Shown piece by piece: positions 1 through 64,000 of a stretch of DNA of 64,000 nucleotides. The stretch comes from Segetibacter sp. 3557_3. GTDB lineage: Bacteria > Bacteroidota > Bacteroidia > Chitinophagales > Chitinophagaceae. Where the stretch lies: contig NZ_SMSK01000002.1 in the NCBI RefSeq assembly GCF_004354985.1, positions 62,001 through 126,000 of the forward strand, given 5' to 3'. Within the stretch, counting starts at the first letter, position 1. Each line of letters begins with the position of its first letter. The translations under genes were made by a program, and so were the position numbers. The notes beneath the pieces are model-generated. The model saw only the letters and a program-made list of their open reading frames with translations, had not been told where the DNA came from and ran no database searches.

Positions 1-754
1 CATCACCCTTGTTGGTGAAAGCAATGAAAATACCATCATCACCAATAGTGATTACTCGGGCAAAGATTATCCCGGTAAAGACCTGACAGGTAAGGTAAAG
101 TTCAGCACATTTACTTCCTATACCGTACTCGTGCAGGGTGAAGCGTTTACAGCCGAAAACCTTACCATCGAAAATAAGGCTGGCAGGGTAGGGCAGGCTG
201 TGGCGTTGCATGTGGAAGCAGATCGTTGTATTATAAAACAATGCCGGTTATTGGGCAACCAGGATACCTTGTACACAGCCAATACCGGGAGCAGGCAATA
301 CTATAAAGAATGCTTTATCGAAGGAACAACCGACTTTATTTTCGGCGAGGCAACAGCCGTTTTCCAGGACTGTACGATCAGGAGTCTTACCAATTCTTAT
401 ATCACCGCCGCATCTACATCGGCCCGCAAAAAGTATGGCTATGTTTTTTTCGATTGTAAGCTAATTGCCGACACCGCGGCAAAAAAAGTATTTCTTGGCA
501 GGCCGTGGCGACCGAATGCAAAAACGGTTTTTATCAATACCGATATGGGTGAACACATCGTTCCTGCAGGTTGGAACAACTGGAGTATTCCCCTTAATGA
601 AAAGACCGCCTACTACGCTGAATTTAATAGTCGTGGCGCCGGCGCCAACATAAAGGATCGCGTAAAATGGTCAAGGCAACTGAGCCGCAAAGAAGTTAAA
701 GAATATACACTTGAAAACATTTTCCAGGGCACAGGTTGGATTCGTTCGATGTAA
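1..754 (+). CDS. Pectinesterase (CE8), 5'-truncated by window edge
   Basis: Carbohydrate esterase family 8 enzyme that removes methyl esters from homogalacturonan. The reading frame is already open at base 2 and runs to TAA at 754, so the N-terminus lies outside the window; the first ATG-like or GTG codons inside are not real starts. Family motifs are visible in order: GNQDTLYT (oxyanion Gln and catalytic Asp), DFIFG (second catalytic Asp) and LGRPW (substrate-binding Arg and Trp). The protein ends shortly after the beta-helix with GTGWIRSM and carries no T9SS sorting domain, unlike the second pectinesterase at 14277. It is followed by a GH43 gene on the same strand, which fits a pectin utilisation locus extending to the left. 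Confidence 0.93.
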   Translation, partial: ITLVGESNENTIITNSDYSGKDYPGKDLTGKVKFSTFTSYTVLVQGEAFTAENLTIENKAGRVGQAVALHVEADRCIIKQCRLLGNQDTLYTANTGSRQYYKECFIEGTTDFIFGEATAVFQDCTIRSLTNSYITAASTSARKKYGYVFFDCKLIADTAAKKVFLGRPWRPNAKTVFINTDMGEHIVPAGWNNWSIPLNEKTAYYAEFNSRGAGANIKDRVKWSRQLSRKEVKEYTLENIFQGTGWIRSM

Positions 755-865
755 TATAGCCGCATATCGGGTTGCCGTAGAAGTGAGTGAGCCACTAACA
801 AGTTGGGGCGGCACAACCATCTTCATTAAAAGCCAACTGTTCGTCCCGAAAAAAAATTATAAACA

Positions 866-2512
866 ATGAAATTATTTCTTGCCCCCTTGCTTATTGGGCT
901 TGCTTTCACCGGATCTGCGCAAACTCCGTTGGCTGCCACGGCCGTACCATACGTTTCTAAAGTATGGGTTGCCGACCAGGGTAACGGTACCTTTAAAAAT
1001 CCGGTGCTCAACGCCGATTATTCTGATCCTGATGCCATAAGGGTAGGGGATGATTATTACCTGATTTCGTCAAGTTTCGAAGACGTTCCGGGGCTGCCTG
1101 TATTGCATTCAAAAGACCTGGTAAACTGGACAATTATCGGGCATGCATTAAAACGGTTGACACCCTTTCAGCACTTTGCATTACCTCGACATGGTGAGGG
1201 GGTATGGGCGCCCGCAATCCGCTATCATAAGGGTGAGTTCTACATATATTACCCTGATCCTGATTTTGGTATTTACCTCGTTAAAGCAAGAAATGCTGCA
1301 GGCCCGTGGAGCGAACCCGTACTTGTAGAAGGTGGCAAAGGCTTAATAGATCCATGCCCGCTTTGGGATGATGATGGTAAAAACTATCTCGTCCACGGAT
1401 GGGCGGGTAGTCGTGCCGGCATTAAAAGCATTATCACCGTAAAGCAGCTAAATGCAGATGGTACAAGGGTAACTGACGAAGGTGTAATCGTATATGATGG
1501 TCATGAAGTGGATGCAACGATTGAAGGCCCAAAATTTTATAAGCGCAAAGGTTATTACTACATATTTGCTCCTGCAGGTGGTGTATCAACAGGTTGGCAG
1601 GTCGTGCTCAGGTCCAGAAATATTTACGGTCCTTATGAACGCAGGGTTGTAATGGAGCAGGGATCAACAACCGTAAACGGACCACACCAGGGTGCATGGG
1701 TGCAAACCCAAACCGGAGAAGATTGGTTCCTGCATTTCCAGGACAAAGAAGCATATGGACGTGTTGTGCACCTTAACCCGATGAAGTGGGTAAACGACTG
1801 GCCGGTAATCGGAGTGGACAAAGATGGCGATGGTAAAGGTGAACCGGTACTGACGTATAAAAAACCGAATGTTGGCAAAACCTATCCGATACAAACCCCT
1901 GCTGAAACCGACGAATTCAATGGTCTCACCCCTGGAAAGCAATGGCAATGGCAAGCCAATCCGAAAGGCACCTGGTCATTTTTAAATGTGAGCAATGGCT
2001 CGTTGCGATTGTATTCGGATGAGGTTTATGACAGCTCAAGAAATTTATGGAACACTTCCAACATCCTGTTGCAAAAGTTTCCGGCGGATGAATTTATGGT
2101 CACTACCAAACTTACGTTTAAGCCAAACACCCGTTTGGAAAATGAAAAAGCAGGATTGGTGGTAATGGGCTTCAGCTATGCGGGACTTGCACTGAAAAGT
2201 AAAAAAGACGGTATCTACCTCGTGCATACGTTGTGCAAGGATGCACTCAGGCACAAGCCGGAAACAGAGAAGTCGATTACAAAGGTTTCGAACGGAACGG
2301 CATGGTTTCGTGTTGTCGTGACCAGCGGTGCTAAATGCCGGTTTAGCTATAGCCTGGATGGAACAACATTTACACAAACAGGTGATGAATTCCAGGCCGA
2401 GGTGGGTCGTTGGAAAGGCGCGAAGGTAGGACTGTACTGTACCCGGGAGGGCCAGATCAACGACTCAGGTTATGGCGATTTTGATTACTTCCGGGTTGAG
2501 GCGGTGAAGTAA
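866..2512 (+). CDS. GH43 family glycosidase (beta-xylosidase / arabinofuranosidase type)
   Basis: 548 residues. An N-terminal signal peptide (MKLFLAPLLIGLAFTGSAQ) is followed by a five-bladed GH43 domain (~40-330) and a C-terminal concanavalin-like beta-sandwich (~350-548), the architecture of GH43 subfamily 12 and related enzymes that remove arabinose or xylose side chains. Expected catalytic residues are present: base Asp54 in DYSDPD, pKa-modulating Asp162 in LIDPCPLWDDDG, and acid Glu220 in EGPKFYKRKGYYY. No sorting domain follows, so a periplasmic location is likely. It lies 111 bp after the pectinesterase, in the same direction, and probably trims arabinan or xylan side chains of pectin. 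The precise substrate cannot be read from sequence. Confidence 0.9.
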   Translation: MKLFLAPLLIGLAFTGSAQTPLAATAVPYVSKVWVADQGNGTFKNPVLNADYSDPDAIRVGDDYYLISSSFEDVPGLPVLHSKDLVNWTIIGHALKRLTPFQHFALPRHGEGVWAPAIRYHKGEFYIYYPDPDFGIYLVKARNAAGPWSEPVLVEGGKGLIDPCPLWDDDGKNYLVHGWAGSRAGIKSIITVKQLNADGTRVTDEGVIVYDGHEVDATIEGPKFYKRKGYYYIFAPAGGVSTGWQVVLRSRNIYGPYERRVVMEQGSTTVNGPHQGAWVQTQTGEDWFLHFQDKEAYGRVVHLNPMKWVNDWPVIGVDKDGDGKGEPVLTYKKPNVGKTYPIQTPAETDEFNGLTPGKQWQWQANPKGTWSFLNVSNGSLRLYSDEVYDSSRNLWNTSNILLQKFPADEFMVTTKLTFKPNTRLENEKAGLVVMGFSYAGLALKSKKDGIYLVHTLCKDALRHKPETEKSITKVSNGTAWFRVVVTSGAKCRFSYSLDGTTFTQTGDEFQAEVGRWKGAKVGLYCTREGQINDSGYGDFDYFRVEAVK

Positions 2513-2668
2513 TCCTTTTGAAAGTACAACACCAACACAGCAAGGCCAACGGTTGTATCGGGGCGTAACGATCTCGCAATAAGCGAGTGCTTTGTTTACA
2601 ATAACGGTGTGCAAACCCCGGACAAAGATGCGTGCGCAGGAAAGAGGATGTCGTTCACGAAGAAAAGA

Positions 2669-2726
2669 TTTATGGGCCAGGCTGATGTTGTACTTTTGAC
2701 ATCGTTGCGTCGCACTCTTGTACTTT
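2669..2726 (+). repeat. Dispersed ~58 bp element, copy A
   Basis: One of four degenerate copies of an intergenic element in this window; the others are at 23451-23510 (-), 34617-34672 (+) and 38608-38666 (-). The right half contains GTTGCGTCGCACTCTTGTAC (2704-2723), which matches the copy at 38611-38630 exactly in inverse orientation. This copy sits just left of the 112 bp repeat array. It lacks the terminator-like T-tract seen at the left edge of the other three. Confidence 0.7.
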
Positions 2727-2744
2727 GGGTAAGGCTATTCAGCC

Positions 2745-4731
2745 CGGTTCCTTTGTCGCAATAACGCTGTGTGCAAAGCCGAATAAATGCATTCATCATT
2801 CATAGTTCATCGATCGCACATCCCGATGCCAAAACCTGGGATAGCTTCCTTCGTCGCAATGACGATGTGTGCGAGCCGCATATCCCTTCGTGCGCGACCA
2901 TGCACTTATCATTCCTAGTTCATCGTTCAAACAGGGGATGCTAAAACTTGGGATTGCTGCCTTCGCCTCAATGACGATGTGTGCGCGCCGCATAACGTTT
3001 CGTGCGTGATCATGCATTCATCATTCATAATTTATCGTTGAAACTTGGGATGCTAAAACATGGGATTGCTTCCTTTGTTGCAATGACGATGTTGCAAGCT
3101 GCATAAGGCTTCGTGCGCGACCATGCATTCATCATTCATAGTTCATCGTTCAAACATGCCGATGCTAAAACATGGGATTGCTTCCTTCGTCGCAATGACG
3201 ATGTGTGCGCGCCGCATAACGGTTCGTGCGCTACCATGCATTCATCATTCATCGTCCAAACATCCCGAAGCTAAAACATGGGATTGCTTCCTTCGTCGCA
3301 ATGACGATGTGTGCGAGCCGCATAACTCTTCGTGCGCGACCATGCATTCATCATTCAAAGTTCATCGTTCAAACATCCCGATGCTAAAACATGGGATTGC
3401 TTCCTTCGTCGCAATGACGATGTTCGCAAGCCGCATAACGCATCGTGCGCGACCATGCATCATCATTCATAGTTCATCGTTGCAAAGGATTCCCGATGCC
3501 AAAACAAGGGATTGCTTCCTTTGTCGCAATGACGACGTGTGCGCGCTGAATGAAGCTTCGTGCGCTACCATGCATTCATCATTCATAGTTCATCGTTCAA
3601 ACATCCCGATGCTAAAACATGGGATTCCTTCCTTTGTCGCAATGACGATGTTCGCGATCCGAATAACGCTTCGTGCGACGCAATGCTTTCATAGTTCATC
3701 ATTCATAGTTCATAGTTCATCGTTCAAACATCCCGATGCTAAAACAAGGGATTGCTTCCTTCGTCGCAATGACGGACGTGTGCGCGCCGCATAACCCTTT
3801 GTGCTCGAAAATGCATTATAGTTCATCGTTCAAAAATCCCGATGCCAAAACAAGGGATTGCTTCCTTCGTCGCAATGACGATGTGTGCGAGCCGCATCAC
3901 ACTTCGTGCGCGGGGCAATGCATTCATCATTCATAGTTCATCGTTCAAACTTGGGATGCTAAAACAAGGGATTGCTTCCTTCGTCGCAATGACGATGTTT
4001 GCAAGCCGCATAACCCTACGTGCGCGACCATGCATTCAACATTCATAGTTCATACATCCCGATGCCAAAACATGGGATTGCTTCCTTCGTCGCAATGACG
4101 ACGTGTGCGCGCTGCATAACGCTTCGTGCGCGACCATGCATCATAGTTCATCGTTGCAAAGGATTCCCGATGCTAAAACAAGGGATTGCTTCCTTCGTCG
4201 CAATGACGGTGCGCGAGCCATGCAATTGCGTGTCCGCGGAAATGCATTCATCATTTATAGTTCATCGTTAGGCAGAAGTTTACGATGCCACAACATGGGA
4301 TTGCTTCGTTCCTCGCAATGACGGTGTGCGAGCCATGCAACTGCGTGTGCGCAGAAATGCATTCATCATTCATAGTTCATCGTTCAAACATTCCGATGCC
4401 AAAACATGGGATTGCTTTCTTCGTCGCAATGACGGTTTGTGCGAGCTGCATAAGCCAGCGCGACAATGTATTCATCATTCATAGTTCATCGTTCAAACAT
4501 TCCGATGCCAAAACAAGGGATTGCTTCCTTCGTCGCAATGACGATGTTCGCAAGACGCATAACGCTTGGTGCGACGCAATGCATTCATCATTCATCGTTT
4601 ATCGTTGCAAAGGATTCCCGATGCTAAAACATGAGATTGCTTCCTTCGTCGCAATGACGATATGTGCGAGGCGCATCACCCTTCGTCCGCGACCATGCAT
4701 TCATCATTCATAGTTTATCGTTCAAACATAA
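2745..4731 (+). repeat. Tandem array of a ~112 bp repeat, 17 copies
   Basis: Each unit has three parts: a run of 7-bp words (ATTCATC, ATTCATA, GTTCATC, GTTCAAA), a core GGGATTGCTTCCTTCGTCGC followed by AATGACG, and a GC-rich tail (GTGTGCGAGCCGCATAACGC, then TTCGTGCGCGAC). The core starts near 2838, 2950, 3062, 3174, 3280, 3393, 3508, 3621, 3748, 3854, 3968, 4074, 4182, 4297, 4408, 4517 and 4633, giving spacings of 106-127 bp. A degenerate half copy precedes the first. Units 7, 13 and 17 share a variant junction (GTTGCAAAGGATTCCCGATG). The core contains a short ATTGC/GCAAT inverted repeat and resembles the dispersed GTCATTGCGA...GAAGCAATC motifs I recall from several bacterial genomes. The array ends ~60 bp before the start of the first RCC1 gene. 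Confidence 0.95.
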
Positions 4732-4793
4732 TCGACATATCCAGTTGCACTTACCACCATAAACAGTTACCTTTTACGTACTAATTGCTGCTT

Positions 4794-7595
4794 ATGAAAT
4801 CTTTTTTATTCTCCTTTTTTCTTGCCGTTTTTTGCACGATTATCTACAGCGCCGATGCGCAGGTAAACCGAAGCAACAACAAATCATCTGTTCCTTATCG
4901 CGCTAACTACCAGCGGTTGGCTGCAGGGGGTGTTCATACGCTGGAAATCCGAAACGGCACGATCTGGGCCTGGGGTTCGAATGAGAATGGTGCACTGGGC
5001 ACCGGATCAAATGCTGCAGAAAGCAACATACCGGTTCAGGTAGGAAGCGAAAATAACTGGATAGCTGTCAGCGCGGGTTATGCTTCTTCGTTTGCGATTA
5101 AGAGTAACGGAACGCTGTGGGCCTGGGGAAGAAATGTTCTTGGAGAGCTCGGGATCGGAACAACAGTAAGTTCCAATGTGCCGGTACAGGTTGGTGTCGA
5201 TAACAGGTGGGTGAGTGTGGCTGCAAATATAGAACACGTACTTGCCCTAAAGAGTGATGGCAGCTTATGGGCTTGGGGATTAAATTTATATGGACAACTG
5301 GGTAACGGTGCAACCCTGCCGGTGGTTAATCCCTTGCCTGTCCGGGTTGGAACAGAAAACAACTGGCTAAGTATCACTGTAGGAAGGAACCATTCAGCAG
5401 CACTTAAAGCTGATGGTACATTGTGGACCTGGGGAGCTAACGGCTCCGGTGAATTGGGAATTGGCACTTATACCAATTCGTCTGTTCCGGTTCCTGTACT
5501 TCCTAATGCTAACAACAGGTGGAAGAGCGTGTTCGCCGGCGGCTCATTTACGATGGCTGTAAGAAGCGACGGCACATTATGGGGTTGGGGTAACAATAAT
5601 GAAGGTCAACTTGGCACGTCGAATACCACTTATTCGGTGCCCACTCCCGTTCAGTCAGGAAGCGATAACAACTGGGTCATGGTTCAGGGTGGCGGTTCAC
5701 ACACGCTTGCACTTAAAAGCAATGGAACATTATGGTCGTGGGGAGCTAATCTAAGTGGGCAACTCGGTAATGGAACAACTTCCGGCTCTAATGCGAACCC
5801 TGTTCCTGCACAAGTTGGAACGGACACAAAATGGGTAGGAATCGCAACCGGCTTTGCGCATAGCCTTGGTTTCAAGAGCGACGGTACGCTGTTCGGGTGG
5901 GGCAACAATGAGAAAAGCCAATTGGGCAATGGCACTAATACAAATGTGCTCATACCAATGTTGCTGAATACTGATGTTAAATGGCTTGACGTGAAACAAG
6001 GCGCGTTATTTACTACTGCGCTCGCAACCGATGGGCGCCTGTGGACCTGGGAAAGCAATACCCATGGTCAATTGGGTAATGGCAACCAAACCCAACAGAA
6101 TAGCCCTGGTTTAATGAATAATGACAACAATTGGATAAGTGTTGCCGCGGGTTTCTACTATACGTTAGCGCTCAAGAGTAATGGCACGCTATGGAGCTGG
6201 GGAGGAAACTTTCAAGGCCAGCTTGGTAACGGTACCAACACCACATTCAATCAGGTACCAACCCAGGTCGGTAATGATAACAAGTGGACCAGCATTGCAG
6301 CCAAAGGTTCGCACTCCCTGGCGCTCAAAAGTGACGGAACACTTTGGGCCTGGGGTAACAATGCAGATGGGCAGCTGGGTGTCGGAAACACTACTGTAGG
6401 TCTCTCGCCGGTTCAAGTGGGCAGTGACAATAAATGGGCAAGCATCTCGGTAGGTTTTTACCATTCTATCGGTCTGAAAAGTGATGGTACCCTATGGTCG
6501 TGGGGAACAAATTTTTGGAATGGTTCTAATTCAACCGGCAATTATCTGACCCCGGTTAAGATCGGTTCAGATAGTAATTGGAAATCTATAGCGACTGGTG
6601 TAGCCCATACGCTGGCTATAAAGTCTGACGGAACATTATGGGCCTGGGGTTACAATCTTCGGGGACAGGTCGGGAATGGAACGCTTACGAATGTTGCAGC
6701 ACCAATGCAAATCGGAACCGATAATCAGTGGATTAACATTGCTGCTGGTAATAATCACTCAGTCGCACTTAAAAGCGATGGTTCAGTGTGGGCATGGGGA
6801 GAAAATGCTTTTGGACAGTATGGCAATGGCAGTAGCGGCTCCTCTTTAGTTCCTGTCCAGGTCGGGCAAAATACAACCGTACTTTCCGCGGCTAACGAAA
6901 ATTCTGCAATCATTCCGCCAAATCGTAATACAATCTGCCTCGCAGGCGACAATTCACAGGGGCAAATCGGTAACGGAACCACCACCCCCGCCAGAACCTT
7001 TACCTGTTTAACCTCAGGAGGTCCCTTGCCCGTATCCTTTACTGCTATAACGGCTTACCGCCAGGGTAGTATTATCAATGTGGCATGGAACGTTCATAAC
7101 GAAACCCGTATCCGGCAATACGATATTGAAGTTTCGCACGATGGCAGAAGTTTCGCGTATGGAGGTTCGCAACTTGCAACGGGGAACAATATGAGTTCGG
7201 TAAGCTATGCCTGGGCAGATGTAAATGCCAAAAGCGGCGACAACTTTTACCGGGTGAAAACCATTGAAATTTCCGGTGAGATCCGTTACAGTTCAATTGT
7301 AAAAGTTACCATAGGAAAATCGGCGCCTGCATACCGCCTGTATCCAAACCCGGTAACGAACGGGGTAGTAAACCTGCAATTCATAAATCAACCCGCGGGC
7401 AGGTTCAATATAAGCCTGGTGGATGCGATCGGGCAAACAATCGTCACCAAACAGGTTGACCGTTTAACGGGAAGCAGTACGGAGTCATTCAGGCTTTCAC
7501 GTGGACTTTCTAGTGGGAAATATGGGTTGGTTATCTACGGCCCCGACAACAAAAAGCAGACATTTCAAATTATCCTAAACGACGATATCCCGTAA
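4794..7595 (+). CDS. Secreted RCC1-repeat beta-propeller protein with T9SS sorting domain (paralog 1)
   Basis: 933 residues from the ATG at 4794; an in-frame TTG lies 9 bp upstream, but the ATG begins a clean signal peptide (MKSFLFSFFLAVFCTIIYS...ADAQ). The body is a chain of ~50-residue RCC1 (regulator of chromosome condensation 1) repeats with the signature LKSDGTLWAWGxNxxGQLGxG. I count 13 clear repeats and one decayed one (NTICLAGDNSQGQIG), which would suit two seven-bladed propellers. An FnIII-like segment (from LPVSFTAITAYRQGS) and a type A T9SS C-terminal domain (YRLYPNP ... GKYGLVIYG) follow. The ligand is unknown; secreted RCC1 proteins of this kind are presumably binding or adhesive. 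A paralog with the same architecture lies immediately downstream at 8145. Confidence 0.9.
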   Translation: MKSFLFSFFLAVFCTIIYSADAQVNRSNNKSSVPYRANYQRLAAGGVHTLEIRNGTIWAWGSNENGALGTGSNAAESNIPVQVGSENNWIAVSAGYASSFAIKSNGTLWAWGRNVLGELGIGTTVSSNVPVQVGVDNRWVSVAANIEHVLALKSDGSLWAWGLNLYGQLGNGATLPVVNPLPVRVGTENNWLSITVGRNHSAALKADGTLWTWGANGSGELGIGTYTNSSVPVPVLPNANNRWKSVFAGGSFTMAVRSDGTLWGWGNNNEGQLGTSNTTYSVPTPVQSGSDNNWVMVQGGGSHTLALKSNGTLWSWGANLSGQLGNGTTSGSNANPVPAQVGTDTKWVGIATGFAHSLGFKSDGTLFGWGNNEKSQLGNGTNTNVLIPMLLNTDVKWLDVKQGALFTTALATDGRLWTWESNTHGQLGNGNQTQQNSPGLMNNDNNWISVAAGFYYTLALKSNGTLWSWGGNFQGQLGNGTNTTFNQVPTQVGNDNKWTSIAAKGSHSLALKSDGTLWAWGNNADGQLGVGNTTVGLSPVQVGSDNKWASISVGFYHSIGLKSDGTLWSWGTNFWNGSNSTGNYLTPVKIGSDSNWKSIATGVAHTLAIKSDGTLWAWGYNLRGQVGNGTLTNVAAPMQIGTDNQWINIAAGNNHSVALKSDGSVWAWGENAFGQYGNGSSGSSLVPVQVGQNTTVLSAANENSAIIPPNRNTICLAGDNSQGQIGNGTTTPARTFTCLTSGGPLPVSFTAITAYRQGSIINVAWNVHNETRIRQYDIEVSHDGRSFAYGGSQLATGNNMSSVSYAWADVNAKSGDNFYRVKTIEISGEIRYSSIVKVTIGKSAPAYRLYPNPVTNGVVNLQFINQPAGRFNISLVDAIGQTIVTKQVDRLTGSSTESFRLSRGLSSGKYGLVIYGPDNKKQTFQIILNDDIP

Positions 7596-8144
7596 AGGCG
7601 AAAAAGGTGTTGCAATCATATTCTGTCCATGGGTACAACATCTACCAGCAATCAGGGAACATCTACGCGGGAAATCATTGAACTGCCCGTTTTCAACGCA
7701 TCGTTGCTAAAGCTTACAACCCATCTACAGCCCCACCGCCGGGATAGGGCTTAATGGCATTGCCAGGCTTCAACATTCCACGGCGCCGTGTACTTGTTCT
7801 ATACTACATACTCCTCAGTCACCCGGGGCTATGTTGGGTATACTCACCATAAGGCGTTACGTATGGATTAAGGATCTCGCTACTGCATCCAGGCATGATT
7901 TAACCTATGTTTAAAGGCAGCGCCACGCTCCTAATTAAACATCTGCCAGGAAAATACAGTTTCATTCTTTTTGTTTACGCTGTACCTGGGTTCAAATCAA
8001 TGCCATTGTACATCAATAATCAATGAGGCACGAATTTGCCGTTTGCCAAAACATGCACGACAATGCCGTACAAGCAGTAGGAATGTTGGTCGCTTCGACA
8101 TATATTTAATTATTCACTTTTGTTTACTCAATACCTTACCTACA
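7596..8144. other. Gene-free stretch between the two RCC1 genes
   Basis: About 550 bp without a convincing coding region, tRNA or strong terminator. The reading frame of the downstream gene is open from 7971 (TTG), but that segment shows no signal peptide or conserved feature and is better read as leader. A promoter for the second RCC1 gene is presumably here, but I cannot point to one with confidence. Confidence 0.5.
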
Positions 8145-10937
8145 ATGCCAAAGCCGGTTCAAATTAAGGCCGTTTACTACTTGCTTGTTACCTTACTGAT
8201 TTGTTTTCATCATCCCCTTGGCGCACAGGTAAGCCGGGGTAAAAACAAGTCTGCCATTAACTTCCGAAACAACCATCAACGGGTTGCCTCCGGAACTTCC
8301 CACACCCTTGAAATACGCAATGGAACATTATGGGCGTGGGGTAACAACCAATATGGGGTTTTCGGCAATGGCACCAATACTTCATCATCAATTCCGGTAA
8401 GGGTTGGTAACGAAGACCGTTGGACGGCCGTAGCTGTAGGGGAGGTACACTCCCTTGCTTTAAAGAGCAACGGCACTTTGTGGGCCTGGGGCTTAGGCGG
8501 TGGCGGACAGATGGGTACTGGTCCGGTAATTACCGCTATTGTTCCGATACAAGTAGGCACTGATAACGATTGGGTATACATATCTGCAGGGGGCTACAGA
8601 AGTTTTGGAATCAGGAGCAATGGAACATTATGGACGTGGGGAGCTTATGCCCTTGGTAATCTTGATACCGACTACTCCCTGGTGCCGATACAGGTTGGCT
8701 CCGATAATAAATGGACAAGTGTTCATGCAGGATATTACCATACGGTGGCCTTAAAAAGCGATGGCACCCTTTGGTCATGGGGCGAAAACGGCTACGGCCA
8801 GCTTGGCAATGGCACAGTTGGACCCATTTTTTCACCCAATCATACTCCGTCTCAGGCAGGCACGGCAACTGATTGGGTTATGGTTCGTGCAGCACAATAC
8901 CATACGGTAGCGCTTAAAGCAAATGGAACCTTATGGACATGGGGTCAAAATAGTGATGGCCACCTTGGGAACGGCACAGCGGTTAATTCAGCCATACCGA
9001 TCCAGGTCGGAACAGAAAATTCGTGGCTGTCTATTTCTGCCGGAAACGTTCATTCGCATGCCATAAAAAGTGACGGCAGCCTCTGGGGTTGGGGTAATAA
9101 TCAGAGCGGTAAACTTGGAACCGGCACAACTGTTACGGCACTTACGCCCCAGCGTATTGGCACAGATGACAATTGGATAGCCGTATATAGTTCAGCTAAC
9201 CGGACCATGGGTTTAAGGTCGGATGGTACGCTCCAGGGCTGGGGGCTCAATGCTGGTGCATTAGGCACCGGCATGCAGGTGAATGTTTTTTCGCCCCTGC
9301 CCATTAGTTCAGAAAATAGCTGGGCAGGCATTGCTCCGGGAAGTTCCCACAACCTTGCACTCAGAAGTGATGGTTCACTATGGTCATGGGGAGCCAATTT
9401 CAATGGCCAATTAGGTAATGGAAGTGTTCAACCGCTGCTGCTACCACAACGCATAGGGATGGAAAACAAATGGGTGAGTGCAAGCGCTGGAGACAGTCAT
9501 AGCCTGGGTATTAAAAGCGACGGCACACTTTGGTCATGGGGCGACAATAGCCAGGGTAAACTGGGTAATGGCAATACAAACGATATTACTGTTCCACAGC
9601 AGGTTGGAACCGGTAATACCTGGCAAATGGTTGAAGCTGGTTATTACAGCAGTTATGCTATAAAAGCTGATGGTACGCTTTGGGCCTGGGGCGAAAACAG
9701 CCGGGGTCAGCTGGGTACCGGAAACACAAGCCCGCATTTTACGCCCGTTCAGGTTGGTACCGACAATGATTGGGTCAGTATCTCTGCCGGCCAGTTTCAT
9801 GCGCTAGGTCTTAAGAGCAACGGAACTATATGGGCATGGGGTTACAACTTTTATGGGCAGTTGGGTACCGGTACCGGCGAACCGGAAAATCCAACGCCTA
9901 CACAGGTGGGAACTGACCGTAATTGGCTGACTGTAGTTGCAGGTAGTCTGCACTCTATTGCCCTGAAATCAGATGGAACAATCTGGTCGTGGGGAAGTAA
10001 CCAGAGCGGGGAGTTGGGCAATGGTACAAATACGATGTCTGCCGTACCGCTTCCTGCAGGTTTGGAAAACAGGTGGATGAGCATAGCCACCATGGATGTT
10101 CATAATCTTGGGATCAAATGCGACGGTAGTGCATGGGCATGGGGAAACAACTTTCGCGGGCAGTTTGGAAACGGTACGAATACGAACGCCACTGATCCGG
10201 TGAAAATTGCAGATGATGTGGTTTTCGTTGGTGTGGGTGGGCGTTATTCCGCAATCATTCATGGCAACCGCGGAAGTATTTGCCTCGCCGGCGAAAATGC
10301 CACTGGGCAGCTGGGAGATGCGAGTACCATCCAGCGGAATACTTTCACCTGTTTGCCGGGTATCGGGCCCCTCCCGGTCACCTTGACCTCCGTAAAGGCC
10401 TACCAACAAGGGGTTACAATCTATGTAGAATGGAACGTACAAAATGAAACCCGGGTTAAACATTATGAAGTGGAGAAGTCCGCAGATGGTATTTTGTTCT
10501 CGAACGCGGGTTTGCAATCCGCTACCGGTAACAATATGAGTTCGTTAACTTACCGGTTTGCCGACCTGAACGCACGGGCAGGTGACAACCTTTACCGCAT
10601 AAAAACGGTCGACCTGAGCGGCCTGGTCCGCTACAGTCCTGTTGTAAAAGTCGTTATCGGAAAACAGCAGCCTGGTTACCGGCTTTATCCAAACCCGGCA
10701 AGTTCGGGCAACATAAATATTCAGTTCATCAATCAGGCCGCGGGGCAGTACAGTATCAGCGTCGTTAATGCAGTCGGACAAACAATCACCAGCAAGCAGG
10801 TGATCCGTTCGGCAGGCAGTAGTACTGAACTTGTTAAGCTTACCGGGGGCCTAGCTAATGGCAAATACCTGGTTGTAATATCCGGTCCCGGTAATACAAA
10901 ACAGTCTTTCCAGGTATTGTACAAAGGCGGAAGGTAA
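8145..10937 (+). CDS. Secreted RCC1-repeat beta-propeller protein with T9SS sorting domain (paralog 2)
   Basis: 930 residues from ATG 8145. The frame is open upstream to 7971, but the ATG starts a typical signal peptide (MPKPVQIKAVYYLLVTLLIC...PLGAQ). As in its neighbour, there are 13 clear RCC1 repeats (for example ALKSDGTLWSWGENGYGQLG) plus one decayed repeat (SICLAGENATGQLG), then an FnIII-like domain and a type A T9SS domain (YRLYPNPASSG ... GKYLVVISGPG). The same domain order, repeat number and junctions (QVSRGKNKSAINFRNNHQR versus QVNRSNNKSSVPYRANYQR) show that the two genes arose by tandem duplication. The product should be cell-surface or released; its ligand is unknown. Confidence 0.9.
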   Translation: MPKPVQIKAVYYLLVTLLICFHHPLGAQVSRGKNKSAINFRNNHQRVASGTSHTLEIRNGTLWAWGNNQYGVFGNGTNTSSSIPVRVGNEDRWTAVAVGEVHSLALKSNGTLWAWGLGGGGQMGTGPVITAIVPIQVGTDNDWVYISAGGYRSFGIRSNGTLWTWGAYALGNLDTDYSLVPIQVGSDNKWTSVHAGYYHTVALKSDGTLWSWGENGYGQLGNGTVGPIFSPNHTPSQAGTATDWVMVRAAQYHTVALKANGTLWTWGQNSDGHLGNGTAVNSAIPIQVGTENSWLSISAGNVHSHAIKSDGSLWGWGNNQSGKLGTGTTVTALTPQRIGTDDNWIAVYSSANRTMGLRSDGTLQGWGLNAGALGTGMQVNVFSPLPISSENSWAGIAPGSSHNLALRSDGSLWSWGANFNGQLGNGSVQPLLLPQRIGMENKWVSASAGDSHSLGIKSDGTLWSWGDNSQGKLGNGNTNDITVPQQVGTGNTWQMVEAGYYSSYAIKADGTLWAWGENSRGQLGTGNTSPHFTPVQVGTDNDWVSISAGQFHALGLKSNGTIWAWGYNFYGQLGTGTGEPENPTPTQVGTDRNWLTVVAGSLHSIALKSDGTIWSWGSNQSGELGNGTNTMSAVPLPAGLENRWMSIATMDVHNLGIKCDGSAWAWGNNFRGQFGNGTNTNATDPVKIADDVVFVGVGGRYSAIIHGNRGSICLAGENATGQLGDASTIQRNTFTCLPGIGPLPVTLTSVKAYQQGVTIYVEWNVQNETRVKHYEVEKSADGILFSNAGLQSATGNNMSSLTYRFADLNARAGDNLYRIKTVDLSGLVRYSPVVKVVIGKQQPGYRLYPNPASSGNINIQFINQAAGQYSISVVNAVGQTITSKQVIRSAGSSTELVKLTGGLANGKYLVVISGPGNTKQSFQVLYKGGR

Positions 10938-11055
10938 TATTGTAATCATTTACTGGAATAATTCAACCTTGTACGATGAATGATGGGGGTTGAGGTGCAT
11001 TCGCGTTCACTTCAATAGAAGCGTTTAAAAATAACCAACCGTCATCCTTCACAAC

Positions 11056-11124
11056 CCAACATAAATTTAGCTGCACTCATTCAACATTTATCATCAACAT
11101 CCAACATAAATTTAGCTGCACTCA
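11056..11124. repeat. Two direct repeats, 45 bp apart
   Basis: CCAACATAAATTTAGCTGCA followed by CTCA occurs at 11056-11079 and again at 11101-11124. The surrounding bases (CATTCAAC, ATTTATC, ATCCAAC, CATCTATC) are low-complexity CAT/CAAC words that resemble, loosely, the 7-bp arrays elsewhere in the window. The repeats lie between the convergent RCC1 paralog 2 and DinB-like genes. Confidence 0.75.
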
Positions 11125-11164
11125 CTTCATTCGACATCTATCATACAACATTCAAAATAACCTC

Positions 11165-11641
11165 CTAACGCGCCCACTTCAAAATCAGCCCGATTTGTCC
11201 AAGGTGGTAGGCATCGTGGTGGACCAGGCCGGCAATATAGTATTCTTTGTTGCAGTCAGACAAACCAATCATTTCGTCGAGGTAGTCGTCGGTTTTATCC
11301 AGTAGAAATGTAATTACATCCTTATGCGAGTCTTTAAAATCGGCATACAGCTTCGGCCAGCCTGTTAATTTCAGTAACGAAACGTCCTTCCAGTTTTCGG
11401 AGCTTTCATCGGGCAGGTTACTAGTTGTGGTGTTTTCGTTTAACCGGCGCAATACTTCTTTCCGCCAAACAATCAGATGCCACACGACTTCCGCAACAGA
11501 ATGATTGTTGTCGGGCGCCCGCGTAAAAGCCTGTTCCTCACTAAGCTGATCCAGTTTCTTTGAAAAGGTTTCGTCGAGCCAGGGCTTCCCGTTAAACAGG
11601 TCGTTAAACTGGGTAATAAATGCGTTTATCCTTGTTTGCAT
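11165..11641 (-). CDS. DinB-like (DUF1569/DinB_2 type) four-helix protein
   Basis: 158 residues of predicted mostly helical protein. The DinB-superfamily metal-site pattern is present: His55 in VAEVVWHLIVW and the HHDAYHLGQIGL motif close to the C-terminus. Members are mostly putative metal-dependent enzymes, including thiol-dependent transferases, but the substrate here cannot be assigned. It is convergent with the RCC1 gene, monocistronic, and has no evident link to pectin metabolism. Confidence 0.8.
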   Translation of the reverse strand: MQTRINAFITQFNDLFNGKPWLDETFSKKLDQLSEEQAFTRAPDNNHSVAEVVWHLIVWRKEVLRRLNENTTTSNLPDESSENWKDVSLLKLTGWPKLYADFKDSHKDVITFLLDKTDDYLDEMIGLSDCNKEYYIAGLVHHDAYHLGQIGLILKWAR

Positions 11642-12161
11642 GTTGAAATTATCTAACTAAAATTAAAATATAAGGTACCAATAACCAGGTATCAGACCCC
11701 TTTGTAACCATTCCGTTTTTCAATGCTTATTCATAGGTAATACCACAATTATATTACAGCAATTGTAATCAGGTATTGAATCTTTAGATCATAAAATAAA
11801 CATCAGATCGCTTCTTTGATACGCCTGAATTATCCTGTTTATCACCAATTGCCTTACTTCAATATTGCTAAGTGCTAAGTTTCGTTTATGGTAAAGAGAA
11901 GGCGATCATTCGCCGGTTTATGCTGGCCGACATCCCATTTCAAATTGATGTAACGTTTAGCTAATCCTGGCATAACTCCACCTGGAATATGCACGGCCGC
12001 CATAGCTTAAATTAAGAAATCACCGCCATCTGGTCACGGAAATGATACCAAAAATGTTTCGGGAACGATTGCGGAGAAACTATCTCCTGCACCTCTTTTT
12101 AATATCTATATTTAATCAATATTTACAAGCTCCACTATTTCTCTTCATCGATTGAACCATT
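11642..12161. other. Intergenic region upstream of the first pectate lyase
   Basis: 520 bp between divergent genes, without a supportable gene. It should contain promoters for both, and it contains one copy of the 14-bp box described at 12060. Otherwise it is AT-rich and unremarkable. Confidence 0.6.
12060..12073 (+). promoter_or_regulatory. Putative LacI-family operator, box 1
   Basis: CGGGAACGATTGCG, 88 bp before the ATG of the pectate lyase. The same box (CGGKAACGATTGCG) occurs at 21380 upstream of GH28 and at 39879 between kdgK and eda. It is an imperfect palindrome around a central CG, as LacI-family operators usually are. Here it is also flanked by GTTTC/GAAAC arms (12056-12060 and 12076-12080). 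No LacI-type regulator gene is in the window. Confidence 0.55.
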
Positions 12162-14159
12162 ATGAATCTAACTTTTACGCCGTTTCGTGCCCTTTTGATT
12201 CTTTCTTCGTTTTTCCTGGCAACAACAAACCTAGTTGCACAACAGGTTGCATTTCCCGGTGCGGAAGGTGCCGGCAAGTATGCCACAGGAGGGAGGGGTA
12301 CACCAACTGTACCCACCACTGTTTTTGAAGTTACAAACCTCTCTGATGTAAACGCTGTTGGCAGTTTGCGGTACGCACTGACCGCTTCGGTTAATACCTT
12401 TCCACATCGTACAATTGTTTTCAGGGTGTCGGGCACGATCAACCTGCTCAGTCGACTCACTATTCCTCGCAACACTACAATTGCTGGCCAAACAGCTCCC
12501 GGTGGTGGCATCTGCCTGGCTGACCGTCCGGTGGTGATCAATGGTGACAATGTAATCATTCGCCACCTGCGGATCCGCATGGGTGATCGTTACCAGAACA
12601 ACGGATTAAACGAAACCAGTGGAGGCGATGATACCTTTGGCGACCTTGGCCACAAAAACATCATACTTGATCATTGCAGTATCAGCTGGAGCTCCGACGA
12701 AGCTTGCACAATCTACCGCGGAGACAGCGTAACAATCCAGTATTGTCTGGTATCAGAGCCACTGAATTATTCCTATCATTACGAAAATCCCGGGCCTGAT
12801 TTCCAGGAGCACGGCTATGTTGGTATCTGGGGTGCCAAAAACGGTTCGTTTCACCACAACCTGCTGGCGCATGCAAAAGGACGTATGCCGCGCTTTGCCG
12901 GGGTGAGCACTTATACGCCTGCCGTTACAGGAGTTGAGAATGTAGATTTTAGAAATAACGTGATCTATCATTGGCTTTCCTACAGTACTAACGGAGGTGA
13001 AGGCGGTAATTATAACCTCGTAAACAATTACTATAAATACGGCCCCAATACTTCAACAGGTAGCTCAAGCGGGGTACCTATCCGGAGCATGATCATGAAC
13101 CCGTCGAAGTCAGCGGCATACCCCTATCCTAAAATGTTTATTGATGGCAACCACGTTGATGGCAATCCTGCTGTTACCGCTAATAATTGGCGTGGGGTAG
13201 CGTTCGCAGGTGGAACGATGGCCGATAGCACAAATTCCAAGGTATCCACACCTTTTGAGATCTCACCAGTTACCACTCAGTCCGCAGCAGGTGCCTATGA
13301 AGTAGTATTGCAAAACGCAGGGGCAACCCTCCCCGCAAGGGATACACTGGATGAGCGCATCGTACTGAATGTGCGCAACCGCACAGGAAGGGTAATAGAC
13401 GTACAAGGTGGATTCCCGCATGGCACACCATACGCACAAACAGTTACCGCCTGGCCAACCCTTATTTCAACAACACCTCCCGCAGATACCGACCGTGATG
13501 GTATGCCGGATAACTGGGAGATTGCAAACGGTTTAAACCCTAACGATCCTGCTGATCGTAACCAGTATACCGCAAATGGCTATACCCAATTGGAGAACTA
13601 CCTGAATGGGATTACTTCAGGTGCCTTACCATTATCCCTTGTAAGTTTTACCGCGATGCGTATGCCGAAAGAAGTTCAGGCATCGTGGTCGACAGCAAGG
13701 GAAGTTAACACCAGCAGTTTCGTAGTGGAAAGAAGTAGTGATGGTGTCGTTTTCGCACCTGTTGGTACAGTAGCGGCGCGTAATACAGCACAAACAAATA
13801 CCTATAGTTTCACTGACAAGGACCCGTTAAACACGCTTGCTTTTTATCGCCTTAAAATGATCGATAAGGACGGAGCACTGAGCTATAGCCCGGTTGTAAA
13901 GGTGAACCCCTATCGTAAGATGTTGCTGTCGGTTAATCCAAACCCGGTTGTAAACGAGGTGCTGGTAAACCATGATCCTGCTGTTGCAAACAGCTTCATC
14001 CGGATTATGGCTGCTGATGGAAGGTTGGTCAGCAGTGTACGTCCGGCGCAATCCGCCACCCGTACCCGCATTAATGGTAGCTTGCTTAAGAGCGGAACTT
14101 ATTATATAGTAATGGAAAACGGTGGTGGTGAGATGACTACGCGTTTTGTAAAAAAATAA
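12162..14159 (+). CDS. Pectate lyase (PL1-type) with T9SS sorting domain
   Basis: 665 residues with an N-terminal signal peptide (ending near NLVAQQ). A right-handed beta-helix polysaccharide lyase domain (~28-390) opens with VAFPGAEGAGKYATGGRGG-type sequence and has the PL1 features TIAGQTAPGGGICL, NVIIRHLRIRMGD, ILDHCSISWSSDE and HHNLLAHAKGRMPRF, with likely Ca2+-binding acidic residues and catalytic Arg in the last. A calcium-loop segment DTDRDGMPDNWEIANGLNP follows, then an FnIII-like domain and a type A T9SS domain (LSVNPNPV ... SGTYYIVMEN). It should cleave de-esterified homogalacturonan outside the cell. A paralog lies at 19196; an operator-like box is at 12060. Confidence 0.92.
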   Translation: MNLTFTPFRALLILSSFFLATTNLVAQQVAFPGAEGAGKYATGGRGTPTVPTTVFEVTNLSDVNAVGSLRYALTASVNTFPHRTIVFRVSGTINLLSRLTIPRNTTIAGQTAPGGGICLADRPVVINGDNVIIRHLRIRMGDRYQNNGLNETSGGDDTFGDLGHKNIILDHCSISWSSDEACTIYRGDSVTIQYCLVSEPLNYSYHYENPGPDFQEHGYVGIWGAKNGSFHHNLLAHAKGRMPRFAGVSTYTPAVTGVENVDFRNNVIYHWLSYSTNGGEGGNYNLVNNYYKYGPNTSTGSSSGVPIRSMIMNPSKSAAYPYPKMFIDGNHVDGNPAVTANNWRGVAFAGGTMADSTNSKVSTPFEISPVTTQSAAGAYEVVLQNAGATLPARDTLDERIVLNVRNRTGRVIDVQGGFPHGTPYAQTVTAWPTLISTTPPADTDRDGMPDNWEIANGLNPNDPADRNQYTANGYTQLENYLNGITSGALPLSLVSFTAMRMPKEVQASWSTAREVNTSSFVVERSSDGVVFAPVGTVAARNTAQTNTYSFTDKDPLNTLAFYRLKMIDKDGALSYSPVVKVNPYRKMLLSVNPNPVVNEVLVNHDPAVANSFIRIMAADGRLVSSVRPAQSATRTRINGSLLKSGTYYIVMENGGGEMTTRFVKK

Positions 14160-14276
14160 GCTTTTTTCAGCATGGCCCTGTTTAACGGGCATCCTCATGT
14201 TTCCTCAATACGAATTGCGATAACCTGGCACCATGGCCGATACTTTTGGTGCCGCCATAATCATCAAAACTGCTAT

Positions 14277-17200
14277 ATGAAGATTTTTACCCACCCCTTC
14301 AAAGGTTTTGCCTTTGTACTCTTTTTGCTGCTGAGTTCACTTGGTGCAAACGCTTATGACCTTGTAGTCGCCAAAGATGGCAGTGGCGATTATACAACTG
14401 TCCAGGCGGCGATCAATGCAGCACCCACGGGCAGAACAGCCGCGTATACTATTTACATCAAAAATGGGAAATACAAGGAGAAGATCAATGTTCCGGCTAA
14501 TAAGCCCTTTCTCCAGTTTATAGGCGAAAGTGTTGCAAATGTTATCCTGACTTATGATGACTACTCGGGTAAACCTATGCCCGGCGGAGGTACTTATGGC
14601 ACCAGCAATTCAGCATCCGTTACCATCAATGCGGCAAACTTTACCGCCGTGAACGTTACCTTCGAAAACACAACCGGTGAAGCCCCACAGGCACTGGCGA
14701 TAAATGTAAATGCAGACCGGGCCGCGTTTAAAAACTGTCGCTTTCTTGGTGGGCAGGATACCGTGTTGACCAATGCCGCAGGAAGATTGAACTACTTCAG
14801 AAATTGTTATATAGACGGTACTGTTGACTTCATTTTTGGTAATGCAAGAGCGGTTTTCGACTCTTGCGTTATCTATGGCAAAACAAGATCATCTGCGGGA
14901 GCATCTTACATTACGGCGGCAAATACACAACAGGCAGAACCTTATGGTTATGTTTTCCGTGATAGCAAGATTCCCGCAAACCGGGGAGGGACAATTTACT
15001 TTTTAGGCCGGCCATGGCAGAACGACGCCAGCACAGCGGACGTTGCAAAATCATGGAACAAGGTCGTGTTCCTGAACACGGTTATGAGTTCATCGATACA
15101 GCCTGCGGGCTGGTCAACCTGGGATGCTGGAACCGATGTAACCAAAATAACCTATGCTGAATACAAAAGCAGGAAGTTTGATGGTAGCCTTGTTGATGTG
15201 AGCCAACGTGTTCCCTGGTCGAATCAGCTTACCGATGCAGAAGCCCAGGTGTTTTACAACAACACAACGTTATTCGGTAACTGGGACCCGTGTACAACAA
15301 CACCTGATTTCTGCGCTTATGTTCCCGCACCCATCGCCGTCACCAACTTTAGAGGAGTTAAAGGCACGAGCACAACAAACTTTACCTGGAACATGAGCTG
15401 GGCGATACCGCAGGTGAAATTTGAGGTGTTGAGAAGTGCGGATAAAGTCACCTTTACACCAGTAAGTGAGCAAACTTCGTCAAACGACTCACTCATCAAT
15501 TTCAGTTATAGCGAAACAATTCCTCCGCCAGGTGTAACCTATCATTACCTGGTCAGAGCGTCAAAGCAGGGCTACGAGACCCATATTTCAAGCGATACTG
15601 TTTCAATTTCAAGTACACCGACCATCAACGTCACGGGTTCATTTGGCAGCTTTATCCAGGGTTTAGGTACCCCGTCAACTTCGCAATCCTATGTTGTTTC
15701 AGGTAGCAGCTTAACAGGCAACCTGGTGGTTCTGGCACCCCAGAATTACCAACTTTCAACAGACGGGGTCAACTGGTCCTCAGGCAGGTCCTTTGTGCCC
15801 GATGCTCTCGGGAATGTTCCCAATACTTCCATATCGGTACGGCTTAATGCAACAACAGCGGGTACTTATAATGGGCAGATTATCCATTCCAGTACAGGTG
15901 CCGATAGCGTGCGTGTTAGCGTTACCGGTACCGTTCAAAATGATCCCTTGACCGTCTCGTCGATTCTCGAGTGGTGGCCAATGACAACCAATAACCAGGA
16001 TAGCGCTTCAGTAAGGTCAGCAGGGGTAATTGGAACGACACCCATATTCAGCCGGCTTACACTTTCAAACGGCACCACTGTACCTGCCGTACCGGCATAT
16101 TCGCCAACGTTCGGGCAAGCCTTCGCGGTAACCCCTGATGGATTATGGACGACCGGAGCTGGCGGACCCGGCGGTAACCTAAACCGGACTTTTTACGAAC
16201 AGTTTACATTGAAGGCTGCCGGCACACATACCCTGAGGGTAGACTCCCTGATCCTGAACAGCTCTTTTTACAATACAGAAAGCAATACACGGTTTGCCGT
16301 TGTTTATTCAAAAACAGGCTTTACAACCGCCGACTCAACCAGCGTAACCGGCGGTGTCGGACCCGATGGTTTGCAGCTTCCGGCAACAGCAAACGGCGAT
16401 TATCCTACCCCCGTGTTACTTGCAAACGAAACGTCCGGAACAAACAGGAATTATCGCTTTGCGCTGGCGGGCGGTACAGGTGTGTCCGTAAATGCAGGAG
16501 ATTCATTAGTGATCAGGTTGTACTACAGCAGCGGTAGCGGCAGCAATGGCCGGTATGCAAAACTTAAAAATGTACAATTAAAAGGACTTGCAACCGCCAA
16601 CCCGGTATCAGGCGACTACCGCTCACGACAAAGCGGCGACTGGACAAACCTCTCTACCTGGGAGCGTTACGATGGCAGTAACTGGATTACTCCCGCTCCG
16701 GCATACCCCGTATATAATAATTCGGGCACAACAACCATCTTGAACGGTCATGCCGTAACGGTTTCTGCAAGCCTTACAAATGGTAGTGGATATATTCATC
16801 TAACGAAAGTAAACAGGGGTGGACAGCTCATTGTTAGCAATGGTGCAAGTTTGAACCTCGCGAATGATGGTGCACCATCCACGGCAACCACCGACCTGCA
16901 GGTAGATGGTACGTTTACCTTGTTTGGAGGACTGTTTACAAACGGCAATGTTTCCGTTGTTGTAAACGGAACATTTGTAAACTCCGGAACAAATATGAAT
17001 CTCAGCAATGGGGGAGACTCCGTATTTGTTGGAGAAAATGCAACCTGGCAGCACAATGTAAATAATGGCAATACACCTGCACGTATGGTTTGGGCACCTA
17101 CCTCACTATTCTTGATCACCGGCATAACCACAAACCAGACAGGGATCTTCAAAAAGGAAATTCGTTATGGCAATATTGAGTGGAACAATACGGGCCAAAC

Positions 17201-18959
17201 CAACTATTACGCTTTCCGCAACACCCTTGACAGTGCAAACGTTCAGGGTAGCTTTTTAGTGAGGAGCACCGGCACAAGCAATATAACCTTCACCAATGCA
17301 CCAGGCCGGGTTAAGCTCCCGGGAGGATTTGTACAAGTTGGTGGAATTGTCAATTTCAGGGAGAATGGCAACTTCCGGGATACGCTCGAAGTGGGTGGAC
17401 AGTTTGTTGTTCTTCCAGGTGTATTCAATTCGAATGCTTCCGCTGCCAACCCGCTTTTCATCAAGCTTACCGGTGTAAACAAAAACGTTGGGATCAACAA
17501 TTTCCCTACAAATACCAGCCTTGAGATCGCGGGTAATTACAGGTTGATCAGTAATATTATGATGCCTACAGCAGGTTTCGGCATGAGGGTCTCAGGTACA
17601 CTCGCAACTGTGTTTGAAGTCGTGAGAGGTGCTGGAGATTTCTTCCTTTTACCCGGTGCTACTTTGGATTGGAAGGGCCCTAACATTGGTCAGACTTTTC
17701 AAAACACGGGAACAATTTCGCTAAGTCAACAAGCAAACTTCGTATATGATAATAGCTCCGAAGTTGATCCCAAGGTAACCGGTACCCAGCTTCCTGATAC
17801 AATAAACACCATCAGGCTGGAGGGGCACTATCCCGTGGCTATGTCGAAAAACATATTTGCCACAACAGCACTCATCTTCGGCGCTATTCACCCGGCAGGT
17901 GGTGTACTTACAACAGGAAATTACCAGTTGGTAACCGATACCGTAATCGGGGCAACCAGGGTCAAGTTCGTTGTTACTGACTCCAGCGGTTCTTTGAAAC
18001 TCAATACCGTCGGCAGTGCTGCCACCCTGTTTCCGGTTGGCCCGTACGCCGCAACCTTCATATCGGATGCAAGCTCTTATAACCCAGTCACCATCAGCAA
18101 CAGCGGGGCGATCGAAAATTTTGCCGTAAGTGTAAAAACTACATTCGACAATCCTGTTCCGAATGCAAATACGGTAGTTAACCGGCAATGGACGATCAAA
18201 GAAGACGTAGCAGGTGGGAACACAGCAACCATTAGTTTTTCCTGGCTCACTGCCGACCAGGCGCCCGGTTTTAACCCCGGTGCAGCAGTGGTTATCCTGC
18301 AGTTTAATGGTGCTACATGGGTGCCTGTTCCTGCAGTGGTAACGGGTTCCGGCACCGCGGCAAACCCATTTGTGGCCACCGCCCAGGGTATCACCTCGTT
18401 TTCAACCTTTGTTGTTTCAAATACGATTAGTCTGCCATTGACCCTGCTGAATTTTAATGCGGCTTATAACGGCGCAACACTCAACCTTACCTGGAACACA
18501 ACAAGAGAGATCAACACCAGCACATTCGAGGTGGAAAGAAGTGCTGATGGCCGGATGTTCAACAGCATTGCTGCCGTTGCTGCTACAGGATTAAATACAA
18601 ACCGGTATGCAACTATCGATGTTAACCCAATCGATGGGGTTGCTTATTATCGCCTGAAAATGATCGACAAGGATGGTTCATTTAAATACAGCCAGGTTGT
18701 TGTAGTAAACAGCAAAACCAATGGAGTTACCCTCTATCCAAACCCGGCTGTTTCCACGATTATCGTAACACATAAAACGGCAAAACCAAATACAACCATT
18801 GCTGTTGTTTCAGCTGATGGTAAAACGTTAAGGGTGCAAACCGTTCAGCCAGGTGTAACGCAAACCAGCGTCGATGTGGCGCCCCTTCCAAAAGGAGCTT
18901 ACCTCATCCACATCAACAACGGATCGGTCCAATCAACGGCATCGTTTATTAAAAAATAG
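14277..18959 (+). CDS. Very large multidomain pectinesterase (CE8) with T9SS sorting domain
   Basis: 1560 residues from ATG 14277; the frame is open upstream to 14172, but 14277 starts the signal peptide (MKIFTHPFKGFAFVLFLLLSSLG). The CE8 beta-helix (~23-340) has GGQDTV (Gln160, Asp161), DFIFG (Asp184) and LGRPW (Arg245, Trp247). About 1000 residues follow that the usual ~350-residue pectinesterases lack. They comprise an FnIII-like segment, an Ig-like segment containing SYVVSGSSLTGNLVVLAP, a sandwich-like region starting LEWWPMTTNNQDS, and a long Asn/Gly/Thr-rich stretch that could be a second beta-helix or adhesin-like stalk. The C-terminus is the FnIII-like plus type A T9SS module (TLYPNPAVSTIIV ... 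KGAYLIHINN). It lies 117 bp after the pectate lyase and is probably co-expressed; de-esterification would prepare substrate for the lyases. Confidence 0.9.
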   Translation: MKIFTHPFKGFAFVLFLLLSSLGANAYDLVVAKDGSGDYTTVQAAINAAPTGRTAAYTIYIKNGKYKEKINVPANKPFLQFIGESVANVILTYDDYSGKPMPGGGTYGTSNSASVTINAANFTAVNVTFENTTGEAPQALAINVNADRAAFKNCRFLGGQDTVLTNAAGRLNYFRNCYIDGTVDFIFGNARAVFDSCVIYGKTRSSAGASYITAANTQQAEPYGYVFRDSKIPANRGGTIYFLGRPWQNDASTADVAKSWNKVVFLNTVMSSSIQPAGWSTWDAGTDVTKITYAEYKSRKFDGSLVDVSQRVPWSNQLTDAEAQVFYNNTTLFGNWDPCTTTPDFCAYVPAPIAVTNFRGVKGTSTTNFTWNMSWAIPQVKFEVLRSADKVTFTPVSEQTSSNDSLINFSYSETIPPPGVTYHYLVRASKQGYETHISSDTVSISSTPTINVTGSFGSFIQGLGTPSTSQSYVVSGSSLTGNLVVLAPQNYQLSTDGVNWSSGRSFVPDALGNVPNTSISVRLNATTAGTYNGQIIHSSTGADSVRVSVTGTVQNDPLTVSSILEWWPMTTNNQDSASVRSAGVIGTTPIFSRLTLSNGTTVPAVPAYSPTFGQAFAVTPDGLWTTGAGGPGGNLNRTFYEQFTLKAAGTHTLRVDSLILNSSFYNTESNTRFAVVYSKTGFTTADSTSVTGGVGPDGLQLPATANGDYPTPVLLANETSGTNRNYRFALAGGTGVSVNAGDSLVIRLYYSSGSGSNGRYAKLKNVQLKGLATANPVSGDYRSRQSGDWTNLSTWERYDGSNWITPAPAYPVYNNSGTTTILNGHAVTVSASLTNGSGYIHLTKVNRGGQLIVSNGASLNLANDGAPSTATTDLQVDGTFTLFGGLFTNGNVSVVVNGTFVNSGTNMNLSNGGDSVFVGENATWQHNVNNGNTPARMVWAPTSLFLITGITTNQTGIFKKEIRYGNIEWNNTGQTNYYAFRNTLDSANVQGSFLVRSTGTSNITFTNAPGRVKLPGGFVQVGGIVNFRENGNFRDTLEVGGQFVVLPGVFNSNASAANPLFIKLTGVNKNVGINNFPTNTSLEIAGNYRLISNIMMPTAGFGMRVSGTLATVFEVVRGAGDFFLLPGATLDWKGPNIGQTFQNTGTISLSQQANFVYDNSSEVDPKVTGTQLPDTINTIRLEGHYPVAMSKNIFATTALIFGAIHPAGGVLTTGNYQLVTDTVIGATRVKFVVTDSSGSLKLNTVGSAATLFPVGPYAATFISDASSYNPVTISNSGAIENFAVSVKTTFDNPVPNANTVVNRQWTIKEDVAGGNTATISFSWLTADQAPGFNPGAAVVILQFNGATWVPVPAVVTGSGTAANPFVATAQGITSFSTFVVSNTISLPLTLLNFNAAYNGATLNLTWNTTREINTSTFEVERSADGRMFNSIAAVAATGLNTNRYATIDVNPIDGVAYYRLKMIDKDGSFKYSQVVVVNSKTNGVTLYPNPAVSTIIVTHKTAKPNTTIAVVSADGKTLRVQTVQPGVTQTSVDVAPLPKGAYLIHINNGSVQSTASFIKK

Positions 18960-18965
18960 TAATTG

Positions 18966-18996
18966 CGGGGGCACATGGTTGCCCCCGTTTCTTTTT
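18966..18996 (+). terminator. Intrinsic terminator after the large pectinesterase
   Basis: Perfect 8-bp stem CGGGGGCA/TGCCCCCG with a 6-nt loop, followed by TTTCTTTTT, beginning 7 bp after the stop codon. Confidence 0.85.
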
Positions 18997-19035
18997 GGCT
19001 CCGGGCAGGTGTTGTTTGTGGTACATCGTTGCCCG

Positions 19036-19060
19036 CCCGGCTGAAGCCATTCGGACGGGG
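19036..19060 (+). repeat. REP-like GC-rich element, copy 1
   Basis: CCCGGCTGAAGCCATTCGGA followed by CGGGG. It matches 52437-52460 in inverse orientation with one difference (CCAT versus CCGT), and more loosely 60674-60705. All three are intergenic and clearly more GC-rich than their surroundings. Confidence 0.7.
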
Positions 19061-19195
19061 CGTCGCGCTCATGTACGATTGATTTTTTCCCCGGCTTTCA
19101 GGAACTACGAAGACGATAATTGTTCTCGCCTTTGAACAGGAAAGTGACTACCGCTTTGCCTGGCAGATCCCATATCATTAGTTTAATAAAAGTGT

Positions 19196-21169
19196 ATGAA
19201 AAAAAGCTACGAACAGAACTTTAAAAAAGCTGTGTTGATTGCCATGTTGCTGGTAAATCTAACTGCCTTAAGCGCGCAACAACTTGCCTTCCCCGGCGCA
19301 GAAGGTTATGGCAAGTTTGCAACAGGGGGCCGCGGAGGAAAAGTGTATGAAGTGACCAACCTGAATGACGATGGACCAGGCAGTTTTCGCCAGGCCTTTG
19401 CTGCATTTCCGGGTCAGCCACTTACCATCGTATTCCGGGTATCAGGCATCATCAATCTCCAAAGCCAGCTAAAGGTTACCCGTTCTGATTTTACCATAGC
19501 CGGCCAGACGGCCCCCGGTGATGGCATCTGCCTTAAAGGGCACTCATTTCTGATCAATGGCGCAAGGCCTGCTAGTCTTGGTGGCAATCACGGTAACATT
19601 ATCATACGCCACCTCAGGTCACGGCCAGGCAGCACTTTATCAACCGGTGTTTACGGTTTCGATATGGAAAACTGTCATGATGTTATTGTTGATCATTGTT
19701 CGTTCAGTTGGGCGAATGAAGAATGTGCCGCACTGTACGACACAAAAAATACTACCGTACAATGGTGCGTGGTAAGCGAAGGACTTTACAACGCCGGCCA
19801 TTCAAAAGGGCTTCGTTCTTATGGAGGTGTGTGGGGAGGTCAATTTACAACTTACCACCATAACCTGGTAGCACACCAGAACAGCCGCACCGTGCGCTTT
19901 AACGGGGCGAGGGCGCATGATACTGCAGCCCTTATCGACTACCGGAATAATGTGGTTTACAATTGGGGCAGTTCCAATGCCTGTTATGGTGGCGAGTCTG
20001 AGATCAACAACGGTTACAGCAAGGTGAATTTTGTAAACAACTACTACAAACCTGGCCCTGCTACATCCTCTACCCTCAAGTTTGTACAGGCAAGTTATAC
20101 CGCTGCCAATGCGAAAGGGGTTGGTCGCTGGTACCTCGATGGTAACATTCTAGATCAAAGCCCTACTATAACGTCAAATAATTTTCTTGGCCTTGACCTG
20201 AATAGTATTCCCGTTGCAAGTCGGGATACGGCAAAGTCAGCTATACCGTTTGTAGTAGCATACCCACTGCAGGAACAATCCGCCCAAAGTGCTTACGACT
20301 CGGTGTTGGCAGGAGCAGGTGCTACCTTGCCAAGGCGTGACCCCGTTGATGCACGCGTCGTAAACGAAACCCGCACCAAAACCGCTTCTGCGATTGGTGC
20401 CACATCAGGCAAAGGCGGCATCATAGATATGCCTTCGGAAGTGGGTGGATGGCCGGTGTACAATTCGCTGCCTGCACCAATCGACGATGATCATGATGGT
20501 ATGCCGGACGGCTGGGAACTCTCCCGCGGACTGGATCCCACAAATCCTGATGACCGGAATATCGTTAATGCGGATGGCTATACCATGCTTGAGCACTACC
20601 TTAATACCATATCTCCCGGATCAACTTTGCCATTGCAACTGGTAAATTTCTCCGCAACCCTTAGCATTCGTGGCGTGCCGGCAGTCCACCTCAGGTGGGC
20701 GACTGCGAATGAAGTTAATACCAGTTTTTTTTCAGTAGAGCGTAGCAGCGATAGCCGCAACTTTTCTACAGTCGGCAAAGTGGAAGCAAAGACTGGTATA
20801 AGTGAAAATGAATACAGCTTTAGCGATTACCATCCGTTAACTGGTAAATCGTATTATCGCTTAAGAATGGAAGATAAAGATGGCTCGGCTAAGTTCAGCA
20901 AGGTTGCGCTGGTAAATGCCGGTACAAAGGCCGTACTGAACCTAAGCATAAACCCGGTAAAAGATGTGCTTGCAATATCTTTTGCCATGGCAGCCAACAA
21001 CGCCATGATCAAGGTGGTTTCACAAGATGGTAAAACGATGCGCTCATTCAAGCCGGCGATTACAACTACCCAGGCAAGGATCGATGTAACATCGCTGCCG
21101 GCCGGTACGTACTACCTCGTGTTTTCCAACAGCAACGAAATTAGCTCCCGGAGTTTCTTAAAACATTAA
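19196..21169 (+). CDS. Pectate lyase (PL1-type) with T9SS sorting domain, second copy
   Basis: 657 residues. A signal peptide ending LSAQQ is followed by the same beta-helix lyase domain as the protein at 12162: LAFPGAEGYGKFATGGRGG, FTIAGQTAPGDGICL, NIIIRHLRSRPG, IVDHCSFSWANEE and HHNLVAHQNSRTVRF. A DDDHDGMPDGWELSRGLDP calcium-loop segment, an FnIII-like domain and a T9SS-type C-terminal domain (ending SSRSFLKH) follow; the sorting domain has SINPVKD where others have YPNP. The two lyases share architecture but differ in many positions, so the duplication is old and specificities may differ. Predicted role: extracellular eliminative cleavage of polygalacturonate. Confidence 0.91.
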   Translation: MKKSYEQNFKKAVLIAMLLVNLTALSAQQLAFPGAEGYGKFATGGRGGKVYEVTNLNDDGPGSFRQAFAAFPGQPLTIVFRVSGIINLQSQLKVTRSDFTIAGQTAPGDGICLKGHSFLINGARPASLGGNHGNIIIRHLRSRPGSTLSTGVYGFDMENCHDVIVDHCSFSWANEECAALYDTKNTTVQWCVVSEGLYNAGHSKGLRSYGGVWGGQFTTYHHNLVAHQNSRTVRFNGARAHDTAALIDYRNNVVYNWGSSNACYGGESEINNGYSKVNFVNNYYKPGPATSSTLKFVQASYTAANAKGVGRWYLDGNILDQSPTITSNNFLGLDLNSIPVASRDTAKSAIPFVVAYPLQEQSAQSAYDSVLAGAGATLPRRDPVDARVVNETRTKTASAIGATSGKGGIIDMPSEVGGWPVYNSLPAPIDDDHDGMPDGWELSRGLDPTNPDDRNIVNADGYTMLEHYLNTISPGSTLPLQLVNFSATLSIRGVPAVHLRWATANEVNTSFFSVERSSDSRNFSTVGKVEAKTGISENEYSFSDYHPLTGKSYYRLRMEDKDGSAKFSKVALVNAGTKAVLNLSINPVKDVLAISFAMAANNAMIKVVSQDGKTMRSFKPAITTTQARIDVTSLPAGTYYLVFSNSNEISSRSFLKH

Positions 21170-21180
21170 AAAACAAGTTT

Positions 21181-21210
21181 AAAGGCTGTCTGGAGAAGGC
21201 AGCCTTTTTT
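21181..21210 (+). terminator. Intrinsic terminator after the second pectate lyase
   Basis: AAGGCTG/CAGCCTT stem with an 11-nt loop, followed by a run of six T, beginning 12 bp after the stop codon. Confidence 0.8.
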
Positions 21211-21239
21211 GTTGTTCAGGTTAGCCTGTCCTCACGTTT

Positions 21240-21273
21240 TGATCAGCAATGGACACCTGGTTTTTGCTGATCA
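21240..21273. other. Perfect 10-bp inverted repeat downstream of the terminator
   Basis: TGATCAGCAA at 21240-21249 and TTGCTGATCA at 21264-21273, separated by 14 bp. It has no T-tract, so it is not a simple terminator. It could be a protein-binding site or a structured RNA element; there is nothing else nearby to decide. Confidence 0.5.
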
Positions 21274-21379
21274 TACAAGCAGCATTTTACAGCAGTTACT
21301 ATGAGTTACCACAATCCCGGTTGGTCACGGTCTGCCGGTACGTTTCGAGCCAGGTTAATGAGCTCCGGCGGGTTTCTAA

Positions 21380-21393
21380 CGGGAACGATTGCG
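21380..21393 (+). promoter_or_regulatory. Putative LacI-family operator, box 2
   Basis: CGGGAACGATTGCG, identical to box 1, 180 bp before the ATG of the GH28 gene and after the terminator of the preceding gene. It is followed by TATAAATAA. Confidence 0.55.
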
Positions 21394-21572
21394 TATAAAT
21401 AACCGCCAAAAAAGGGCTCTCAGCGGGTATTAGTGAACTTACTTGCCTAAGTTTAGCCTTGATTGTACACCAGTCTTGTTTTTCAAACCTCACCCCGGCA
21501 TCGTGAAATCCTGCATTCTTATTTTTGGTTAAACTTTGCAGTACTCCCGTTCACCGGATTAAACACTGATCA

Positions 21573-23213
21573 ATGACGAAACGATTTCTTGCTGTAACCC
21601 TTCTCGCTTTCTTATTTGCCTTCAAAGAACCTACTCCCGTATTACCCGTTGTTAAAGCGCCTGTTTTCAGAAAAGACACGATAAACATAATGGCTTTTGG
21701 TGCCAAAGCTGATGGTCTTACGCTCAATACCAAAAGCATCAACGATGCCATTGCCGCCTGTAGCGGAAAAGGCGGTGGGGTAGTGGTTATTCCAGAAGGA
21801 CTTTGGCTTACCGGTCCGATTGGCTTGAAGAATAATGTAAACCTCCACCTCAGGAAGAATGCGCTTTTACAGTTTACCCGCGACTTCAACGAATATCAAC
21901 TGGTGCAGAGTAATTGGGAAGGACTGCCGCAGTGGCGAAATCAATCGCCGCTTTATGCAAACGGCCAACGTAACATAGCAATCACCGGGGATGGGATTAT
22001 TGACGGTGGTGGTGAAGCCTGGAGAATGGTTAAACGGGATAAGATGACCGAGGGACAATGGAAGAAACTCGTTGCATCAGGAGGGGTGTTGAGTAAAGAC
22101 CAAAAATCCTGGTATCCTACTGAAATGTCGTTTAAGGGCTCACAAATGAAGAGTCCGGGCGTGATAACACCTGGTAAAAGCAAAAGCGATCTTGACTCGA
22201 TTAAAGACTTCCTGCGGCCGAACCTCCTGGTGTTTAACGGCTGTAAGGGTGTATTACTTGAAGGGGTAACCTTTCAGAATTCGCCTGCCTGGTGCCTTCA
22301 CCCCCTCATGTGCGAAGAAGTAATTGTTAGAAATGTATTTGTAAAAAATCCATGGTACGCGCAAAATGGCGATGGCATCGACCTGGAGTCGTGTAAAAAC
22401 GTGATCATCGAAAACAGCATATTTGATGTAGGGGATGATGGCATTTGTATAAAGTCGGGTCGTGACGAGGAAGGCCGGAAAAGAGGTAAGCCAACCGAAA
22501 ACGTTATTGTACGCAATAACACGGTTTACCATGCACATGGCGGATTTGTTGTAGGCAGCGAGATGAGTGGTGGTGCACGCAATATTTTTGTTGACAATTG
22601 CACCTTTATTGGTACAGACATCGGCATCCGTTTTAAAACAACCCGCGGCAGGGGAGGCATAGTCGAAAAGATATACATCAACAACATTAGCATGAAAGAC
22701 ATTGTTGCTGAAGCTATTCTCTTCGACATGTATTATGCGGCAGTGGACCCCGTTGTGTTGCCTGGCGAAAAACGTGAACCCCCAAAGGTTGAAACCCAGC
22801 CGGTATCTGAAGCTACGCCACAGTTCAGGGACATCACGGTAAGCAATGTTGTTTGCAATGGTGCCGAAAAGGCGGTATTTGTTAGGGGCCTTCCTGAAAT
22901 GAATGTAAAGAACATCGTGCTGAAAGATATGGTGCTGCAGGCCAAAGAAGGACTGGACATGACAGAGGGGGATGGTATTTCGTTTCAAAATGTAAAATTT
23001 TACACTACGGCAAACGGCCCGGTTATAAATATTCATAACAGTAAAAACATCAATCTGGAAAGTATTGGTTATAAACCTGGCGCTGACCTGCTGATGAATG
23101 TGAGTGGAGATAAAACCAAAGCCATTGTGCTGAGTAAAACCGACATGGATAAAGCAAAGCAAAAGATGACGGTTACTTATGGCGCATCTGAGGGTGCTGT
23201 TCAGGTGAAGTAG
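21573..23213 (+). CDS. GH28 polygalacturonase-type glycoside hydrolase
   Basis: 546 residues with an N-terminal signal peptide or anchor (MTKRFLAVTLLAFLFAF). The parallel beta-helix shows the GH28 catalytic signatures NGDGID (265-270, Asp267), VGDDGICIKS (GDDG 287-290), HGGFVVGSE (His322) and IRFKTTRGRGG. It hydrolyses alpha-1,4 galacturonosyl linkages, probably in oligomers. An insertion of about 70 residues (MVKRDKMTEGQ ... SPGVITPGKSKS) before the first catalytic motif is typical of the exo-acting Bacteroidota enzymes. There is no T9SS domain, so a periplasmic role is inferred. Its own operator-like box lies upstream at 21380; an 8-bp tandem array begins 24 bp after its stop. Confidence 0.92.
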   Translation: MTKRFLAVTLLAFLFAFKEPTPVLPVVKAPVFRKDTINIMAFGAKADGLTLNTKSINDAIAACSGKGGGVVVIPEGLWLTGPIGLKNNVNLHLRKNALLQFTRDFNEYQLVQSNWEGLPQWRNQSPLYANGQRNIAITGDGIIDGGGEAWRMVKRDKMTEGQWKKLVASGGVLSKDQKSWYPTEMSFKGSQMKSPGVITPGKSKSDLDSIKDFLRPNLLVFNGCKGVLLEGVTFQNSPAWCLHPLMCEEVIVRNVFVKNPWYAQNGDGIDLESCKNVIIENSIFDVGDDGICIKSGRDEEGRKRGKPTENVIVRNNTVYHAHGGFVVGSEMSGGARNIFVDNCTFIGTDIGIRFKTTRGRGGIVEKIYINNISMKDIVAEAILFDMYYAAVDPVVLPGEKREPPKVETQPVSEATPQFRDITVSNVVCNGAEKAVFVRGLPEMNVKNIVLKDMVLQAKEGLDMTEGDGISFQNVKFYTTANGPVINIHNSKNINLESIGYKPGADLLMNVSGDKTKAIVLSKTDMDKAKQKMTVTYGASEGAVQVK

Positions 23214-23236
23214 TCGGGATGTCGATTGTTTGAAAA

Positions 23237-23412
23237 GTTGATAGGTTGATTGGTTGAGAAGTTGAAAGGTTGATTGGTTGAGAAGTTGATAGGTTGATTG
23301 GTTGAGAAGTTGATAGGTTGATTGGTTGAGAAGTTGATAGGTTGATTGGTTGAGAAGTTGATAGGTTGATTAGTTGAGAAGTTGATAGGTTGATAGGTTG
23401 ATCAGTAGATAG
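23237..23412 (+). repeat. Octanucleotide tandem array, 22 units
   Basis: Strict 8-bp period throughout. Most units are GTTGA plus a three-base suffix; the dominant order is GTTGATAG-GTTGATTG-GTTGAGAA, giving a 24-bp super-repeat. Variants GTTGAAAG, GTTGATTA, GTTGATCA and GTAGATAG keep the phase. It lies just downstream of the GH28 stop codon. The same word family forms the array at 29753-29949. Confidence 0.95.
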
Positions 23413-23450
23413 GTAAATGCTTCTCAGTTGATTTGATGATCAGGGCGATG

Positions 23451-23510
23451 CACCTGAACGGAGCGTCGCAAGGATGTTCAACCAGGGAACAAATGCTGGT
23501 CACCAAAAAA
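23451..23510 (-). repeat. Dispersed ~58 bp element, copy D
   Basis: Read on the minus strand it starts TTTTTTGGTGACCAGCATTT and ends with CTTGCGACGCTCCGTTCAGG. It aligns best with the copy at 34617-34672. On the minus strand it follows a small GCCA/TGGC hairpin with a T-run (about 23505-23526). Confidence 0.65.
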
Positions 23511-23587
23511 GCCAGCTATGTGGCGAATGCCCTTGTTTGATGTTGGACTCGTGATGATTTGGCTGCTCTAAAAAAGCCGGGATAAAT

Positions 23588-25492
23588 ATGAAAAGATTAT
23601 TAACGATTGTTTGTTTGCTGCTTGCTATGCATAGCGTGCAGGCTCAGCCGGTATCGCAGAAAATGGCTGCTACGGTAATGACGCTATGGAAGGACTCTTT
23701 CTCGCTAACCCCGGGGCGTTCTGCCCGATGGTCGTACGACCAGGGTGTATTTTTAAAAGGCTTTGAAGGCATTTGGAAACGCACCGGTGATCCCAAATAC
23801 TTTGATTATATACAAAAAAGTATGGACTTTTTTGTTGATGAAAACGGCACGGTTAAAGGCTACCGGCCCGACGAATACAATATTGACCACGTAAATAATG
23901 CGCGCATTCTCCTGCTCCTTTTTCGTGTCACGGGCAAGGAAAAATATTGGAAAGCCGCTACCCACATGCGCAACCAGCTGCGGACCCATCCGCGTACGGC
24001 TGAAGGTGGTTTCTGGCACAAGCAGGTTTACCCACACCAGATGTGGCTTGATGGCCTGTACATGGGACAACCGTTTTATGCTGAGTATACCTACCTGACA
24101 AAAGATGATACCGCCTTTAATGATATCGCCAAACAGTTTATCCTGATGGAGAAACATGCCCGGGATGCAAAAACGGGTTTGTTGTACCATGGATGGGACG
24201 AATCAAAACAACAAAAGTGGGCGAACAAAGAAACCGGTGTGTCGCCAAACTTTTGGGCAAGGGCAATGGGTTGGTATGCTATGGGACTTGTAGACGTGCT
24301 GGATTATTTTCCTGAAAGTCATCCGAAACAAAAAGAACTCGTCGCCATTTTACAACGACTGGCTGCTGCAATTCAAAAAGTGCAGGATCCTAAAACCGGG
24401 GTTTGGTTCGACCTGCTTGACAAACCTACTCTTAAAGGCAACTACGTGGAAGCCTCTGCGTCCAGCATGTTTGTTTATGCCGTTGCGAAGGGTATTCGCA
24501 AAGGCTATCTAGCAGAAAACAACAGCGCCTGGTTAACAAAGGCCTATGATGGTCTGGTGAAACAATTTATAGTTCCGGCTGATAATGGCGGGGTAAACCT
24601 TAATGGCACCGTAACCGTATCAGGCCTTGGAGGTTCACCGAATTATCGCGATGGCAGTGATGCCTACTACCTTAGCGAAAGGGTTATACAAAACGATCCA
24701 AAAGGCATCGGTGCTTTTTTGCACGCGGCGAATGAAATGGAAATGCGTCCAAACCTTAAAATGGGTAAGGGCACCACCATACTGCTCGATAATTACTTTA
24801 ACAACGAAGTGAAAAAGGATATTACGGGCGACAATGTTAGCTGGCATTATACGTGGGACGAGATGAACCATGGCGGCTTTTCACTATTGGGTAACCTGTT
24901 CGAACAACACGGGGCAAAGCTCGCTACGCTAAAATCGGCACCAACCGCGGCAAATCTTAGGAATGCAGGGGTTTACATCATCGTTGATCCTGATACCCAA
25001 AAAGAAAGTCCAAGGCCGAACTACGTTCAGCCGGGAGATGTTACGGCAATCAGTGATTGGGTAAGGGCAGGAGGGATCCTTGCCCTGTTTTCAAACGACA
25101 GCAGTAATGCCGAGTTCACCCATTTTAATACCCTTGCAGAAAAATTTGGCTTTCGCTTTAATCCCGAACTTAAAAATCCGGTGATCAATAATCAATATGA
25201 GCAAGGGGCGATTGTTGTTGAGCCGGGTAATCCGGTATTTAAGACGGCAAAAAAGGTTTACATCAAAGAGTTGGCGAGCCTTAAAGTTGCCAAACCAACA
25301 GATGCTGGGTTGAAGCACAAAGGCGACAACATTGTTGCCGTAGTGAAATATGGTAAAGGCTGGGTGTTTGCTGTTGGCGATCCCTGGTTCTACAACGAAT
25401 ATATTGATGGACGAAAGCTGCCTGCGGAATATGAGAACTTCGCGGCGGCTTCGGATTTTGTAAAATGGGTTCTCAGTACTAAAAACAAGTAA
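23588..25492 (+). CDS. GH105 unsaturated rhamnogalacturonyl hydrolase with C-terminal extension
   Basis: 634 residues with a signal peptide (MKRLLTIVCLLLAMHSVQAQ). The GH105 (alpha/alpha)6-barrel (~25-385) has HQMWLDGLYMGQPFYAEY, with catalytic Asp155, and LYHGWDESKQQKWANKETG. It removes the unsaturated uronic acid left at the non-reducing end by lyases, so it works directly on the products of the PL1 and PL10 enzymes. GH105 proteins are usually ~370-400 residues; the extra ~240 residues contain NHGGFSLLGNLFEQHGA, YIIVDPDTQ, WVRAGGILALFSND and GKGWVFAVGDPWFYNEY, which look like a DUF4350/glutamine-amidotransferase-like fold of unknown role. It is 10 bp upstream of the PL10 gene, in one operon with it. 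Confidence 0.9.
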   Translation: MKRLLTIVCLLLAMHSVQAQPVSQKMAATVMTLWKDSFSLTPGRSARWSYDQGVFLKGFEGIWKRTGDPKYFDYIQKSMDFFVDENGTVKGYRPDEYNIDHVNNARILLLLFRVTGKEKYWKAATHMRNQLRTHPRTAEGGFWHKQVYPHQMWLDGLYMGQPFYAEYTYLTKDDTAFNDIAKQFILMEKHARDAKTGLLYHGWDESKQQKWANKETGVSPNFWARAMGWYAMGLVDVLDYFPESHPKQKELVAILQRLAAAIQKVQDPKTGVWFDLLDKPTLKGNYVEASASSMFVYAVAKGIRKGYLAENNSAWLTKAYDGLVKQFIVPADNGGVNLNGTVTVSGLGGSPNYRDGSDAYYLSERVIQNDPKGIGAFLHAANEMEMRPNLKMGKGTTILLDNYFNNEVKKDITGDNVSWHYTWDEMNHGGFSLLGNLFEQHGAKLATLKSAPTAANLRNAGVYIIVDPDTQKESPRPNYVQPGDVTAISDWVRAGGILALFSNDSSNAEFTHFNTLAEKFGFRFNPELKNPVINNQYEQGAIVVEPGNPVFKTAKKVYIKELASLKVAKPTDAGLKHKGDNIVAVVKYGKGWVFAVGDPWFYNEYIDGRKLPAEYENFAAASDFVKWVLSTKNK

Positions 25493-25502
25493 GCTTTCCA
25501 TT

Positions 25503-26549
25503 ATGATTAAACGTTTTTCACTACCCGGGATGATTGTTAAAGCAGGTTGCGTTATGCTTGCATTGGGTACCCTACAGCAAACCTCGGCGCAGGACATGCA
25601 GGCCGACAATATGTTGGTATACCAGCGCGCAATAGGTGGCTGGCCAAAGCACATCAACGAAGTAAAGATTGACTATACCAAGCCCCTGTTTGAAGAACAA
25701 AAGCTTGATTTACGCGCCGACTCGCTTAAGAAAGATGCCACCATAGACAATGGCGCAACCGTAAAAGAAATCCGCTACCTTGCCTCGGCCTTTAAAAAAC
25801 ACAACAACCCTGCATACCTGGCAGCTGCTGAAAAGGGGGTACGTTATTTACTGAAGGCTCAATATCCCATTGGCGGATGGCCACAGTTTTATCCTGACTC
25901 GAGCCTTTATCGTGGAGAGATCACCTTCAACGATAATGCAATGATCAACGTACTCGAGCTGATGCTGGATGTAAAAGGGGGCAAAAACGACCTGGAGGTT
26001 ATCAGCCGCACCCTCGTTCCCGGGTGTACGGCTGCGATTGAGAAAGGCATTAGCTGTATACTTCTAACACAAGTAAAGGTTAATGGAAAACTAACCGTTT
26101 GGTGCGCACAGTATGACCAGAAGACGCTTCAACCGGCAACCGCACGTAAGTATGAGTTGCCCTCGTTAAGTGGATCGGAAAGCGTTGCGATTACGCGGTT
26201 TCTCATGAAGGTTGAAAAACCTTCGGCGGCAATTAAAACGGCAGTGAAAAGTGCTGTTGAATGGTTTAACGCATCTAAGATAGAAGGATATAAGTTTGTG
26301 TCGGTTCCCGACCCTGCAGAGCCAAATGGAAGGGACAGAAAGTTGATTGCAGAACCCGGTGCGGTACTCTGGGCACGTTTTTACGACCTCGATACCAACG
26401 AACCATTTTTCTGTGGTCGCGACGGCATAAAAAAGAAACGGGTTTCAGAGATTGAATATGAGCGTAGAAATGGGTATGCCTGGTATGGCAACTGGCCTCA
26501 ACAATTATTAGAACAGGAATATCCCTCCTGGTTAAAGAAAAACGCATAA
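25503..26549 (+). CDS. Pectate lyase family PL10
   Basis: 348 residues with a signal peptide ending near TSAQD. PL10 hallmarks are present: QRAIGGWPKHI, the DNGAT motif, YPIGGWPQFYPDS, ITFNDNAM and a C-terminal RRNGYAWYGNWP. It cleaves polygalacturonate by beta-elimination with Ca2+ and a catalytic Arg. The length is that of a single-domain PL10, and it has no sorting domain, so it may act in the periplasm on imported oligomers. The gene lies 10 bp after GH105 and 1 bp before uxaB, linking the polymer-cutting and intracellular parts of the pathway in one transcript. Confidence 0.9.
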   Translation: MIKRFSLPGMIVKAGCVMLALGTLQQTSAQDMQADNMLVYQRAIGGWPKHINEVKIDYTKPLFEEQKLDLRADSLKKDATIDNGATVKEIRYLASAFKKHNNPAYLAAAEKGVRYLLKAQYPIGGWPQFYPDSSLYRGEITFNDNAMINVLELMLDVKGGKNDLEVISRTLVPGCTAAIEKGISCILLTQVKVNGKLTVWCAQYDQKTLQPATARKYELPSLSGSESVAITRFLMKVEKPSAAIKTAVKSAVEWFNASKIEGYKFVSVPDPAEPNGRDRKLIAEPGAVLWARFYDLDTNEPFFCGRDGIKKKRVSEIEYERRNGYAWYGNWPQQLLEQEYPSWLKKNA

Positions 26550-26550
26550 C

Positions 26551-28071
26551 ATGAACAACTTGTCTGTTTCCGCCTTAGCGCAGGTAATCGAAAATGATCG
26601 GCTGGTTAAGCCTTCACAATCCGTGTTTCAACTGCCGGAGAAGGTACTGCAGTTCGGCACCGGGGTACTTCTTCGTGGCCTGCCAGACTACTTCATCAAT
26701 AAAGCAAACAACCAGGGTGTTTTTAAAGGCCGTATCGTAGTGGTAAAATCAACCTCGCAGGGCGATACCAATGCGTTTGATACCCAGGACGGATTGTTTA
26801 CCCAGTGTATCAGGGGTCTTGAAAACGGCGAAAAGGTTGAGCAGAACATCATCAATGCAAGCATCAGCCGGGTACTGTCTGCAAAAGAGCAGTGGAACGA
26901 AATTCTTGAATGTGCTGCAAACCCCAACATGGAGGTGATCATCTCCAATACAACCGAAGTTGGCATCAGTCTCGTTAAAGAAGATAAAATTGATGCCGCT
27001 CCACCGGTATCATTTCCTGGTAAACTGCTGGCTTTTTTATACCACCGTTACAAAGCGTTCAATGGTGATCCATCAAAAGGGGTAGTGATTGTGCCTACTG
27101 AGCTGATCGTTGATAATGGTGCAAAGCTTGAAGCGATTGTACTGGAGCTGGCGCACCTGAATGGTGTTGACCCGGCCTTCATGGATTGGCTGGAAAGCTC
27201 TAATCATTTTTGTAATTCACTGGTCGACCGGATTGTTCCGGGCAAATTACCCGAAGCTGATAAAGCCGTTTTTTTGCAGGAATACGGGGTAAACGACGAC
27301 CTGATGATCATGAGTGAAACGTATAGCCTATGGGCAATTGAAGCCAATGATCCCGTGGTGAGCGAAAAACTTTCATTTTATAAAGTGGACAAAGGTGTGG
27401 TTATCGCCCCCGACATCAACAAGTTTCGCGAACTGAAATTGCGATTGCTGAACGGTACCCATACTTACAGCTGCGGACTGGCGCATCTTGCCGGTTTCAC
27501 CATAGTGAAGGAAGCGATGGAAGACGACGAATACAGGGGTTATGTATTGCAATTGATGTTAAATGAAATTGCCCCGGCCATTACCAATGACGAGATCACT
27601 TATGACGAAGCAAAGGAGTTTGCGGAGAAAGTAGTTGACCGTTTCAGGAACCCTTTCATCGAACATAAATGGTTAAGCATCTCGGTACAATATTCTTCTA
27701 AAATGAAGATGCGTAACGTGCCGGTATTGATAAAACATTATGAGCGCAACCAGCAGGTACCTGAGCTGATGGCGATCGGCTTTGCGGCTTACATCAGGTT
27801 CATGAATTGCATTGAAACAGATGGCAAATTTGTAGGCGAAGCAAATGGGGAAGCATACAATATACAGGACGATCATGCCGGTTGGTTTGCCGAACGAAGC
27901 AGCCTTAACGCTGGTGCGATTGTAGAAGAAGTTTTAAAAAATGAGGCCTACTGGGATGTTGACCTCACCAAATTACCCGGTTTTGCGGCAGCTGTAGAAA
28001 ACTGGTATGGACAACTTGTTGCCGGCCGGGTGAAAGACGTTATCAGAGAAAGTCATTCCGTAAAAGCTTAG
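26551..28071 (+). CDS. uxaB: Tagaturonate reductase (altronate oxidoreductase)
   Basis: 506 residues of cytoplasmic mannitol dehydrogenase-family protein. The N-terminal Rossmann region has VLQFGTGVLLRGLPDYFINKA, and the signature LRLLNGTHTYSCGLAHLAGF is in the C-terminal catalytic half. It reduces D-tagaturonate to D-altronate with NADH, the second step of galacturonate catabolism after UxaC. It follows the PL10 gene by 1 bp and is 11 bp ahead of uxaA, so the three are surely co-transcribed. The length matches family members of ~480-500 residues. Confidence 0.94.
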   Translation: MNNLSVSALAQVIENDRLVKPSQSVFQLPEKVLQFGTGVLLRGLPDYFINKANNQGVFKGRIVVVKSTSQGDTNAFDTQDGLFTQCIRGLENGEKVEQNIINASISRVLSAKEQWNEILECAANPNMEVIISNTTEVGISLVKEDKIDAAPPVSFPGKLLAFLYHRYKAFNGDPSKGVVIVPTELIVDNGAKLEAIVLELAHLNGVDPAFMDWLESSNHFCNSLVDRIVPGKLPEADKAVFLQEYGVNDDLMIMSETYSLWAIEANDPVVSEKLSFYKVDKGVVIAPDINKFRELKLRLLNGTHTYSCGLAHLAGFTIVKEAMEDDEYRGYVLQLMLNEIAPAITNDEITYDEAKEFAEKVVDRFRNPFIEHKWLSISVQYSSKMKMRNVPVLIKHYERNQQVPELMAIGFAAYIRFMNCIETDGKFVGEANGEAYNIQDDHAGWFAERSSLNAGAIVEEVLKNEAYWDVDLTKLPGFAAAVENWYGQLVAGRVKDVIRESHSVKA

Positions 28072-28082
28072 AACAACTGATC

Positions 28083-29735
28083 ATGAAAAAAAGCATTTTA
28101 AAAGTTCATCCTGACGATAACATTATCGTCGCTTTACGCAACCTTACGAAAGGTGAAGAAGTAAAAATGGACGGGCAAACGTATACAGTAACTGAAGATA
28201 TTCCGGCAAAGCACAAATTCACCGAAACCGACATGCAGGCGGGCGACAGCCTAACAATGTACGGGGTGCTTGTTGGAAAGGCACAAATGCATATACCTGC
28301 CGGTGCGCGCATTTCTACGTCAAACGTAAAACATGCATCCACGGGTTTTGAACTGGGAAGTCGCAAAACAGCTTGGCATGTTCCCGACGTGTCGAAATTT
28401 AAAACCAGGACCTTCAAAGGATATCACCGCAGCGACGGCAGTGTAGGTACAGCAAATCATTGGCTCGTTATACCCCTCGTGTTTTGTGAAAACAGGAACA
28501 TCGATGTATTAAAAGACACCCTGTTGGATGAGCTTGGTTTTTCAAGGCCTAAAAAATACAACGACTTTGCAAAGCAGTTAAAGAAGCTGTATACCTCAGG
28601 CAAAACCGTTCAGGATATTTTGAACGCCGAGTTCAAGGAAAGCGATGAGTCGGAGAAGAAAGACCGGCTATTTAAAAACATAGACGGGGTAAAGTTTATC
28701 ACCCACGAAGGCGGCTGTGGTGGAACCCGCCAGGATGCCCAGGCGCTTTGCGGCTTGCTTGCAGGTTATATCACCCATCCCAATGTGGCTGGTGCAACTG
28801 TGCTTAGCCTTGGATGCCAGAACGCACAGATTGCCATGCTTGAGGAAGAAATTGCAAAGCGTTCGCCCGCGTTCGACAAACCACTTTATATTCTCGAGCA
28901 ACAACGTATCGGTAGCGAAACCGATCTCATTTCAGCCGCACTCAAACAAACTTTTGCGGGACTGATCCAGGCCAACCAGCTTGAACGCCAGCCGGCACCC
29001 ATCAGCAAACTTTGTATCGGCCTGGAGTGCGGTGGTTCCGATGGCTTTTCAGGCATTTCCGCCAACCCGGCCATCGGGTATACGAGCGACTTGCTTGTAG
29101 CTGCAGGAGGCTCTGTTATTCTCTCCGAATTTCCGGAGTTGTGTGGGGTTGAGCAGGAGATGAGCGACCGTTGTGTGGATGAAAGCAAGGCACTTCGGTT
29201 TATCGATATCATGCGCCGGTATGGGCAACGTGCGAAAGACGCGGGTTCAGGTTTCGATATGAATCCATCACCTGGCAACATCAAAGACGGACTGATCACC
29301 GATGCCATCAAGTCGGCTGGTGCGGCAAAAAAAGCGGGGACCTCGCCTGTTGTTGATGTGTTGGATTATCCGGAAAAAGTGAGCAAGCCGGGTTTGAACC
29401 TGTTGTGTACACCGGGTAATGATGTTGAGTCGACTACCGCCGAAGTTGGTGCAGGCGCAAACATTGTGCTTTTCACTACCGGTCTTGGAACACCAACCGG
29501 CAACCCCGTGGCACCCGTGCTAAAAGTATCGAGCAATACGATCCTTTACAACAAGATGCGCGACATCATTGATATTAATACCGGAACCATCATCGAAGGA
29601 GAAGAAACCATCGAGGAAGCCGGGGAACGCATACTCGACCACGTGATTAAAGTAGCGAGCGGCGAAGTGGAGGCCCTATCTGTAAAAAACGGGCATGAAG
29701 ACTTCATTCCGTGGAAACGGGGGGTTAGTTTGTAA
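28083..29735 (+). CDS. uxaA: Altronate dehydratase
   Basis: 550 residues. A short SAF-like N-terminal domain (~1-95, starting MKKSILKVHPDDNIIVAL) is joined to the large UxaA/GarD-type catalytic domain. Signatures are GYHRSDGSVGTANHWLVIP, THEGGCGGTRQDAQALCGLL, LSLGCQNAQ and LCIGLECGGSDGFSGISANP. The Cys/His residues in these are expected to bind the catalytic metal. It dehydrates D-altronate to 2-keto-3-deoxy-D-gluconate. It is the last gene of the GH105-PL10-uxaB-uxaA run; 17 bp after its stop an 8-bp tandem array begins. Confidence 0.95.
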   Translation: MKKSILKVHPDDNIIVALRNLTKGEEVKMDGQTYTVTEDIPAKHKFTETDMQAGDSLTMYGVLVGKAQMHIPAGARISTSNVKHASTGFELGSRKTAWHVPDVSKFKTRTFKGYHRSDGSVGTANHWLVIPLVFCENRNIDVLKDTLLDELGFSRPKKYNDFAKQLKKLYTSGKTVQDILNAEFKESDESEKKDRLFKNIDGVKFITHEGGCGGTRQDAQALCGLLAGYITHPNVAGATVLSLGCQNAQIAMLEEEIAKRSPAFDKPLYILEQQRIGSETDLISAALKQTFAGLIQANQLERQPAPISKLCIGLECGGSDGFSGISANPAIGYTSDLLVAAGGSVILSEFPELCGVEQEMSDRCVDESKALRFIDIMRRYGQRAKDAGSGFDMNPSPGNIKDGLITDAIKSAGAAKKAGTSPVVDVLDYPEKVSKPGLNLLCTPGNDVESTTAEVGAGANIVLFTTGLGTPTGNPVAPVLKVSSNTILYNKMRDIIDINTGTIIEGEETIEEAGERILDHVIKVASGEVEALSVKNGHEDFIPWKRGVSL

Positions 29736-29752
29736 GTGGGTATTGGGTATTG

Positions 29753-29949
29753 GTTGACTGGTTGATAAGTTGATAGGTTGACTGGTTGATTGGTTGAGAA
29801 GTTGATTGGTTGACTGGTTGATTGGTAGATTGGTTGACTGGTTGATTGGTTGAGAAGTTGATTGGTTGACTGGTTGAGAAGTTGACTCGTTGATTGGTTG
29901 ATAAGTGATCAGTTGACTGGTTGATATGTTGATTGGTTGAAGTTGATTT
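29753..29949 (+). repeat. Octanucleotide tandem array, about 24 units
   Basis: Units of GTTGA plus suffix (CTG, ATT-type TTG, TAA, TAG, GAA, CTC, TAT) keep a strict 8-bp phase from 29753 to 29904. One 7-bp unit (GTGATCA, 905-911) then shifts the phase, three more octamers follow, and the last units are irregular. GTTGACTG and GTTGATTG dominate. It is the same word family as at 23237, with a richer suffix vocabulary. It lies 18 bp after the uxaA stop. Confidence 0.95.
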
Positions 29950-30020
29950 ATTCATTGGCCAGGAAGCAGATGGGTTGCCGTGCTATGGAGATTGCGTTGA
30001 TAAATCAACATATGATTTTG

Positions 30021-30187
30021 ACAAAACAACCGGGGCGGACTAAAAATCACGTCTCATAACTCATCTCTCATAACTCATAACTCATCACTCATCTCTCATA
30101 ACTCATCACTAATTTCTCATCACTCTGAACTCATAACTCTAAACTCATAACTCCTACCTCCTCACTCTTAATTCATAACTTTTAACT
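30021..30187 (+). repeat. Conserved head plus 19-unit heptanucleotide array in the uxaC leader
   Basis: The head ACAAAAC...CGGACTAAAAATCACGTCT (30021-30054) is followed by 19 seven-base units from 30055 to 30187 (133 bp) in perfect phase: mostly CATAACT, CATCACT and CATCTCT, later CTGAACT, CTAAACT, CCTACCT, CTTAATT. The array stops 5 bp before the uxaC ATG. The same head (ACAAAACCGACTAAACATCA, then CGTCT) and the same heptamers occur on the minus strand directly before yhcH (38403-38553), again with 19 units. Confidence 0.93.
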
Positions 30188-30192
30188 GCAAT

Positions 30193-31635
30193 ATGAAGCG
30201 ATTTCTTGACGAAAACTTTCTGCTGAAGACCAGGACTGCGCAGAAGCTTTACCACGATTATGCGAAAGAGATGCCCATAATCGACTATCACTGCCACCTG
30301 CCACCAGCGCAGATTGCGGCTGATCAACAGTTTGAAAACCTCACCCAGGTGTGGCTTTACGGCGACCATTATAAGTGGCGTGCGATGCGGGCAAATGGTG
30401 TAGACGAGAGCTATTGTACCGGTGATAAACCTGACTTTGAGAAATTTCAGAAATGGGCCGAAACCGTGCCGTATACACTGCGTAACCCGCTGTATCATTG
30501 GACCCATCTTGAACTTCAGCGCTATTTTGGGATCGACCAGATTCTAAATGGCGATACTGCCAAAAGCATATACGACGAATGTACCGCCAAACTGCAGACA
30601 CCCGAGTATTCCGTTCGTAACCTGCTCCGTAAATTGAACGTCAGGCTGGTTTGTACCACCGACGACCCTGTCGACAACCTGGAGTACCATCAACAAATAA
30701 AAGATGACGGGTTTGAGATCCCCATTCTCCCGGCGTTCAGACCAGACAATGCAATGAACGTTGACAATACACAAAACTTTAATGGTTACGTTCAACGCCT
30801 TGAAACTGCGGCAAACGTGTCCATCGGTTCCTTCCAGCAGTACCTCGATGCGCTGAAATCGCGGCATGAGTATTTTGCGGCGAATGGCTGTAGTGTTTCC
30901 GATCATGGGCTCGAAGAGATCTATGCCGAAGATTATACAACAGCGGAAATTGCCGGGCTGTTTGACAAAGTTCGTGCAGGTAACGACCTAAACGATATCG
31001 AGAAACGCCGCTTTAAATCGGCTATGCTGGTGCAGTTTGCCGAATGGGATTGGGAAAAAGGCTGGGTGCAACAATACCATCTGGGTGCTTTGCGCAACAA
31101 CAATTCACGCATGCTGCGCAAACTTGGTCCGGATACCGGTTGGGATTCTATCGGCGACTTTTCGCAGGGCAGATCCCTTTCGAAATTCCTCAGCCGGCTT
31201 GAAGGCGAAGACAAACTCACCAAAACAATCCTGTACAACCTCAATCCTGCTGATAATGAATTGATGGCAACCATGATCGGCAACTTCAACGATGGCTCTG
31301 TTGCGGGAAAGATTCAATTTGGATCTGCCTGGTGGTTCCTTGATCAGAAAGATGGCATGACAAGGCAGATTAATGCCCTTTCGAACATGGGCCTGCTAAG
31401 CCGTTTTATCGGTATGCTTACCGATAGCCGGAGCTTTCTATCATTCCCGCGCCACGAGTATTTCCGCCGCTTGATCTGCGACCTTTTTGGCGAGGAAATG
31501 GAAAATGGTGAATTGCCAAACGATATAGAATGGGTTGGAAAAGTGATCCAGGATATTTGCTTCAACAACGCTAAAAACTACTTCAACTGGCAGCAATTAA
31601 ATTCCGAAAAAGCGGTTCTGACGAAAGCCCGGTAG
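30193..31635 (+). CDS. uxaC: Glucuronate/galacturonate isomerase
   Basis: 480 residues of cytoplasmic enzyme in the amidohydrolase superfamily. It converts D-galacturonate to D-tagaturonate (and glucuronate to fructuronate), the entry step of this pathway. Visible are the metal-binding motif IIDYHCHLPP (His33, His35), LYGDHYKWRAMRANGV, WTHLELQRYFGI, CTTDDP and GSAWWFLDQKDGM. The length agrees with the usual ~470. The leader is the heptanucleotide array described at 30021. A further heptamer run follows immediately after the stop codon. Confidence 0.95.
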   Translation: MKRFLDENFLLKTRTAQKLYHDYAKEMPIIDYHCHLPPAQIAADQQFENLTQVWLYGDHYKWRAMRANGVDESYCTGDKPDFEKFQKWAETVPYTLRNPLYHWTHLELQRYFGIDQILNGDTAKSIYDECTAKLQTPEYSVRNLLRKLNVRLVCTTDDPVDNLEYHQQIKDDGFEIPILPAFRPDNAMNVDNTQNFNGYVQRLETAANVSIGSFQQYLDALKSRHEYFAANGCSVSDHGLEEIYAEDYTTAEIAGLFDKVRAGNDLNDIEKRRFKSAMLVQFAEWDWEKGWVQQYHLGALRNNNSRMLRKLGPDTGWDSIGDFSQGRSLSKFLSRLEGEDKLTKTILYNLNPADNELMATMIGNFNDGSVAGKIQFGSAWWFLDQKDGMTRQINALSNMGLLSRFIGMLTDSRSFLSFPRHEYFRRLICDLFGEEMENGELPNDIEWVGKVIQDICFNNAKNYFNWQQLNSEKAVLTKAR

Positions 31636-31640
31636 TAACG

Positions 31641-31710
31641 CATAAGTAATAATGCATAATGGATAACTCATAATTCATCACGCTGAATTCATAATTCATC
31701 ACTCAAAACT
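31641..31710 (+). repeat. Heptanucleotide array, 10 units, upstream of the aldehyde dehydrogenase
   Basis: Starts 5 bp after the uxaC stop: CATAAGT, AATAATG, CATAATG, GATAACT, CATAATT, CATCACG, CTGAATT, CATAATT, CATCACT, CAAAACT, all in 7-bp phase. A 31-bp CAACTA-rich stretch leads to the next ATG at 31742. The conserved head seen with the other two arrays is absent here. Confidence 0.85.
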
Positions 31711-31741
31711 CACCAACTACTAACACACAACCAACTAACTA

Positions 31742-33367
31742 ATGACTTTTACCGAAGAACTCGATAAAATTTTTGTTACCGAAGAAGAGATACCTGAAAA
31801 GTTTAACCTGACGGAAGAAGTACACCAGCGCACTTACCTGAGCAATGGTGAAATGAAAACCTGGAAAGGCAGTGTACATGAGGTTTATTCCCCGGTTTGT
31901 ATCAGAACTGAAGAAGGATTAAAAAGAAGGTTAATCGGCACCTACCCGGTTTGTACCGAACAGGAAGCCTTTGAAGCCTTAGACGCGGCAATCGCTGCAT
32001 ACGACAATGGCCGTGGCAAATGGCCCACCATGAGTGTTGCCGACCGGATTACCTGTGTAGAAAACTTTACCAAAAAGATGCTTGAACAAAAAGACATCGT
32101 GGTTAAGTTGCTCATGTGGGAGATCGGGAAATCTTACGCCGATTCGGTAAAGGAGTTCGACCGAACAGTCGAATACATCTATGCCACCATAGATGCATTG
32201 AAAGATATCGACCGGCAGTCATCCCGCTTTGAAATTGAGCAGGGAATTGTTGCACAGGTACGTCGTTCACCGCTTGGAGTTGTACTGTGTATGGGCCCTT
32301 TTAACTACCCGCTTAATGAAACGTTTACAACCCTTATTCCTGCAATTATCATGGGGAATACCCTATTGTTTAAACCTCCGAAACACGGTACGTTATTACA
32401 CTTTCCTTTGCTGGAGGCATTCCGCGACAGTTTTCCAAAAGGGGTTGTCAACACCATTTATGGTCGCGGGCATACGATTGTTCCCGGCCTGATGCAGTCG
32501 GGTAAGATCAACGTGCTTACCCTGATTGGTTCGAGTAAAGTTGCAAACGAACTGAAGAAGTTGCACCCTAAGGTTAACCGCCTTCGCGCCATCCTCGGTC
32601 TCGATGCAAAAAATGCAGCCATCGTTACCAAAAATGCCGACATATCACTGGCGGTTCAGGAAACCGTACTGGGCTCATTATCCTTCAACGGTCAACGTTG
32701 TACTGCACTAAAGATCATTTTTGTACATAAGAATATTGCTCGCGAGTTCCTGCACCAACTAAAAGAGGCTGTAGCCAAATTGAAGTATGGTATGCCTTGG
32801 GAACCAAATGTTGCCCTAACCCCATTGCCTGAACCACATAAGCCCGCATACCTGCAGGAGATTATCGAAGATGCCAGGCAGCACGGTGCCGAGGTTATCA
32901 ATGAAAATGGGGGAGCAACCGTTGCTTCGTTTGTTTACCCTGCAATTGTGTTCCCGGTAAACGAGAAAATGAAGTTGTACAGGGAAGAACAATTCGGGCC
33001 CGTGATACCAGTTGTGCCCTACGAGAGCCTTGAAGAACCGATTCAATACCTGATCGAGTCGCCGCATGGTCAACAGGTAAGTATCTTCAGCAGCAACAGT
33101 GATGAGGTAGCTACATCAATTGACGAGTTGGTTAACCAGGTAAGCCGGGTTAACATCAACTGCCAGTGCCAGCGAGGTCCCGATGTATTTCCCTTTACCG
33201 GCCGTAAAGACAGTGCTGAAGGAACCCTTTCAGTTGTGGATGCACTGCGTTCATTTTCTATCCGGTCGCTGGTTGCCACAAAACTGAACGACAACAATAA
33301 GCACCTGCTCAACGAGATTATCAACGGGCATGAGTCGAATTTCTTAAGCACCAAGTTTATCTTTTAA
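31742..33367 (+). CDS. GapN-like aldehyde dehydrogenase (probable NADP-dependent glyceraldehyde-3-phosphate dehydrogenase)
   Basis: 541-residue aldehyde dehydrogenase superfamily protein. The cofactor region has GVVLCMGPFNYPLNETFTTL and NTLLFKPPKHG; the catalytic cysteine is Cys320 in SFNGQRCTALK; a late motif is EEQFGPVIPVVPYE. Family members of this subgroup oxidise glyceraldehyde-3-phosphate directly to 3-phosphoglycerate, which would use the aldolase product of Eda. Oddly, the usual ELGGK motif reads LGLDAK (285-290). The position 34 residues before the Cys, where the general-base Glu normally sits, is Gly286, with Asp288 two residues later. The gene overlaps the following KDG kinase by 1 bp. 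Another aldehyde substrate, such as a ketoglutarate semialdehyde, is possible. Confidence 0.82.
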   Translation: MTFTEELDKIFVTEEEIPEKFNLTEEVHQRTYLSNGEMKTWKGSVHEVYSPVCIRTEEGLKRRLIGTYPVCTEQEAFEALDAAIAAYDNGRGKWPTMSVADRITCVENFTKKMLEQKDIVVKLLMWEIGKSYADSVKEFDRTVEYIYATIDALKDIDRQSSRFEIEQGIVAQVRRSPLGVVLCMGPFNYPLNETFTTLIPAIIMGNTLLFKPPKHGTLLHFPLLEAFRDSFPKGVVNTIYGRGHTIVPGLMQSGKINVLTLIGSSKVANELKKLHPKVNRLRAILGLDAKNAAIVTKNADISLAVQETVLGSLSFNGQRCTALKIIFVHKNIAREFLHQLKEAVAKLKYGMPWEPNVALTPLPEPHKPAYLQEIIEDARQHGAEVINENGGATVASFVYPAIVFPVNEKMKLYREEQFGPVIPVVPYESLEEPIQYLIESPHGQQVSIFSSNSDEVATSIDELVNQVSRVNINCQCQRGPDVFPFTGRKDSAEGTLSVVDALRSFSIRSLVATKLNDNNKHLLNEIINGHESNFLSTKFIF

Positions 33368-34377
33368 TGAAAAAGATTTTTTGTTTCGGCGAACTGTTGC
33401 TTCGTTTGTCGCCTTCGGCAAACGAGGACCTTGCAGAGCAACCCATGTTGGTATACGTGGGTGGCGCCGAAGCAAACGTCGCCACCGCTTTGGCAGGCTG
33501 GAATGTTCCGGTAAAGTATTGTACCGTGTTACCCGACAATTTTATGTCGCGGCACATGATACAATACCTCGAATACAAGGGCATCTATACTTCTTCGATT
33601 TTATTCGCCGGAAAACGTATCGGGATTTACTATCTCGAACGCGGATCCGACCTGAAAGGAAGCGTTGTTTATGATCGCGAGCATTCCTCTTTTTCAGAAT
33701 TAAAACGTGGTATGATCGATTGGGACAAGGTGTTCCAGGACGTATCATGGTTTAATCTTTCGGCAATTACCCCGGCCTTAAACGCCAATCTTGCCGATGT
33801 ATGTTTAGAGGCGCTTGAAGCCGCTTCGAAAAAAGATATCACCATATCACTTGATCTGAATTACCGTTCAAGGTTATGGCAATACGGTAAACAGCCGGTT
33901 GAGGTTATGCCTCAACTGGCTGAATATTGTGATGTGCTCATGGGCAATATCTGGTCGGCAAATACCCTGTTGGGAATACCCGTCGACGAGCACGTCCATG
34001 ATCATAAAAGCAAACAGGCTTACCTCGATCATGCAAAAGCTACCTCAATTGAAATCGTAAATAAATTCCCCCGTTGTAAAACGGTTGCAAACACGTTCAG
34101 GTTCGATAACCCGGAAAGTGAACTTCAGTACTATACTAGCCTTTATATGAACGGCGAGCAATACGAGTCACCGGAATTTTCAGCAACCTGCGTAGTTGAT
34201 CGTTCAGGCAGTGGGGATTGTTTCATGGCTGGCCTCATCTATGGGATAAGTAAAGCGCACGCCCCGCAAGACATCATCAATTATGCTGCAGCTGCAGCCT
34301 TTGGTAAACTCCAGGAGCTTGGAGACGCAACCGGCCAGGATCGCCTTACGATCTATAAATTAGAAAAGGGCCAGTAA
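33367..34377 (+). CDS. kdgK: 2-keto-3-deoxygluconate kinase (PfkB family), copy 1
   Basis: 336 residues. PfkB signatures: GGAEANVATALAGW near the N-terminus and the ATP/anion-hole motif DRSGSGDCFMAGLIYG near the C-terminus, with the catalytic Asp in GSGD. It should phosphorylate KDG to KDPG. Translation is probably coupled to the aldehyde dehydrogenase (TAATG overlap). A second kinase is encoded at 38739 with a more canonical DRVGSGDSFASG. This copy is the more divergent of the two, so a different sugar acid cannot be excluded. Confidence 0.85.
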   Translation: MKKIFCFGELLLRLSPSANEDLAEQPMLVYVGGAEANVATALAGWNVPVKYCTVLPDNFMSRHMIQYLEYKGIYTSSILFAGKRIGIYYLERGSDLKGSVVYDREHSSFSELKRGMIDWDKVFQDVSWFNLSAITPALNANLADVCLEALEAASKKDITISLDLNYRSRLWQYGKQPVEVMPQLAEYCDVLMGNIWSANTLLGIPVDEHVHDHKSKQAYLDHAKATSIEIVNKFPRCKTVANTFRFDNPESELQYYTSLYMNGEQYESPEFSATCVVDRSGSGDCFMAGLIYGISKAHAPQDIINYAAAAAFGKLQELGDATGQDRLTIYKLEKGQ

Positions 34378-34580
34378 CCTGTGTTCTGGTTTTTGCTTCA
34401 TCAACCCGCTCATTTGTTACCCATAAACTCGTAGCCAGGATCTTCCGGTAAGCGCATTACAGGCCAACAATTTCGATTTTAATAGTATTGTCATTTGCCA
34501 GGCGACATACTGCTATCGCCAGCTTAGGTGCCGGACCGGACTTTACTGCTAACATTTAACAAGGATTACTTTTTAATGCT

Positions 34581-34612
34581 GCCCTGCCGGAAAATGGTGG
34601 GGCTTTTTTGTT
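34581..34612 (+). terminator. Probable intrinsic terminator
   Basis: GCCCTGCC/GGTGGGGC stem with two G-T pairs and a GGAAAAT-type loop, followed by TTTTTTGTTTTT. It is 200 bp after the kinase stop, so the kinase transcript would have a long 3' tail or the terminator serves another RNA. Confidence 0.6.
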
Positions 34613-34616
34613 TTTC

Positions 34617-34672
34617 TTTTGGTAGCCAGCATTTGTTCACGTGGCGACATCGTTGCTACGCTCAGTTCAACG
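34617..34672 (+). repeat. Dispersed ~58 bp element, copy C
   Basis: TTTTGGTAGCCAGCATTTGT ... GACATCGTTGCTACGCTCAG, followed by TTCAACGG. It begins directly in the T-tract of the hairpin at 34581 and is the closest relative of copy D (23451-23510). Confidence 0.65.
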
Positions 34673-35099
34673 GCATAGCATTGAGGATCGGTTTGGTGTA
34701 AACCCTCGAAACGGAAACCAGGAGTCTGCACAATGGTTAAAGGCCAGGTTGCTTCGTTTGCAAGCCGGATTAGCAAAGCTGCGTGCTGCTTTGCACGCAT
34801 ATACGAACATACCGGTCAGCAGTAATGCAACCTGGTTTATCAAATCACAGCTACGATCATCTGCGGCGGCAACCAATAAATAACGCGGCTACCATTTCGT
34901 TCCGACTTTCGAGCATTCTATGTTGTGTTTAGCGCCGTTCATTCCCTACTACATATTTGTGCGATTGAACAGGCGGCGGTTGTTTGCATTTTTTGCATTC
35001 GGTTAACAGTTGAGCATAAAGGGTAATGATACCCGCACTATGGTACCAGCTGCAAAACCGGTAAAAAAATAAAGCAAACAAAACATAACAAACACAACG

Positions 35100-36758
35100 A
35101 TGAAAAAGAATGCGCTTTTAAAAGCATTTACTATTGCGACCACAGTTTTAATCTTCTCTTGTAAAAAGGAAAATATTCCCGATCCGCCGCCAACACCTCC
35201 CGATACTCCCACTGAAGCAAAACGTCCGTTGGGTTACGAAGGCGACGATAACATGGGTAAAATACCAACCACACCAAATGTTGGTTACGATGACGGCAAC
35301 CTTCCTTCACAGGTTGACCTTAGTGCTAAGTTTCCACCCATCGGCGACCAGGGACAATACGGAACCTGCGTTGCATGGGCGACCGCATACAACCTGAAAA
35401 CAGCGCTCAATGGAATAGATAAGGGCTATACTGCTTCGCAACTTGCTTCACCGGCAAACCAGGCAAGTCCCAGGGATTTGTTTACCGCAATCCCCGATAA
35501 TCAAAAAGGGTCCGATTGTAATGGTACCAATTTCAGCTTCGCACTCGATGTACTGCAAAACCGCGGGGTCGCATCGCTGCAAACCGTTCCGTATACCTCG
35601 CTGAGTAATTGTTCACAATCCGGTGTTCAATCCAGTTGGACAAACGAAGCAAAAAACAACAAGATTAAATATTGGAGAAAAATAAGTGCAACGGTAAAGG
35701 ATATCAAAAAGAATATTGCCAACAATATCCCGGTGTTACTTGCAGCAAAACTCTCCGACAACTTTATGACCTGGAACACTGATAATGTGCTGAGCTCAAA
35801 TACCACTTATAACACCGTTGGCCAGCATGCTTACCATGCCCTGGTGATCGCAGGTTATGATGATAACAAAGGTGGCAGGGGTGCATTTAAGATCATTAAT
35901 TCATGGGGTAAATACTGGGGTAGCAAAGGATACATCTGGGTGGATTATAACTTCCTGATCAATGAATTTTGTACGACACCCGATGGTGACAAACCGCTCT
36001 TCATTGCTTCTAATGACGCGGGTAGTGTTAATCCTCCAAACCCGAATCCATCAACGTCTGGCGTCGATTTAGCACCATGGGTATTTTCAGATGAGTCGGC
36101 ATATGCAGGTAGTGGAAATCCGCTAAAGCGTAAGATCAACTACAACTTCTATAATATCGGCAACCAGGCTGCTTCATCAAGTACAAACTGGTCGGTGTAT
36201 TATATCTACTTTAATGCTTATGATGCAAACGACTATGGTGTGTTGTTTTATGACGACTTTAATACCACTACTGCGTCCAACACATTTTATTGTCCTAATT
36301 CAGGAAACTGTGTTTTCAATTACAGCATTCCTGCAGGTGGTGATTTTGCAACAACCGTTTTCAAGTCGGAAGAGATTGTCAGGAACTACTATATGCCTAA
36401 GATTACCGGTGATTACTATCTGTTGCTGGTTACTGATGCTGAAGACAAATTTGCTGAAGAGGATGAACTGAATAACCTGTTTTATACTTCCCTTTGGCCG
36501 ACCACATTCAATAATGGTTATGCCGATCGCGGGCAAGGTGCATCCACGTTCCAGTTTAAAAATGAACTCCGTTTCAACAAGCAGAACATTAAGAAAAACA
36601 AGTTCAATACGGTTGTAACATCTGAATTCAGAAACGCTTATACCCCTGGTGAAATAATGTCTTTCTTTAAGAAGGAGAAAAAGAGCGGTGCTCTTGAAGC
36701 GAAGATCAACCGGTACATCCAGGACAATGGAAAAGATACCTACACGAAAGAAAAATAA
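35100..36758 (+). CDS. Papain-like (C1A) cysteine protease lipoprotein
   Basis: 552 residues. A lipoprotein signal with a lipobox at VLIFSC (Cys21) is followed by a Pro-rich linker and a C1 peptidase domain (~65-300). The oxyanion Gln85 and nucleophile Cys90 are in IGDQGQYGTCVAWATAYNL, His246 is in HAYHALVIAGYDD, and Asn267 is in IINSWGKYWGSKGYIW, so the triad is complete. After a second Pro/Asn linker comes a C-terminal ~200-residue CARDB-like beta-sandwich (VDLAPWVFSDESAYAG ... NNLFYTSLWP) and a Lys-rich tail. It is probably attached to the outer membrane. The target is unknown, and no inhibitor or partner is encoded next to it. A terminator follows. Confidence 0.85.
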   Translation: MKKNALLKAFTIATTVLIFSCKKENIPDPPPTPPDTPTEAKRPLGYEGDDNMGKIPTTPNVGYDDGNLPSQVDLSAKFPPIGDQGQYGTCVAWATAYNLKTALNGIDKGYTASQLASPANQASPRDLFTAIPDNQKGSDCNGTNFSFALDVLQNRGVASLQTVPYTSLSNCSQSGVQSSWTNEAKNNKIKYWRKISATVKDIKKNIANNIPVLLAAKLSDNFMTWNTDNVLSSNTTYNTVGQHAYHALVIAGYDDNKGGRGAFKIINSWGKYWGSKGYIWVDYNFLINEFCTTPDGDKPLFIASNDAGSVNPPNPNPSTSGVDLAPWVFSDESAYAGSGNPLKRKINYNFYNIGNQAASSSTNWSVYYIYFNAYDANDYGVLFYDDFNTTTASNTFYCPNSGNCVFNYSIPAGGDFATTVFKSEEIVRNYYMPKITGDYYLLLVTDAEDKFAEEDELNNLFYTSLWPTTFNNGYADRGQGASTFQFKNELRFNKQNIKKNKFNTVVTSEFRNAYTPGEIMSFFKKEKKSGALEAKINRYIQDNGKDTYTKEK

Positions 36759-36768
36759 TTAACATCAT

Positions 36769-36803
36769 AGGGCTGCCTTCATATGAGGCAGCCCTCTTTT
36801 CTT
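36769..36803 (+). terminator. Intrinsic terminator after the protease gene
   Basis: Perfect 9-bp stem AGGGCTGCC/GGCAGCCCT with a 9-nt loop, then CTTTTCTT. Confidence 0.85.
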
Positions 36804-36867
36804 CACAATTGTACAATAGCTAATCGTTTTTAGAAACAAATCATCAACCAATCAAACACCAGGTAAC

Positions 36868-37776
36868 ATGAAATATTATTTCCTTGGCTTCCTTATTCTC
36901 TTGGTTACTTTTTGCGCATCAAAAAAGGATACACAAACACAAAATAAAGGTGATATGAAGGAGTCGCTCCGTACAGGCAAAGACATCTTTATCGAAAATC
37001 GTGTATTTACCGAAGAGTTGGATATCACGAAATTGCTCGACCCCAATTTGGTTAGTGATGGTATTTACCAGGTGAAAACATCGTCGTCGGTTACCTTCAA
37101 AAATTGCAGGTTCGAAGGAAAGGTCAAGGCGTTTAGCAACCAACAGGACTCCCGGGTTACCAGTACTGCTTTCCTGAGTAATGTTTCTTTCATTCAGTGC
37201 ATCTTTAACAATGAAGTAAACTTCAGGAGCAGCAGCATAATGGGCACCGCTGATTTTACAAAATCAACTTTTAATAAGGTTGCCAATTTCGAAGAATGTA
37301 CGTTTCTGCAGAATGCATATTTTAATGGTTGTACGTTTAATGATGACGTTCGGTTTCAGAACGCTTTTTTTACCAAACGTGCTAATCTTATGAACACTCA
37401 ATTCAATAAGGCCAGCAGCTTTCAAAATACTACGTTTAACTCAGAGGTTCAATTCAGCGTAGGTAAGTTTCGCGACTATGCCGACTTCTCGCTGAGTAAG
37501 TTTAACGACAATGCCTTTTTTAATTATTGTGACTTCAGCAAAAATGCCAGCTTCAACAGTTCGCATTTTTCACGCGGGGTTGATTTTCTAAATGTCAACT
37601 TTAATAACACCGAATTTAAGGGTTGTTCATTTTACGGGGATACCCGCTTTTTTCAATCGGCTGTACAGTCAAAGATGGATTTTGAGAATACCTTTTTTTT
37701 GTTTGGTACACCGGATCTTAGTTTTATTGCAGCACAAAAAGTTAACCTGGCCAACCTGAAGAAAATCCGTCATTAA
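36868..37776 (+). CDS. Lipoprotein with pentapeptide-type repeats
   Basis: 302 residues. The lipoprotein signal has lipobox LVTFC (Cys16). From about residue 70 the chain repeats short units with Phe at every fifth position or so (for example ANFEECTFLQNAYFNGCTF and ADFSLSKFNDNAFFNYCDF), the pattern of pentapeptide-repeat right-handed beta-helices. About 25 units are visible. The end (SFIAAQKVNLANLKKIRH) leaves the repeat pattern. No enzymatic motif is seen, so the function is unknown. It is transcribed alone, convergent with yhcH across a bidirectional terminator. Confidence 0.8.
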   Translation: MKYYFLGFLILLVTFCASKKDTQTQNKGDMKESLRTGKDIFIENRVFTEELDITKLLDPNLVSDGIYQVKTSSSVTFKNCRFEGKVKAFSNQQDSRVTSTAFLSNVSFIQCIFNNEVNFRSSSIMGTADFTKSTFNKVANFEECTFLQNAYFNGCTFNDDVRFQNAFFTKRANLMNTQFNKASSFQNTTFNSEVQFSVGKFRDYADFSLSKFNDNAFFNYCDFSKNASFNSSHFSRGVDFLNVNFNNTEFKGCSFYGDTRFFQSAVQSKMDFENTFFLFGTPDLSFIAAQKVNLANLKKIRH

Positions 37777-37902
37777 ACCAATATTGCGATCTCGAACAGT
37801 GGATCGAAAAAGGACGCCCGCTGATTTTGGATGGTACCATTTCGAAGTTCAACCAAATGCTCGTAATAATTGCTAAACCTGTTTGCTAATACTGCTATAA
37901 AT

Positions 37903-37935
37903 AAAAAGAGGCGCCGAATACCGGCGCCTCTTTTT
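37903..37935. terminator. Bidirectional terminator between convergent genes
   Basis: AAAAAGAGGCGCCG/CGGCGCCTCTTTTT, with A-run and T-run on opposite sides, so it can end transcription from both the lipoprotein gene (+) and yhcH (-). Confidence 0.9.
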
Positions 37936-37949
37936 ATTGTAATGCAATG

Positions 37950-38402
37950 CTAGATCTTAACCTTAATGACCAGCTTTTTGATCGGGTCCTCACCGATCAT
38001 TGGTGCATGAACATCTTCCGGGTAAAATATCGCGAATTGGTTATCGGTTAATTTGAAAAACATATCCGGAGCATCACTGTAAAACACCACATCTTTTTCA
38101 GGGTTGTATTCACCTTTTTGTGCCGTGCAACTGCTCCTTGGCTTCCAGCCAAATTGCTCTATTCCTTTTATCACTACCTGGATGTCGATGTGTTTGTCGT
38201 GACACTCGAATTTAGCTATCGACTCTGCAATGGTCATTCCTTCTTTGTTGGATACGATTGCCCGAAGAGACGTTCCTGCTACTTCGTATTTGCCATCTTC
38301 AAGGTTTGCAAGATCGAGTGAACCAATGTATTCAAAGGCCTGCTGAAAATCGGGGTGCAGGCTGTTGTATTGGTCCGAGTTGGTGAGGCTGTCTATGATC
38401 AT
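37950..38402 (-). CDS. YhcH/YjgK/YiaL family protein
   Basis: 150 residues, the family's normal length, of a cupin-like fold. Recognisable parts are ESIAKFECHDKHIDIQVVIKG, with the metal-binding-type His/Glu residues, and IFYPEDVHAPMIGEDPIKKLVIKV. Members are often encoded with sugar-acid or sialic-acid catabolic genes and are suspected isomerases or mutarotases, but the activity is uncertain. The ATG directly abuts a 19-unit heptanucleotide array with the same head as in front of uxaC, which argues for shared control with galacturonate catabolism. Confidence 0.88.
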   Translation of the reverse strand: MIIDSLTNSDQYNSLHPDFQQAFEYIGSLDLANLEDGKYEVAGTSLRAIVSNKEGMTIAESIAKFECHDKHIDIQVVIKGIEQFGWKPRSSCTAQKGEYNPEKDVVFYSDAPDMFFKLTDNQFAIFYPEDVHAPMIGEDPIKKLVIKVKI

Positions 38403-38553
38403 GTTTATGAGTTAATCGTGATGAGTTAAGAGTGATGAGTTATGAATTAAGAGTGATGAGTTATGAATTCAGAATGATGAGTTATGAGTTTTGAATTACG
38501 AGTGATGAGTGATGAGATATGAGTGAGGAGACGTGATGTTTAGTCGGTTTTGT
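38403..38553 (-). repeat. Conserved head plus 19-unit heptanucleotide array in the yhcH leader
   Basis: On the minus strand the order is head ACAAAACCGACTAAACATCA-CGTCT (38553-38529, its last heptamer CACGTCT in phase), then CCTCACT, CATATCT, CATCACT, CATCACT, CGTAATT, CAAAACT, CATAACT, CATCATT, CTGAATT and so on. It ends CATAAAC immediately before the ATG. 38403-38535 is exactly 133 bp, 19 x 7. The vocabulary and head match the uxaC leader at 30021-30187. Confidence 0.93.
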
Positions 38554-38607
38554 GGATCGTATAAGTTGGCTTTATTAAGCTTCTTTGAGTCGCTCATTAA
38601 TGAACAA

Positions 38608-38666
38608 AATGTACAAGAGTGCGACGCAACGGCTGCTGCTATGAAAAGCAAATGCCGGGTCCAAAA
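38608..38666 (-). repeat. Dispersed ~58 bp element, copy B
   Basis: On the minus strand it reads TTTTGGACCCGGCATTTGCT ... GTTGCGTCGCACTCTTGTAC. It begins in the T-tract of the terminator that ends the second kinase gene (38664-38701). The last 20 bases are identical to copy A at 2704-2723. Confidence 0.7.
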
Positions 38667-38701
38667 AAAAAAGTCCGCTATGTAATGAGCAGACTTTTTT
38701 T
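38664..38701 (-). terminator. Intrinsic terminator after kdgK copy 2
   Basis: On the minus strand AAAGTCTGCT/AGCGGACTTT with one mismatch and an 8-nt loop, followed by a run of T. It lies 38 bp after the kinase stop. Confidence 0.8.
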
Positions 38702-38738
38702 ATTGACATTACATCAATTTTACATTTTGCATTTTTAA

Positions 38739-39761
38739 TTACCGCTGTACCCTTCCGGAAGCATCACCTTTCATAAGGCCCTTTACTTCTTCAAGTGTTG
38801 CGTGGTTTAGATCGCCCGGAATGGTATGTTTCAGCGCAGATGCAGCAACACCAAATTCAGCTGCTTCGTTCATTGGCATACCGGTAACCAGACCGTAAAT
38901 AAATCCACTTGCAAATGAGTCGCCGCTACCTACGCGGTCGATAATGCGAACCTCATATTGCTTGGTATGGTAAAACTCACTGCCATCGTACACGAGTGCG
39001 CTCCATCCATTGTCGGATGCACTATGGCTTTCGCGAAGTGTTGAGGCGATGTATTTAAAGCCAAGCTTATCTTTCATTTGACCAAATACATTTTTGTATC
39101 CTTCCAGGTCGAGTTCGCCCTTGGTAACATCGGAGCCTGCACTAAAGCCGAGTGTTGTTTCTGCATCTTCTTCGTTACCGATACAAACATCAACGTATTG
39201 TGCAAGGTGGGTCATTACTTCACGTGCTTTCTCTTTGCTCCACAACTTTTTGCGATAATTAAGGTCGATACTGGTGGTAATGCCTTTTGCCTTTGCTGCT
39301 TTCAAAGCTGCTTCAGTTAATGCAGCTGCTTTGTCGCTTAGTGCAGGGGTGATACCAGTGGTGTGGAACCAATCGGCACCTTCAAGAATTTTATCGAAGT
39401 CGAACTCGGAAATATCGACATCGGCAATTGATGCATTAGCACGATCGTATACCACTTGTGATGCACGCATTGAAGCACCCGTTTCGAGGAAGTAGATACC
39501 AAGTCTTTGTCCACCGCGGGCGATGTACTGTGTATCCACTCCAAAACGGCGCAAATGATTTATGGCGGCCTGCCCGATAGGGTTGTTGGGCACCTTTGTA
39601 ACAAACGTTCCATTTTCGCCATAGTTACAAATGGCTGCCGCAACGTTTGCTTCGCCACCGCCATAGGTTACATCAAAACTGTCGGATGTTACAAATCTCT
39701 TGTAATCGGGTGTTGATAGTCTCAACATGATTTCTCCAAGTGTCACAACTTTTTTAGGCAT
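38739..39761 (-). CDS. kdgK: 2-keto-3-deoxygluconate kinase (PfkB family), copy 2
   Basis: 340 residues. PfkB motifs: VTYGGGEANVAAAICNYG near the N-terminus (substrate-lid region) and RIIDRVGSGDSFASGFIYGL near the C-terminus, with catalytic Asp in GSGDS. It produces KDPG from KDG, feeding Eda. It is divergent from eda across a 253-bp region that carries an operator-like box, so kinase and aldolase are probably controlled together. It fits the KdgK pattern better than the homolog at 33367. Confidence 0.9.
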   Translation of the reverse strand: MPKKVVTLGEIMLRLSTPDYKRFVTSDSFDVTYGGGEANVAAAICNYGENGTFVTKVPNNPIGQAAINHLRRFGVDTQYIARGGQRLGIYFLETGASMRASQVVYDRANASIADVDISEFDFDKILEGADWFHTTGITPALSDKAAALTEAALKAAKAKGITTSIDLNYRKKLWSKEKAREVMTHLAQYVDVCIGNEEDAETTLGFSAGSDVTKGELDLEGYKNVFGQMKDKLGFKYIASTLRESHSASDNGWSALVYDGSEFYHTKQYEVRIIDRVGSGDSFASGFIYGLVTGMPMNEAAEFGVAASALKHTIPGDLNHATLEEVKGLMKGDASGRVQR

Positions 39762-39878
39762 AGTCGTTAGTTGGTTTAAGTAAAAAAATTTTATTTCAAT
39801 TTGTGTTATATCTTGTACCCTGTCGTTTTTAGGGTGCCCAAAGGTATACTACAAGTATTATTGGAAGCACAAAAAGTC

Positions 39879-39892
39879 CGGTAACGATTGCG
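39879..39892 (+). promoter_or_regulatory. Putative LacI-family operator, box 3, between kdgK and eda
   Basis: CGGTAACGATTGCG in the divergent promoter region, followed by TTGTTCCCGG. The inner AACGATTGCGTT has AACG/CGTT symmetry. It differs from boxes 1 and 2 only at position 4 (T for G). No other feature is recognisable in the remaining 253 bp. Confidence 0.55.
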
Positions 39893-40014
39893 TTGTTCCC
39901 GGCAACTTTTAGTCACAGGTGTAAAATAACACTCTTTTTTTTTCGCATCTTGCACAACTTCGTCTTACATACCACGATTCATAAAAAACATCTAATCACC
40001 AAACACATACCCGT

Positions 40015-40677
40015 ATGGATAAGAAAGCGCAAATTCTTGCATTGATTCCGCAGCAGGGGTTCCTGCCATTGTATTTTTATAAAGACACGGAGGTTAGCCT
40101 GGAAGTGTTAAGAACCTTGTATCGCGCCGGTGTAAAAACGGTGGAATATACAAACCGCGGGGAAGCGGCATTAAAGAACTTTGAAGCAATGCGTAAGTTG
40201 TGCGACACGGAGTTAAATGGCATGTACCTGGGTGTTGGAACGATTAAAAACGCGCAGCAGGCGCAGGCCTTTATCGATGCAGGCGCGGATTACATTATCA
40301 GCCCGGGCCTTGTTGAAGATGCTGCTGCAGTGGCCGACAAAAACAACATATTATGGGTACCGGGTTGTATGACACCAACAGAGATTATAAAGGCAGAACA
40401 GCTGGGAGCAAAATTTGTAAAGTTGTTCCCGGGTAATATTCTTGGAACGGCTTTTCTTTCCGCTATCAAAGAGCTCTTTCCTGAGGTGATGTTTATGCCG
40501 ACTGGTGGTGTGGACCTTGATAAAGAAAATATTGCCGGCTGGTTTAAAGCGGGTGTAAGTGCGGTTGGCATGGGTAGCAAACTGATCAGCAAACCATTGC
40601 TTGAACAAAAAGATTATGGAAAAATTGAAGGACTGACCAAAGAAGTAATGGAGATTATCAAATCCATAAAAGCCTAA
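40015..40677 (+). CDS. eda: KDPG / 4-hydroxy-2-oxoglutarate aldolase
   Basis: 220-residue TIM-barrel class I aldolase. The Schiff-base lysine is Lys136 in GAKFVKLFPGNILG and the general acid-base is Glu44 in VEYTNRGEAAL. GMYLGVGTIKN, ISPGLV and WVPGCMTPTEI are all typical. It splits KDPG into pyruvate and glyceraldehyde-3-phosphate, the last dedicated step of hexuronate breakdown. The MFS transporter gene begins 3 bp after the stop, so uptake and final cleavage share one transcript. Confidence 0.95.
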   Translation: MDKKAQILALIPQQGFLPLYFYKDTEVSLEVLRTLYRAGVKTVEYTNRGEAALKNFEAMRKLCDTELNGMYLGVGTIKNAQQAQAFIDAGADYIISPGLVEDAAAVADKNNILWVPGCMTPTEIIKAEQLGAKFVKLFPGNILGTAFLSAIKELFPEVMFMPTGGVDLDKENIAGWFKAGVSAVGMGSKLISKPLLEQKDYGKIEGLTKEVMEIIKSIKA

Positions 40678-40680
40678 CGA

Positions 40681-42138
40681 ATGACGACGCAAGCCATAGG
40701 AGTAAAGCAACCAGCAGTTGGAAAATTCAGATGGACCATCTGCGCAATGCTTTTTTTTGCAACAACCATCAATTATCTGGACCGGCAGGTTCTTTCATTA
40801 ACGTGGAAAGACCACCTGGTTCCGGAATTTCATTGGACAGACAGCGACTATGGAACGATAACCGCTTTATTTTCTATTTTCTATGCTGTGTCTATGTTAT
40901 TCGCCGGTCGCTTTGTCGATTGGCTGGACACAAAAAAAGGTTTCTTGTGGGCGATTGGTGTATGGAGCGTAGGGGCATGTTTGCATGCGTTTTGCGGCAT
41001 CGCCACCTCAGGGGTTCTTACCGGTACCTGGCTGGTGGGTTTTGAAGGTGCAAAGGAGTCACTTGCGACTGTAAATAATGTTGGCCTTGTTTTATCCACC
41101 AGTGTTACCCTTTTTATCATTGCCCGTTTTGTGTTGGCATTGGGCGAAGCAGGAAACTTTCCGGCCGCTATCAAGGCTACTGCAGAATACTTTCCTAAAA
41201 AGGACAGGGCTTTATCCACAAGTATTTTTAATGCCGGTGCAACTGTAGGTGCACTTGCTGCGCCGATCACCATTCCCTTTATAGCAGATGCTTATGGCTG
41301 GGAAATGGCATTCCTCATTATCGGTGCCCTGGGCTTTTTATGGATGGGGATCTGGATTTTTATTTACAAAAAGCCCGAGGATCATCCACGGGTAAGCAAG
41401 GCCGAACTGGAGTATATTCAACAGGATATCGTAAAACATGACCCGTTATCCGAAACGGTAATTGCGGCACCACGGCAACTATCCTTTGCAGATTGTTTTA
41501 AGTATAAGCAAACACTGGCTTTTGCTTTTGGTAAGTTTATGACCGATGGTGTTTGGTGGTTCTTTTTATTCTGGACTCCAGCTTACCTCAGAGACATCTA
41601 TAAAATGACCTCTACCGAAAGTGCTTTCCCCCTATTTGTTTTGTACATGATAACCCTGCTGTCGATCATTGGTGGATGGCTTCCCACTTATTTTGTTGAT
41701 AAAAAAGGCATGAACCCTTACGAGGGTCGAATGAGAGCTATGTTACTGTTTGCTTTCTTTCCGCTGCTCGCGATCCTGGCGCAGCCGCTGGGTCAAACTA
41801 CCTATTGGGTTCCGGTATTGATTATCGGAATTGCGGGCGCTGCTCACCAGTCCTGGTCTGCAAATATCTTTTCCACTGTAGGTGATATGTTTCCTAAGAA
41901 AGCGATCGCCACAGTTACCGGTATTGGTGGTATGGCTGGTGGTCTTGGTTCATTTTTCATCAATAAGGGTTCAGGCGTATTGTTTACGCATGCAGATGAA
42001 ACCCAAATGCAGTTTATGGGTTTCCAGGGTAAAGAAGCAGGGTACTTCATTATTTTTTGTATTTGTGCGGTTGCTTACCTGATTGCATGGGTAGTGATGA
42101 AAGCCCTTGTTCCAAAAATGAAAGTCATTGACCTGTAA
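40681..42138 (+). CDS. exuT: MFS hexuronate transporter
   Basis: 485 residues with about 12 membrane segments, in the anion:cation symporter group of the major facilitator superfamily. The first helix carries TTINYLDRQVLSL, typical of ExuT-like transporters. Helix 4-5 has FVLALGEAGNFPAAIKATAEYFPKKDRALSTS, the family signature (seen in two parts). It is expected to import galacturonate or glucuronate with protons. Pairing with eda and the surrounding uxa genes supports hexuronate as substrate. It is slightly longer than E. coli ExuT because of a loop near residues 105-135 (TGTWLVGFEGAKESLATVNN). Confidence 0.9.
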   Translation: MTTQAIGVKQPAVGKFRWTICAMLFFATTINYLDRQVLSLTWKDHLVPEFHWTDSDYGTITALFSIFYAVSMLFAGRFVDWLDTKKGFLWAIGVWSVGACLHAFCGIATSGVLTGTWLVGFEGAKESLATVNNVGLVLSTSVTLFIIARFVLALGEAGNFPAAIKATAEYFPKKDRALSTSIFNAGATVGALAAPITIPFIADAYGWEMAFLIIGALGFLWMGIWIFIYKKPEDHPRVSKAELEYIQQDIVKHDPLSETVIAAPRQLSFADCFKYKQTLAFAFGKFMTDGVWWFFLFWTPAYLRDIYKMTSTESAFPLFVLYMITLLSIIGGWLPTYFVDKKGMNPYEGRMRAMLLFAFFPLLAILAQPLGQTTYWVPVLIIGIAGAAHQSWSANIFSTVGDMFPKKAIATVTGIGGMAGGLGSFFINKGSGVLFTHADETQMQFMGFQGKEAGYFIIFCICAVAYLIAWVVMKALVPKMKVIDL

Positions 42139-42523
42139 GTGTTGAGAAAGGCACATCACGACCGAAGTTCATCGAGGCAAGGCTGCTAAATCTGTTTAGC
42201 ACGAACTTCTGGAATGACCAGGCTCCTGACACATATCTTCAACAAAGGCTCCGCAAGGGGCCTTTGTCATATACGGTTCCCTGGTTTGTGTCGCCTGCTG
42301 GATGACGCCGTAACACGGTACCAGTTGTTAAGCTCTTTTGCTGGGGTGATAGCACCGGTTATCTGATAGGCGAACAAGGGGCGTATTAGCGAGGTTCTGT
42401 TTGCTGTTGGTTCTCGATGCGTTCAGGACTTAAGTACATCATGGGCTTACTGCGTAACTTCAGGATGCCCTGAATATCTGTTTATTGGTTGTTGGATATG
42501 AATGGGAATTGTAAATTCAAGCT
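42139..42523. other. Gene-free stretch with a GCAA-loop hairpin
   Basis: 385 bp without a gene. At 42243-42266 is a hairpin CAAAGGCTCC-GCAA-GGGGCCTTTG: a ten-bp stem (one G-T pair) closed by a GNRA-type tetraloop. It is 105 bp after the transporter stop and lacks a T-tract, so it could be a 3'-end stabilising structure rather than a terminator. A shorter GCTAAA/TTTAGC inverted repeat lies just before it. Confidence 0.5.
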
Positions 42524-43729
42524 ATGGCCATTAACAAGTTTATGTTTGCAACCGGGATAGAGAATAGTTATCCCCTGATCGGTTTAGCGGATGGGACCAT
42601 GAAGCGGGTAGATGAAATGGAAAAAACCGGTCACTACAGTCGCTGGGAGGAGGACTTTCAGCTGGTTGGCGAACTGGGTATCCAGTTTTTACGATATGGC
42701 CCCCCGTATTATAGAACGCATCTTGGCCCGGGAAGGTACGACTGGAGTTTTGCGGACGAAACCTTTACGCGTTTGAAACAACTTGGCATTACTCCCCTGG
42801 CCGACCTTTGTCACTTTGGGGTGCCCGACTGGATGGGTAACTTTCAAAATCCTTCTTTTCCATATTATTTTGCAGAGTACGCTAAAGCATTTGCGCTTCG
42901 ATATCCCTGGGTGCAGTTCTACACACCCGTAAACGAAATCTTTATCGCTGCTACTTTTTCGGCGCAATACGGTTGATGGAATGAGCGTCTTGCTTCCGAC
43001 CGCGATTTTGTAAATGCACTCAAACATCTATGTAAAGCAAACCTGATGGCAATGGGGGCGATCCTGGAGGTTCAGCCTGAAGCCACCTTCATTCAAAGTG
43101 AAAGCTCAGAGTATTTTCACCCCGTTAACCCGGAGGCTGAAAAGTTGGCGAATTTCCTTAACCAGAAACGTTTTCTTTCGCTTGATTTAACTTATGGTTA
43201 CCCGATTAACGTTACCATGTACGAGTACCTGCTCGATAATGGGATGACCCGCGAAGAATACCATTGGTTTGAGGATCACCAGGTAACTGCACGATGTATA
43301 ATGGGAAATGACTATTACCTCACGAATGAGCACCTCGTTCATCCTGATGGTTTTACCACATCTGCAGGGGAGATATTCGGTTATTATACCATTACCCGGC
43401 AGTATTATAACCGGTACCGCTTACCAATCATGCATACTGAAACCAACAGAACGATGCCGGACTCGGTAGACTGGTTTTACAAGGAATGGACGAACGTGCA
43501 CAAACTTAAAAAAGACGGGATACCCATCGTTGGATTTACCTGGTACAGCTTGCTACACCAGGTAGATTGGGATAGTGCTTTGCGGCATGATCGCGGTGTG
43601 GTGAATGAACTCGGACTTTTTGATCTGGATAGGAAAATTATGCCTGTAGGGAAGGCATATAAAAAAGTCATCTCACAATGGAGAGATGTACTGGCAAATG
43701 AAAGCTATGGATTGTTATTTCGCGTTTAG
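42524..43729 (+). pseudogene. GH1-like glycosidase gene interrupted by one in-frame TGA
   Basis: A single frame encodes a 401-codon family-1-type glycosidase, except for TGA at codon 151 (42974-42976). Before it comes YTPVNEIFIAATFSAQYG, with the likely acid/base Glu138. After it, in the same frame, come WNERLASDRDFVNALKHL and, much later, MHTETNR, with the likely nucleophile Glu306. Homologous sequence is therefore continuous on both sides; the codon was probably TGG (Trp), giving GWWNE. Neither half has both catalytic residues, so without readthrough no active enzyme is made. There is no signal peptide, so the intact protein would be cytoplasmic. It is last in the pectin/hexuronate region, with no close partner. 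A sequencing error is the alternative. Confidence 0.85.
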
Positions 43730-43770
43730 TGCTCGTCTGTAGCACAAATTTCTATTCGGGCTTGCCGGGG

Positions 43771-44088
43771 TTAATTGCTGTTTGCAGGCTTGCTATTTTT
43801 TGCGCCATTTGCCAGTTCTTGTTGGCTACGCCGTGGCGATTGCTGAACCGCGGTGCGTTTTCGGGAAGAAGGCTTTGGTAACTTGCGGTGCACCGCAGTG
43901 GAGCTGTTTAAGGGAGGAGCCGCAAAGGGTTCCCTGCTGATTGTTCTTCTGGTGTTCGCATTTTCCAACACCAGGATTTTGGAACTAATGCGGTTTTGGA
44001 TATTCAAAGAAGGTTGGGCATTCGCCTGGAAGCTCAAAATCAGTAGAATAATGGGTAGATATTTGCCTAAATTTCTTAAAAGGGTCAA
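43771..44088 (-). CDS. Small predicted secreted protein of unknown function
   Basis: 105 residues from a TTG start (no ATG available). The N-terminus looks like a signal peptide (LGKYLPIILLILSFQANAQ). The rest is a basic, Ser/Pro/Arg-rich, low-complexity tail (KLPKPSSRKRTAVQQSPRRS). I do not recognise a family. A shorter frame on the other strand overlaps but has no comparable signature. It lies just downstream of, and on the same strand as, the YD-repeat-like gene. Confidence 0.45.
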   Translation of the reverse strand: MTLLRNLGKYLPIILLILSFQANAQPSLNIQNRISSKILVLENANTRRTISREPFAAPPLNSSTAVHRKLPKPSSRKRTAVQQSPRRSQQELANGAKNSKPANSN

Positions 44089-44143
44089 AGTGAGAAGGTT
44101 TGGATCTTTCTAGCACAAACTATGCCAACGACCAGCTTTGCGA

Positions 44144-44971
44144 CTACTGATAAACATATTCGATCTTTCCCATGTATTCCTTACGTTTATTGTAGACCAG
44201 TTCCTTGCTTTTTAACCCTTTGTCGTTGTAAGAATATTTCCAGATCAGGTAGTTCGCGCTGTTTATCTGGGCCTGCGTCATTTGGCTTATCCGCCCATTA
44301 GCGTCGTACTCAAAGATGTAATCCGGAAGCATTTGCCTGGCCTTACGGCTAAACCTGACAATGTCCGTTAGCCTGTTTTGATCATTATAGTAGTAATAAT
44401 AAGTCTCGATAACGCGCTTGTTTTTTGTCCAGGTTTCTTCGGCGATGTTCCCGGACTCATCCCGTGTGAAGTTTACCCTCGTTGTATCGATGCCATTTTT
44501 AATCTTAAGCATGCTTTCCGGCTTGCCGGCACTATTAAGCGTCCAGCGATGCTCTTCGTTACTGCTGAAGGTTCCGTCGAAGTCTTTACTGCTCGAAAGG
44601 GTGCGGATAAGATTACCGTTTGCATCGTAGTCGTAAGTAACGGTATTGATGGCATTCTGGCTGCTGTCGATCGTTTTATTGACTAAACCGTTTTCGAAGT
44701 AGCTGGTGAAAAAAGATTGGCCGCTGCCCGCCGAAGCTGAGCGAATGGTTATTTGCCGGGCATTGTTGCTGATGGTCTGCTCCATCACAAAGTCACTGCT
44801 CACCTGGTTGCCTTCGTAACTTACGGCATTAATCTTTTTAAGGCTATTATCCTTAATGAGTTTGTATTGGTGATTGGTAAGCTGGTTGCTAATGATGTCA
44901 CTATAATAATATTGCGCCTTCACGCTCACAGTTCCAAACACCGCTAAAATCAAAAATGCACTAAGTTTCAT
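44144..44971 (-). CDS. Secreted protein with YD/RHS-like repeats
   Basis: 275 residues with a signal peptide (MKLSAFLILAVFGTVSVKAQ). The body contains several segments of the Y-x-Y-D-x-x-G-x-[IL] type: TYDYDANGNLIRTL, FTRDESGNIAEE, YYYYNDQNRLTDIVRF, FEYDANGRISQM and YSYNDKGLKSKEL. These are as in RHS/YD repeats but spaced irregularly and without the long RHS core, toxin tip or linked immunity gene, so a small beta-rich periplasmic or surface protein is likely. Function unknown. Confidence 0.75.
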   Translation of the reverse strand: MKLSAFLILAVFGTVSVKAQYYYSDIISNQLTNHQYKLIKDNSLKKINAVSYEGNQVSSDFVMEQTISNNARQITIRSASAGSGQSFFTSYFENGLVNKTIDSSQNAINTVTYDYDANGNLIRTLSSSKDFDGTFSSNEEHRWTLNSAGKPESMLKIKNGIDTTRVNFTRDESGNIAEETWTKNKRVIETYYYYYNDQNRLTDIVRFSRKARQMLPDYIFEYDANGRISQMTQAQINSANYLIWKYSYNDKGLKSKELVYNKRKEYMGKIEYVYQ

Positions 44972-45088
44972 TCCTAAGTTATATTGCGACCAAATGTAAA
45001 TTCAATATCTGTTAACGAAAAAACATACTTCCTTTCAATTGCCGACGGCGAACCCCTTTGTAACGTATTTTTATCCAAATCTTAACAT

Positions 45089-46198
45089 GTGTCGCATTTC
45101 AAAGAACGAAAGGAGAAAAACTGCCTGAACTGTAGCGCTGAAGTACAAGGCCGGTATTGTCATGTTTGTGGCCAGGAGAATATCGAACCGCGGGAAACAT
45201 TCTGGCATTTAATAACGCACTTTGTTTACGACATCACACATTTCGATGGCAAGTTTTTCAGTACAAGCAGGCTGTTACTGTTTAAGCCTGGTTTGTTGTC
45301 GCTCGAGTACATGAAGGGCCGTAGGGTAAGCTACCTTAACCCGATAAAAATGTATGTTTTTACTTCGGCATTATTCTTCCTCTTCTTTTTTGCTGTAATT
45401 AAAGCCAAGGATAGCATCAAGATCAATAAGCCGAAAGCAAGAACAGTCGCAACTACCCTTAAGAAAATCGAACAAACCAATGCGACACTCAAGGAAGCCC
45501 TGGCGGATTCTGGTCTGCCTGATTTTTCAAGAACCATCATCCGGAATCGTCTTACCGACCTCGAAAAAGACATAGAAAGGCTAAAGGCCGATACGACGGA
45601 CCTCGAGGATCTCAATTACTATAAAGGAGTGAACGTTGGCCTGGATGATGTATATACAACGGCGGCGCAATATGACTCGGTTCAGCGGAATTTGCCCAGC
45701 AGCAAAAGGGACAACTGGGTAAAAAAACAAATGCGACGCCAGAGCATAGTAATTAAAGAAAAGTATGGTAATGATAAGCAAAGCCTGGCAAATGCGTACC
45801 TCGACCGGTTCATCCATTTTTTCCCGCAAATGATGTTCCTATCGCTTCCGCTGTTTGCTTTGATCTTATACCTGTTGTATGCGCGACGACGGAATAATTA
45901 TCTCTATGTTGATCACGTGATTTACTCCATCCATGTGTATTGCGCTGCTTTCATATTCTTTTTTGTTATGATTAGCCTTACAAAACTCAGCAACTTTTCC
46001 TGGCTGGGATGGTTGCAGGTGGTAAACTGGATAGTAGGACTGTATGCATTTTATTATGGTTACAAAGCATTAAGAAATTTCTATCAACAGGGCAGGGGCA
46101 AAACCATTGTTAAATATATTTTATTAACGATGTTGACCATGTTTCTGATGTCGATGATCTTCTTTGTATTTCTTATTTTTTCGGTGTTTGTTATTTAA
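45089..46198 (+). CDS. DUF3667 membrane protein
   Basis: 369 residues. The N-terminus is a treble-clef-like zinc motif, CLNCSAEVQGRYCHVCGQENI (four Cys), followed by the DUF3667 signature THFDGKFFSTSRLLLFKPGLL and MKGRRVSYLNPIKMYVF. One membrane helix lies near 85-105, then a charged, helical soluble segment (~110-240) and four hydrophobic segments near the C-terminus. The start is GTG at 45089; the ATG two bases earlier is in another frame. The role is unknown in the family. mazG starts 9 bp downstream, suggesting one operon. Confidence 0.85.
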   Translation: MSHFKERKEKNCLNCSAEVQGRYCHVCGQENIEPRETFWHLITHFVYDITHFDGKFFSTSRLLLFKPGLLSLEYMKGRRVSYLNPIKMYVFTSALFFLFFFAVIKAKDSIKINKPKARTVATTLKKIEQTNATLKEALADSGLPDFSRTIIRNRLTDLEKDIERLKADTTDLEDLNYYKGVNVGLDDVYTTAAQYDSVQRNLPSSKRDNWVKKQMRRQSIVIKEKYGNDKQSLANAYLDRFIHFFPQMMFLSLPLFALILYLLYARRRNNYLYVDHVIYSIHVYCAAFIFFFVMISLTKLSNFSWLGWLQVVNWIVGLYAFYYGYKALRNFYQQGRGKTIVKYILLTMLTMFLMSMIFFVFLIFSVFVI

Positions 46199-46207
46199 AC
46201 CTTTTTT

Positions 46208-46984
46208 ATGGCGCAACTGGAACAAAGCTTTTTGAAGTTGGTAGGGATCATGGATGAATTGCGGGAGAAGTGTCCGTGGGATCGCAAACAAACTATTGAA
46301 ACGTTACGTCCGTTAACGCTTGAGGAAACCTACGAGCTAACAGATGCAATTACCGACAAGAACTGGTCGCATATAAAAGAAGAACTGGGAGATTTATTGT
46401 TGCACATCATCTTTTATGCAAAAATCGGTGCTGAACAACAGCAGTTTTCACTGGAAGACGTCATTGAAGGGGTCAGTAACAAGTTGATTTCGCGTCACCC
46501 ACATATCTATGCCGATACTGTCGTGCAGGATGAGGAAGACGTAAAGAAAAACTGGGAACAGATAAAGATGAAAGAAGGAAAGAAGTCGGTGCTGAGTGGG
46601 GTGCCACCATCCCTTCCCGCTATTGTAAAAGCATCCCGGATCCAGGATAAGGCGACGCAGGTTGGCTTTGAGTGGGAAAACAAAGAAGACGTATGGAAAA
46701 AGGTAGAAGAGGAGATGATGGAACTACAGGAAGCGGTCGCAGAGAACGACGCCGGTCACATTGAAGAAGAATTTGGAGATGTGTTGTTTAGCCTTGTAAA
46801 CTATGCACGATTCTTGCAAGTTGACGCCGAAGGCGTACTTGAAAAAACCAACAAAAAATTTATACACAGGTTTACGCTTATGGAGGAAGAAGCTGCTAAA
46901 CAAAATCGTTCTCTTGCCGCGATGTCGCTTGCCGAAATGGATGCCATTTGGAACGACATCAAAAAACAAAGAAAACCCTCTTGA
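46208..46984 (+). CDS. mazG: Nucleoside triphosphate pyrophosphohydrolase
   Basis: 258 residues with two MazG-type helical domains. The N-terminal one has CPWDRKQTIETLRPLTLEE and EELGDLLLHIIFYAKIG (the EExxE/ExxD magnesium-binding pattern); the C-terminal one has EEEMMELQEAV and EEFGDVLFSLVNYARF. It hydrolyses NTPs, including aberrant ones, to NMP and pyrophosphate. Length and motif order agree with standard MazG. The end overlaps the beginning of the sensor kinase frame. Confidence 0.93.
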   Translation: MAQLEQSFLKLVGIMDELREKCPWDRKQTIETLRPLTLEETYELTDAITDKNWSHIKEELGDLLLHIIFYAKIGAEQQQFSLEDVIEGVSNKLISRHPHIYADTVVQDEEDVKKNWEQIKMKEGKKSVLSGVPPSLPAIVKASRIQDKATQVGFEWENKEDVWKKVEEEMMELQEAVAENDAGHIEEEFGDVLFSLVNYARFLQVDAEGVLEKTNKKFIHRFTLMEEEAAKQNRSLAAMSLAEMDAIWNDIKKQRKPS

Positions 46985-49900
46985 TACATTCCCTACGAAG
47001 AAGCGCTTATAAAAACGGCTATCTCATACTTACAGCCGCATGGCTGTATACCCTGTCCTTTATAATAATCAACTACCAAACTTATAGTTCGTCGCCCGGA
47101 CGGGTACAAACCCAATTTGAAAAGTATATTAAAGAGTCTGAGAATACCTTTAATTCGCTTGCCGCAGATACTGCAACCCTTTTTTCATTAACGAAAGACG
47201 ACCCGGGTCGCAGGGAAGAATTAATAAGCCTGAATGAGAAGCTGAACTTTTACGTATACGTTAAGGTTGGTGAAGACTACTTTTTAAGTTTCTGGAATAC
47301 GCATGTAGTTGTTCCGGCACAAGCAGATATCCAGGAACGCGACGGCAAATACGTTGTAAAGTATTCAAACGGTGAATACGAGCTGATCAAGAAAACCATC
47401 CGGGTACGCAACAAAACAATTGTTGCCGCGGGCATGGTTCCCCTGAGGTACCATTATTTCTGGAACAACAAGTACCTGCGCACATCGTTTCCTGCGTTCA
47501 AAAATCTTGAAGAACGATACGATTTACATATGGCCGATACGGGGATCGGCATACGTAACGGCAATGGTATACGCCTCTTTAACCTTGTTGAGAAGCCAAA
47601 AGGAAAACTGGCCTACACTGAATATGAACAGATCCCGCTTGTTATGCGGGTGGTCTCCATTTTGTTTCTGCTCATCTTTATCAATTCACTGGCCCTTGAT
47701 GTTGTTCGCTCGCATGGTTGGAAGATCGGGTTTACCTTTCTGATTATCGTGATCGTAGCCCTCAGGCTTTTGTCTTATTACTATAGCTTTCCGTTTGATT
47801 TCCGGCGACTTGAACTTTTCGACCAGCTGATTTATGCATCTACCTGGCTGCACCGTTCGCTTGGCGATTTGTTGATTAATACCATTCTTCTGTTTTGGGC
47901 AGTGACCTTTTTGAAATCTGTTGCTGAGCAAACAGTGACAGGCATGAAGAAAGTTGAAGGAAGAAAAAGCTGGCTGATTACGGCATGCTTGTGCGTGGTA
48001 TTGCTGGTTATGTCATTTGGCTCCGCCTCCCTTATCCGAAGCCTGATTGTAGACTCTGATATATCTTTTGAAGCCTCCAACTTTTTTAAGCTTTCCATAT
48101 ATAGCCTGATCAGTTTTCTGATTTTGTGCTTCATCGTGCTATCATTTTTTTACCTGTCGCACCTGGTTATCCTGCTGTTGCAAAAAGCAGATAATGGTTC
48201 CATTTCGCTGAAATACGTGTTTACTGCGGTACTCGGTCTAATGTTCCTGACTTTGCAGTTCGACAGTCCCTTGATCCTGGAGAACCTGCTTATTCTGTCA
48301 TGGCTCTTACTGTACCTGTTGCTTTTCGAATACCGTACTGTTGACCTTTTACAGCCGTTTATTCGTTCTTCATTTTTTATCATATGGCTCATACTGTTTG
48401 CAGCAAGTGTTTCATCCATCATCATTTATCAAAATCATAAAAAGGAATTACAGCAAAGAAGGCGTGTTGCAGAAAAGTTGATGGAACAAACCAACCCTGC
48501 AGGGCAAAACCTGATGAGTGTTGCAGTCACCTACTTTAGCAATCCCTTCCTCGCGGAAAACTTTCATCGCTTTAAATATGAGTCGAGCAATAAAGTAATT
48601 AAGGACAGTTTGATCGGTGAAAATTTTTCGGGTTACCTCAACAAATACGACACTCGTATTTATACTTTCGACTCACTTTTTAATCCGCTGTTTAACGATG
48701 ATGAGGCATCTTTCGAGGTGCTTACCAGTATCATCACTAACCAGGGAAAAAAGACCGGTATTCCCAATCTTCACTATTACGAGAACAGCCTGGCGAGTTT
48801 CAGTTACTTATACCAGCGAACAATCAAAAACTTCGACAATCAAACACTGGGGTACTTTTTCGTAATTGCTCGTCCTAAGGGATATAAAAGCGAATCGCTG
48901 ATACCCGAGTTATTCAAGCAGGTGAAGGACGTTAGTGATGATCTTAATGTAAATTACTCTTACGCCGTTTATAACAAAGGACAAATTGCGACCAATTTCG
49001 GCGACCATGAATTTCCCTCAACCCTGCAGGGCAAGGATTATCCTTTGCTTGATTTTGAGTTCAGGAAGTTTGGAGACAATAACGAGCTGTGGCACAAATC
49101 CGGGAATAAGGTGGTGGTGGTAGTTAAAAAAGGCCGGATTTTTTACGATGCCATTACCTTGTTTGCCTACCTCTTTGGCTCCTTTTTATTCATTATTATC
49201 ATATTTCACCTTGGGAGTTTCCTGTTTCGGTCACGCTTCAGGTGGCGGGGTATGCGAACCGCCTTTCGTTTTAGTATCCGGAGCCAGATCCAGTTTACGA
49301 TTGTATTTATTTGCATTTTCTCGTTTGTGATTATAGGTATCGCCACCATTAAATTCTATGTAGCACGCTATAAGAAATCAAACGTTGAAATGCTGGTACG
49401 CTCAATTACTATGATGGCGAATGAACTCCAGAGCCAGATTGCCAGCCGCACCATGTTCGACAGTTCGATTAACCTTGGACAGCAAAAGCCCACCCAGCAA
49501 ATCGAAGCAACAATTGCGACTATTTCAGAGATACACGGTCACGATGTAAACTTTTACAACGTTAATGGTTTGCTACTAAACTCTACCCAGCCGTACATCT
49601 ATCACAAGCACATTCTTAGTGAAATGATGGACCCACGTGCATACTATCAGCTTCATTATAAGCGCAACCTCAGGTACCTTCAAAAAGAGTTCGTGGGCCG
49701 TTTTCAATACGAAAGTATATACACCCCCGTGAAAGGGCATGATGGCCAGACCTATGCCTATGTAAACATTCCATACCTTAATTCAGAAAAACAACTCAAC
49801 CAGGAAATCTCAAATTTCCTGGTCACCCTGATCAACTTAAATGCGTTCATATTCGTGTTTGCAAGTGCTATTGCTTTACTGTTAACAAACCGCATCATCC

Positions 49901-50772
49901 GCTCCTTTACGCTGATTGGAAATAAAATGCGCGACATCAATCTCGGGCACTACAACGAAGAAATTACCTGGAAGAGCAATGATGAAATTGGTTCATTGGT
50001 GCTGGAGTACAATAAGATGGTAAACAAGCTTGAAGAAAGTGCGCAGGCCCTTGCCAAAAGTGAGCGCGAAGGAGCATGGCGCGAAATGGCAAGACAGGTG
50101 GCACACGAGATTAAGAATCCGCTTACGCCTATGAAGCTAAGCATACAATACCTGCAGCGTGCGATTGACGAAAAGAAACCGGATGTGCAGGAACTGGCAC
50201 AGCGGGTATCGGCTACCCTTGTCGAGCAGATAGACCAGCTTGCAAAAATTGCGTCAGACTTCTCGCAATTTGCGAACATCGGCAACGTAAAAAAAGAGGT
50301 TTTTGATATTAATGATGTGCTGGATTCCATTGTTAACCTGCACAGCACCAACGACCGGCTGGAGCTACATTGGGAGAAGTCGGGTTCCCGCTCGCTCCTG
50401 AATGCCGACAGGGTGCAAATCAATCGTTTGTTCACTAACCTTATACAGAACGCAATTGAGGCCAGCTCAGGAAGTGGTTCGGCATATATTAAGATTACCG
50501 AGGAGGTGAGCGATGACCAGATTACCATTAGTGTTCAGGACCATGGCCAGGGCATTAAGCCGGAGATGTATGACCGGATCTTCACCCCCAACTTTACGAC
50601 AAAAAGTTCCGGTACGGGTCTTGGACTGGCAATATGCAAAGGCATTGTCGAGAAAGCAAACGGGTCAATCTGGTTTGTTACGTCGCCGGGGGAAGGAACC
50701 AGTTTTTATGTAACCCTGCCCCTGTACATGCCGGAGAAAGAAAGACAAACCACTGCAGCTGTCCTGGCTTAA
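46948..50772 (+). CDS. Large NtrY-type sensor histidine kinase
   Basis: 1274 residues from ATG 46948, overlapping mazG by 37 bp; a start at TTG 46981 would also precede the first membrane helix (YLILTAAWLYTLSFIIIN). A first extracytoplasmic domain is followed by a block of about eight hydrophobic segments (~235-500), a second sensor region, two more helices, and then a HAMP domain (after FVFASAIALLLTNRII, ~1000-1045). The HisKA box MARQVAHEIKNPLTPMKLS carries His1053. HATPase motifs are NLIQNAIEASS, DHGQGIKPE and GTGLGLAICKGI. It is a membrane sensor kinase with an unusually large membrane part. No response regulator gene is adjacent, so its partner is elsewhere. Confidence 0.88.
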   Translation: MERHQKTKKTLLIHSLRRSAYKNGYLILTAAWLYTLSFIIINYQTYSSSPGRVQTQFEKYIKESENTFNSLAADTATLFSLTKDDPGRREELISLNEKLNFYVYVKVGEDYFLSFWNTHVVVPAQADIQERDGKYVVKYSNGEYELIKKTIRVRNKTIVAAGMVPLRYHYFWNNKYLRTSFPAFKNLEERYDLHMADTGIGIRNGNGIRLFNLVEKPKGKLAYTEYEQIPLVMRVVSILFLLIFINSLALDVVRSHGWKIGFTFLIIVIVALRLLSYYYSFPFDFRRLELFDQLIYASTWLHRSLGDLLINTILLFWAVTFLKSVAEQTVTGMKKVEGRKSWLITACLCVVLLVMSFGSASLIRSLIVDSDISFEASNFFKLSIYSLISFLILCFIVLSFFYLSHLVILLLQKADNGSISLKYVFTAVLGLMFLTLQFDSPLILENLLILSWLLLYLLLFEYRTVDLLQPFIRSSFFIIWLILFAASVSSIIIYQNHKKELQQRRRVAEKLMEQTNPAGQNLMSVAVTYFSNPFLAENFHRFKYESSNKVIKDSLIGENFSGYLNKYDTRIYTFDSLFNPLFNDDEASFEVLTSIITNQGKKTGIPNLHYYENSLASFSYLYQRTIKNFDNQTLGYFFVIARPKGYKSESLIPELFKQVKDVSDDLNVNYSYAVYNKGQIATNFGDHEFPSTLQGKDYPLLDFEFRKFGDNNELWHKSGNKVVVVVKKGRIFYDAITLFAYLFGSFLFIIIIFHLGSFLFRSRFRWRGMRTAFRFSIRSQIQFTIVFICIFSFVIIGIATIKFYVARYKKSNVEMLVRSITMMANELQSQIASRTMFDSSINLGQQKPTQQIEATIATISEIHGHDVNFYNVNGLLLNSTQPYIYHKHILSEMMDPRAYYQLHYKRNLRYLQKEFVGRFQYESIYTPVKGHDGQTYAYVNIPYLNSEKQLNQEISNFLVTLINLNAFIFVFASAIALLLTNRIIRSFTLIGNKMRDINLGHYNEEITWKSNDEIGSLVLEYNKMVNKLEESAQALAKSEREGAWREMARQVAHEIKNPLTPMKLSIQYLQRAIDEKKPDVQELAQRVSATLVEQIDQLAKIASDFSQFANIGNVKKEVFDINDVLDSIVNLHSTNDRLELHWEKSGSRSLLNADRVQINRLFTNLIQNAIEASSGSGSAYIKITEEVSDDQITISVQDHGQGIKPEMYDRIFTPNFTTKSSGTGLGLAICKGIVEKANGSIWFVTSPGEGTSFYVTLPLYMPEKERQTTAAVLA

Positions 50773-51017
50773 ATTCTACAAGTCTTTAGTAATCCATATA
50801 CTTCAGCGGAAATGAGGTTTACGTACTGTTCAAGTTCAAGAGGCATTCGGCTGCTATTTTTTACCTGCGGTTGCCGCTGAGCCTGAGTCAATAGACTAGT
50901 AAAAAAATTTCACCCGTATAGTACGCTTCGGCAATCAACTTCAATTTTTATCTCAATCCTCCGCATCATGCATTTCAGCTGATGTTGCTAACTCTTGAGC
51001 CATAGTAAACACAAGAA

Positions 51018-51041
51018 AGGCTGTTCCACTCGGAACAGCCT
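51018..51041 (-). terminator. Hairpin terminator, probably for the YihY gene
   Basis: Perfect 10-bp stem AGGCTGTTCC/GGAACAGCCT with an ACTC loop. On the minus strand it is followed by TTCTTGTGTTT. The rest of the 374-bp gap between the kinase and YihY genes shows nothing else clear. Confidence 0.65.
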
Positions 51042-51146
51042 CTACCAATTATTTTAATCACCTATTGCCATTGACGTTGAGTATGGCTAAACTATCTTCT
51101 TGCCTTAGCTGCTCCTTTTTCTAATACTCACGCTTTCGATACCGAG

Positions 51147-52151
51147 TTACTTCTTGTGGACAACTTTAGAGCCTTCGGCATGCGCTTCCTGTATAGATTC
51201 ATTTTTAGACTCTACCTCAACCACTTTGGTTACCACAGCATAGTGATTCGGTCTTATTTCTGAACCATATTTCATTGCCCAGGCTTTCGTGAATTCCGCT
51301 CCCAGGTAAAGGATGATTGAAGAGTAATACACCCAAAGCAGCAGGATTACAAGTGAACCCGCCGCACCATAAGTACTGCCGACATTACTTTTGCTGATGT
51401 AAAAAGAGATTCCAAATTTACCTAGCATAAACAGGAGTGAAGTTACAAAAGCCCCAACCATAACATCTTTCCACCTGATTTCTGCATCGGGTAACACCTT
51501 GAAGATCACCGCAAAAATAAGCGAGGTCACTGTAAGAGTTATAGCGACGTTAATGACGTAAAACATAATTACTGTCACGTCAGGAAAGCGCCTCATCAGC
51601 CGCTCACTAAATCCATCAATGATAGCTGTAACCCCCAACGAAACCAGCAATAAAAATCCAAGACTTGCAATTACAGAAAAGGAAAGAAACCGGTTTTGAA
51701 GCATCTTCAGCCAACCTTTTTTAGGCTTTGGTTTTAAACCCCATATGGTATTAATGGAGTCCTGGATTTCACCAAAGACGGTTGTGGCACCAATTAGCAG
51801 CGTAATACCACCAATAATTGCGGCCGTAGTGCTTTTCCCCGCAAGGGATGCGTTTTTGATGATTGTTTGTAGCTGCTCCGCGGTGTCTGCTCCAACAAAG
51901 CCTTTCAGTTGTCCATAAATTTGCCCCTCAATAGCTTCTCTTCCGAGGAAAATACCGCAGAGTGAAATGATCAGCACCAGCAAGGGTCCCAGCGAGAAAA
52001 CAGTATAATAAGCTAGTGATCCGCTCATCTTGGTTATCTTATGTTCCCCGAAACCTGTAAACGAATTCTTTATTACTTCCCAGATCCCTTTAAAACTTAC
52101 CTTTTGCTTCATAAAATACGGTTTAAACCAGGTATGCAAAAAATCTACCAT
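51147..52151 (-). CDS. YihY/BrkB family inner membrane protein
   Basis: 334 residues from the start chosen at 52151, which has AAGGG a few bases upstream; ATG 52112 is equally possible, and the frame is open further upstream to 52334 with sequence that looks non-coding. The family hallmark LAYYTVFSLGPLLVLIISLCG follows an amphipathic N-terminus. Six hydrophobic segments can be traced, ending with ILLLWVYYSSIILYLGAEFTKAWA, the conserved C-terminal motif. The family was once called ribonuclease BN, but members are membrane proteins of uncertain transport or envelope function. It is monocistronic. Confidence 0.88.
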   Translation of the reverse strand: MVDFLHTWFKPYFMKQKVSFKGIWEVIKNSFTGFGEHKITKMSGSLAYYTVFSLGPLLVLIISLCGIFLGREAIEGQIYGQLKGFVGADTAEQLQTIIKNASLAGKSTTAAIIGGITLLIGATTVFGEIQDSINTIWGLKPKPKKGWLKMLQNRFLSFSVIASLGFLLLVSLGVTAIIDGFSERLMRRFPDVTVIMFYVINVAITLTVTSLIFAVIFKVLPDAEIRWKDVMVGAFVTSLLFMLGKFGISFYISKSNVGSTYGAAGSLVILLLWVYYSSIILYLGAEFTKAWAMKYGSEIRPNHYAVVTKVVEVESKNESIQEAHAEGSKVVHKK

Positions 52152-52436
52152 CAAACCCTTGTGTTCAGTTTTATCCGGATGTTCGTTAACATCCCTGTGA
52201 CATTCATTTAAAACTACCCGGTTGATGGCAGGATATTGAACCGGTATGCTCCTGGTCTTTGAGTTACGATTCTTCAGTTCATTGCAGGTCGACAAAAAAC
52301 TGTGCCAGTAGAGGGTTGCTATATGTCTCTTCAATTAGAACCCCAGGTCGGTTAATGAGGAAACCTCTTCGACCAAGCCCCAGTTTATCAATTGTAGATC
52401 GTTGCGCCGGGCCCCCATTTATTAGCAGGTTTTACT

Positions 52437-52491
52437 CCCGTCCGAACGGCTTCAGCCGGGCGCCCCCCCGTATGAACTACGTTCGGACGGG
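52437..52491. repeat. REP-like GC-rich element, copy 2, inside an 11-bp stem
   Basis: CCCGTCCGAACGGCTTCAGC then CGGG (52437-52460) is the inverse of 19036-19060. In addition CCCGTCCGAAC (52437-52447) is complementary to GTTCGGACGGG (52481-52491), so the whole can fold into a stem with a 33-nt loop containing a run of seven C. It lies in a 700-bp gene-free stretch (52152-52852) in which nothing else is supportable. Confidence 0.7.
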
Positions 52492-52852
52492 GTCTTGTAC
52501 TGTCTAGCATTACCCCGCCAATTAAGCCAGCAATGGGCTTAACTAGACGATATTGAATCCAAACCCCATACTCTTCCTAACTACGGTAGTCTGAAACAGC
52601 AATCCATTACATAATTTTTTTTGAGGTATGCTGTTGCTATCACATAAATATGTCTCTATCAGGAAAGCCAAAAAAGGTGTTAAATGCCATTCTAAAGGCC
52701 AAATGCGGGGAATAGCGGCAAAAGCAGGTTTAAATGGGTAAAACCGGGGTGAATTTGACTGTATCAATTCACTCTTTCATGTGATTGTACAGGGCCTTTT
52801 ACGATTGCATATTTGCAATATAAAATTACAACAACATACAAAATACAAACAC

Positions 52853-53287
52853 ATGAAAAAGTTACTCTCCACAGCACTTATCGCCCTTTTTGTTATCAGT
52901 TCTTCATTTGCAGGAACCACTACAAACGTTAACCGTAAAGTTACCCAGAGTTTTGAATGGGACTTCAAAGGTGTTCAGGATGTTCAATGGACAACAACCG
53001 ACGCTTATGCAATTGCCTCATTTGTTCAGAACAACAAAGGAACTAAGGCTTATTATAGCCATGATGGCGAACTGATCGGTTGTGCTTCAGCAGTAAACCT
53101 CGAAGAGCTTTCATCTGCTGCAAAAAGATCTTTCGCGAAGAAATACAGCAACTATAAAATCACTGAGGCTATAAAGTTTGAAAAAACAGAGGGCTCAGCT
53201 TACTTTATCTCTGCTGAAAAAGACTCCGAGAAACTCATTCTGCAAGTTGATAACGGTCACGTTTCGGTTTACAAAAAACTCAGCTAA
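52853..53287 (+). CDS. Small secreted protein, PepSY-like fold suspected
   Basis: 144 residues from ATG 52853; the frame is open upstream to 52781, but this ATG starts the signal peptide (MKKLLSTALIALFVISSSFA). The mature part (NVNRKVTQSFEWDFKGVQDV ... YFISAEKDSEKLILQVDNG) has alternating strands and a central amphipathic helix (LEELSSAAKRSFAKKY). This resembles the BLIP/PepSY-like small periplasmic proteins frequent in Bacteroidota. Function unknown. An AT-rich leader with TTG (52785) and TATTTG (52810) about 22 bp apart may be its promoter. A strong terminator follows. Confidence 0.78.
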   Translation: MKKLLSTALIALFVISSSFAGTTTNVNRKVTQSFEWDFKGVQDVQWTTTDAYAIASFVQNNKGTKAYYSHDGELIGCASAVNLEELSSAAKRSFAKKYSNYKITEAIKFEKTEGSAYFISAEKDSEKLILQVDNGHVSVYKKLS

Positions 53288-53311
53288 ACAATTCATCCTC
53301 TATATATATCC

Positions 53312-53340
53312 AAAGCCTGTGCTGATGCGCAGGCTTTTTT
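53312..53340 (+). terminator. Intrinsic terminator after the small secreted protein
   Basis: AAAGCCTGTGC/GCGCAGGCTTT stem (one T-G pair), TGAT loop, T-run. Confidence 0.85.
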
Positions 53341-53421
53341 CGTTTAAACCTTTTCCAACACTTTCGTGGGATGCGCGAAATTGTTGCGCCTGGCAGGAAG
53401 CCGGTAATTTAAGGACATAAA

Positions 53422-53449
53422 AAAACCGGAAGAAATCTTCCGGCTTTTT
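53422..53449 (-). terminator. Terminator following tRNA-Gln
   Basis: On the minus strand GCCGGAAG/CTTCCGG stem with an ATTT-type loop, then TTTTTTT, directly after the tRNA 3' end. The A-run on the opposite side could also let it act on the plus strand. Confidence 0.75.
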
Positions 53450-53450
53450 G

Positions 53451-53521
53451 TTGCCCGACATGGACTCGAACCACGACAAACAGTACCAAAAACTGTCGTA
53501 CTACCATTATACTATCGGGCA
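53451..53521 (-). tRNA. tRNA-Gln (anticodon TTG)
   Basis: 71-nt cloverleaf on the minus strand. The acceptor stem is TGCCCGA/TCGGGCA with discriminator A. The D-arm is GTA..AATGGTA..TAC. The anticodon stem ACAGT/ACTGT encloses the loop TTTTGGT with anticodon TTG. The T-arm is CGTGG-TTCGAGT-CCATG. CCA is not encoded. Confidence 0.93.
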
Positions 53522-53693
53522 ATCCGTAAATGGAGTGCAAAAATAAGGACTGACCTTATTTCAACCAACAAAACTTAGAAATAAAATTGGTTTTTTTTAT
53601 CTTTTTTCTTCGGCTGCGTTTATCCATGGTCTTTTCTAAAATTCCCGGCTGGTTTAATCGATTGAAGTACTGCCAACAGGTGTTTGCCGGATA

Positions 53694-56330
53694 TTACGAT
53701 TGCAGCACCCTTTGCTTTTCCTCCTCTTCTTTCAAGTCTTTGATCAGGTTAAGTGCTTCAGTAACAACATCGGCCATAATGGTAATGATCGACCCGGGTT
53801 CGGCATTTTCATAGGCATACATGATTGCCTCTTTTTCGTTTAGGATCACTTTAATCGGTACATCTTCCCGTTTGCTATCGTTGATGCCCTCGAGAAGCAG
53901 GTTTACAATCTCATCCGCAGAACGCCCCCTCAGGTGGCGGTCCTGACGGATAATAATTTCATCGAAGTTTCTACCGGATATCCGGCCAAGTTCCCTGATA
54001 TCATCATCCCGACGGTCACCCGTTCCGGAGATGATACCAACCTTTTTAGTACTGTCCATTTTGTTTACGAAGTCGCAAAGCAATTGTAGTCCGGCAGGAT
54101 TGTGTGCAAAGTCAACCAGGAAATTAAACTTTCTAAACTGGAACAGGTTCAGCCGCCCGGGGGTTTGAACAGGGGAGGGAACAAAAGTGTTCAGGGCAAG
54201 TTTAATGTCCTCGCTTTTGATGTTTCTGAAAATATAGGTAGCGAGTATTGCCGGAAGGGTGTTCATAATGTTATGCACAGCCTTACCCCCAAAAGTCAGT
54301 GGAATTTCACTTACTTTTTCTACCCGTATTTTCCAGTTCCCTTTTAATATGCTAACATAACCGTTTTCGTACACCGATGCTAACCCGCCGTCGGCGCAAT
54401 GCTCTTTTATTCGGGGATTGTTCTCATCCATACTAAAGAAAGCAACATTACAATCCAGGTCTTTTCGCATCGCATACACCCGGTCATCATCCGCATTAAG
54501 GATGGCGTAGCCGTGCTCAAAGACCGTTTCGGGAAGTACCTGCTTCACTTTTGCCATTTGTTCCAGGTCGTCGATGCCGCCGAGACCGATATGGTCGGAA
54601 CTAACATTGGTTACGATGGCAATATCACAGTTTTGAAAGCCAAGGCCAGCCCGGAGTATCCCGCCCCGCGCACACTCCAGCACAGCGAAGTCTACCGTGG
54701 GATCTTTAAGTACAAACTGGGCACTCATTGGCCCGGTACAATCGCCCGTCATCATCAGGGTGTTTTGAATATACACCCCATCAGATGTGGTAAAGCCAAC
54801 TTTGTAGCCCGCAGTTTTGCAGATGTGTGCAGTAAGGCGGGTTGTAGTTGTTTTACCGTTGGTGCCGGTTACCGCAATGATGGGTATGCGCCCATTCATT
54901 CCTCTTGGAAACAACATATCAACTACTGGTTCAGACACATTGCGCGCAAGTCCCTGCGCAGGTTCGATGTGCATTCTGAACCCCGGGGCTGCATTAACCT
55001 CAAGTACCGCACCCCCGTTTTCATTGATCGGAACCTTGAGGTTTTCTGCCATGATATCGATCCCGCAGATATCAAGACCGATGATTTTTGAGATCCGTTC
55101 GGCCATGAAGATGTTGGTTGGATGCACTTCATCGGTAACGTCTGTACTGGTACCCCCTGTACTAAGGTTGGCCGTGTGTTTTAGTAAAACCAACTCGCCC
55201 GATGCGGGCACTGACTCCAGCGTATAGCCCTTTTCCTCCAACATCTTAAGGGTCGAGTCATCAATTGTTATCTGTGTCAACACTTTCTCATGCCCAAAGC
55301 CCCTTCGTTCATCTTTATTCGTTTCATCAATTAGCCATTGTATGGTATGTTCGCCATCGCCCGTAACACTCGCAGGAGTACGCAAGGCGGCACAGATAAA
55401 CTTATGGTTAATCACCAGCACCCTGAAGTCGAAGCCGGTAATAAATTTTTCGCAAATCACCGCGCGGCTATAATATTGAGCGGCTTCAAAAGCCTTTAAG
55501 GCATGGTCCCAATCATTGATGTTGGTTGTTGCTCCTTTGCCGTGGTTGCCATCGATGGGTTTAAGCACCAGCGGGTAGCCATACCGTTCGATAGCATCAG
55601 ATAATTCCTCAGCGGTGCGAACGATGGTACCCCTGGGTACCGGGATCTCGGCAGCCTCAAGCAGGTTTTTTGTTTCTTCTTTATCGCCGGCAATATCAAC
55701 AGCGATAGTCGACGTAGTGCTTGCAATCGTTGCTCGTATTCTTTTCTGGTGGATCCCGTAACCAAGTTGCACCAGGCTATGGCGGTTCAGGCGAATAAAT
55801 GGAATACCCCTTTTCACTGCTTCATCAACGATTGAACCGGTTGATGGGCCTAGCCGGGTGTCTTCACGAATTTCACGTAATGCCTGTATATCTTCGTCGA
55901 AATTGTACACCTGGTCATCAGCAATAGCCTGGCAGATTCGCACCGCAGCCTTTGCCGCATAAACGCCTGCGTCTTCCTCCATATAACTAAATACCACGTA
56001 GTATTGACCGGCCACACCAGTGCCACGTGTTCTGCCAAAGCCGGTATCCATTCCCGCAAGAGTTTGTATTTCAAGCGCAACATGCTCAATTACATGCCCC
56101 ATCCAGGTTCCTTCTTCCACCCGGTGAAAGAAACCACCCGGTACACCTTCACTACACCTGTGCGAATAAAGCGACGGGAAGTATTTCTCCAGTCTCTCCC
56201 GAAACCCGGGAATTTCATTGGTTGGCTTTTGCTCGAGTTCTTCAAGGTCAAGCTTCATTTGTATCAGTTTGCTACGGCGTATACTCCAGTAGTTGGGGCC
56301 GCGAAGCGTCTTTATTTCTACGATCTTCAT
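53694..56330 (-). CDS. cphA: Cyanophycin synthetase
   Basis: 878 residues, the normal length. It has an N-terminal domain (MKIVEIKTLRGPNYWSIRR), a central ATP-grasp domain (~215-470) with PLVLKPIDGNHGKGATTNI, and a C-terminal Mur-ligase-like domain with P-loop GTNGKTTTT at 489-497 and the downstream RLNLFQFRKFNFLVDFAHNPAG. The enzyme polymerises aspartate and arginine into cyanophycin (multi-L-arginyl-poly-L-aspartate), a nitrogen and carbon reserve, using one active site for each amino acid. It is divergent from cphB across 367 bp; together the two make and break the polymer. Confidence 0.95.
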   Translation of the reverse strand: MKIVEIKTLRGPNYWSIRRSKLIQMKLDLEELEQKPTNEIPGFRERLEKYFPSLYSHRCSEGVPGGFFHRVEEGTWMGHVIEHVALEIQTLAGMDTGFGRTRGTGVAGQYYVVFSYMEEDAGVYAAKAAVRICQAIADDQVYNFDEDIQALREIREDTRLGPSTGSIVDEAVKRGIPFIRLNRHSLVQLGYGIHQKRIRATIASTTSTIAVDIAGDKEETKNLLEAAEIPVPRGTIVRTAEELSDAIERYGYPLVLKPIDGNHGKGATTNINDWDHALKAFEAAQYYSRAVICEKFITGFDFRVLVINHKFICAALRTPASVTGDGEHTIQWLIDETNKDERRGFGHEKVLTQITIDDSTLKMLEEKGYTLESVPASGELVLLKHTANLSTGGTSTDVTDEVHPTNIFMAERISKIIGLDICGIDIMAENLKVPINENGGAVLEVNAAPGFRMHIEPAQGLARNVSEPVVDMLFPRGMNGRIPIIAVTGTNGKTTTTRLTAHICKTAGYKVGFTTSDGVYIQNTLMMTGDCTGPMSAQFVLKDPTVDFAVLECARGGILRAGLGFQNCDIAIVTNVSSDHIGLGGIDDLEQMAKVKQVLPETVFEHGYAILNADDDRVYAMRKDLDCNVAFFSMDENNPRIKEHCADGGLASVYENGYVSILKGNWKIRVEKVSEIPLTFGGKAVHNIMNTLPAILATYIFRNIKSEDIKLALNTFVPSPVQTPGRLNLFQFRKFNFLVDFAHNPAGLQLLCDFVNKMDSTKKVGIISGTGDRRDDDIRELGRISGRNFDEIIIRQDRHLRGRSADEIVNLLLEGINDSKREDVPIKVILNEKEAIMYAYENAEPGSIITIMADVVTEALNLIKDLKEEEEKQRVLQS

Positions 56331-56697
56331 AGTTGATTGAGGATTACTTTCAATATTAGCATATAAGTTAAGCCAGCCTTAGTACTATCGATTTGGATTT
56401 TAAAAGCGGGTTGATGTACCCCATCATTTAATATTTAGTGGACAGCTATTCCCGGTAAGATAAACAAAAAAGCACGCCACTAGGGCTGAAATGGGTAATA
56501 CATCAAAATATCTTCATCTGTAATGTCATTGTTACTAAACACATGTCTAAAGGCGATCGTCCGGCTTGTAAAAAACATATGTAAACAGGAATTTATATCA
56601 TCAATTTGCGTTTCAGACCCGGTATTTTCGCTTTGACAACCCTCTGCTACATTAAAATTTATAGTTACTTTGTAAGTTTTAATGAAATGATCAATAG
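56331..56697. promoter_or_regulatory. Divergent promoter region between cphA and cphB
   Basis: 367 bp without a gene. Both promoters must lie here. It is AT-rich; TTTATAGTTACTTTGTAAG, 26-44 bp before cphB, resembles the TA..TTTG type of Bacteroidota -7 element, but spacing to an upstream TTTG is not ideal. No clear operator palindrome was seen. Confidence 0.4.
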
Positions 56698-57588
56698 ATG
56701 ATAATTCCAAAAGGAAAGTTAGTTGCAATTGGTGGCGCCGAAGACAAGGGTACCAGCGTGGATGTTGGGGAGATCCACCGGCAAAATCTGAATTTCTTTG
56801 AACTTGGAATCTTAAGACGGATAGTTAAGGAAGCCGGCGGGCCAGGCGCTAGAATTGAGATCATTACAACGGCCTCCATGATCCCACTGGAGGTTGGCAA
56901 CAATTATATGGACGCATTTGGGAAAATTGGCTGCACCAACATAGGTGTAATGGATATCCGTAACCGCGATGAGGTACAGCGGGAGGATTACATCAAACGT
57001 ATGGAAAAAGCCGATGCGGTACTATTCAGCGGTGGCAATCAATTTCGTTTGTCTTCTATCTTTGGCGGCACCCGCTTACTCCGACTCATACAAAGTCGCT
57101 ACCGCAGCGAACCATTTGTAGTCGCCGGCACTTCTGCAGGCGCAATGGCTATGAGCAATACCATGATCTACGAAGGCAGCGCCTCGAGGGCCCACCTCAA
57201 AGGAGAGGTAAAAATAACTACCGGCCTTGGCTTTATGAACAACGTGATTTTTGACTCACACTTCGAAAAACGCGGGCGCTTCGGTCGGCTATCACAAGCT
57301 GTCGCCGGCAATCCTTCTGCAATAGGCATCGGTCTTGGTGAAGACACGGGCATGCTGGTGAGCGAAGGCAACCTGATGGAAGCAATCGGGAGTGGTCTTG
57401 TCATTATCATCGACGGGCATGATATCAGGCACAGTAATATTGCCGACATACCCGTTGGGAACCCAATGAGCATCGAACGCCTTGTTGTACACCTTTGCGC
57501 AAAAGGAAATGGATTTGATGTTGCCGAACGAAAGTTTATTGAAAAGATGGCGCAGGAAACAACCCCGGTAATGGGAACCTGGGAGTGA
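56698..57588 (+). CDS. cphB: Cyanophycinase
   Basis: 296 residues of peptidase family S51. The catalytic serine is Ser146 in VVAGTSAGAMAMSNTMI. Further signatures are KLVAIGGAEDKG, ADAVLFSGGNQFRLSS and GLGFMNNVIFDSHFEKRGRFGRL, with the conserved His and Arg. It degrades cyanophycin to beta-Asp-Arg dipeptides. No signal peptide is present, so it acts in the cytoplasm on the polymer produced by CphA, encoded divergently. No isoaspartyl dipeptidase gene is adjacent. Confidence 0.94.
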   Translation: MIIPKGKLVAIGGAEDKGTSVDVGEIHRQNLNFFELGILRRIVKEAGGPGARIEIITTASMIPLEVGNNYMDAFGKIGCTNIGVMDIRNRDEVQREDYIKRMEKADAVLFSGGNQFRLSSIFGGTRLLRLIQSRYRSEPFVVAGTSAGAMAMSNTMIYEGSASRAHLKGEVKITTGLGFMNNVIFDSHFEKRGRFGRLSQAVAGNPSAIGIGLGEDTGMLVSEGNLMEAIGSGLVIIIDGHDIRHSNIADIPVGNPMSIERLVVHLCAKGNGFDVAERKFIEKMAQETTPVMGTWE

Positions 57589-57685
57589 TCTTCCCCTCCC
57601 GTTTGCCCGGCAGTACTTTAATGCTTAAACAGCAGCCTTCGAATAATAACGAAATCCCACACAAGCGGCTAACTCAGCAAACCTA

Positions 57686-58372
57686 ATGGCTATAAATCTT
57701 CTACTTCTTGCTGCTTTCGTTGCTGTCATGTTGCTGTTGTCGTTCAACCATGGAAAAAAGCAAAAAAAGATCATTATCCTTGGTGACTCGATTACGGCAG
57801 AGGCTTCACAACCACCCGGATTTATCAGCCGCTTAAAAAAGTACCTGGCTAGCGAGGGCCTGGCTGAAAAATTTGAAGTTATAGGCGCAGGTATTCCCGG
57901 TAATAAAATCTACGACTTGCACCTGCGACTCGATCGCGATGTTATTCTTGCCAATGCCGCCACTGCAGTCATCTACATCGGAACAAACGACATCTGGCAC
58001 AAGATCAGCACCGGTACAGGCACAGATGCCGACAAGTTTGAGGAGTTTTACGAAACCATCATTCACCGGCTGAAGGCTGCCAAAATCGAAGTAGTCATCT
58101 GTACTCCTGCTGTTATCGGCGAAAAAACAGACTTTTCCAATCAGCTCGACGCCGAGCTGCTCCAATACTCCGACCTAATTCGCAACATCGCGGCTACCAA
58201 CGATCTTAAGCTCGTTGACCTTCGACGCGCATTCCTAAACTACAATAACGAACACAATTTAGACAACCAGTCATCAGGGGTTCTTACCAACGACGGGGTT
58301 CACCTGAACGAACAGGGAAATAAGCTGGTAGCAGAAGAGATCTGGAAAGTTGTATTCGATACCCGGCCTTAA
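57686..58372 (+). CDS. SGNH/GDSL family esterase
   Basis: 228 residues with an N-terminal hydrophobic segment (LLLLAAFVAVMLLLSF), either anchor or signal. SGNH blocks: block I IIILGDSITAEASQPPG (catalytic Ser), block II Gly in GAGIPGNKIYDL, block III IYIGTNDIWH (Asn), and block V DGVHLNEQGN (Asp/His). This is a complete active site of the arylesterase/lysophospholipase type; the substrate cannot be assigned. It is 97 bp after cphB and could be co-transcribed with it. Confidence 0.85.
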   Translation: MAINLLLLAAFVAVMLLLSFNHGKKQKKIIILGDSITAEASQPPGFISRLKKYLASEGLAEKFEVIGAGIPGNKIYDLHLRLDRDVILANAATAVIYIGTNDIWHKISTGTGTDADKFEEFYETIIHRLKAAKIEVVICTPAVIGEKTDFSNQLDAELLQYSDLIRNIAATNDLKLVDLRRAFLNYNNEHNLDNQSSGVLTNDGVHLNEQGNKLVAEEIWKVVFDTRP

Positions 58373-58396
58373 AACCCTTTAAGGCCCCTGTGTTCA

Positions 58397-59041
58397 TCAA
58401 AGATTTTGAACAAGCTTTTTCAGCAACGCCGAAAGTTCCTCGGCACGGTCCATAATCATCAGGTGTTTTCCTTTGCTGATTACGTGATCAGGTTTTACAA
58501 AACGCATCGGCAACAGCCTGTCGGAGGAGCCATGAATATGTACCACGTTGGTGGGAACGTCAAGGTTGTTCCAGGTTAAAATAGCATGGATCGCCCAAAC
58601 GGTAAATCGGGGATCGGTGTCGCCAAGAATTTTCATAAACGTGGCCTGTTGAGTTTTGCCCACCGGCCCGATCAGTTTCCGGCTAACCCTTCCGCTAAGT
58701 TTAATCACGCTGCCCGGCACCCACTTATACACCGGCAGGTATCGCCACATCCGCAGGTATAGGGGAAATTCTTTTGAAGTTTTGTTACTCGATATGATAA
58801 TTCCACGTATGCTTTTATCGAGCTTGGCCATTTCGGTTACCAACATGCCGCCAAACGAAACGCCTACGATAATTGGATCCGTATCCGTGATTACCTCGCG
58901 TAGTCTGCCGGCGTATTCTGCAAGGGTCTCCCGGGGATGGGGCTTTATCCAACTGATGAACACAGGTTCACAAAACGAAAGGTCAAGAAAACCAAACGCC
59001 TTTTCATTTGCACCGAGGCCCGCTATAAAGTAAACCTTCAT
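58397..59041 (-). CDS. Alpha/beta hydrolase
   Basis: 214 residues. The nucleophile elbow is GVSFGG in PIIVGVSFGGMLVTEMAK; a late Asp (HGSSDRLLPMRFV) and His (SKGKHLMIMDRAEEL) complete the triad. There is a short cap region of basic sequence (VIKLSGRVSRKLIGPVGKTQ). There is no signal peptide. The substrate is unknown. It is 17 bp downstream of tyrS on the same strand, so the two are probably co-transcribed, and it is convergent with the SGNH gene. Confidence 0.82.
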   Translation of the reverse strand: MKVYFIAGLGANEKAFGFLDLSFCEPVFISWIKPHPRETLAEYAGRLREVITDTDPIIVGVSFGGMLVTEMAKLDKSIRGIIISSNKTSKEFPLYLRMWRYLPVYKWVPGSVIKLSGRVSRKLIGPVGKTQQATFMKILGDTDPRFTVWAIHAILTWNNLDVPTNVVHIHGSSDRLLPMRFVKPDHVISKGKHLMIMDRAEELSALLKKLVQNL

Positions 59042-59058
59042 TGTTCGCAGCTTTATGC

Positions 59059-60342
59059 CTACACTGCCTTTACAAAGTAGTAATTCTTCTTTCCCTTTTG
59101 AAACAGCAGGTATTTGTCGTGCAGGAGTGATCCGGCATTAATGGTTGTTACATCAGTACCTAGCTTTGTTTTGTTTAAACTTATACCACCACCTTGCCAG
59201 GTTTTACGTGCCTCACCTTTACTGGAAAACACGGCAGCATCGTTTAGCAGCGTTAACAGGTCATACCCGTCAACCAGTTTTTCGCGGCTGATCTCCGATT
59301 GGGGGAGCCCCTCCATAACCTGCAGCAATTGTGTCTCGGTTAAGCTCATCAGCACTTCGGCGCTTGCATTTCCAAAAAGTATTTCCGACGACTTGATTGC
59401 AAACGCATAATCCTCGCGGCTATGCACAAACGTGGTTACTTCTTCGGCAAGTTTCTTTTGCAACAGCCGTTCATGAGGTGCCTGCTTGTGGTCGGCTAAC
59501 ACGTTTTCTATTGTTTCCTTTGGCAAGAGCGTAAAGATCTTTATCCACTTCTCTGCATCATCGTCACTCGCGTTTAGCCAAAACTGGTAAAACTGGTAAG
59601 GGCTTGTTTTTTCCGGGTCAATCCAGATGTTGCCCTTTTCCGTCTTGCCAAATTTGCCGCCATCTGCCTTTCTGATCAATGGGCAGGTAAATGCAAAAGC
59701 TTCTCCGCCGGCTTTTCTGCGCACAAGCTCGGTGCCCGTTACAATATTTCCCCATTGATCGCTGCCGCCCATTTGCAGCTTACAGTTCTTGTGTTTATTC
59801 AGGTAGTAAAAGTCGTAGCCCTGTATCAGTTGGTAGGTGAACTCGGTAAAGCTCATCCCAACCTCACTGTCCAGCCGCTTCTTAACACTTTCCTTCGCCA
59901 TCATATAGTTCACCGTAATGTGTTTGCCCACATCGCGAATGAAGTCAAGAAAGGTAAATTCTTTAAACCAATCATAGTTGTTGGCCATCTCCGCAGCATT
60001 CGGTTTGTTGCTGTCGAAGTCGAGGTATTTCTCCAGTTGTTTTTGTACTCCGGCCTGGTTTCGCTGCAGTACTTCCTCACTCAACAGGTTGCGTTCTTCG
60101 CTTTTTCCGGTAGGGTCGCCTATCATACCTGTTGCACCGCCCACCAATGCAATGGGCTTATGTCCCGCACGTTGAAGGTGCACCAGCAACAGGATTGGAA
60201 CAAGGCTGCCGATATGCAGGCTTTCAGCCGTAGGGTCAAAACCAATATAGCCGGTAGCCATTTCCTTTTCCAATAATGCTTCGGTGCCGGGCATAATATC
60301 CTGCACCATGCCACGCCACTTCAATTCTTCAATTAATTGCAT
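59059..60342 (-). CDS. tyrS: Tyrosyl-tRNA synthetase
   Basis: 427 residues from ATG 60342, which begins [19 protein letters not shown], the usual TyrRS N-terminus. The frame is open 207 bp further upstream, but that part looks non-coding. The class I signature HIGS is at 43-46 ([16 protein letters not shown]), tyrosine recognition [21 protein letters not shown] is present in parts, and KFGKT is at 230-234, replacing KMSKS as in bacterial TyrRS. An S4-like RNA-binding domain is at the C-terminus ([11 protein letters not shown]). It charges tRNA-Tyr. Confidence 0.95.
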
Positions 60343-60932
60343 TGATTTCGATTTCGGCAAAAATAAAGCAGAATGCATCACATAATCGGCCCACGAATAA
60401 AGTACGGCAACGCCGCCTGGAAAATACATCTGGAACTTGCATCCTGATTTTTTGGTGACCAGCAGTTGTTCTTTACTCGAAATCGTTGTGTCACTCACTT
60501 TTACTGTTGTGCCTGTAGCAGCTTCAGGCTGCCCCGGATGGTCTTGCACTTAAGGTTGAAGTTTTGCTTGCTTAGAAAACCCGCGTATTTGCTTGTTTGC
60601 CTTGCTTCGAAAGCACGGATAGGATCGCGGTTGTAAATACTGCTGCTTAAAAATATAAAGTACAAGGGTGACACCCCTGTCCGAACCGGTTTATCCGCGC
60701 GGGCGTCCGACTGCGCAGCGGGCGGGCAACCGGGGCCAATTTCGTGTTCACCTGTTGGCTACCCAAAAACAATTGCATACCAGCTCTCCTCGAAAATAGG
60801 CGGCGGGTCTGGTTTAAAAGTGTAAAGACAGGTGAATTCTACTGCAATACAAGCGCTTACGTTTATTTTTTATAGTGCGTTTTATTGATGACTTTTACAA
60901 CCGCAATAATTTGAATGTTGTAACTTTTATGC
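60343..60932. other. Gene-free stretch between tyrS and the PorV-family gene
   Basis: 590 bp between divergent genes. 60343-60549 continues the tyrS frame without features of a protein. At 60674-60705 is a third, more degenerate REP-like element (CCCCTGTCCGAACCGGTTTA then TCCGCGCGGGCG), and the bases after it are GC-rich (GCGCAGCGGGCGGGCAACCG). Promoters for both genes are expected here but not identified. Confidence 0.55.
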
Positions 60933-62033
60933 ATGAAATGTAAACTGTTCGCTGCTTTGCTGGCGGGGGTATTCTGGGGCGGAAGTGTTGACGGTCAATT
61001 CAGGAAATATTCCAATGAATTTTTAAATATCGGTGCAGGCGCCCGCGGCCTGGCCATGGGTGGTGCGCAGGTAGCGAGCGTTAAAGATGGTACTGCAGGT
61101 TACTGGAACCCGGCAGGTCTGGTAGGTATCCAGGATTTTCCATCTGTAAACGTGATGCACGCCGAATACTTTGCCGGCATCGGCAAATACGACTACCTGG
61201 GCGTAGCAGTTCCGATCAGCGAAAACCGGAGGGTTGTAGGGCTTTCGGTTTTGCGTTTTGCCGTTGATGATATTCCCAACACCCTCTTCCTGGTGGAACC
61301 CGATGGTTCAGTGAACTACAATAATATTCGCACCTTTTCCTCGGCCGATTACGGCTTCCTGTTGTCGTACGCACAAAAGGTGAAAGATGAGGAGGATCAG
61401 AAACTCAGTTTTGGCGGTAACGTAAAAGTGATCCACCGCAACGTTGGCACATTCGCGTCTGCCTGGGGTTTCGGACTTGATGCAGGGATGCAATACCAAA
61501 GCAATCGATGGAAATTTGGCCTTGCGGCAAGAGATATTACTACAACCTTCAATGCATGGAGCTTTACTTTCGACGAAAGGGAAAAAGAGGTGCTCTATCT
61601 CACCAATAACGACATACCCGTAAAGTCGACAGAGCTGACGGCGCCAAGGCTGATTGCGGGTGCTGCATATGCGTTTCCACTGGGCGAAAAGTTTAACCTG
61701 GAAGCGGAAGCAAATCTCGACCTCACATTTGATGGTCAGCGCAATACCCTCATAAGTAACAAAACCGTTAGTGTGGATCCAAGGCTGGGGCTTGAGGCTT
61801 CGTTCCAAAATGCCCTGTTCTTTAGGGCGGGTATTTCCAATTTTCAAAAAGCACTATCCGATGGTGATACCCTAAACCAAAAGAAGGTATGGATCTACCA
61901 GCCTTCGGTAGGGGTGGGGTTCAGGATTAAAAACGTGGTGATCGATTATGCGTTTACCAACCTTGCAAATCAATCCAATCCACTGTACACCCATATATTT
62001 TCTTTGCGGCTTGACCTTAAAAAGAACGACTAA
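60933..62033 (+). CDS. PorV/PorQ-family type IX secretion outer membrane protein
   Basis: 366 residues with a signal peptide (MKCKLFAALLAGVFWGGSVDG). The start of the mature protein, RKYSNEFLNIGAGARGLAMGG followed by AQVASVKDGTAGYWNPAGL, is the family hallmark, shared with the FadL-like 14-strand barrels PorV and PorQ. The remainder is alternating amphipathic strands ending in FSLRLDLKKND. PorV shuttles T9SS cargo from the translocon to the PorU sortase. Because a C25-type gene follows 25 bp downstream, and the usual order is porU before porV, this may be the PorV2 variant. It is directly relevant to the five T9SS-tagged proteins in the window. Confidence 0.85.
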   Translation: MKCKLFAALLAGVFWGGSVDGQFRKYSNEFLNIGAGARGLAMGGAQVASVKDGTAGYWNPAGLVGIQDFPSVNVMHAEYFAGIGKYDYLGVAVPISENRRVVGLSVLRFAVDDIPNTLFLVEPDGSVNYNNIRTFSSADYGFLLSYAQKVKDEEDQKLSFGGNVKVIHRNVGTFASAWGFGLDAGMQYQSNRWKFGLAARDITTTFNAWSFTFDEREKEVLYLTNNDIPVKSTELTAPRLIAGAAYAFPLGEKFNLEAEANLDLTFDGQRNTLISNKTVSVDPRLGLEASFQNALFFRAGISNFQKALSDGDTLNQKKVWIYQPSVGVGFRIKNVVIDYAFTNLANQSNPLYTHIFSLRLDLKKND

Positions 62034-62058
62034 CCCGAGCGTCGGTACAATTGATCGT

Positions 62059-64000
62059 ATGAAAAAACTATTCGTCCTGTTTTCTCTCTTTATGCTTGCG
62101 GGTTTGTCGTTCGGACAAACCTTCAACAACGAGTGGATCGATTATACCAAAACCTACTATAAATTCAGACTGAGTACAACCGGGCTTTACAGGATTTCTG
62201 CATCAGCGCTAACATCTGCAGGGTTGGGCGCTCAACCCGCTGAAAATTTTCAACTCTGGAGAAACGGAAGGCAGGTACCCCTTTTTACCAGCGCCGCAAG
62301 CGGGCCATTGGGAAGCACGGGCTATATTGAATTTTGGGGCGAACGTAACGACGGCACCCTCGACAGGGCGCTATACCGTGTTCCTGCCGACCAGCTATCC
62401 GACCAGCTCAGCCTTCAAACGGACTCTTCCACCTACTTTTTAACGGTTAGTGCCGGAAGTGCCAATCTCCGTTTTTCAAATACCGCCAACAATGTTGCCG
62501 GCAATACGCTGGCACCTGAATCCTATTTTATTCATTCGCTCCGGAACAACTACAGCGACCAGATACATCGTGGCCGGGCCCTTGTTGCCGGTGGAGAATA
62601 CATTTATTCGAGCAGTTATGATGTGGGTGAAATGTTTTCCAGTGTCGACATCAACCCTGCCAACCCGGTAACCACGAATTTCAATAACATCTTTGTCGCT
62701 CCTTCCGGTCCTGCTGCAACCTTCAGGGCTGCAGTTGCAGGTAGTGCGCCAAACGGCTTTTCTTCGGTTGACCGTACATACAAAATTGAGTTGAATAATA
62801 CAATTATCATCGACACCATTGTAAACCAGTTCGAGTCGCGCATAAATCACAACAATGCGGTACCCCTATCGTTGCTGGCATCAAATACGGCATCGTTCCG
62901 GATTACCAACAAATTTTCAAACAGTACCGATCGCATCGTTTGCAGCTTTATCGAACTGAACTATCCGCGGCAATTCAACTTCGGGGGTAGTTCGTCGTTT
63001 AAGTTTAACCTGCCGGCTTCCGCTACAACAAAATACCTGGAAATAACGAATTTCAACGGCGGTTCAGGAACTCCTGTGCTGTACGATCTTACCAACAATC
63101 GCAGGTATGTGGCCGAGGTAAGCGGTACAGGTGTGGTTCGAATTGTATTGCAGCCTTCTTCCACTCCGGTTCAGCTTGCGCTTGTAAGTCAATCATTGAA
63201 CATCACCACCATCGATAACCTGCAAACCCGAACCTTTGCCAATTACAGTGCTCCCGGCAGCCAGGGCGATTACCTGATTATTTCGCATCCGAGCCTCTAT
63301 GCAAATTTTCACGGCGCAAACCAGGTTGAAGAATATCGCAACTACCGGTCGTCTGCTGCAGGTGGAAGTTACAATGCCCGGGTTTACGACATTGAACAGT
63401 TGGTGGACCAGTTTGCATTTGGCGTTAAAAAACATCCACTCAGCATTAAGAACTTTTTGCGTTATGCAAGGGTTACGTTTTCGCAAGCGCCAAAATATGC
63501 TTTGCTGATTGGTCATGGACTTACTTATGCCGACTACCGTTCTTATCAAAATAATCCTCAGGCCGAGAGGTTAAACCTTGTGCCTACGTTTGGTTACCCC
63601 GCATCGGATGTCGTGCTTGCGTCGAACACCCTGGAACCCGTTATGGCAACACCAATCGGAAGGATATCAGCCGTAACTCCCCAGGAAATCTTTATTTATC
63701 TCGAGAAAGTAAAACAATACGAACAGGCGCAGGCAAATACGGTACAAACGATCGACAACAAAGCCTGGATGAAAACGGTGGTACACGTTGCAGGCGCGAA
63801 CGACGTAAGCCTGGATGTACGCCTGACCAGCTACCTGCGCAACTACGAAACCATCATTCGTGATACCCTGTTTGGTGGCACCGTAATCAACTTCAACAAG
63901 TCGTCCACTGGCCCTGCTACTACCATTGTTAGTTCACTGATGGAGCAAACTTTTCAAAAAGGGATAAGCCTGCTCAACTACTTTGGTCACTCATCTTCAT
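62059..64000 (+). CDS. C25-family peptidase, PorU/PorU2-like, 3'-truncated by window edge
   Basis: The frame runs from ATG 62059 without a stop to the last base (647 codons seen). Signal peptide MKKLFVLFSLFMLAGLSFGQ; an N-terminal beta-rich region with TTGLYRISASALTSAG and YIEFWGERNDGTLD; then the peptidase domain with YLIISHPSLYANF, KYALLIGHG, PIGRISAVTPQEI (the conserved P-x-GR segment of gingipain-like proteins) and LLNYFGHSS, where the catalytic His is expected. The catalytic Cys would lie beyond the window. PorU removes sorting domains and attaches cargo to the surface lipopolysaccharide. Assignment to PorU2 rests on pairing with the preceding gene. Confidence 0.8.
   Translation, partial: MKKLFVLFSLFMLAGLSFGQTFNNEWIDYTKTYYKFRLSTTGLYRISASALTSAGLGAQPAENFQLWRNGRQVPLFTSAASGPLGSTGYIEFWGERNDGTLDRALYRVPADQLSDQLSLQTDSSTYFLTVSAGSANLRFSNTANNVAGNTLAPESYFIHSLRNNYSDQIHRGRALVAGGEYIYSSSYDVGEMFSSVDINPANPVTTNFNNIFVAPSGPAATFRAAVAGSAPNGFSSVDRTYKIELNNTIIIDTIVNQFESRINHNNAVPLSLLASNTASFRITNKFSNSTDRIVCSFIELNYPRQFNFGGSSSFKFNLPASATTKYLEITNFNGGSGTPVLYDLTNNRRYVAEVSGTGVVRIVLQPSSTPVQLALVSQSLNITTIDNLQTRTFANYSAPGSQGDYLIISHPSLYANFHGANQVEEYRNYRSSAAGGSYNARVYDIEQLVDQFAFGVKKHPLSIKNFLRYARVTFSQAPKYALLIGHGLTYADYRSYQNNPQAERLNLVPTFGYPASDVVLASNTLEPVMATPIGRISAVTPQEIFIYLEKVKQYEQAQANTVQTIDNKAWMKTVVHVAGANDVSLDVRLTSYLRNYETIIRDTLFGGTVINFNKSSTGPATTIVSSLMEQTFQKGISLLNYFGHSSS

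Follow-up and report, generated by a model that had tools for sequence, protein, structure and literature searches.

Heptad arrays before uxaC and yhcH of Segetibacter sp. 3557_3, probably belonging to a population of 7- and 8-bp word arrays in intergenic spacers

The uronate gene cluster and its arrays

The DNA analysed here, called the window, is a stretch of 64,000 nucleotides from Segetibacter sp. 3557_3 (contig NZ_SMSK01000002.1, positions 62,001 to 126,000), taken from a genome of 6.75 Mb in 35 contigs. Its middle part carries genes for uronate catabolism, among which are uxaC and yhcH, and several arrays of short tandem words in the spacers between them. The features that concern us are the following (window positions):

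23224 to 23414, plus strand: 8/24-bp array of GTTGATTG type, a member of the same population, 10 bp past the stop codon of the gene at 21573-23213
28083 to 29735, plus strand: uxaA-like altronate dehydratase (Pfam PF20629/PF04295)
about 29741 to 29940, plus strand: array of 8-bp words of ATTGGTTG type, at the opposite end of the uxaC spacer
30037 to 30055, plus strand: head of the uxaC array (GGACTAAAAATCACGTCTC), one of 45 genomic CACGTCTCAT sites, with the conserved core TCACGTCTC
30055 to 30187, plus strand: CTCATNA-type heptad array of uxaC, 19 in-phase units
30193 to 31635, plus strand: uxaC, glucuronate isomerase (Pfam PF02614, 2e-208)
31641 to 31715, plus strand: third CTCAT-type array, shorter and without a head, upstream of the aldehyde dehydrogenase gene
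31742 to 33367, plus strand: aldehyde dehydrogenase gene (Pfam)
37950 to 38402, minus strand: yhcH (YhcH/YjgK/YiaL family, Pfam PF04074)
38403 to 38528, minus strand: CTCATNA-type heptad array of yhcH, 18 in-phase units, ending at the start codon
38528 to 38546, minus strand: head of the yhcH array (CGACTAAACATCACGTCTC)
38611 to 38630, minus strand: copy of a dispersed 20-bp motif (GTTGCGTCGCACTCTTGTAC), in the interval from the upstream gene to the yhcH array

The leaders of uxaC and yhcH have the same build, as had been described from the sequence at the outset: a common head, ACTAAAMATCACGTCTC, is followed by a phase-perfect array of heptads. At uxaC, 19 consecutive units (133 bp) are followed by GCAAT and by the ATG at 30193; at yhcH, 18 units (126 bp, same register), running from 38528 to 38403 on the minus strand, directly abut the ATG at 38402. 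The count of exactly 19 units given in the preliminary description holds for uxaC and not for yhcH. The uxaC array contains 1 G in 133 nt and the yhcH array 3 G in 126 nt, and both GGG and CCC are absent from the two. In the third array, the CTCAT-type part (31667-31715) lies within a period-7 stretch that starts at 31641, and the array of ATTGGTTG type starts at most 15 bp from the stop codon of the uxaA-like gene. The assignment of a PfkB kinase in the cluster is also backed by Pfam, and the closest titled relatives of uxaC are found in Paraflavitalea (79%) and a Niastella MAG (78%). Five arrays of 7- or 8-bp words lie within about 15 kb around the uronate genes (23224-38530), denser than in the genome sample described below, in the very region where the finding was picked, so that this density is not a fair test.

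Neither array is a recent copy of the other, in agreement with the earlier reading, since their likeness does not exceed what shuffled units give (z 1.3, rank 222 of 351 array pairs). Among 12 lag tests on the self-similarity of the arrays, the yhcH array showed extra similarity at a lag of three units (21 bp; P=0.0024, uncorrected for the 12 tests), and the other 11 gave P>0.05. The constancy of the 7-bp phase had been taken as an argument against strand slippage; this argument does not stand, since slippage by whole 7-bp units preserves the phase.

Word arrays in intergenic spacers and their relation to leaders

Across the whole genome, four consecutive CTCATNA units with at most 2 mismatches gave 38 overlapping matches, versus 0 for the reversed pattern, and CACGTCTCAT gave 45 sites versus 8 for its reversed control, confirming that the heads are alike beyond chance. 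We then considered 38 CTCATNA clusters, namely those in the regions fetched around pattern matches (selected by word and not by orientation, and not a whole-genome census). All 38 are intergenic; the head is present in 24 and absent from 14. Among the 36 clusters with a called downstream gene, 26 face the stop codon of an opposite-strand gene and only 10 a start codon (15 and 9 for the 24 headed clusters), and the expected preference of the copies for 5' leaders is therefore not found. Just three of the 38 clusters reach to within 30 bp of a start codon; they are all inside the window, and the two of them that carry a head are those of uxaC and yhcH. The leader position at these two genes is therefore an exception, and the interpretation of the arrays as leaders is mostly not supported.

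The CTCATNA arrays are part of a larger set. A sample that we call unbiased (1.184 Mb, made of 56 stretches at round coordinates plus the window itself) contained 13 intergenic arrays of period 7, one more inside a gene, and 17 arrays of period 8; at periods 4, 5, 6, 9, 10, 11 and 13 it contained none and at period 12 one, while the arrays at periods 14 and 15 (10 and 7) are multiples or sums. Markov controls gave no array of period 7 or 8. Genes were called with a home-made codon-score script, whose start positions are approximate. In the same sample, 26 of 27 clusters are intergenic, and the nearest gene edge is a stop codon for 20 and a start codon for 6 (18 and 3 when the window is left out). 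None of the 23 clusters in typed spacers lies between divergent genes, though such spacers make up 22% of the spacer bases, and convergent spacers, with 15% of the bases, hold 10 of the 23. Laxer detectors show this avoidance less strongly: divergent spacers account for 2 of 28 spacers with one and for 14 of 156 arrays with another. Arrays within genes numbered 0 here with one laxer detector, 2 of 25 in genome G053, 2 of 11 in genome G144 and 2 of 16 at public Bacteroidota loci.

The words are many within one genome: CTCATNA, GTTGANNN, TGTTGNA, AAAAGTN, GGTATTNA (whose words contain GGG) and AATCCGCC all form arrays, and GTTGA arrays alone account for 591 overlapping matches versus 91 for the reversed pattern. 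At the public loci, 15 arrays have period 7 and 4 have period 8, with 1, 1, 1, 4 and 2 arrays at periods 6, 9, 10, 11 and 12. A separate spacer of this genome (contig C11, 1218432-1218760) contains about 300 nt behind a stop codon that, judged by eye, have almost no C on the gene strand and are filled with GTTGA and GGTATTGA words.

The arrays at the two focal genes are patchily distributed in relatives. No CTCAT array was found in the 200 nt before the uxaC start at any of 88 other loci (8 congeners and 80 public loci, which may overlap and represent at most 87 genomes, two loci, L086 and L088, being from the same one); five of the 88 carry a different 7- or 8-bp array in the leader. A close yhcH occurs in five of nine congeners (56-59% identity). 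A short C-rich heptad array stands directly before it in G001 (P=0.000) and G006 (P=0.020), with a borderline case in G005 (0.056), and no period-7 array was detected before yhcH in G002 or G004, the latter giving P=0.028 at period 8. The arrays of G001 and G006 comprise about 5-6 units, versus 18 here, and an alignment of G000 with G001, G006, G005 and G002 shows a longer array here and a head in addition. For this reason, the long yhcH array probably represents the expansion of an older short array to which a head was added. CTCATNA matches occur in three of nine congeners (5 matches) and in 36 of 147 family genomes; the reversed-pattern control, clean here, is not clean in all relatives (113 matches in G100, for example), where other words abound.

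These data bear on the possibility that the nearly G-free, unstructured array serves as a standby or protein-binding leader (for S1, Csp or similar, one protein per heptad) of uxaC, the aldehyde dehydrogenase gene and yhcH. Within 8.5 kb, three genes of a single uronate cluster do have an array in front of them, both leaders are predicted to be mostly unpaired in their array parts, which hold hardly any G, heptad arrays recur before yhcH in two of the five congeners and, at the borderline, in a third, array-free leaders of this genome are themselves richer in C than in G near start codons, and translational regulation by a leader has been proposed for the TAACTGA heptads of Beggiatoaceae in PMC4679880. 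Against it, the head-bearing clusters situated at most 30 bp ahead of a start codon number just 2 of 24, the CTCAT array is missing from all of the other 88 uxaC leaders, and the predicted folding lies within the range of dinucleotide shuffles (z 0.71 and 0.11), so that the lack of leader structure comes down to composition. Taken together, we regard regulation of this kind as unlikely, and the results call for caution against the view that uxaC and yhcH share a regulatory leader in the form of these arrays. The array as a structured RNA was also discarded, the folds being no different from those of shuffles; at the gathering threshold, Rfam returned only a tRNA within the window.

Orientation of the arrays at gene edges

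Each word turns one particular end towards the gene edge. Of the array ends located at most 100 bp from an edge, 100 keep this rule and 13 break it (75:9 at stop codons, 25:4 at start codons). The word orientations behind these counts were picked per word after seeing examples, and the comparison was repeated in a word-blind form, in which the strand that leads away from the nearest gene edge was scored as G>C or C>G within 100 bp. In all regions fetched from this genome, the ratio was 31:7 at stop edges (P=1e-4) and 15:0 at start edges (P=6e-5), and for arrays more than 100 bp from an edge it was 11:11 and 9:3. The unbiased sample alone gave 13:6 and 4:0, which is not significant (P=0.17 and 0.125), and 13:6 and 3:0 without the window. 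The outward strand is thus mostly G-rich and C-poor in the pooled data, irrespective of the direction of the gene. G053 (11:2 stop, 6:1 start), G144 (6:0 and 3:0) and the 80 public Bacteroidota loci (4:1 and 7:0) point in the same direction, small samples by themselves not being significant. Part of the polarity at start edges is ordinary, because array-free leaders are already C>G near start codons; array-free stop edges show little skew. No statement of such a rule across words and genomes was present among the matches listed in the open-access literature.

A track of out-of-frame stop codons was considered as the cause of the polarity and rejected, as the same polarity is seen at start edges. 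The density of stop codons behind genes is in fact higher on the strand of the ending gene (9.9 vs 6.3 per 100 nt; higher in 19 of 26 arrays and lower in 6).

One alternative that would make use of this polarity is a transcription guard at gene edges. A Rho loading (rut) region is C-rich and G-poor, which the inward strand of the arrays resembles, and the arrays would stop spacer transcription from entering genes. The polarity does follow the gene edge and not the gene direction, and convergent spacers are rich in arrays, as given above. However, words such as TTAAAAA and AAAAGTC are not C-rich on the inward strand, and at start edges a guard would block its own gene, which makes this reading rather improbable.

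A broader idea is that a directional DNA process, common to Bacteroidota and, judging by the published layout, Xanthomonas, would write words of 7-8 nt into intergenic spacers from the gene edge outward, with the G-rich strand outward, to which quadruplexes, leader regulation and gene direction would be secondary; we put it forward as a speculation that is unlikely to hold. Candidates for this process are the extension of DNA ends at breaks, fold-back copying from one spacer edge to the other, and selection that favours a Rho-like guard where genes border on spacers. Whatever its cause, the polarity at gene edges is a simple, countable rule that can be applied to any genome.

Origin of the arrays, related repeats and an accompanying motif

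The head lies on a fixed side of the arrays. In the scanned regions, 85 YRCGTCTC sites were found; a CTCAT array lies only downstream of 44, only upstream of 2, on both sides of 1 and on neither side of 38, which gives some support to a repeat family with a fixed left end. The core TCACGTCTC is conserved, the ACTAAA part varies between heads, and the sequence left of the head differs widely among copies. The proposal that the head is a promoter was dropped upon inspection: the Bacteroidota -7 box is TAnnTTTG, TAAAAATC and TAAACATC fit it poorly, and TAAA is missing from many other heads.

The fixed side of the head is what would be expected if a discrete mobile element, its left end fixed, had been inserted at many sites, and this part of the earlier suggestion has some support. 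A longer left flank, judged by eye, is common to L016, L033 and L034, and the unit is missing from the uxaC leaders of congeners. The element itself finds less in its favour, as 14 of 38 clusters have no head, the sequence to the left of the head is so variable, nothing like a right end was seen beside this left head, and other words are placed likewise without this head, no CACGTCTCAT being present in the regions fetched from G053 or G144. We regard a mobile element as improbable. In an observation apart, a spacer of a Chitinophagaceae MAG (L065, 12233-12400) holds an inverted GTGAGGC/GCCTCAC heptad pair containing CACGTCT, the same letters as the head core.

Partners within one spacer were sought with a single cut-off (z>=4, score>=15). 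A direct partner was found for 60 of 97 arrays here, where pieces of one interrupted array are counted too, and an inverted partner for 4 of 97 here, 10 of 16 in G053, 1 of 6 in G144 and 5 of 15 at public loci, partners not all having been checked by eye. C3 arrays align with z up to 14.6, which indicates local copying. Directional addition at broken DNA ends, by telomerase-like or fold-back synthesis that would extend 3' ends outward with short templated words before joining, agrees with the outward polarity whatever the gene direction, with arrays that often begin at the gene edge, with the inverted pairs of G053 and with a telomerase-like bacterial reverse transcriptase making tandem-repeat DNA (described in PMC12632851), but it is very improbable here, its telomerase-like form being weakened because no RVT_1 (PF00078) reverse transcriptase was found in the genome (controls positive in 3 of 14) and inverted partners being so few among the arrays of this genome. 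In five G053 spacers (L310 13990, L309 5005, L310 5048, L316 5038 and L318 4028), a heptad array, a short centre and an inverted array form long imperfect hairpins, which begin at or near a gene edge, in four cases a stop codon.

Heptanucleotide tandem repeats of the STRR type occur in many copies in heterocystous cyanobacteria; the arrays described here are likewise heptanucleotide tandem repeats in many copies, and they differ from STRR in sequence and host. A closer likeness is offered by the heptameric repeats of Xanthomonas (GGGAATC/GGGANTN) and Nostoc (GGGGA(T/C)T), which, according to PMC4692102, are 89-93% intergenic with 7-8% between divergent genes, lie 28 nt from the 5' neighbouring ORF versus 160 nt from the downstream one, and include 70-75 inverted pairs, the long repeats being at different genes in two species. 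On our own reading, these distances would amount to a G-strand that points outward. The arrays here share with the Xanthomonas repeats the tandem 7-bp units with variable inner positions, the intergenic location with few arrays between divergent genes, the lack of conservation at orthologous genes and, if our reading of those distances is right, a G-rich strand directed away from the nearest ORF, a trend that is not significant in our unbiased subset. They differ in that the uxaC and yhcH arrays are without GGG or CCC and thus form no quadruplex of that kind, in the many words per genome, in the period of 8 besides 7, in the head on one word family and in the Bacteroidota host. The 70-75 inverted pairs of PMC4692102 compare with the 4 of 97 arrays here, with the larger shares in G053 and at public loci, and with 1 of 6 in G144.

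The TAACTGA direct repeats described in PMC4679880 are found in Beggiatoaceae, Cyanobacteria and five Bacteroidetes, and their indels between two Cyanothece strains are mostly in steps of 7 nt. They too are heptads, mostly intergenic, lineage-specific and, in some Bacteroidetes, mixed with other heptamers. In the Beggiatoaceae genome studied there, these sets mostly precede start codons and have a strict word, whereas the arrays here stand mostly after stops and have a degenerate word; among our clusters, 10 of 36 point towards a start and 3 of 38 come within 30 bp of one. Among the matches listed in the open-access literature, no paper deals with arrays of this kind in Chitinophagaceae, and none concerns, by title or abstract start, the six DNA strings that were searched. 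PMC4692102 and PMC4679880 treat bacterial heptamers case by case, with quadruplexes in Xanthomonas and translational regulation in Beggiatoaceae. The arrays described here resemble the published layout of the Xanthomonas GGGAATC heptads and would be a further form of heptameric intergenic repeats. A similar layout, with words of a single G that mostly have no start codon behind them, directs attention to the origin of such repeats and not to what one word binds.

Considering all of this, the uxaC and yhcH arrays probably belong to a population of degenerate arrays, built of 7- or 8-bp words in intergenic spacers, that grew by whole-unit slippage and copying. CTCATNA would be one word family among such spacer arrays, often reaching up to the gene edge, here and in other Bacteroidota. 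Arrays would grow and shrink in whole units through slippage or unequal exchange, blocks of head and array would be copied locally and between spacers, and purifying selection would clear arrays from genes and disfavour them in divergent promoter regions, which may be why most of them lie behind stop codons. The position before a start codon would then be incidental in most cases, including uxaC. The short yhcH arrays of congeners next to the 18 units here, and the higher-order similarity at 21 bp, are consistent with growth in whole units; the other words found at uxaC and yhcH in relatives, and the patchy occurrence, are consistent with membership in a population. We infer that slippage and copying are the generator and that the arrays are without function; a by-product of DNA copying is a likelier account of them than a special switch for control. 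The outward polarity is not predicted by plain slippage, the head shared by 24 clusters is left unexplained by slippage unless some copying mechanism is added, and slippage does not account for the inverted pairs of G053 or for the heptad arrays of congeners at the same yhcH place.

The 20-bp motif near the yhcH array is a dispersed repeat of its own, GTTGYGTCRCWCHCTTGTAC, with two main linked forms, GTTGCGTCGCAC.. and GTTGTGTCACTC.., and it lies in the window at 2704-2723 (plus strand) and 38611-38630 (minus strand). It has 202 copies here, 336 in the congener G001, 1045 in G061 and 520 in G066; the reversed control gives 0. Of 97 family genomes, 41 contain it. In the unbiased sample, 39 of 40 copies are intergenic and the remaining one is at a sequence end. 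The copy before yhcH is kept in G001, G006 and G002 and is degenerate in G005. As a candidate structured RNA the motif was set aside, since RNAalifold on 32 copies predicts no pairs; it has no Rfam match in the window. A motif copy is present at a distance of 500 bp or less from 7 of 26 arrays, versus 2.3 expected (P=0.011). Downstream of one motif copy, window positions 2787-4729 contain a 113-bp unit that has a GGGATTGCTTCCTTCGTCGCAATGACG core and is present in about 17 copies, with heptads of the TTCATAG type between them.
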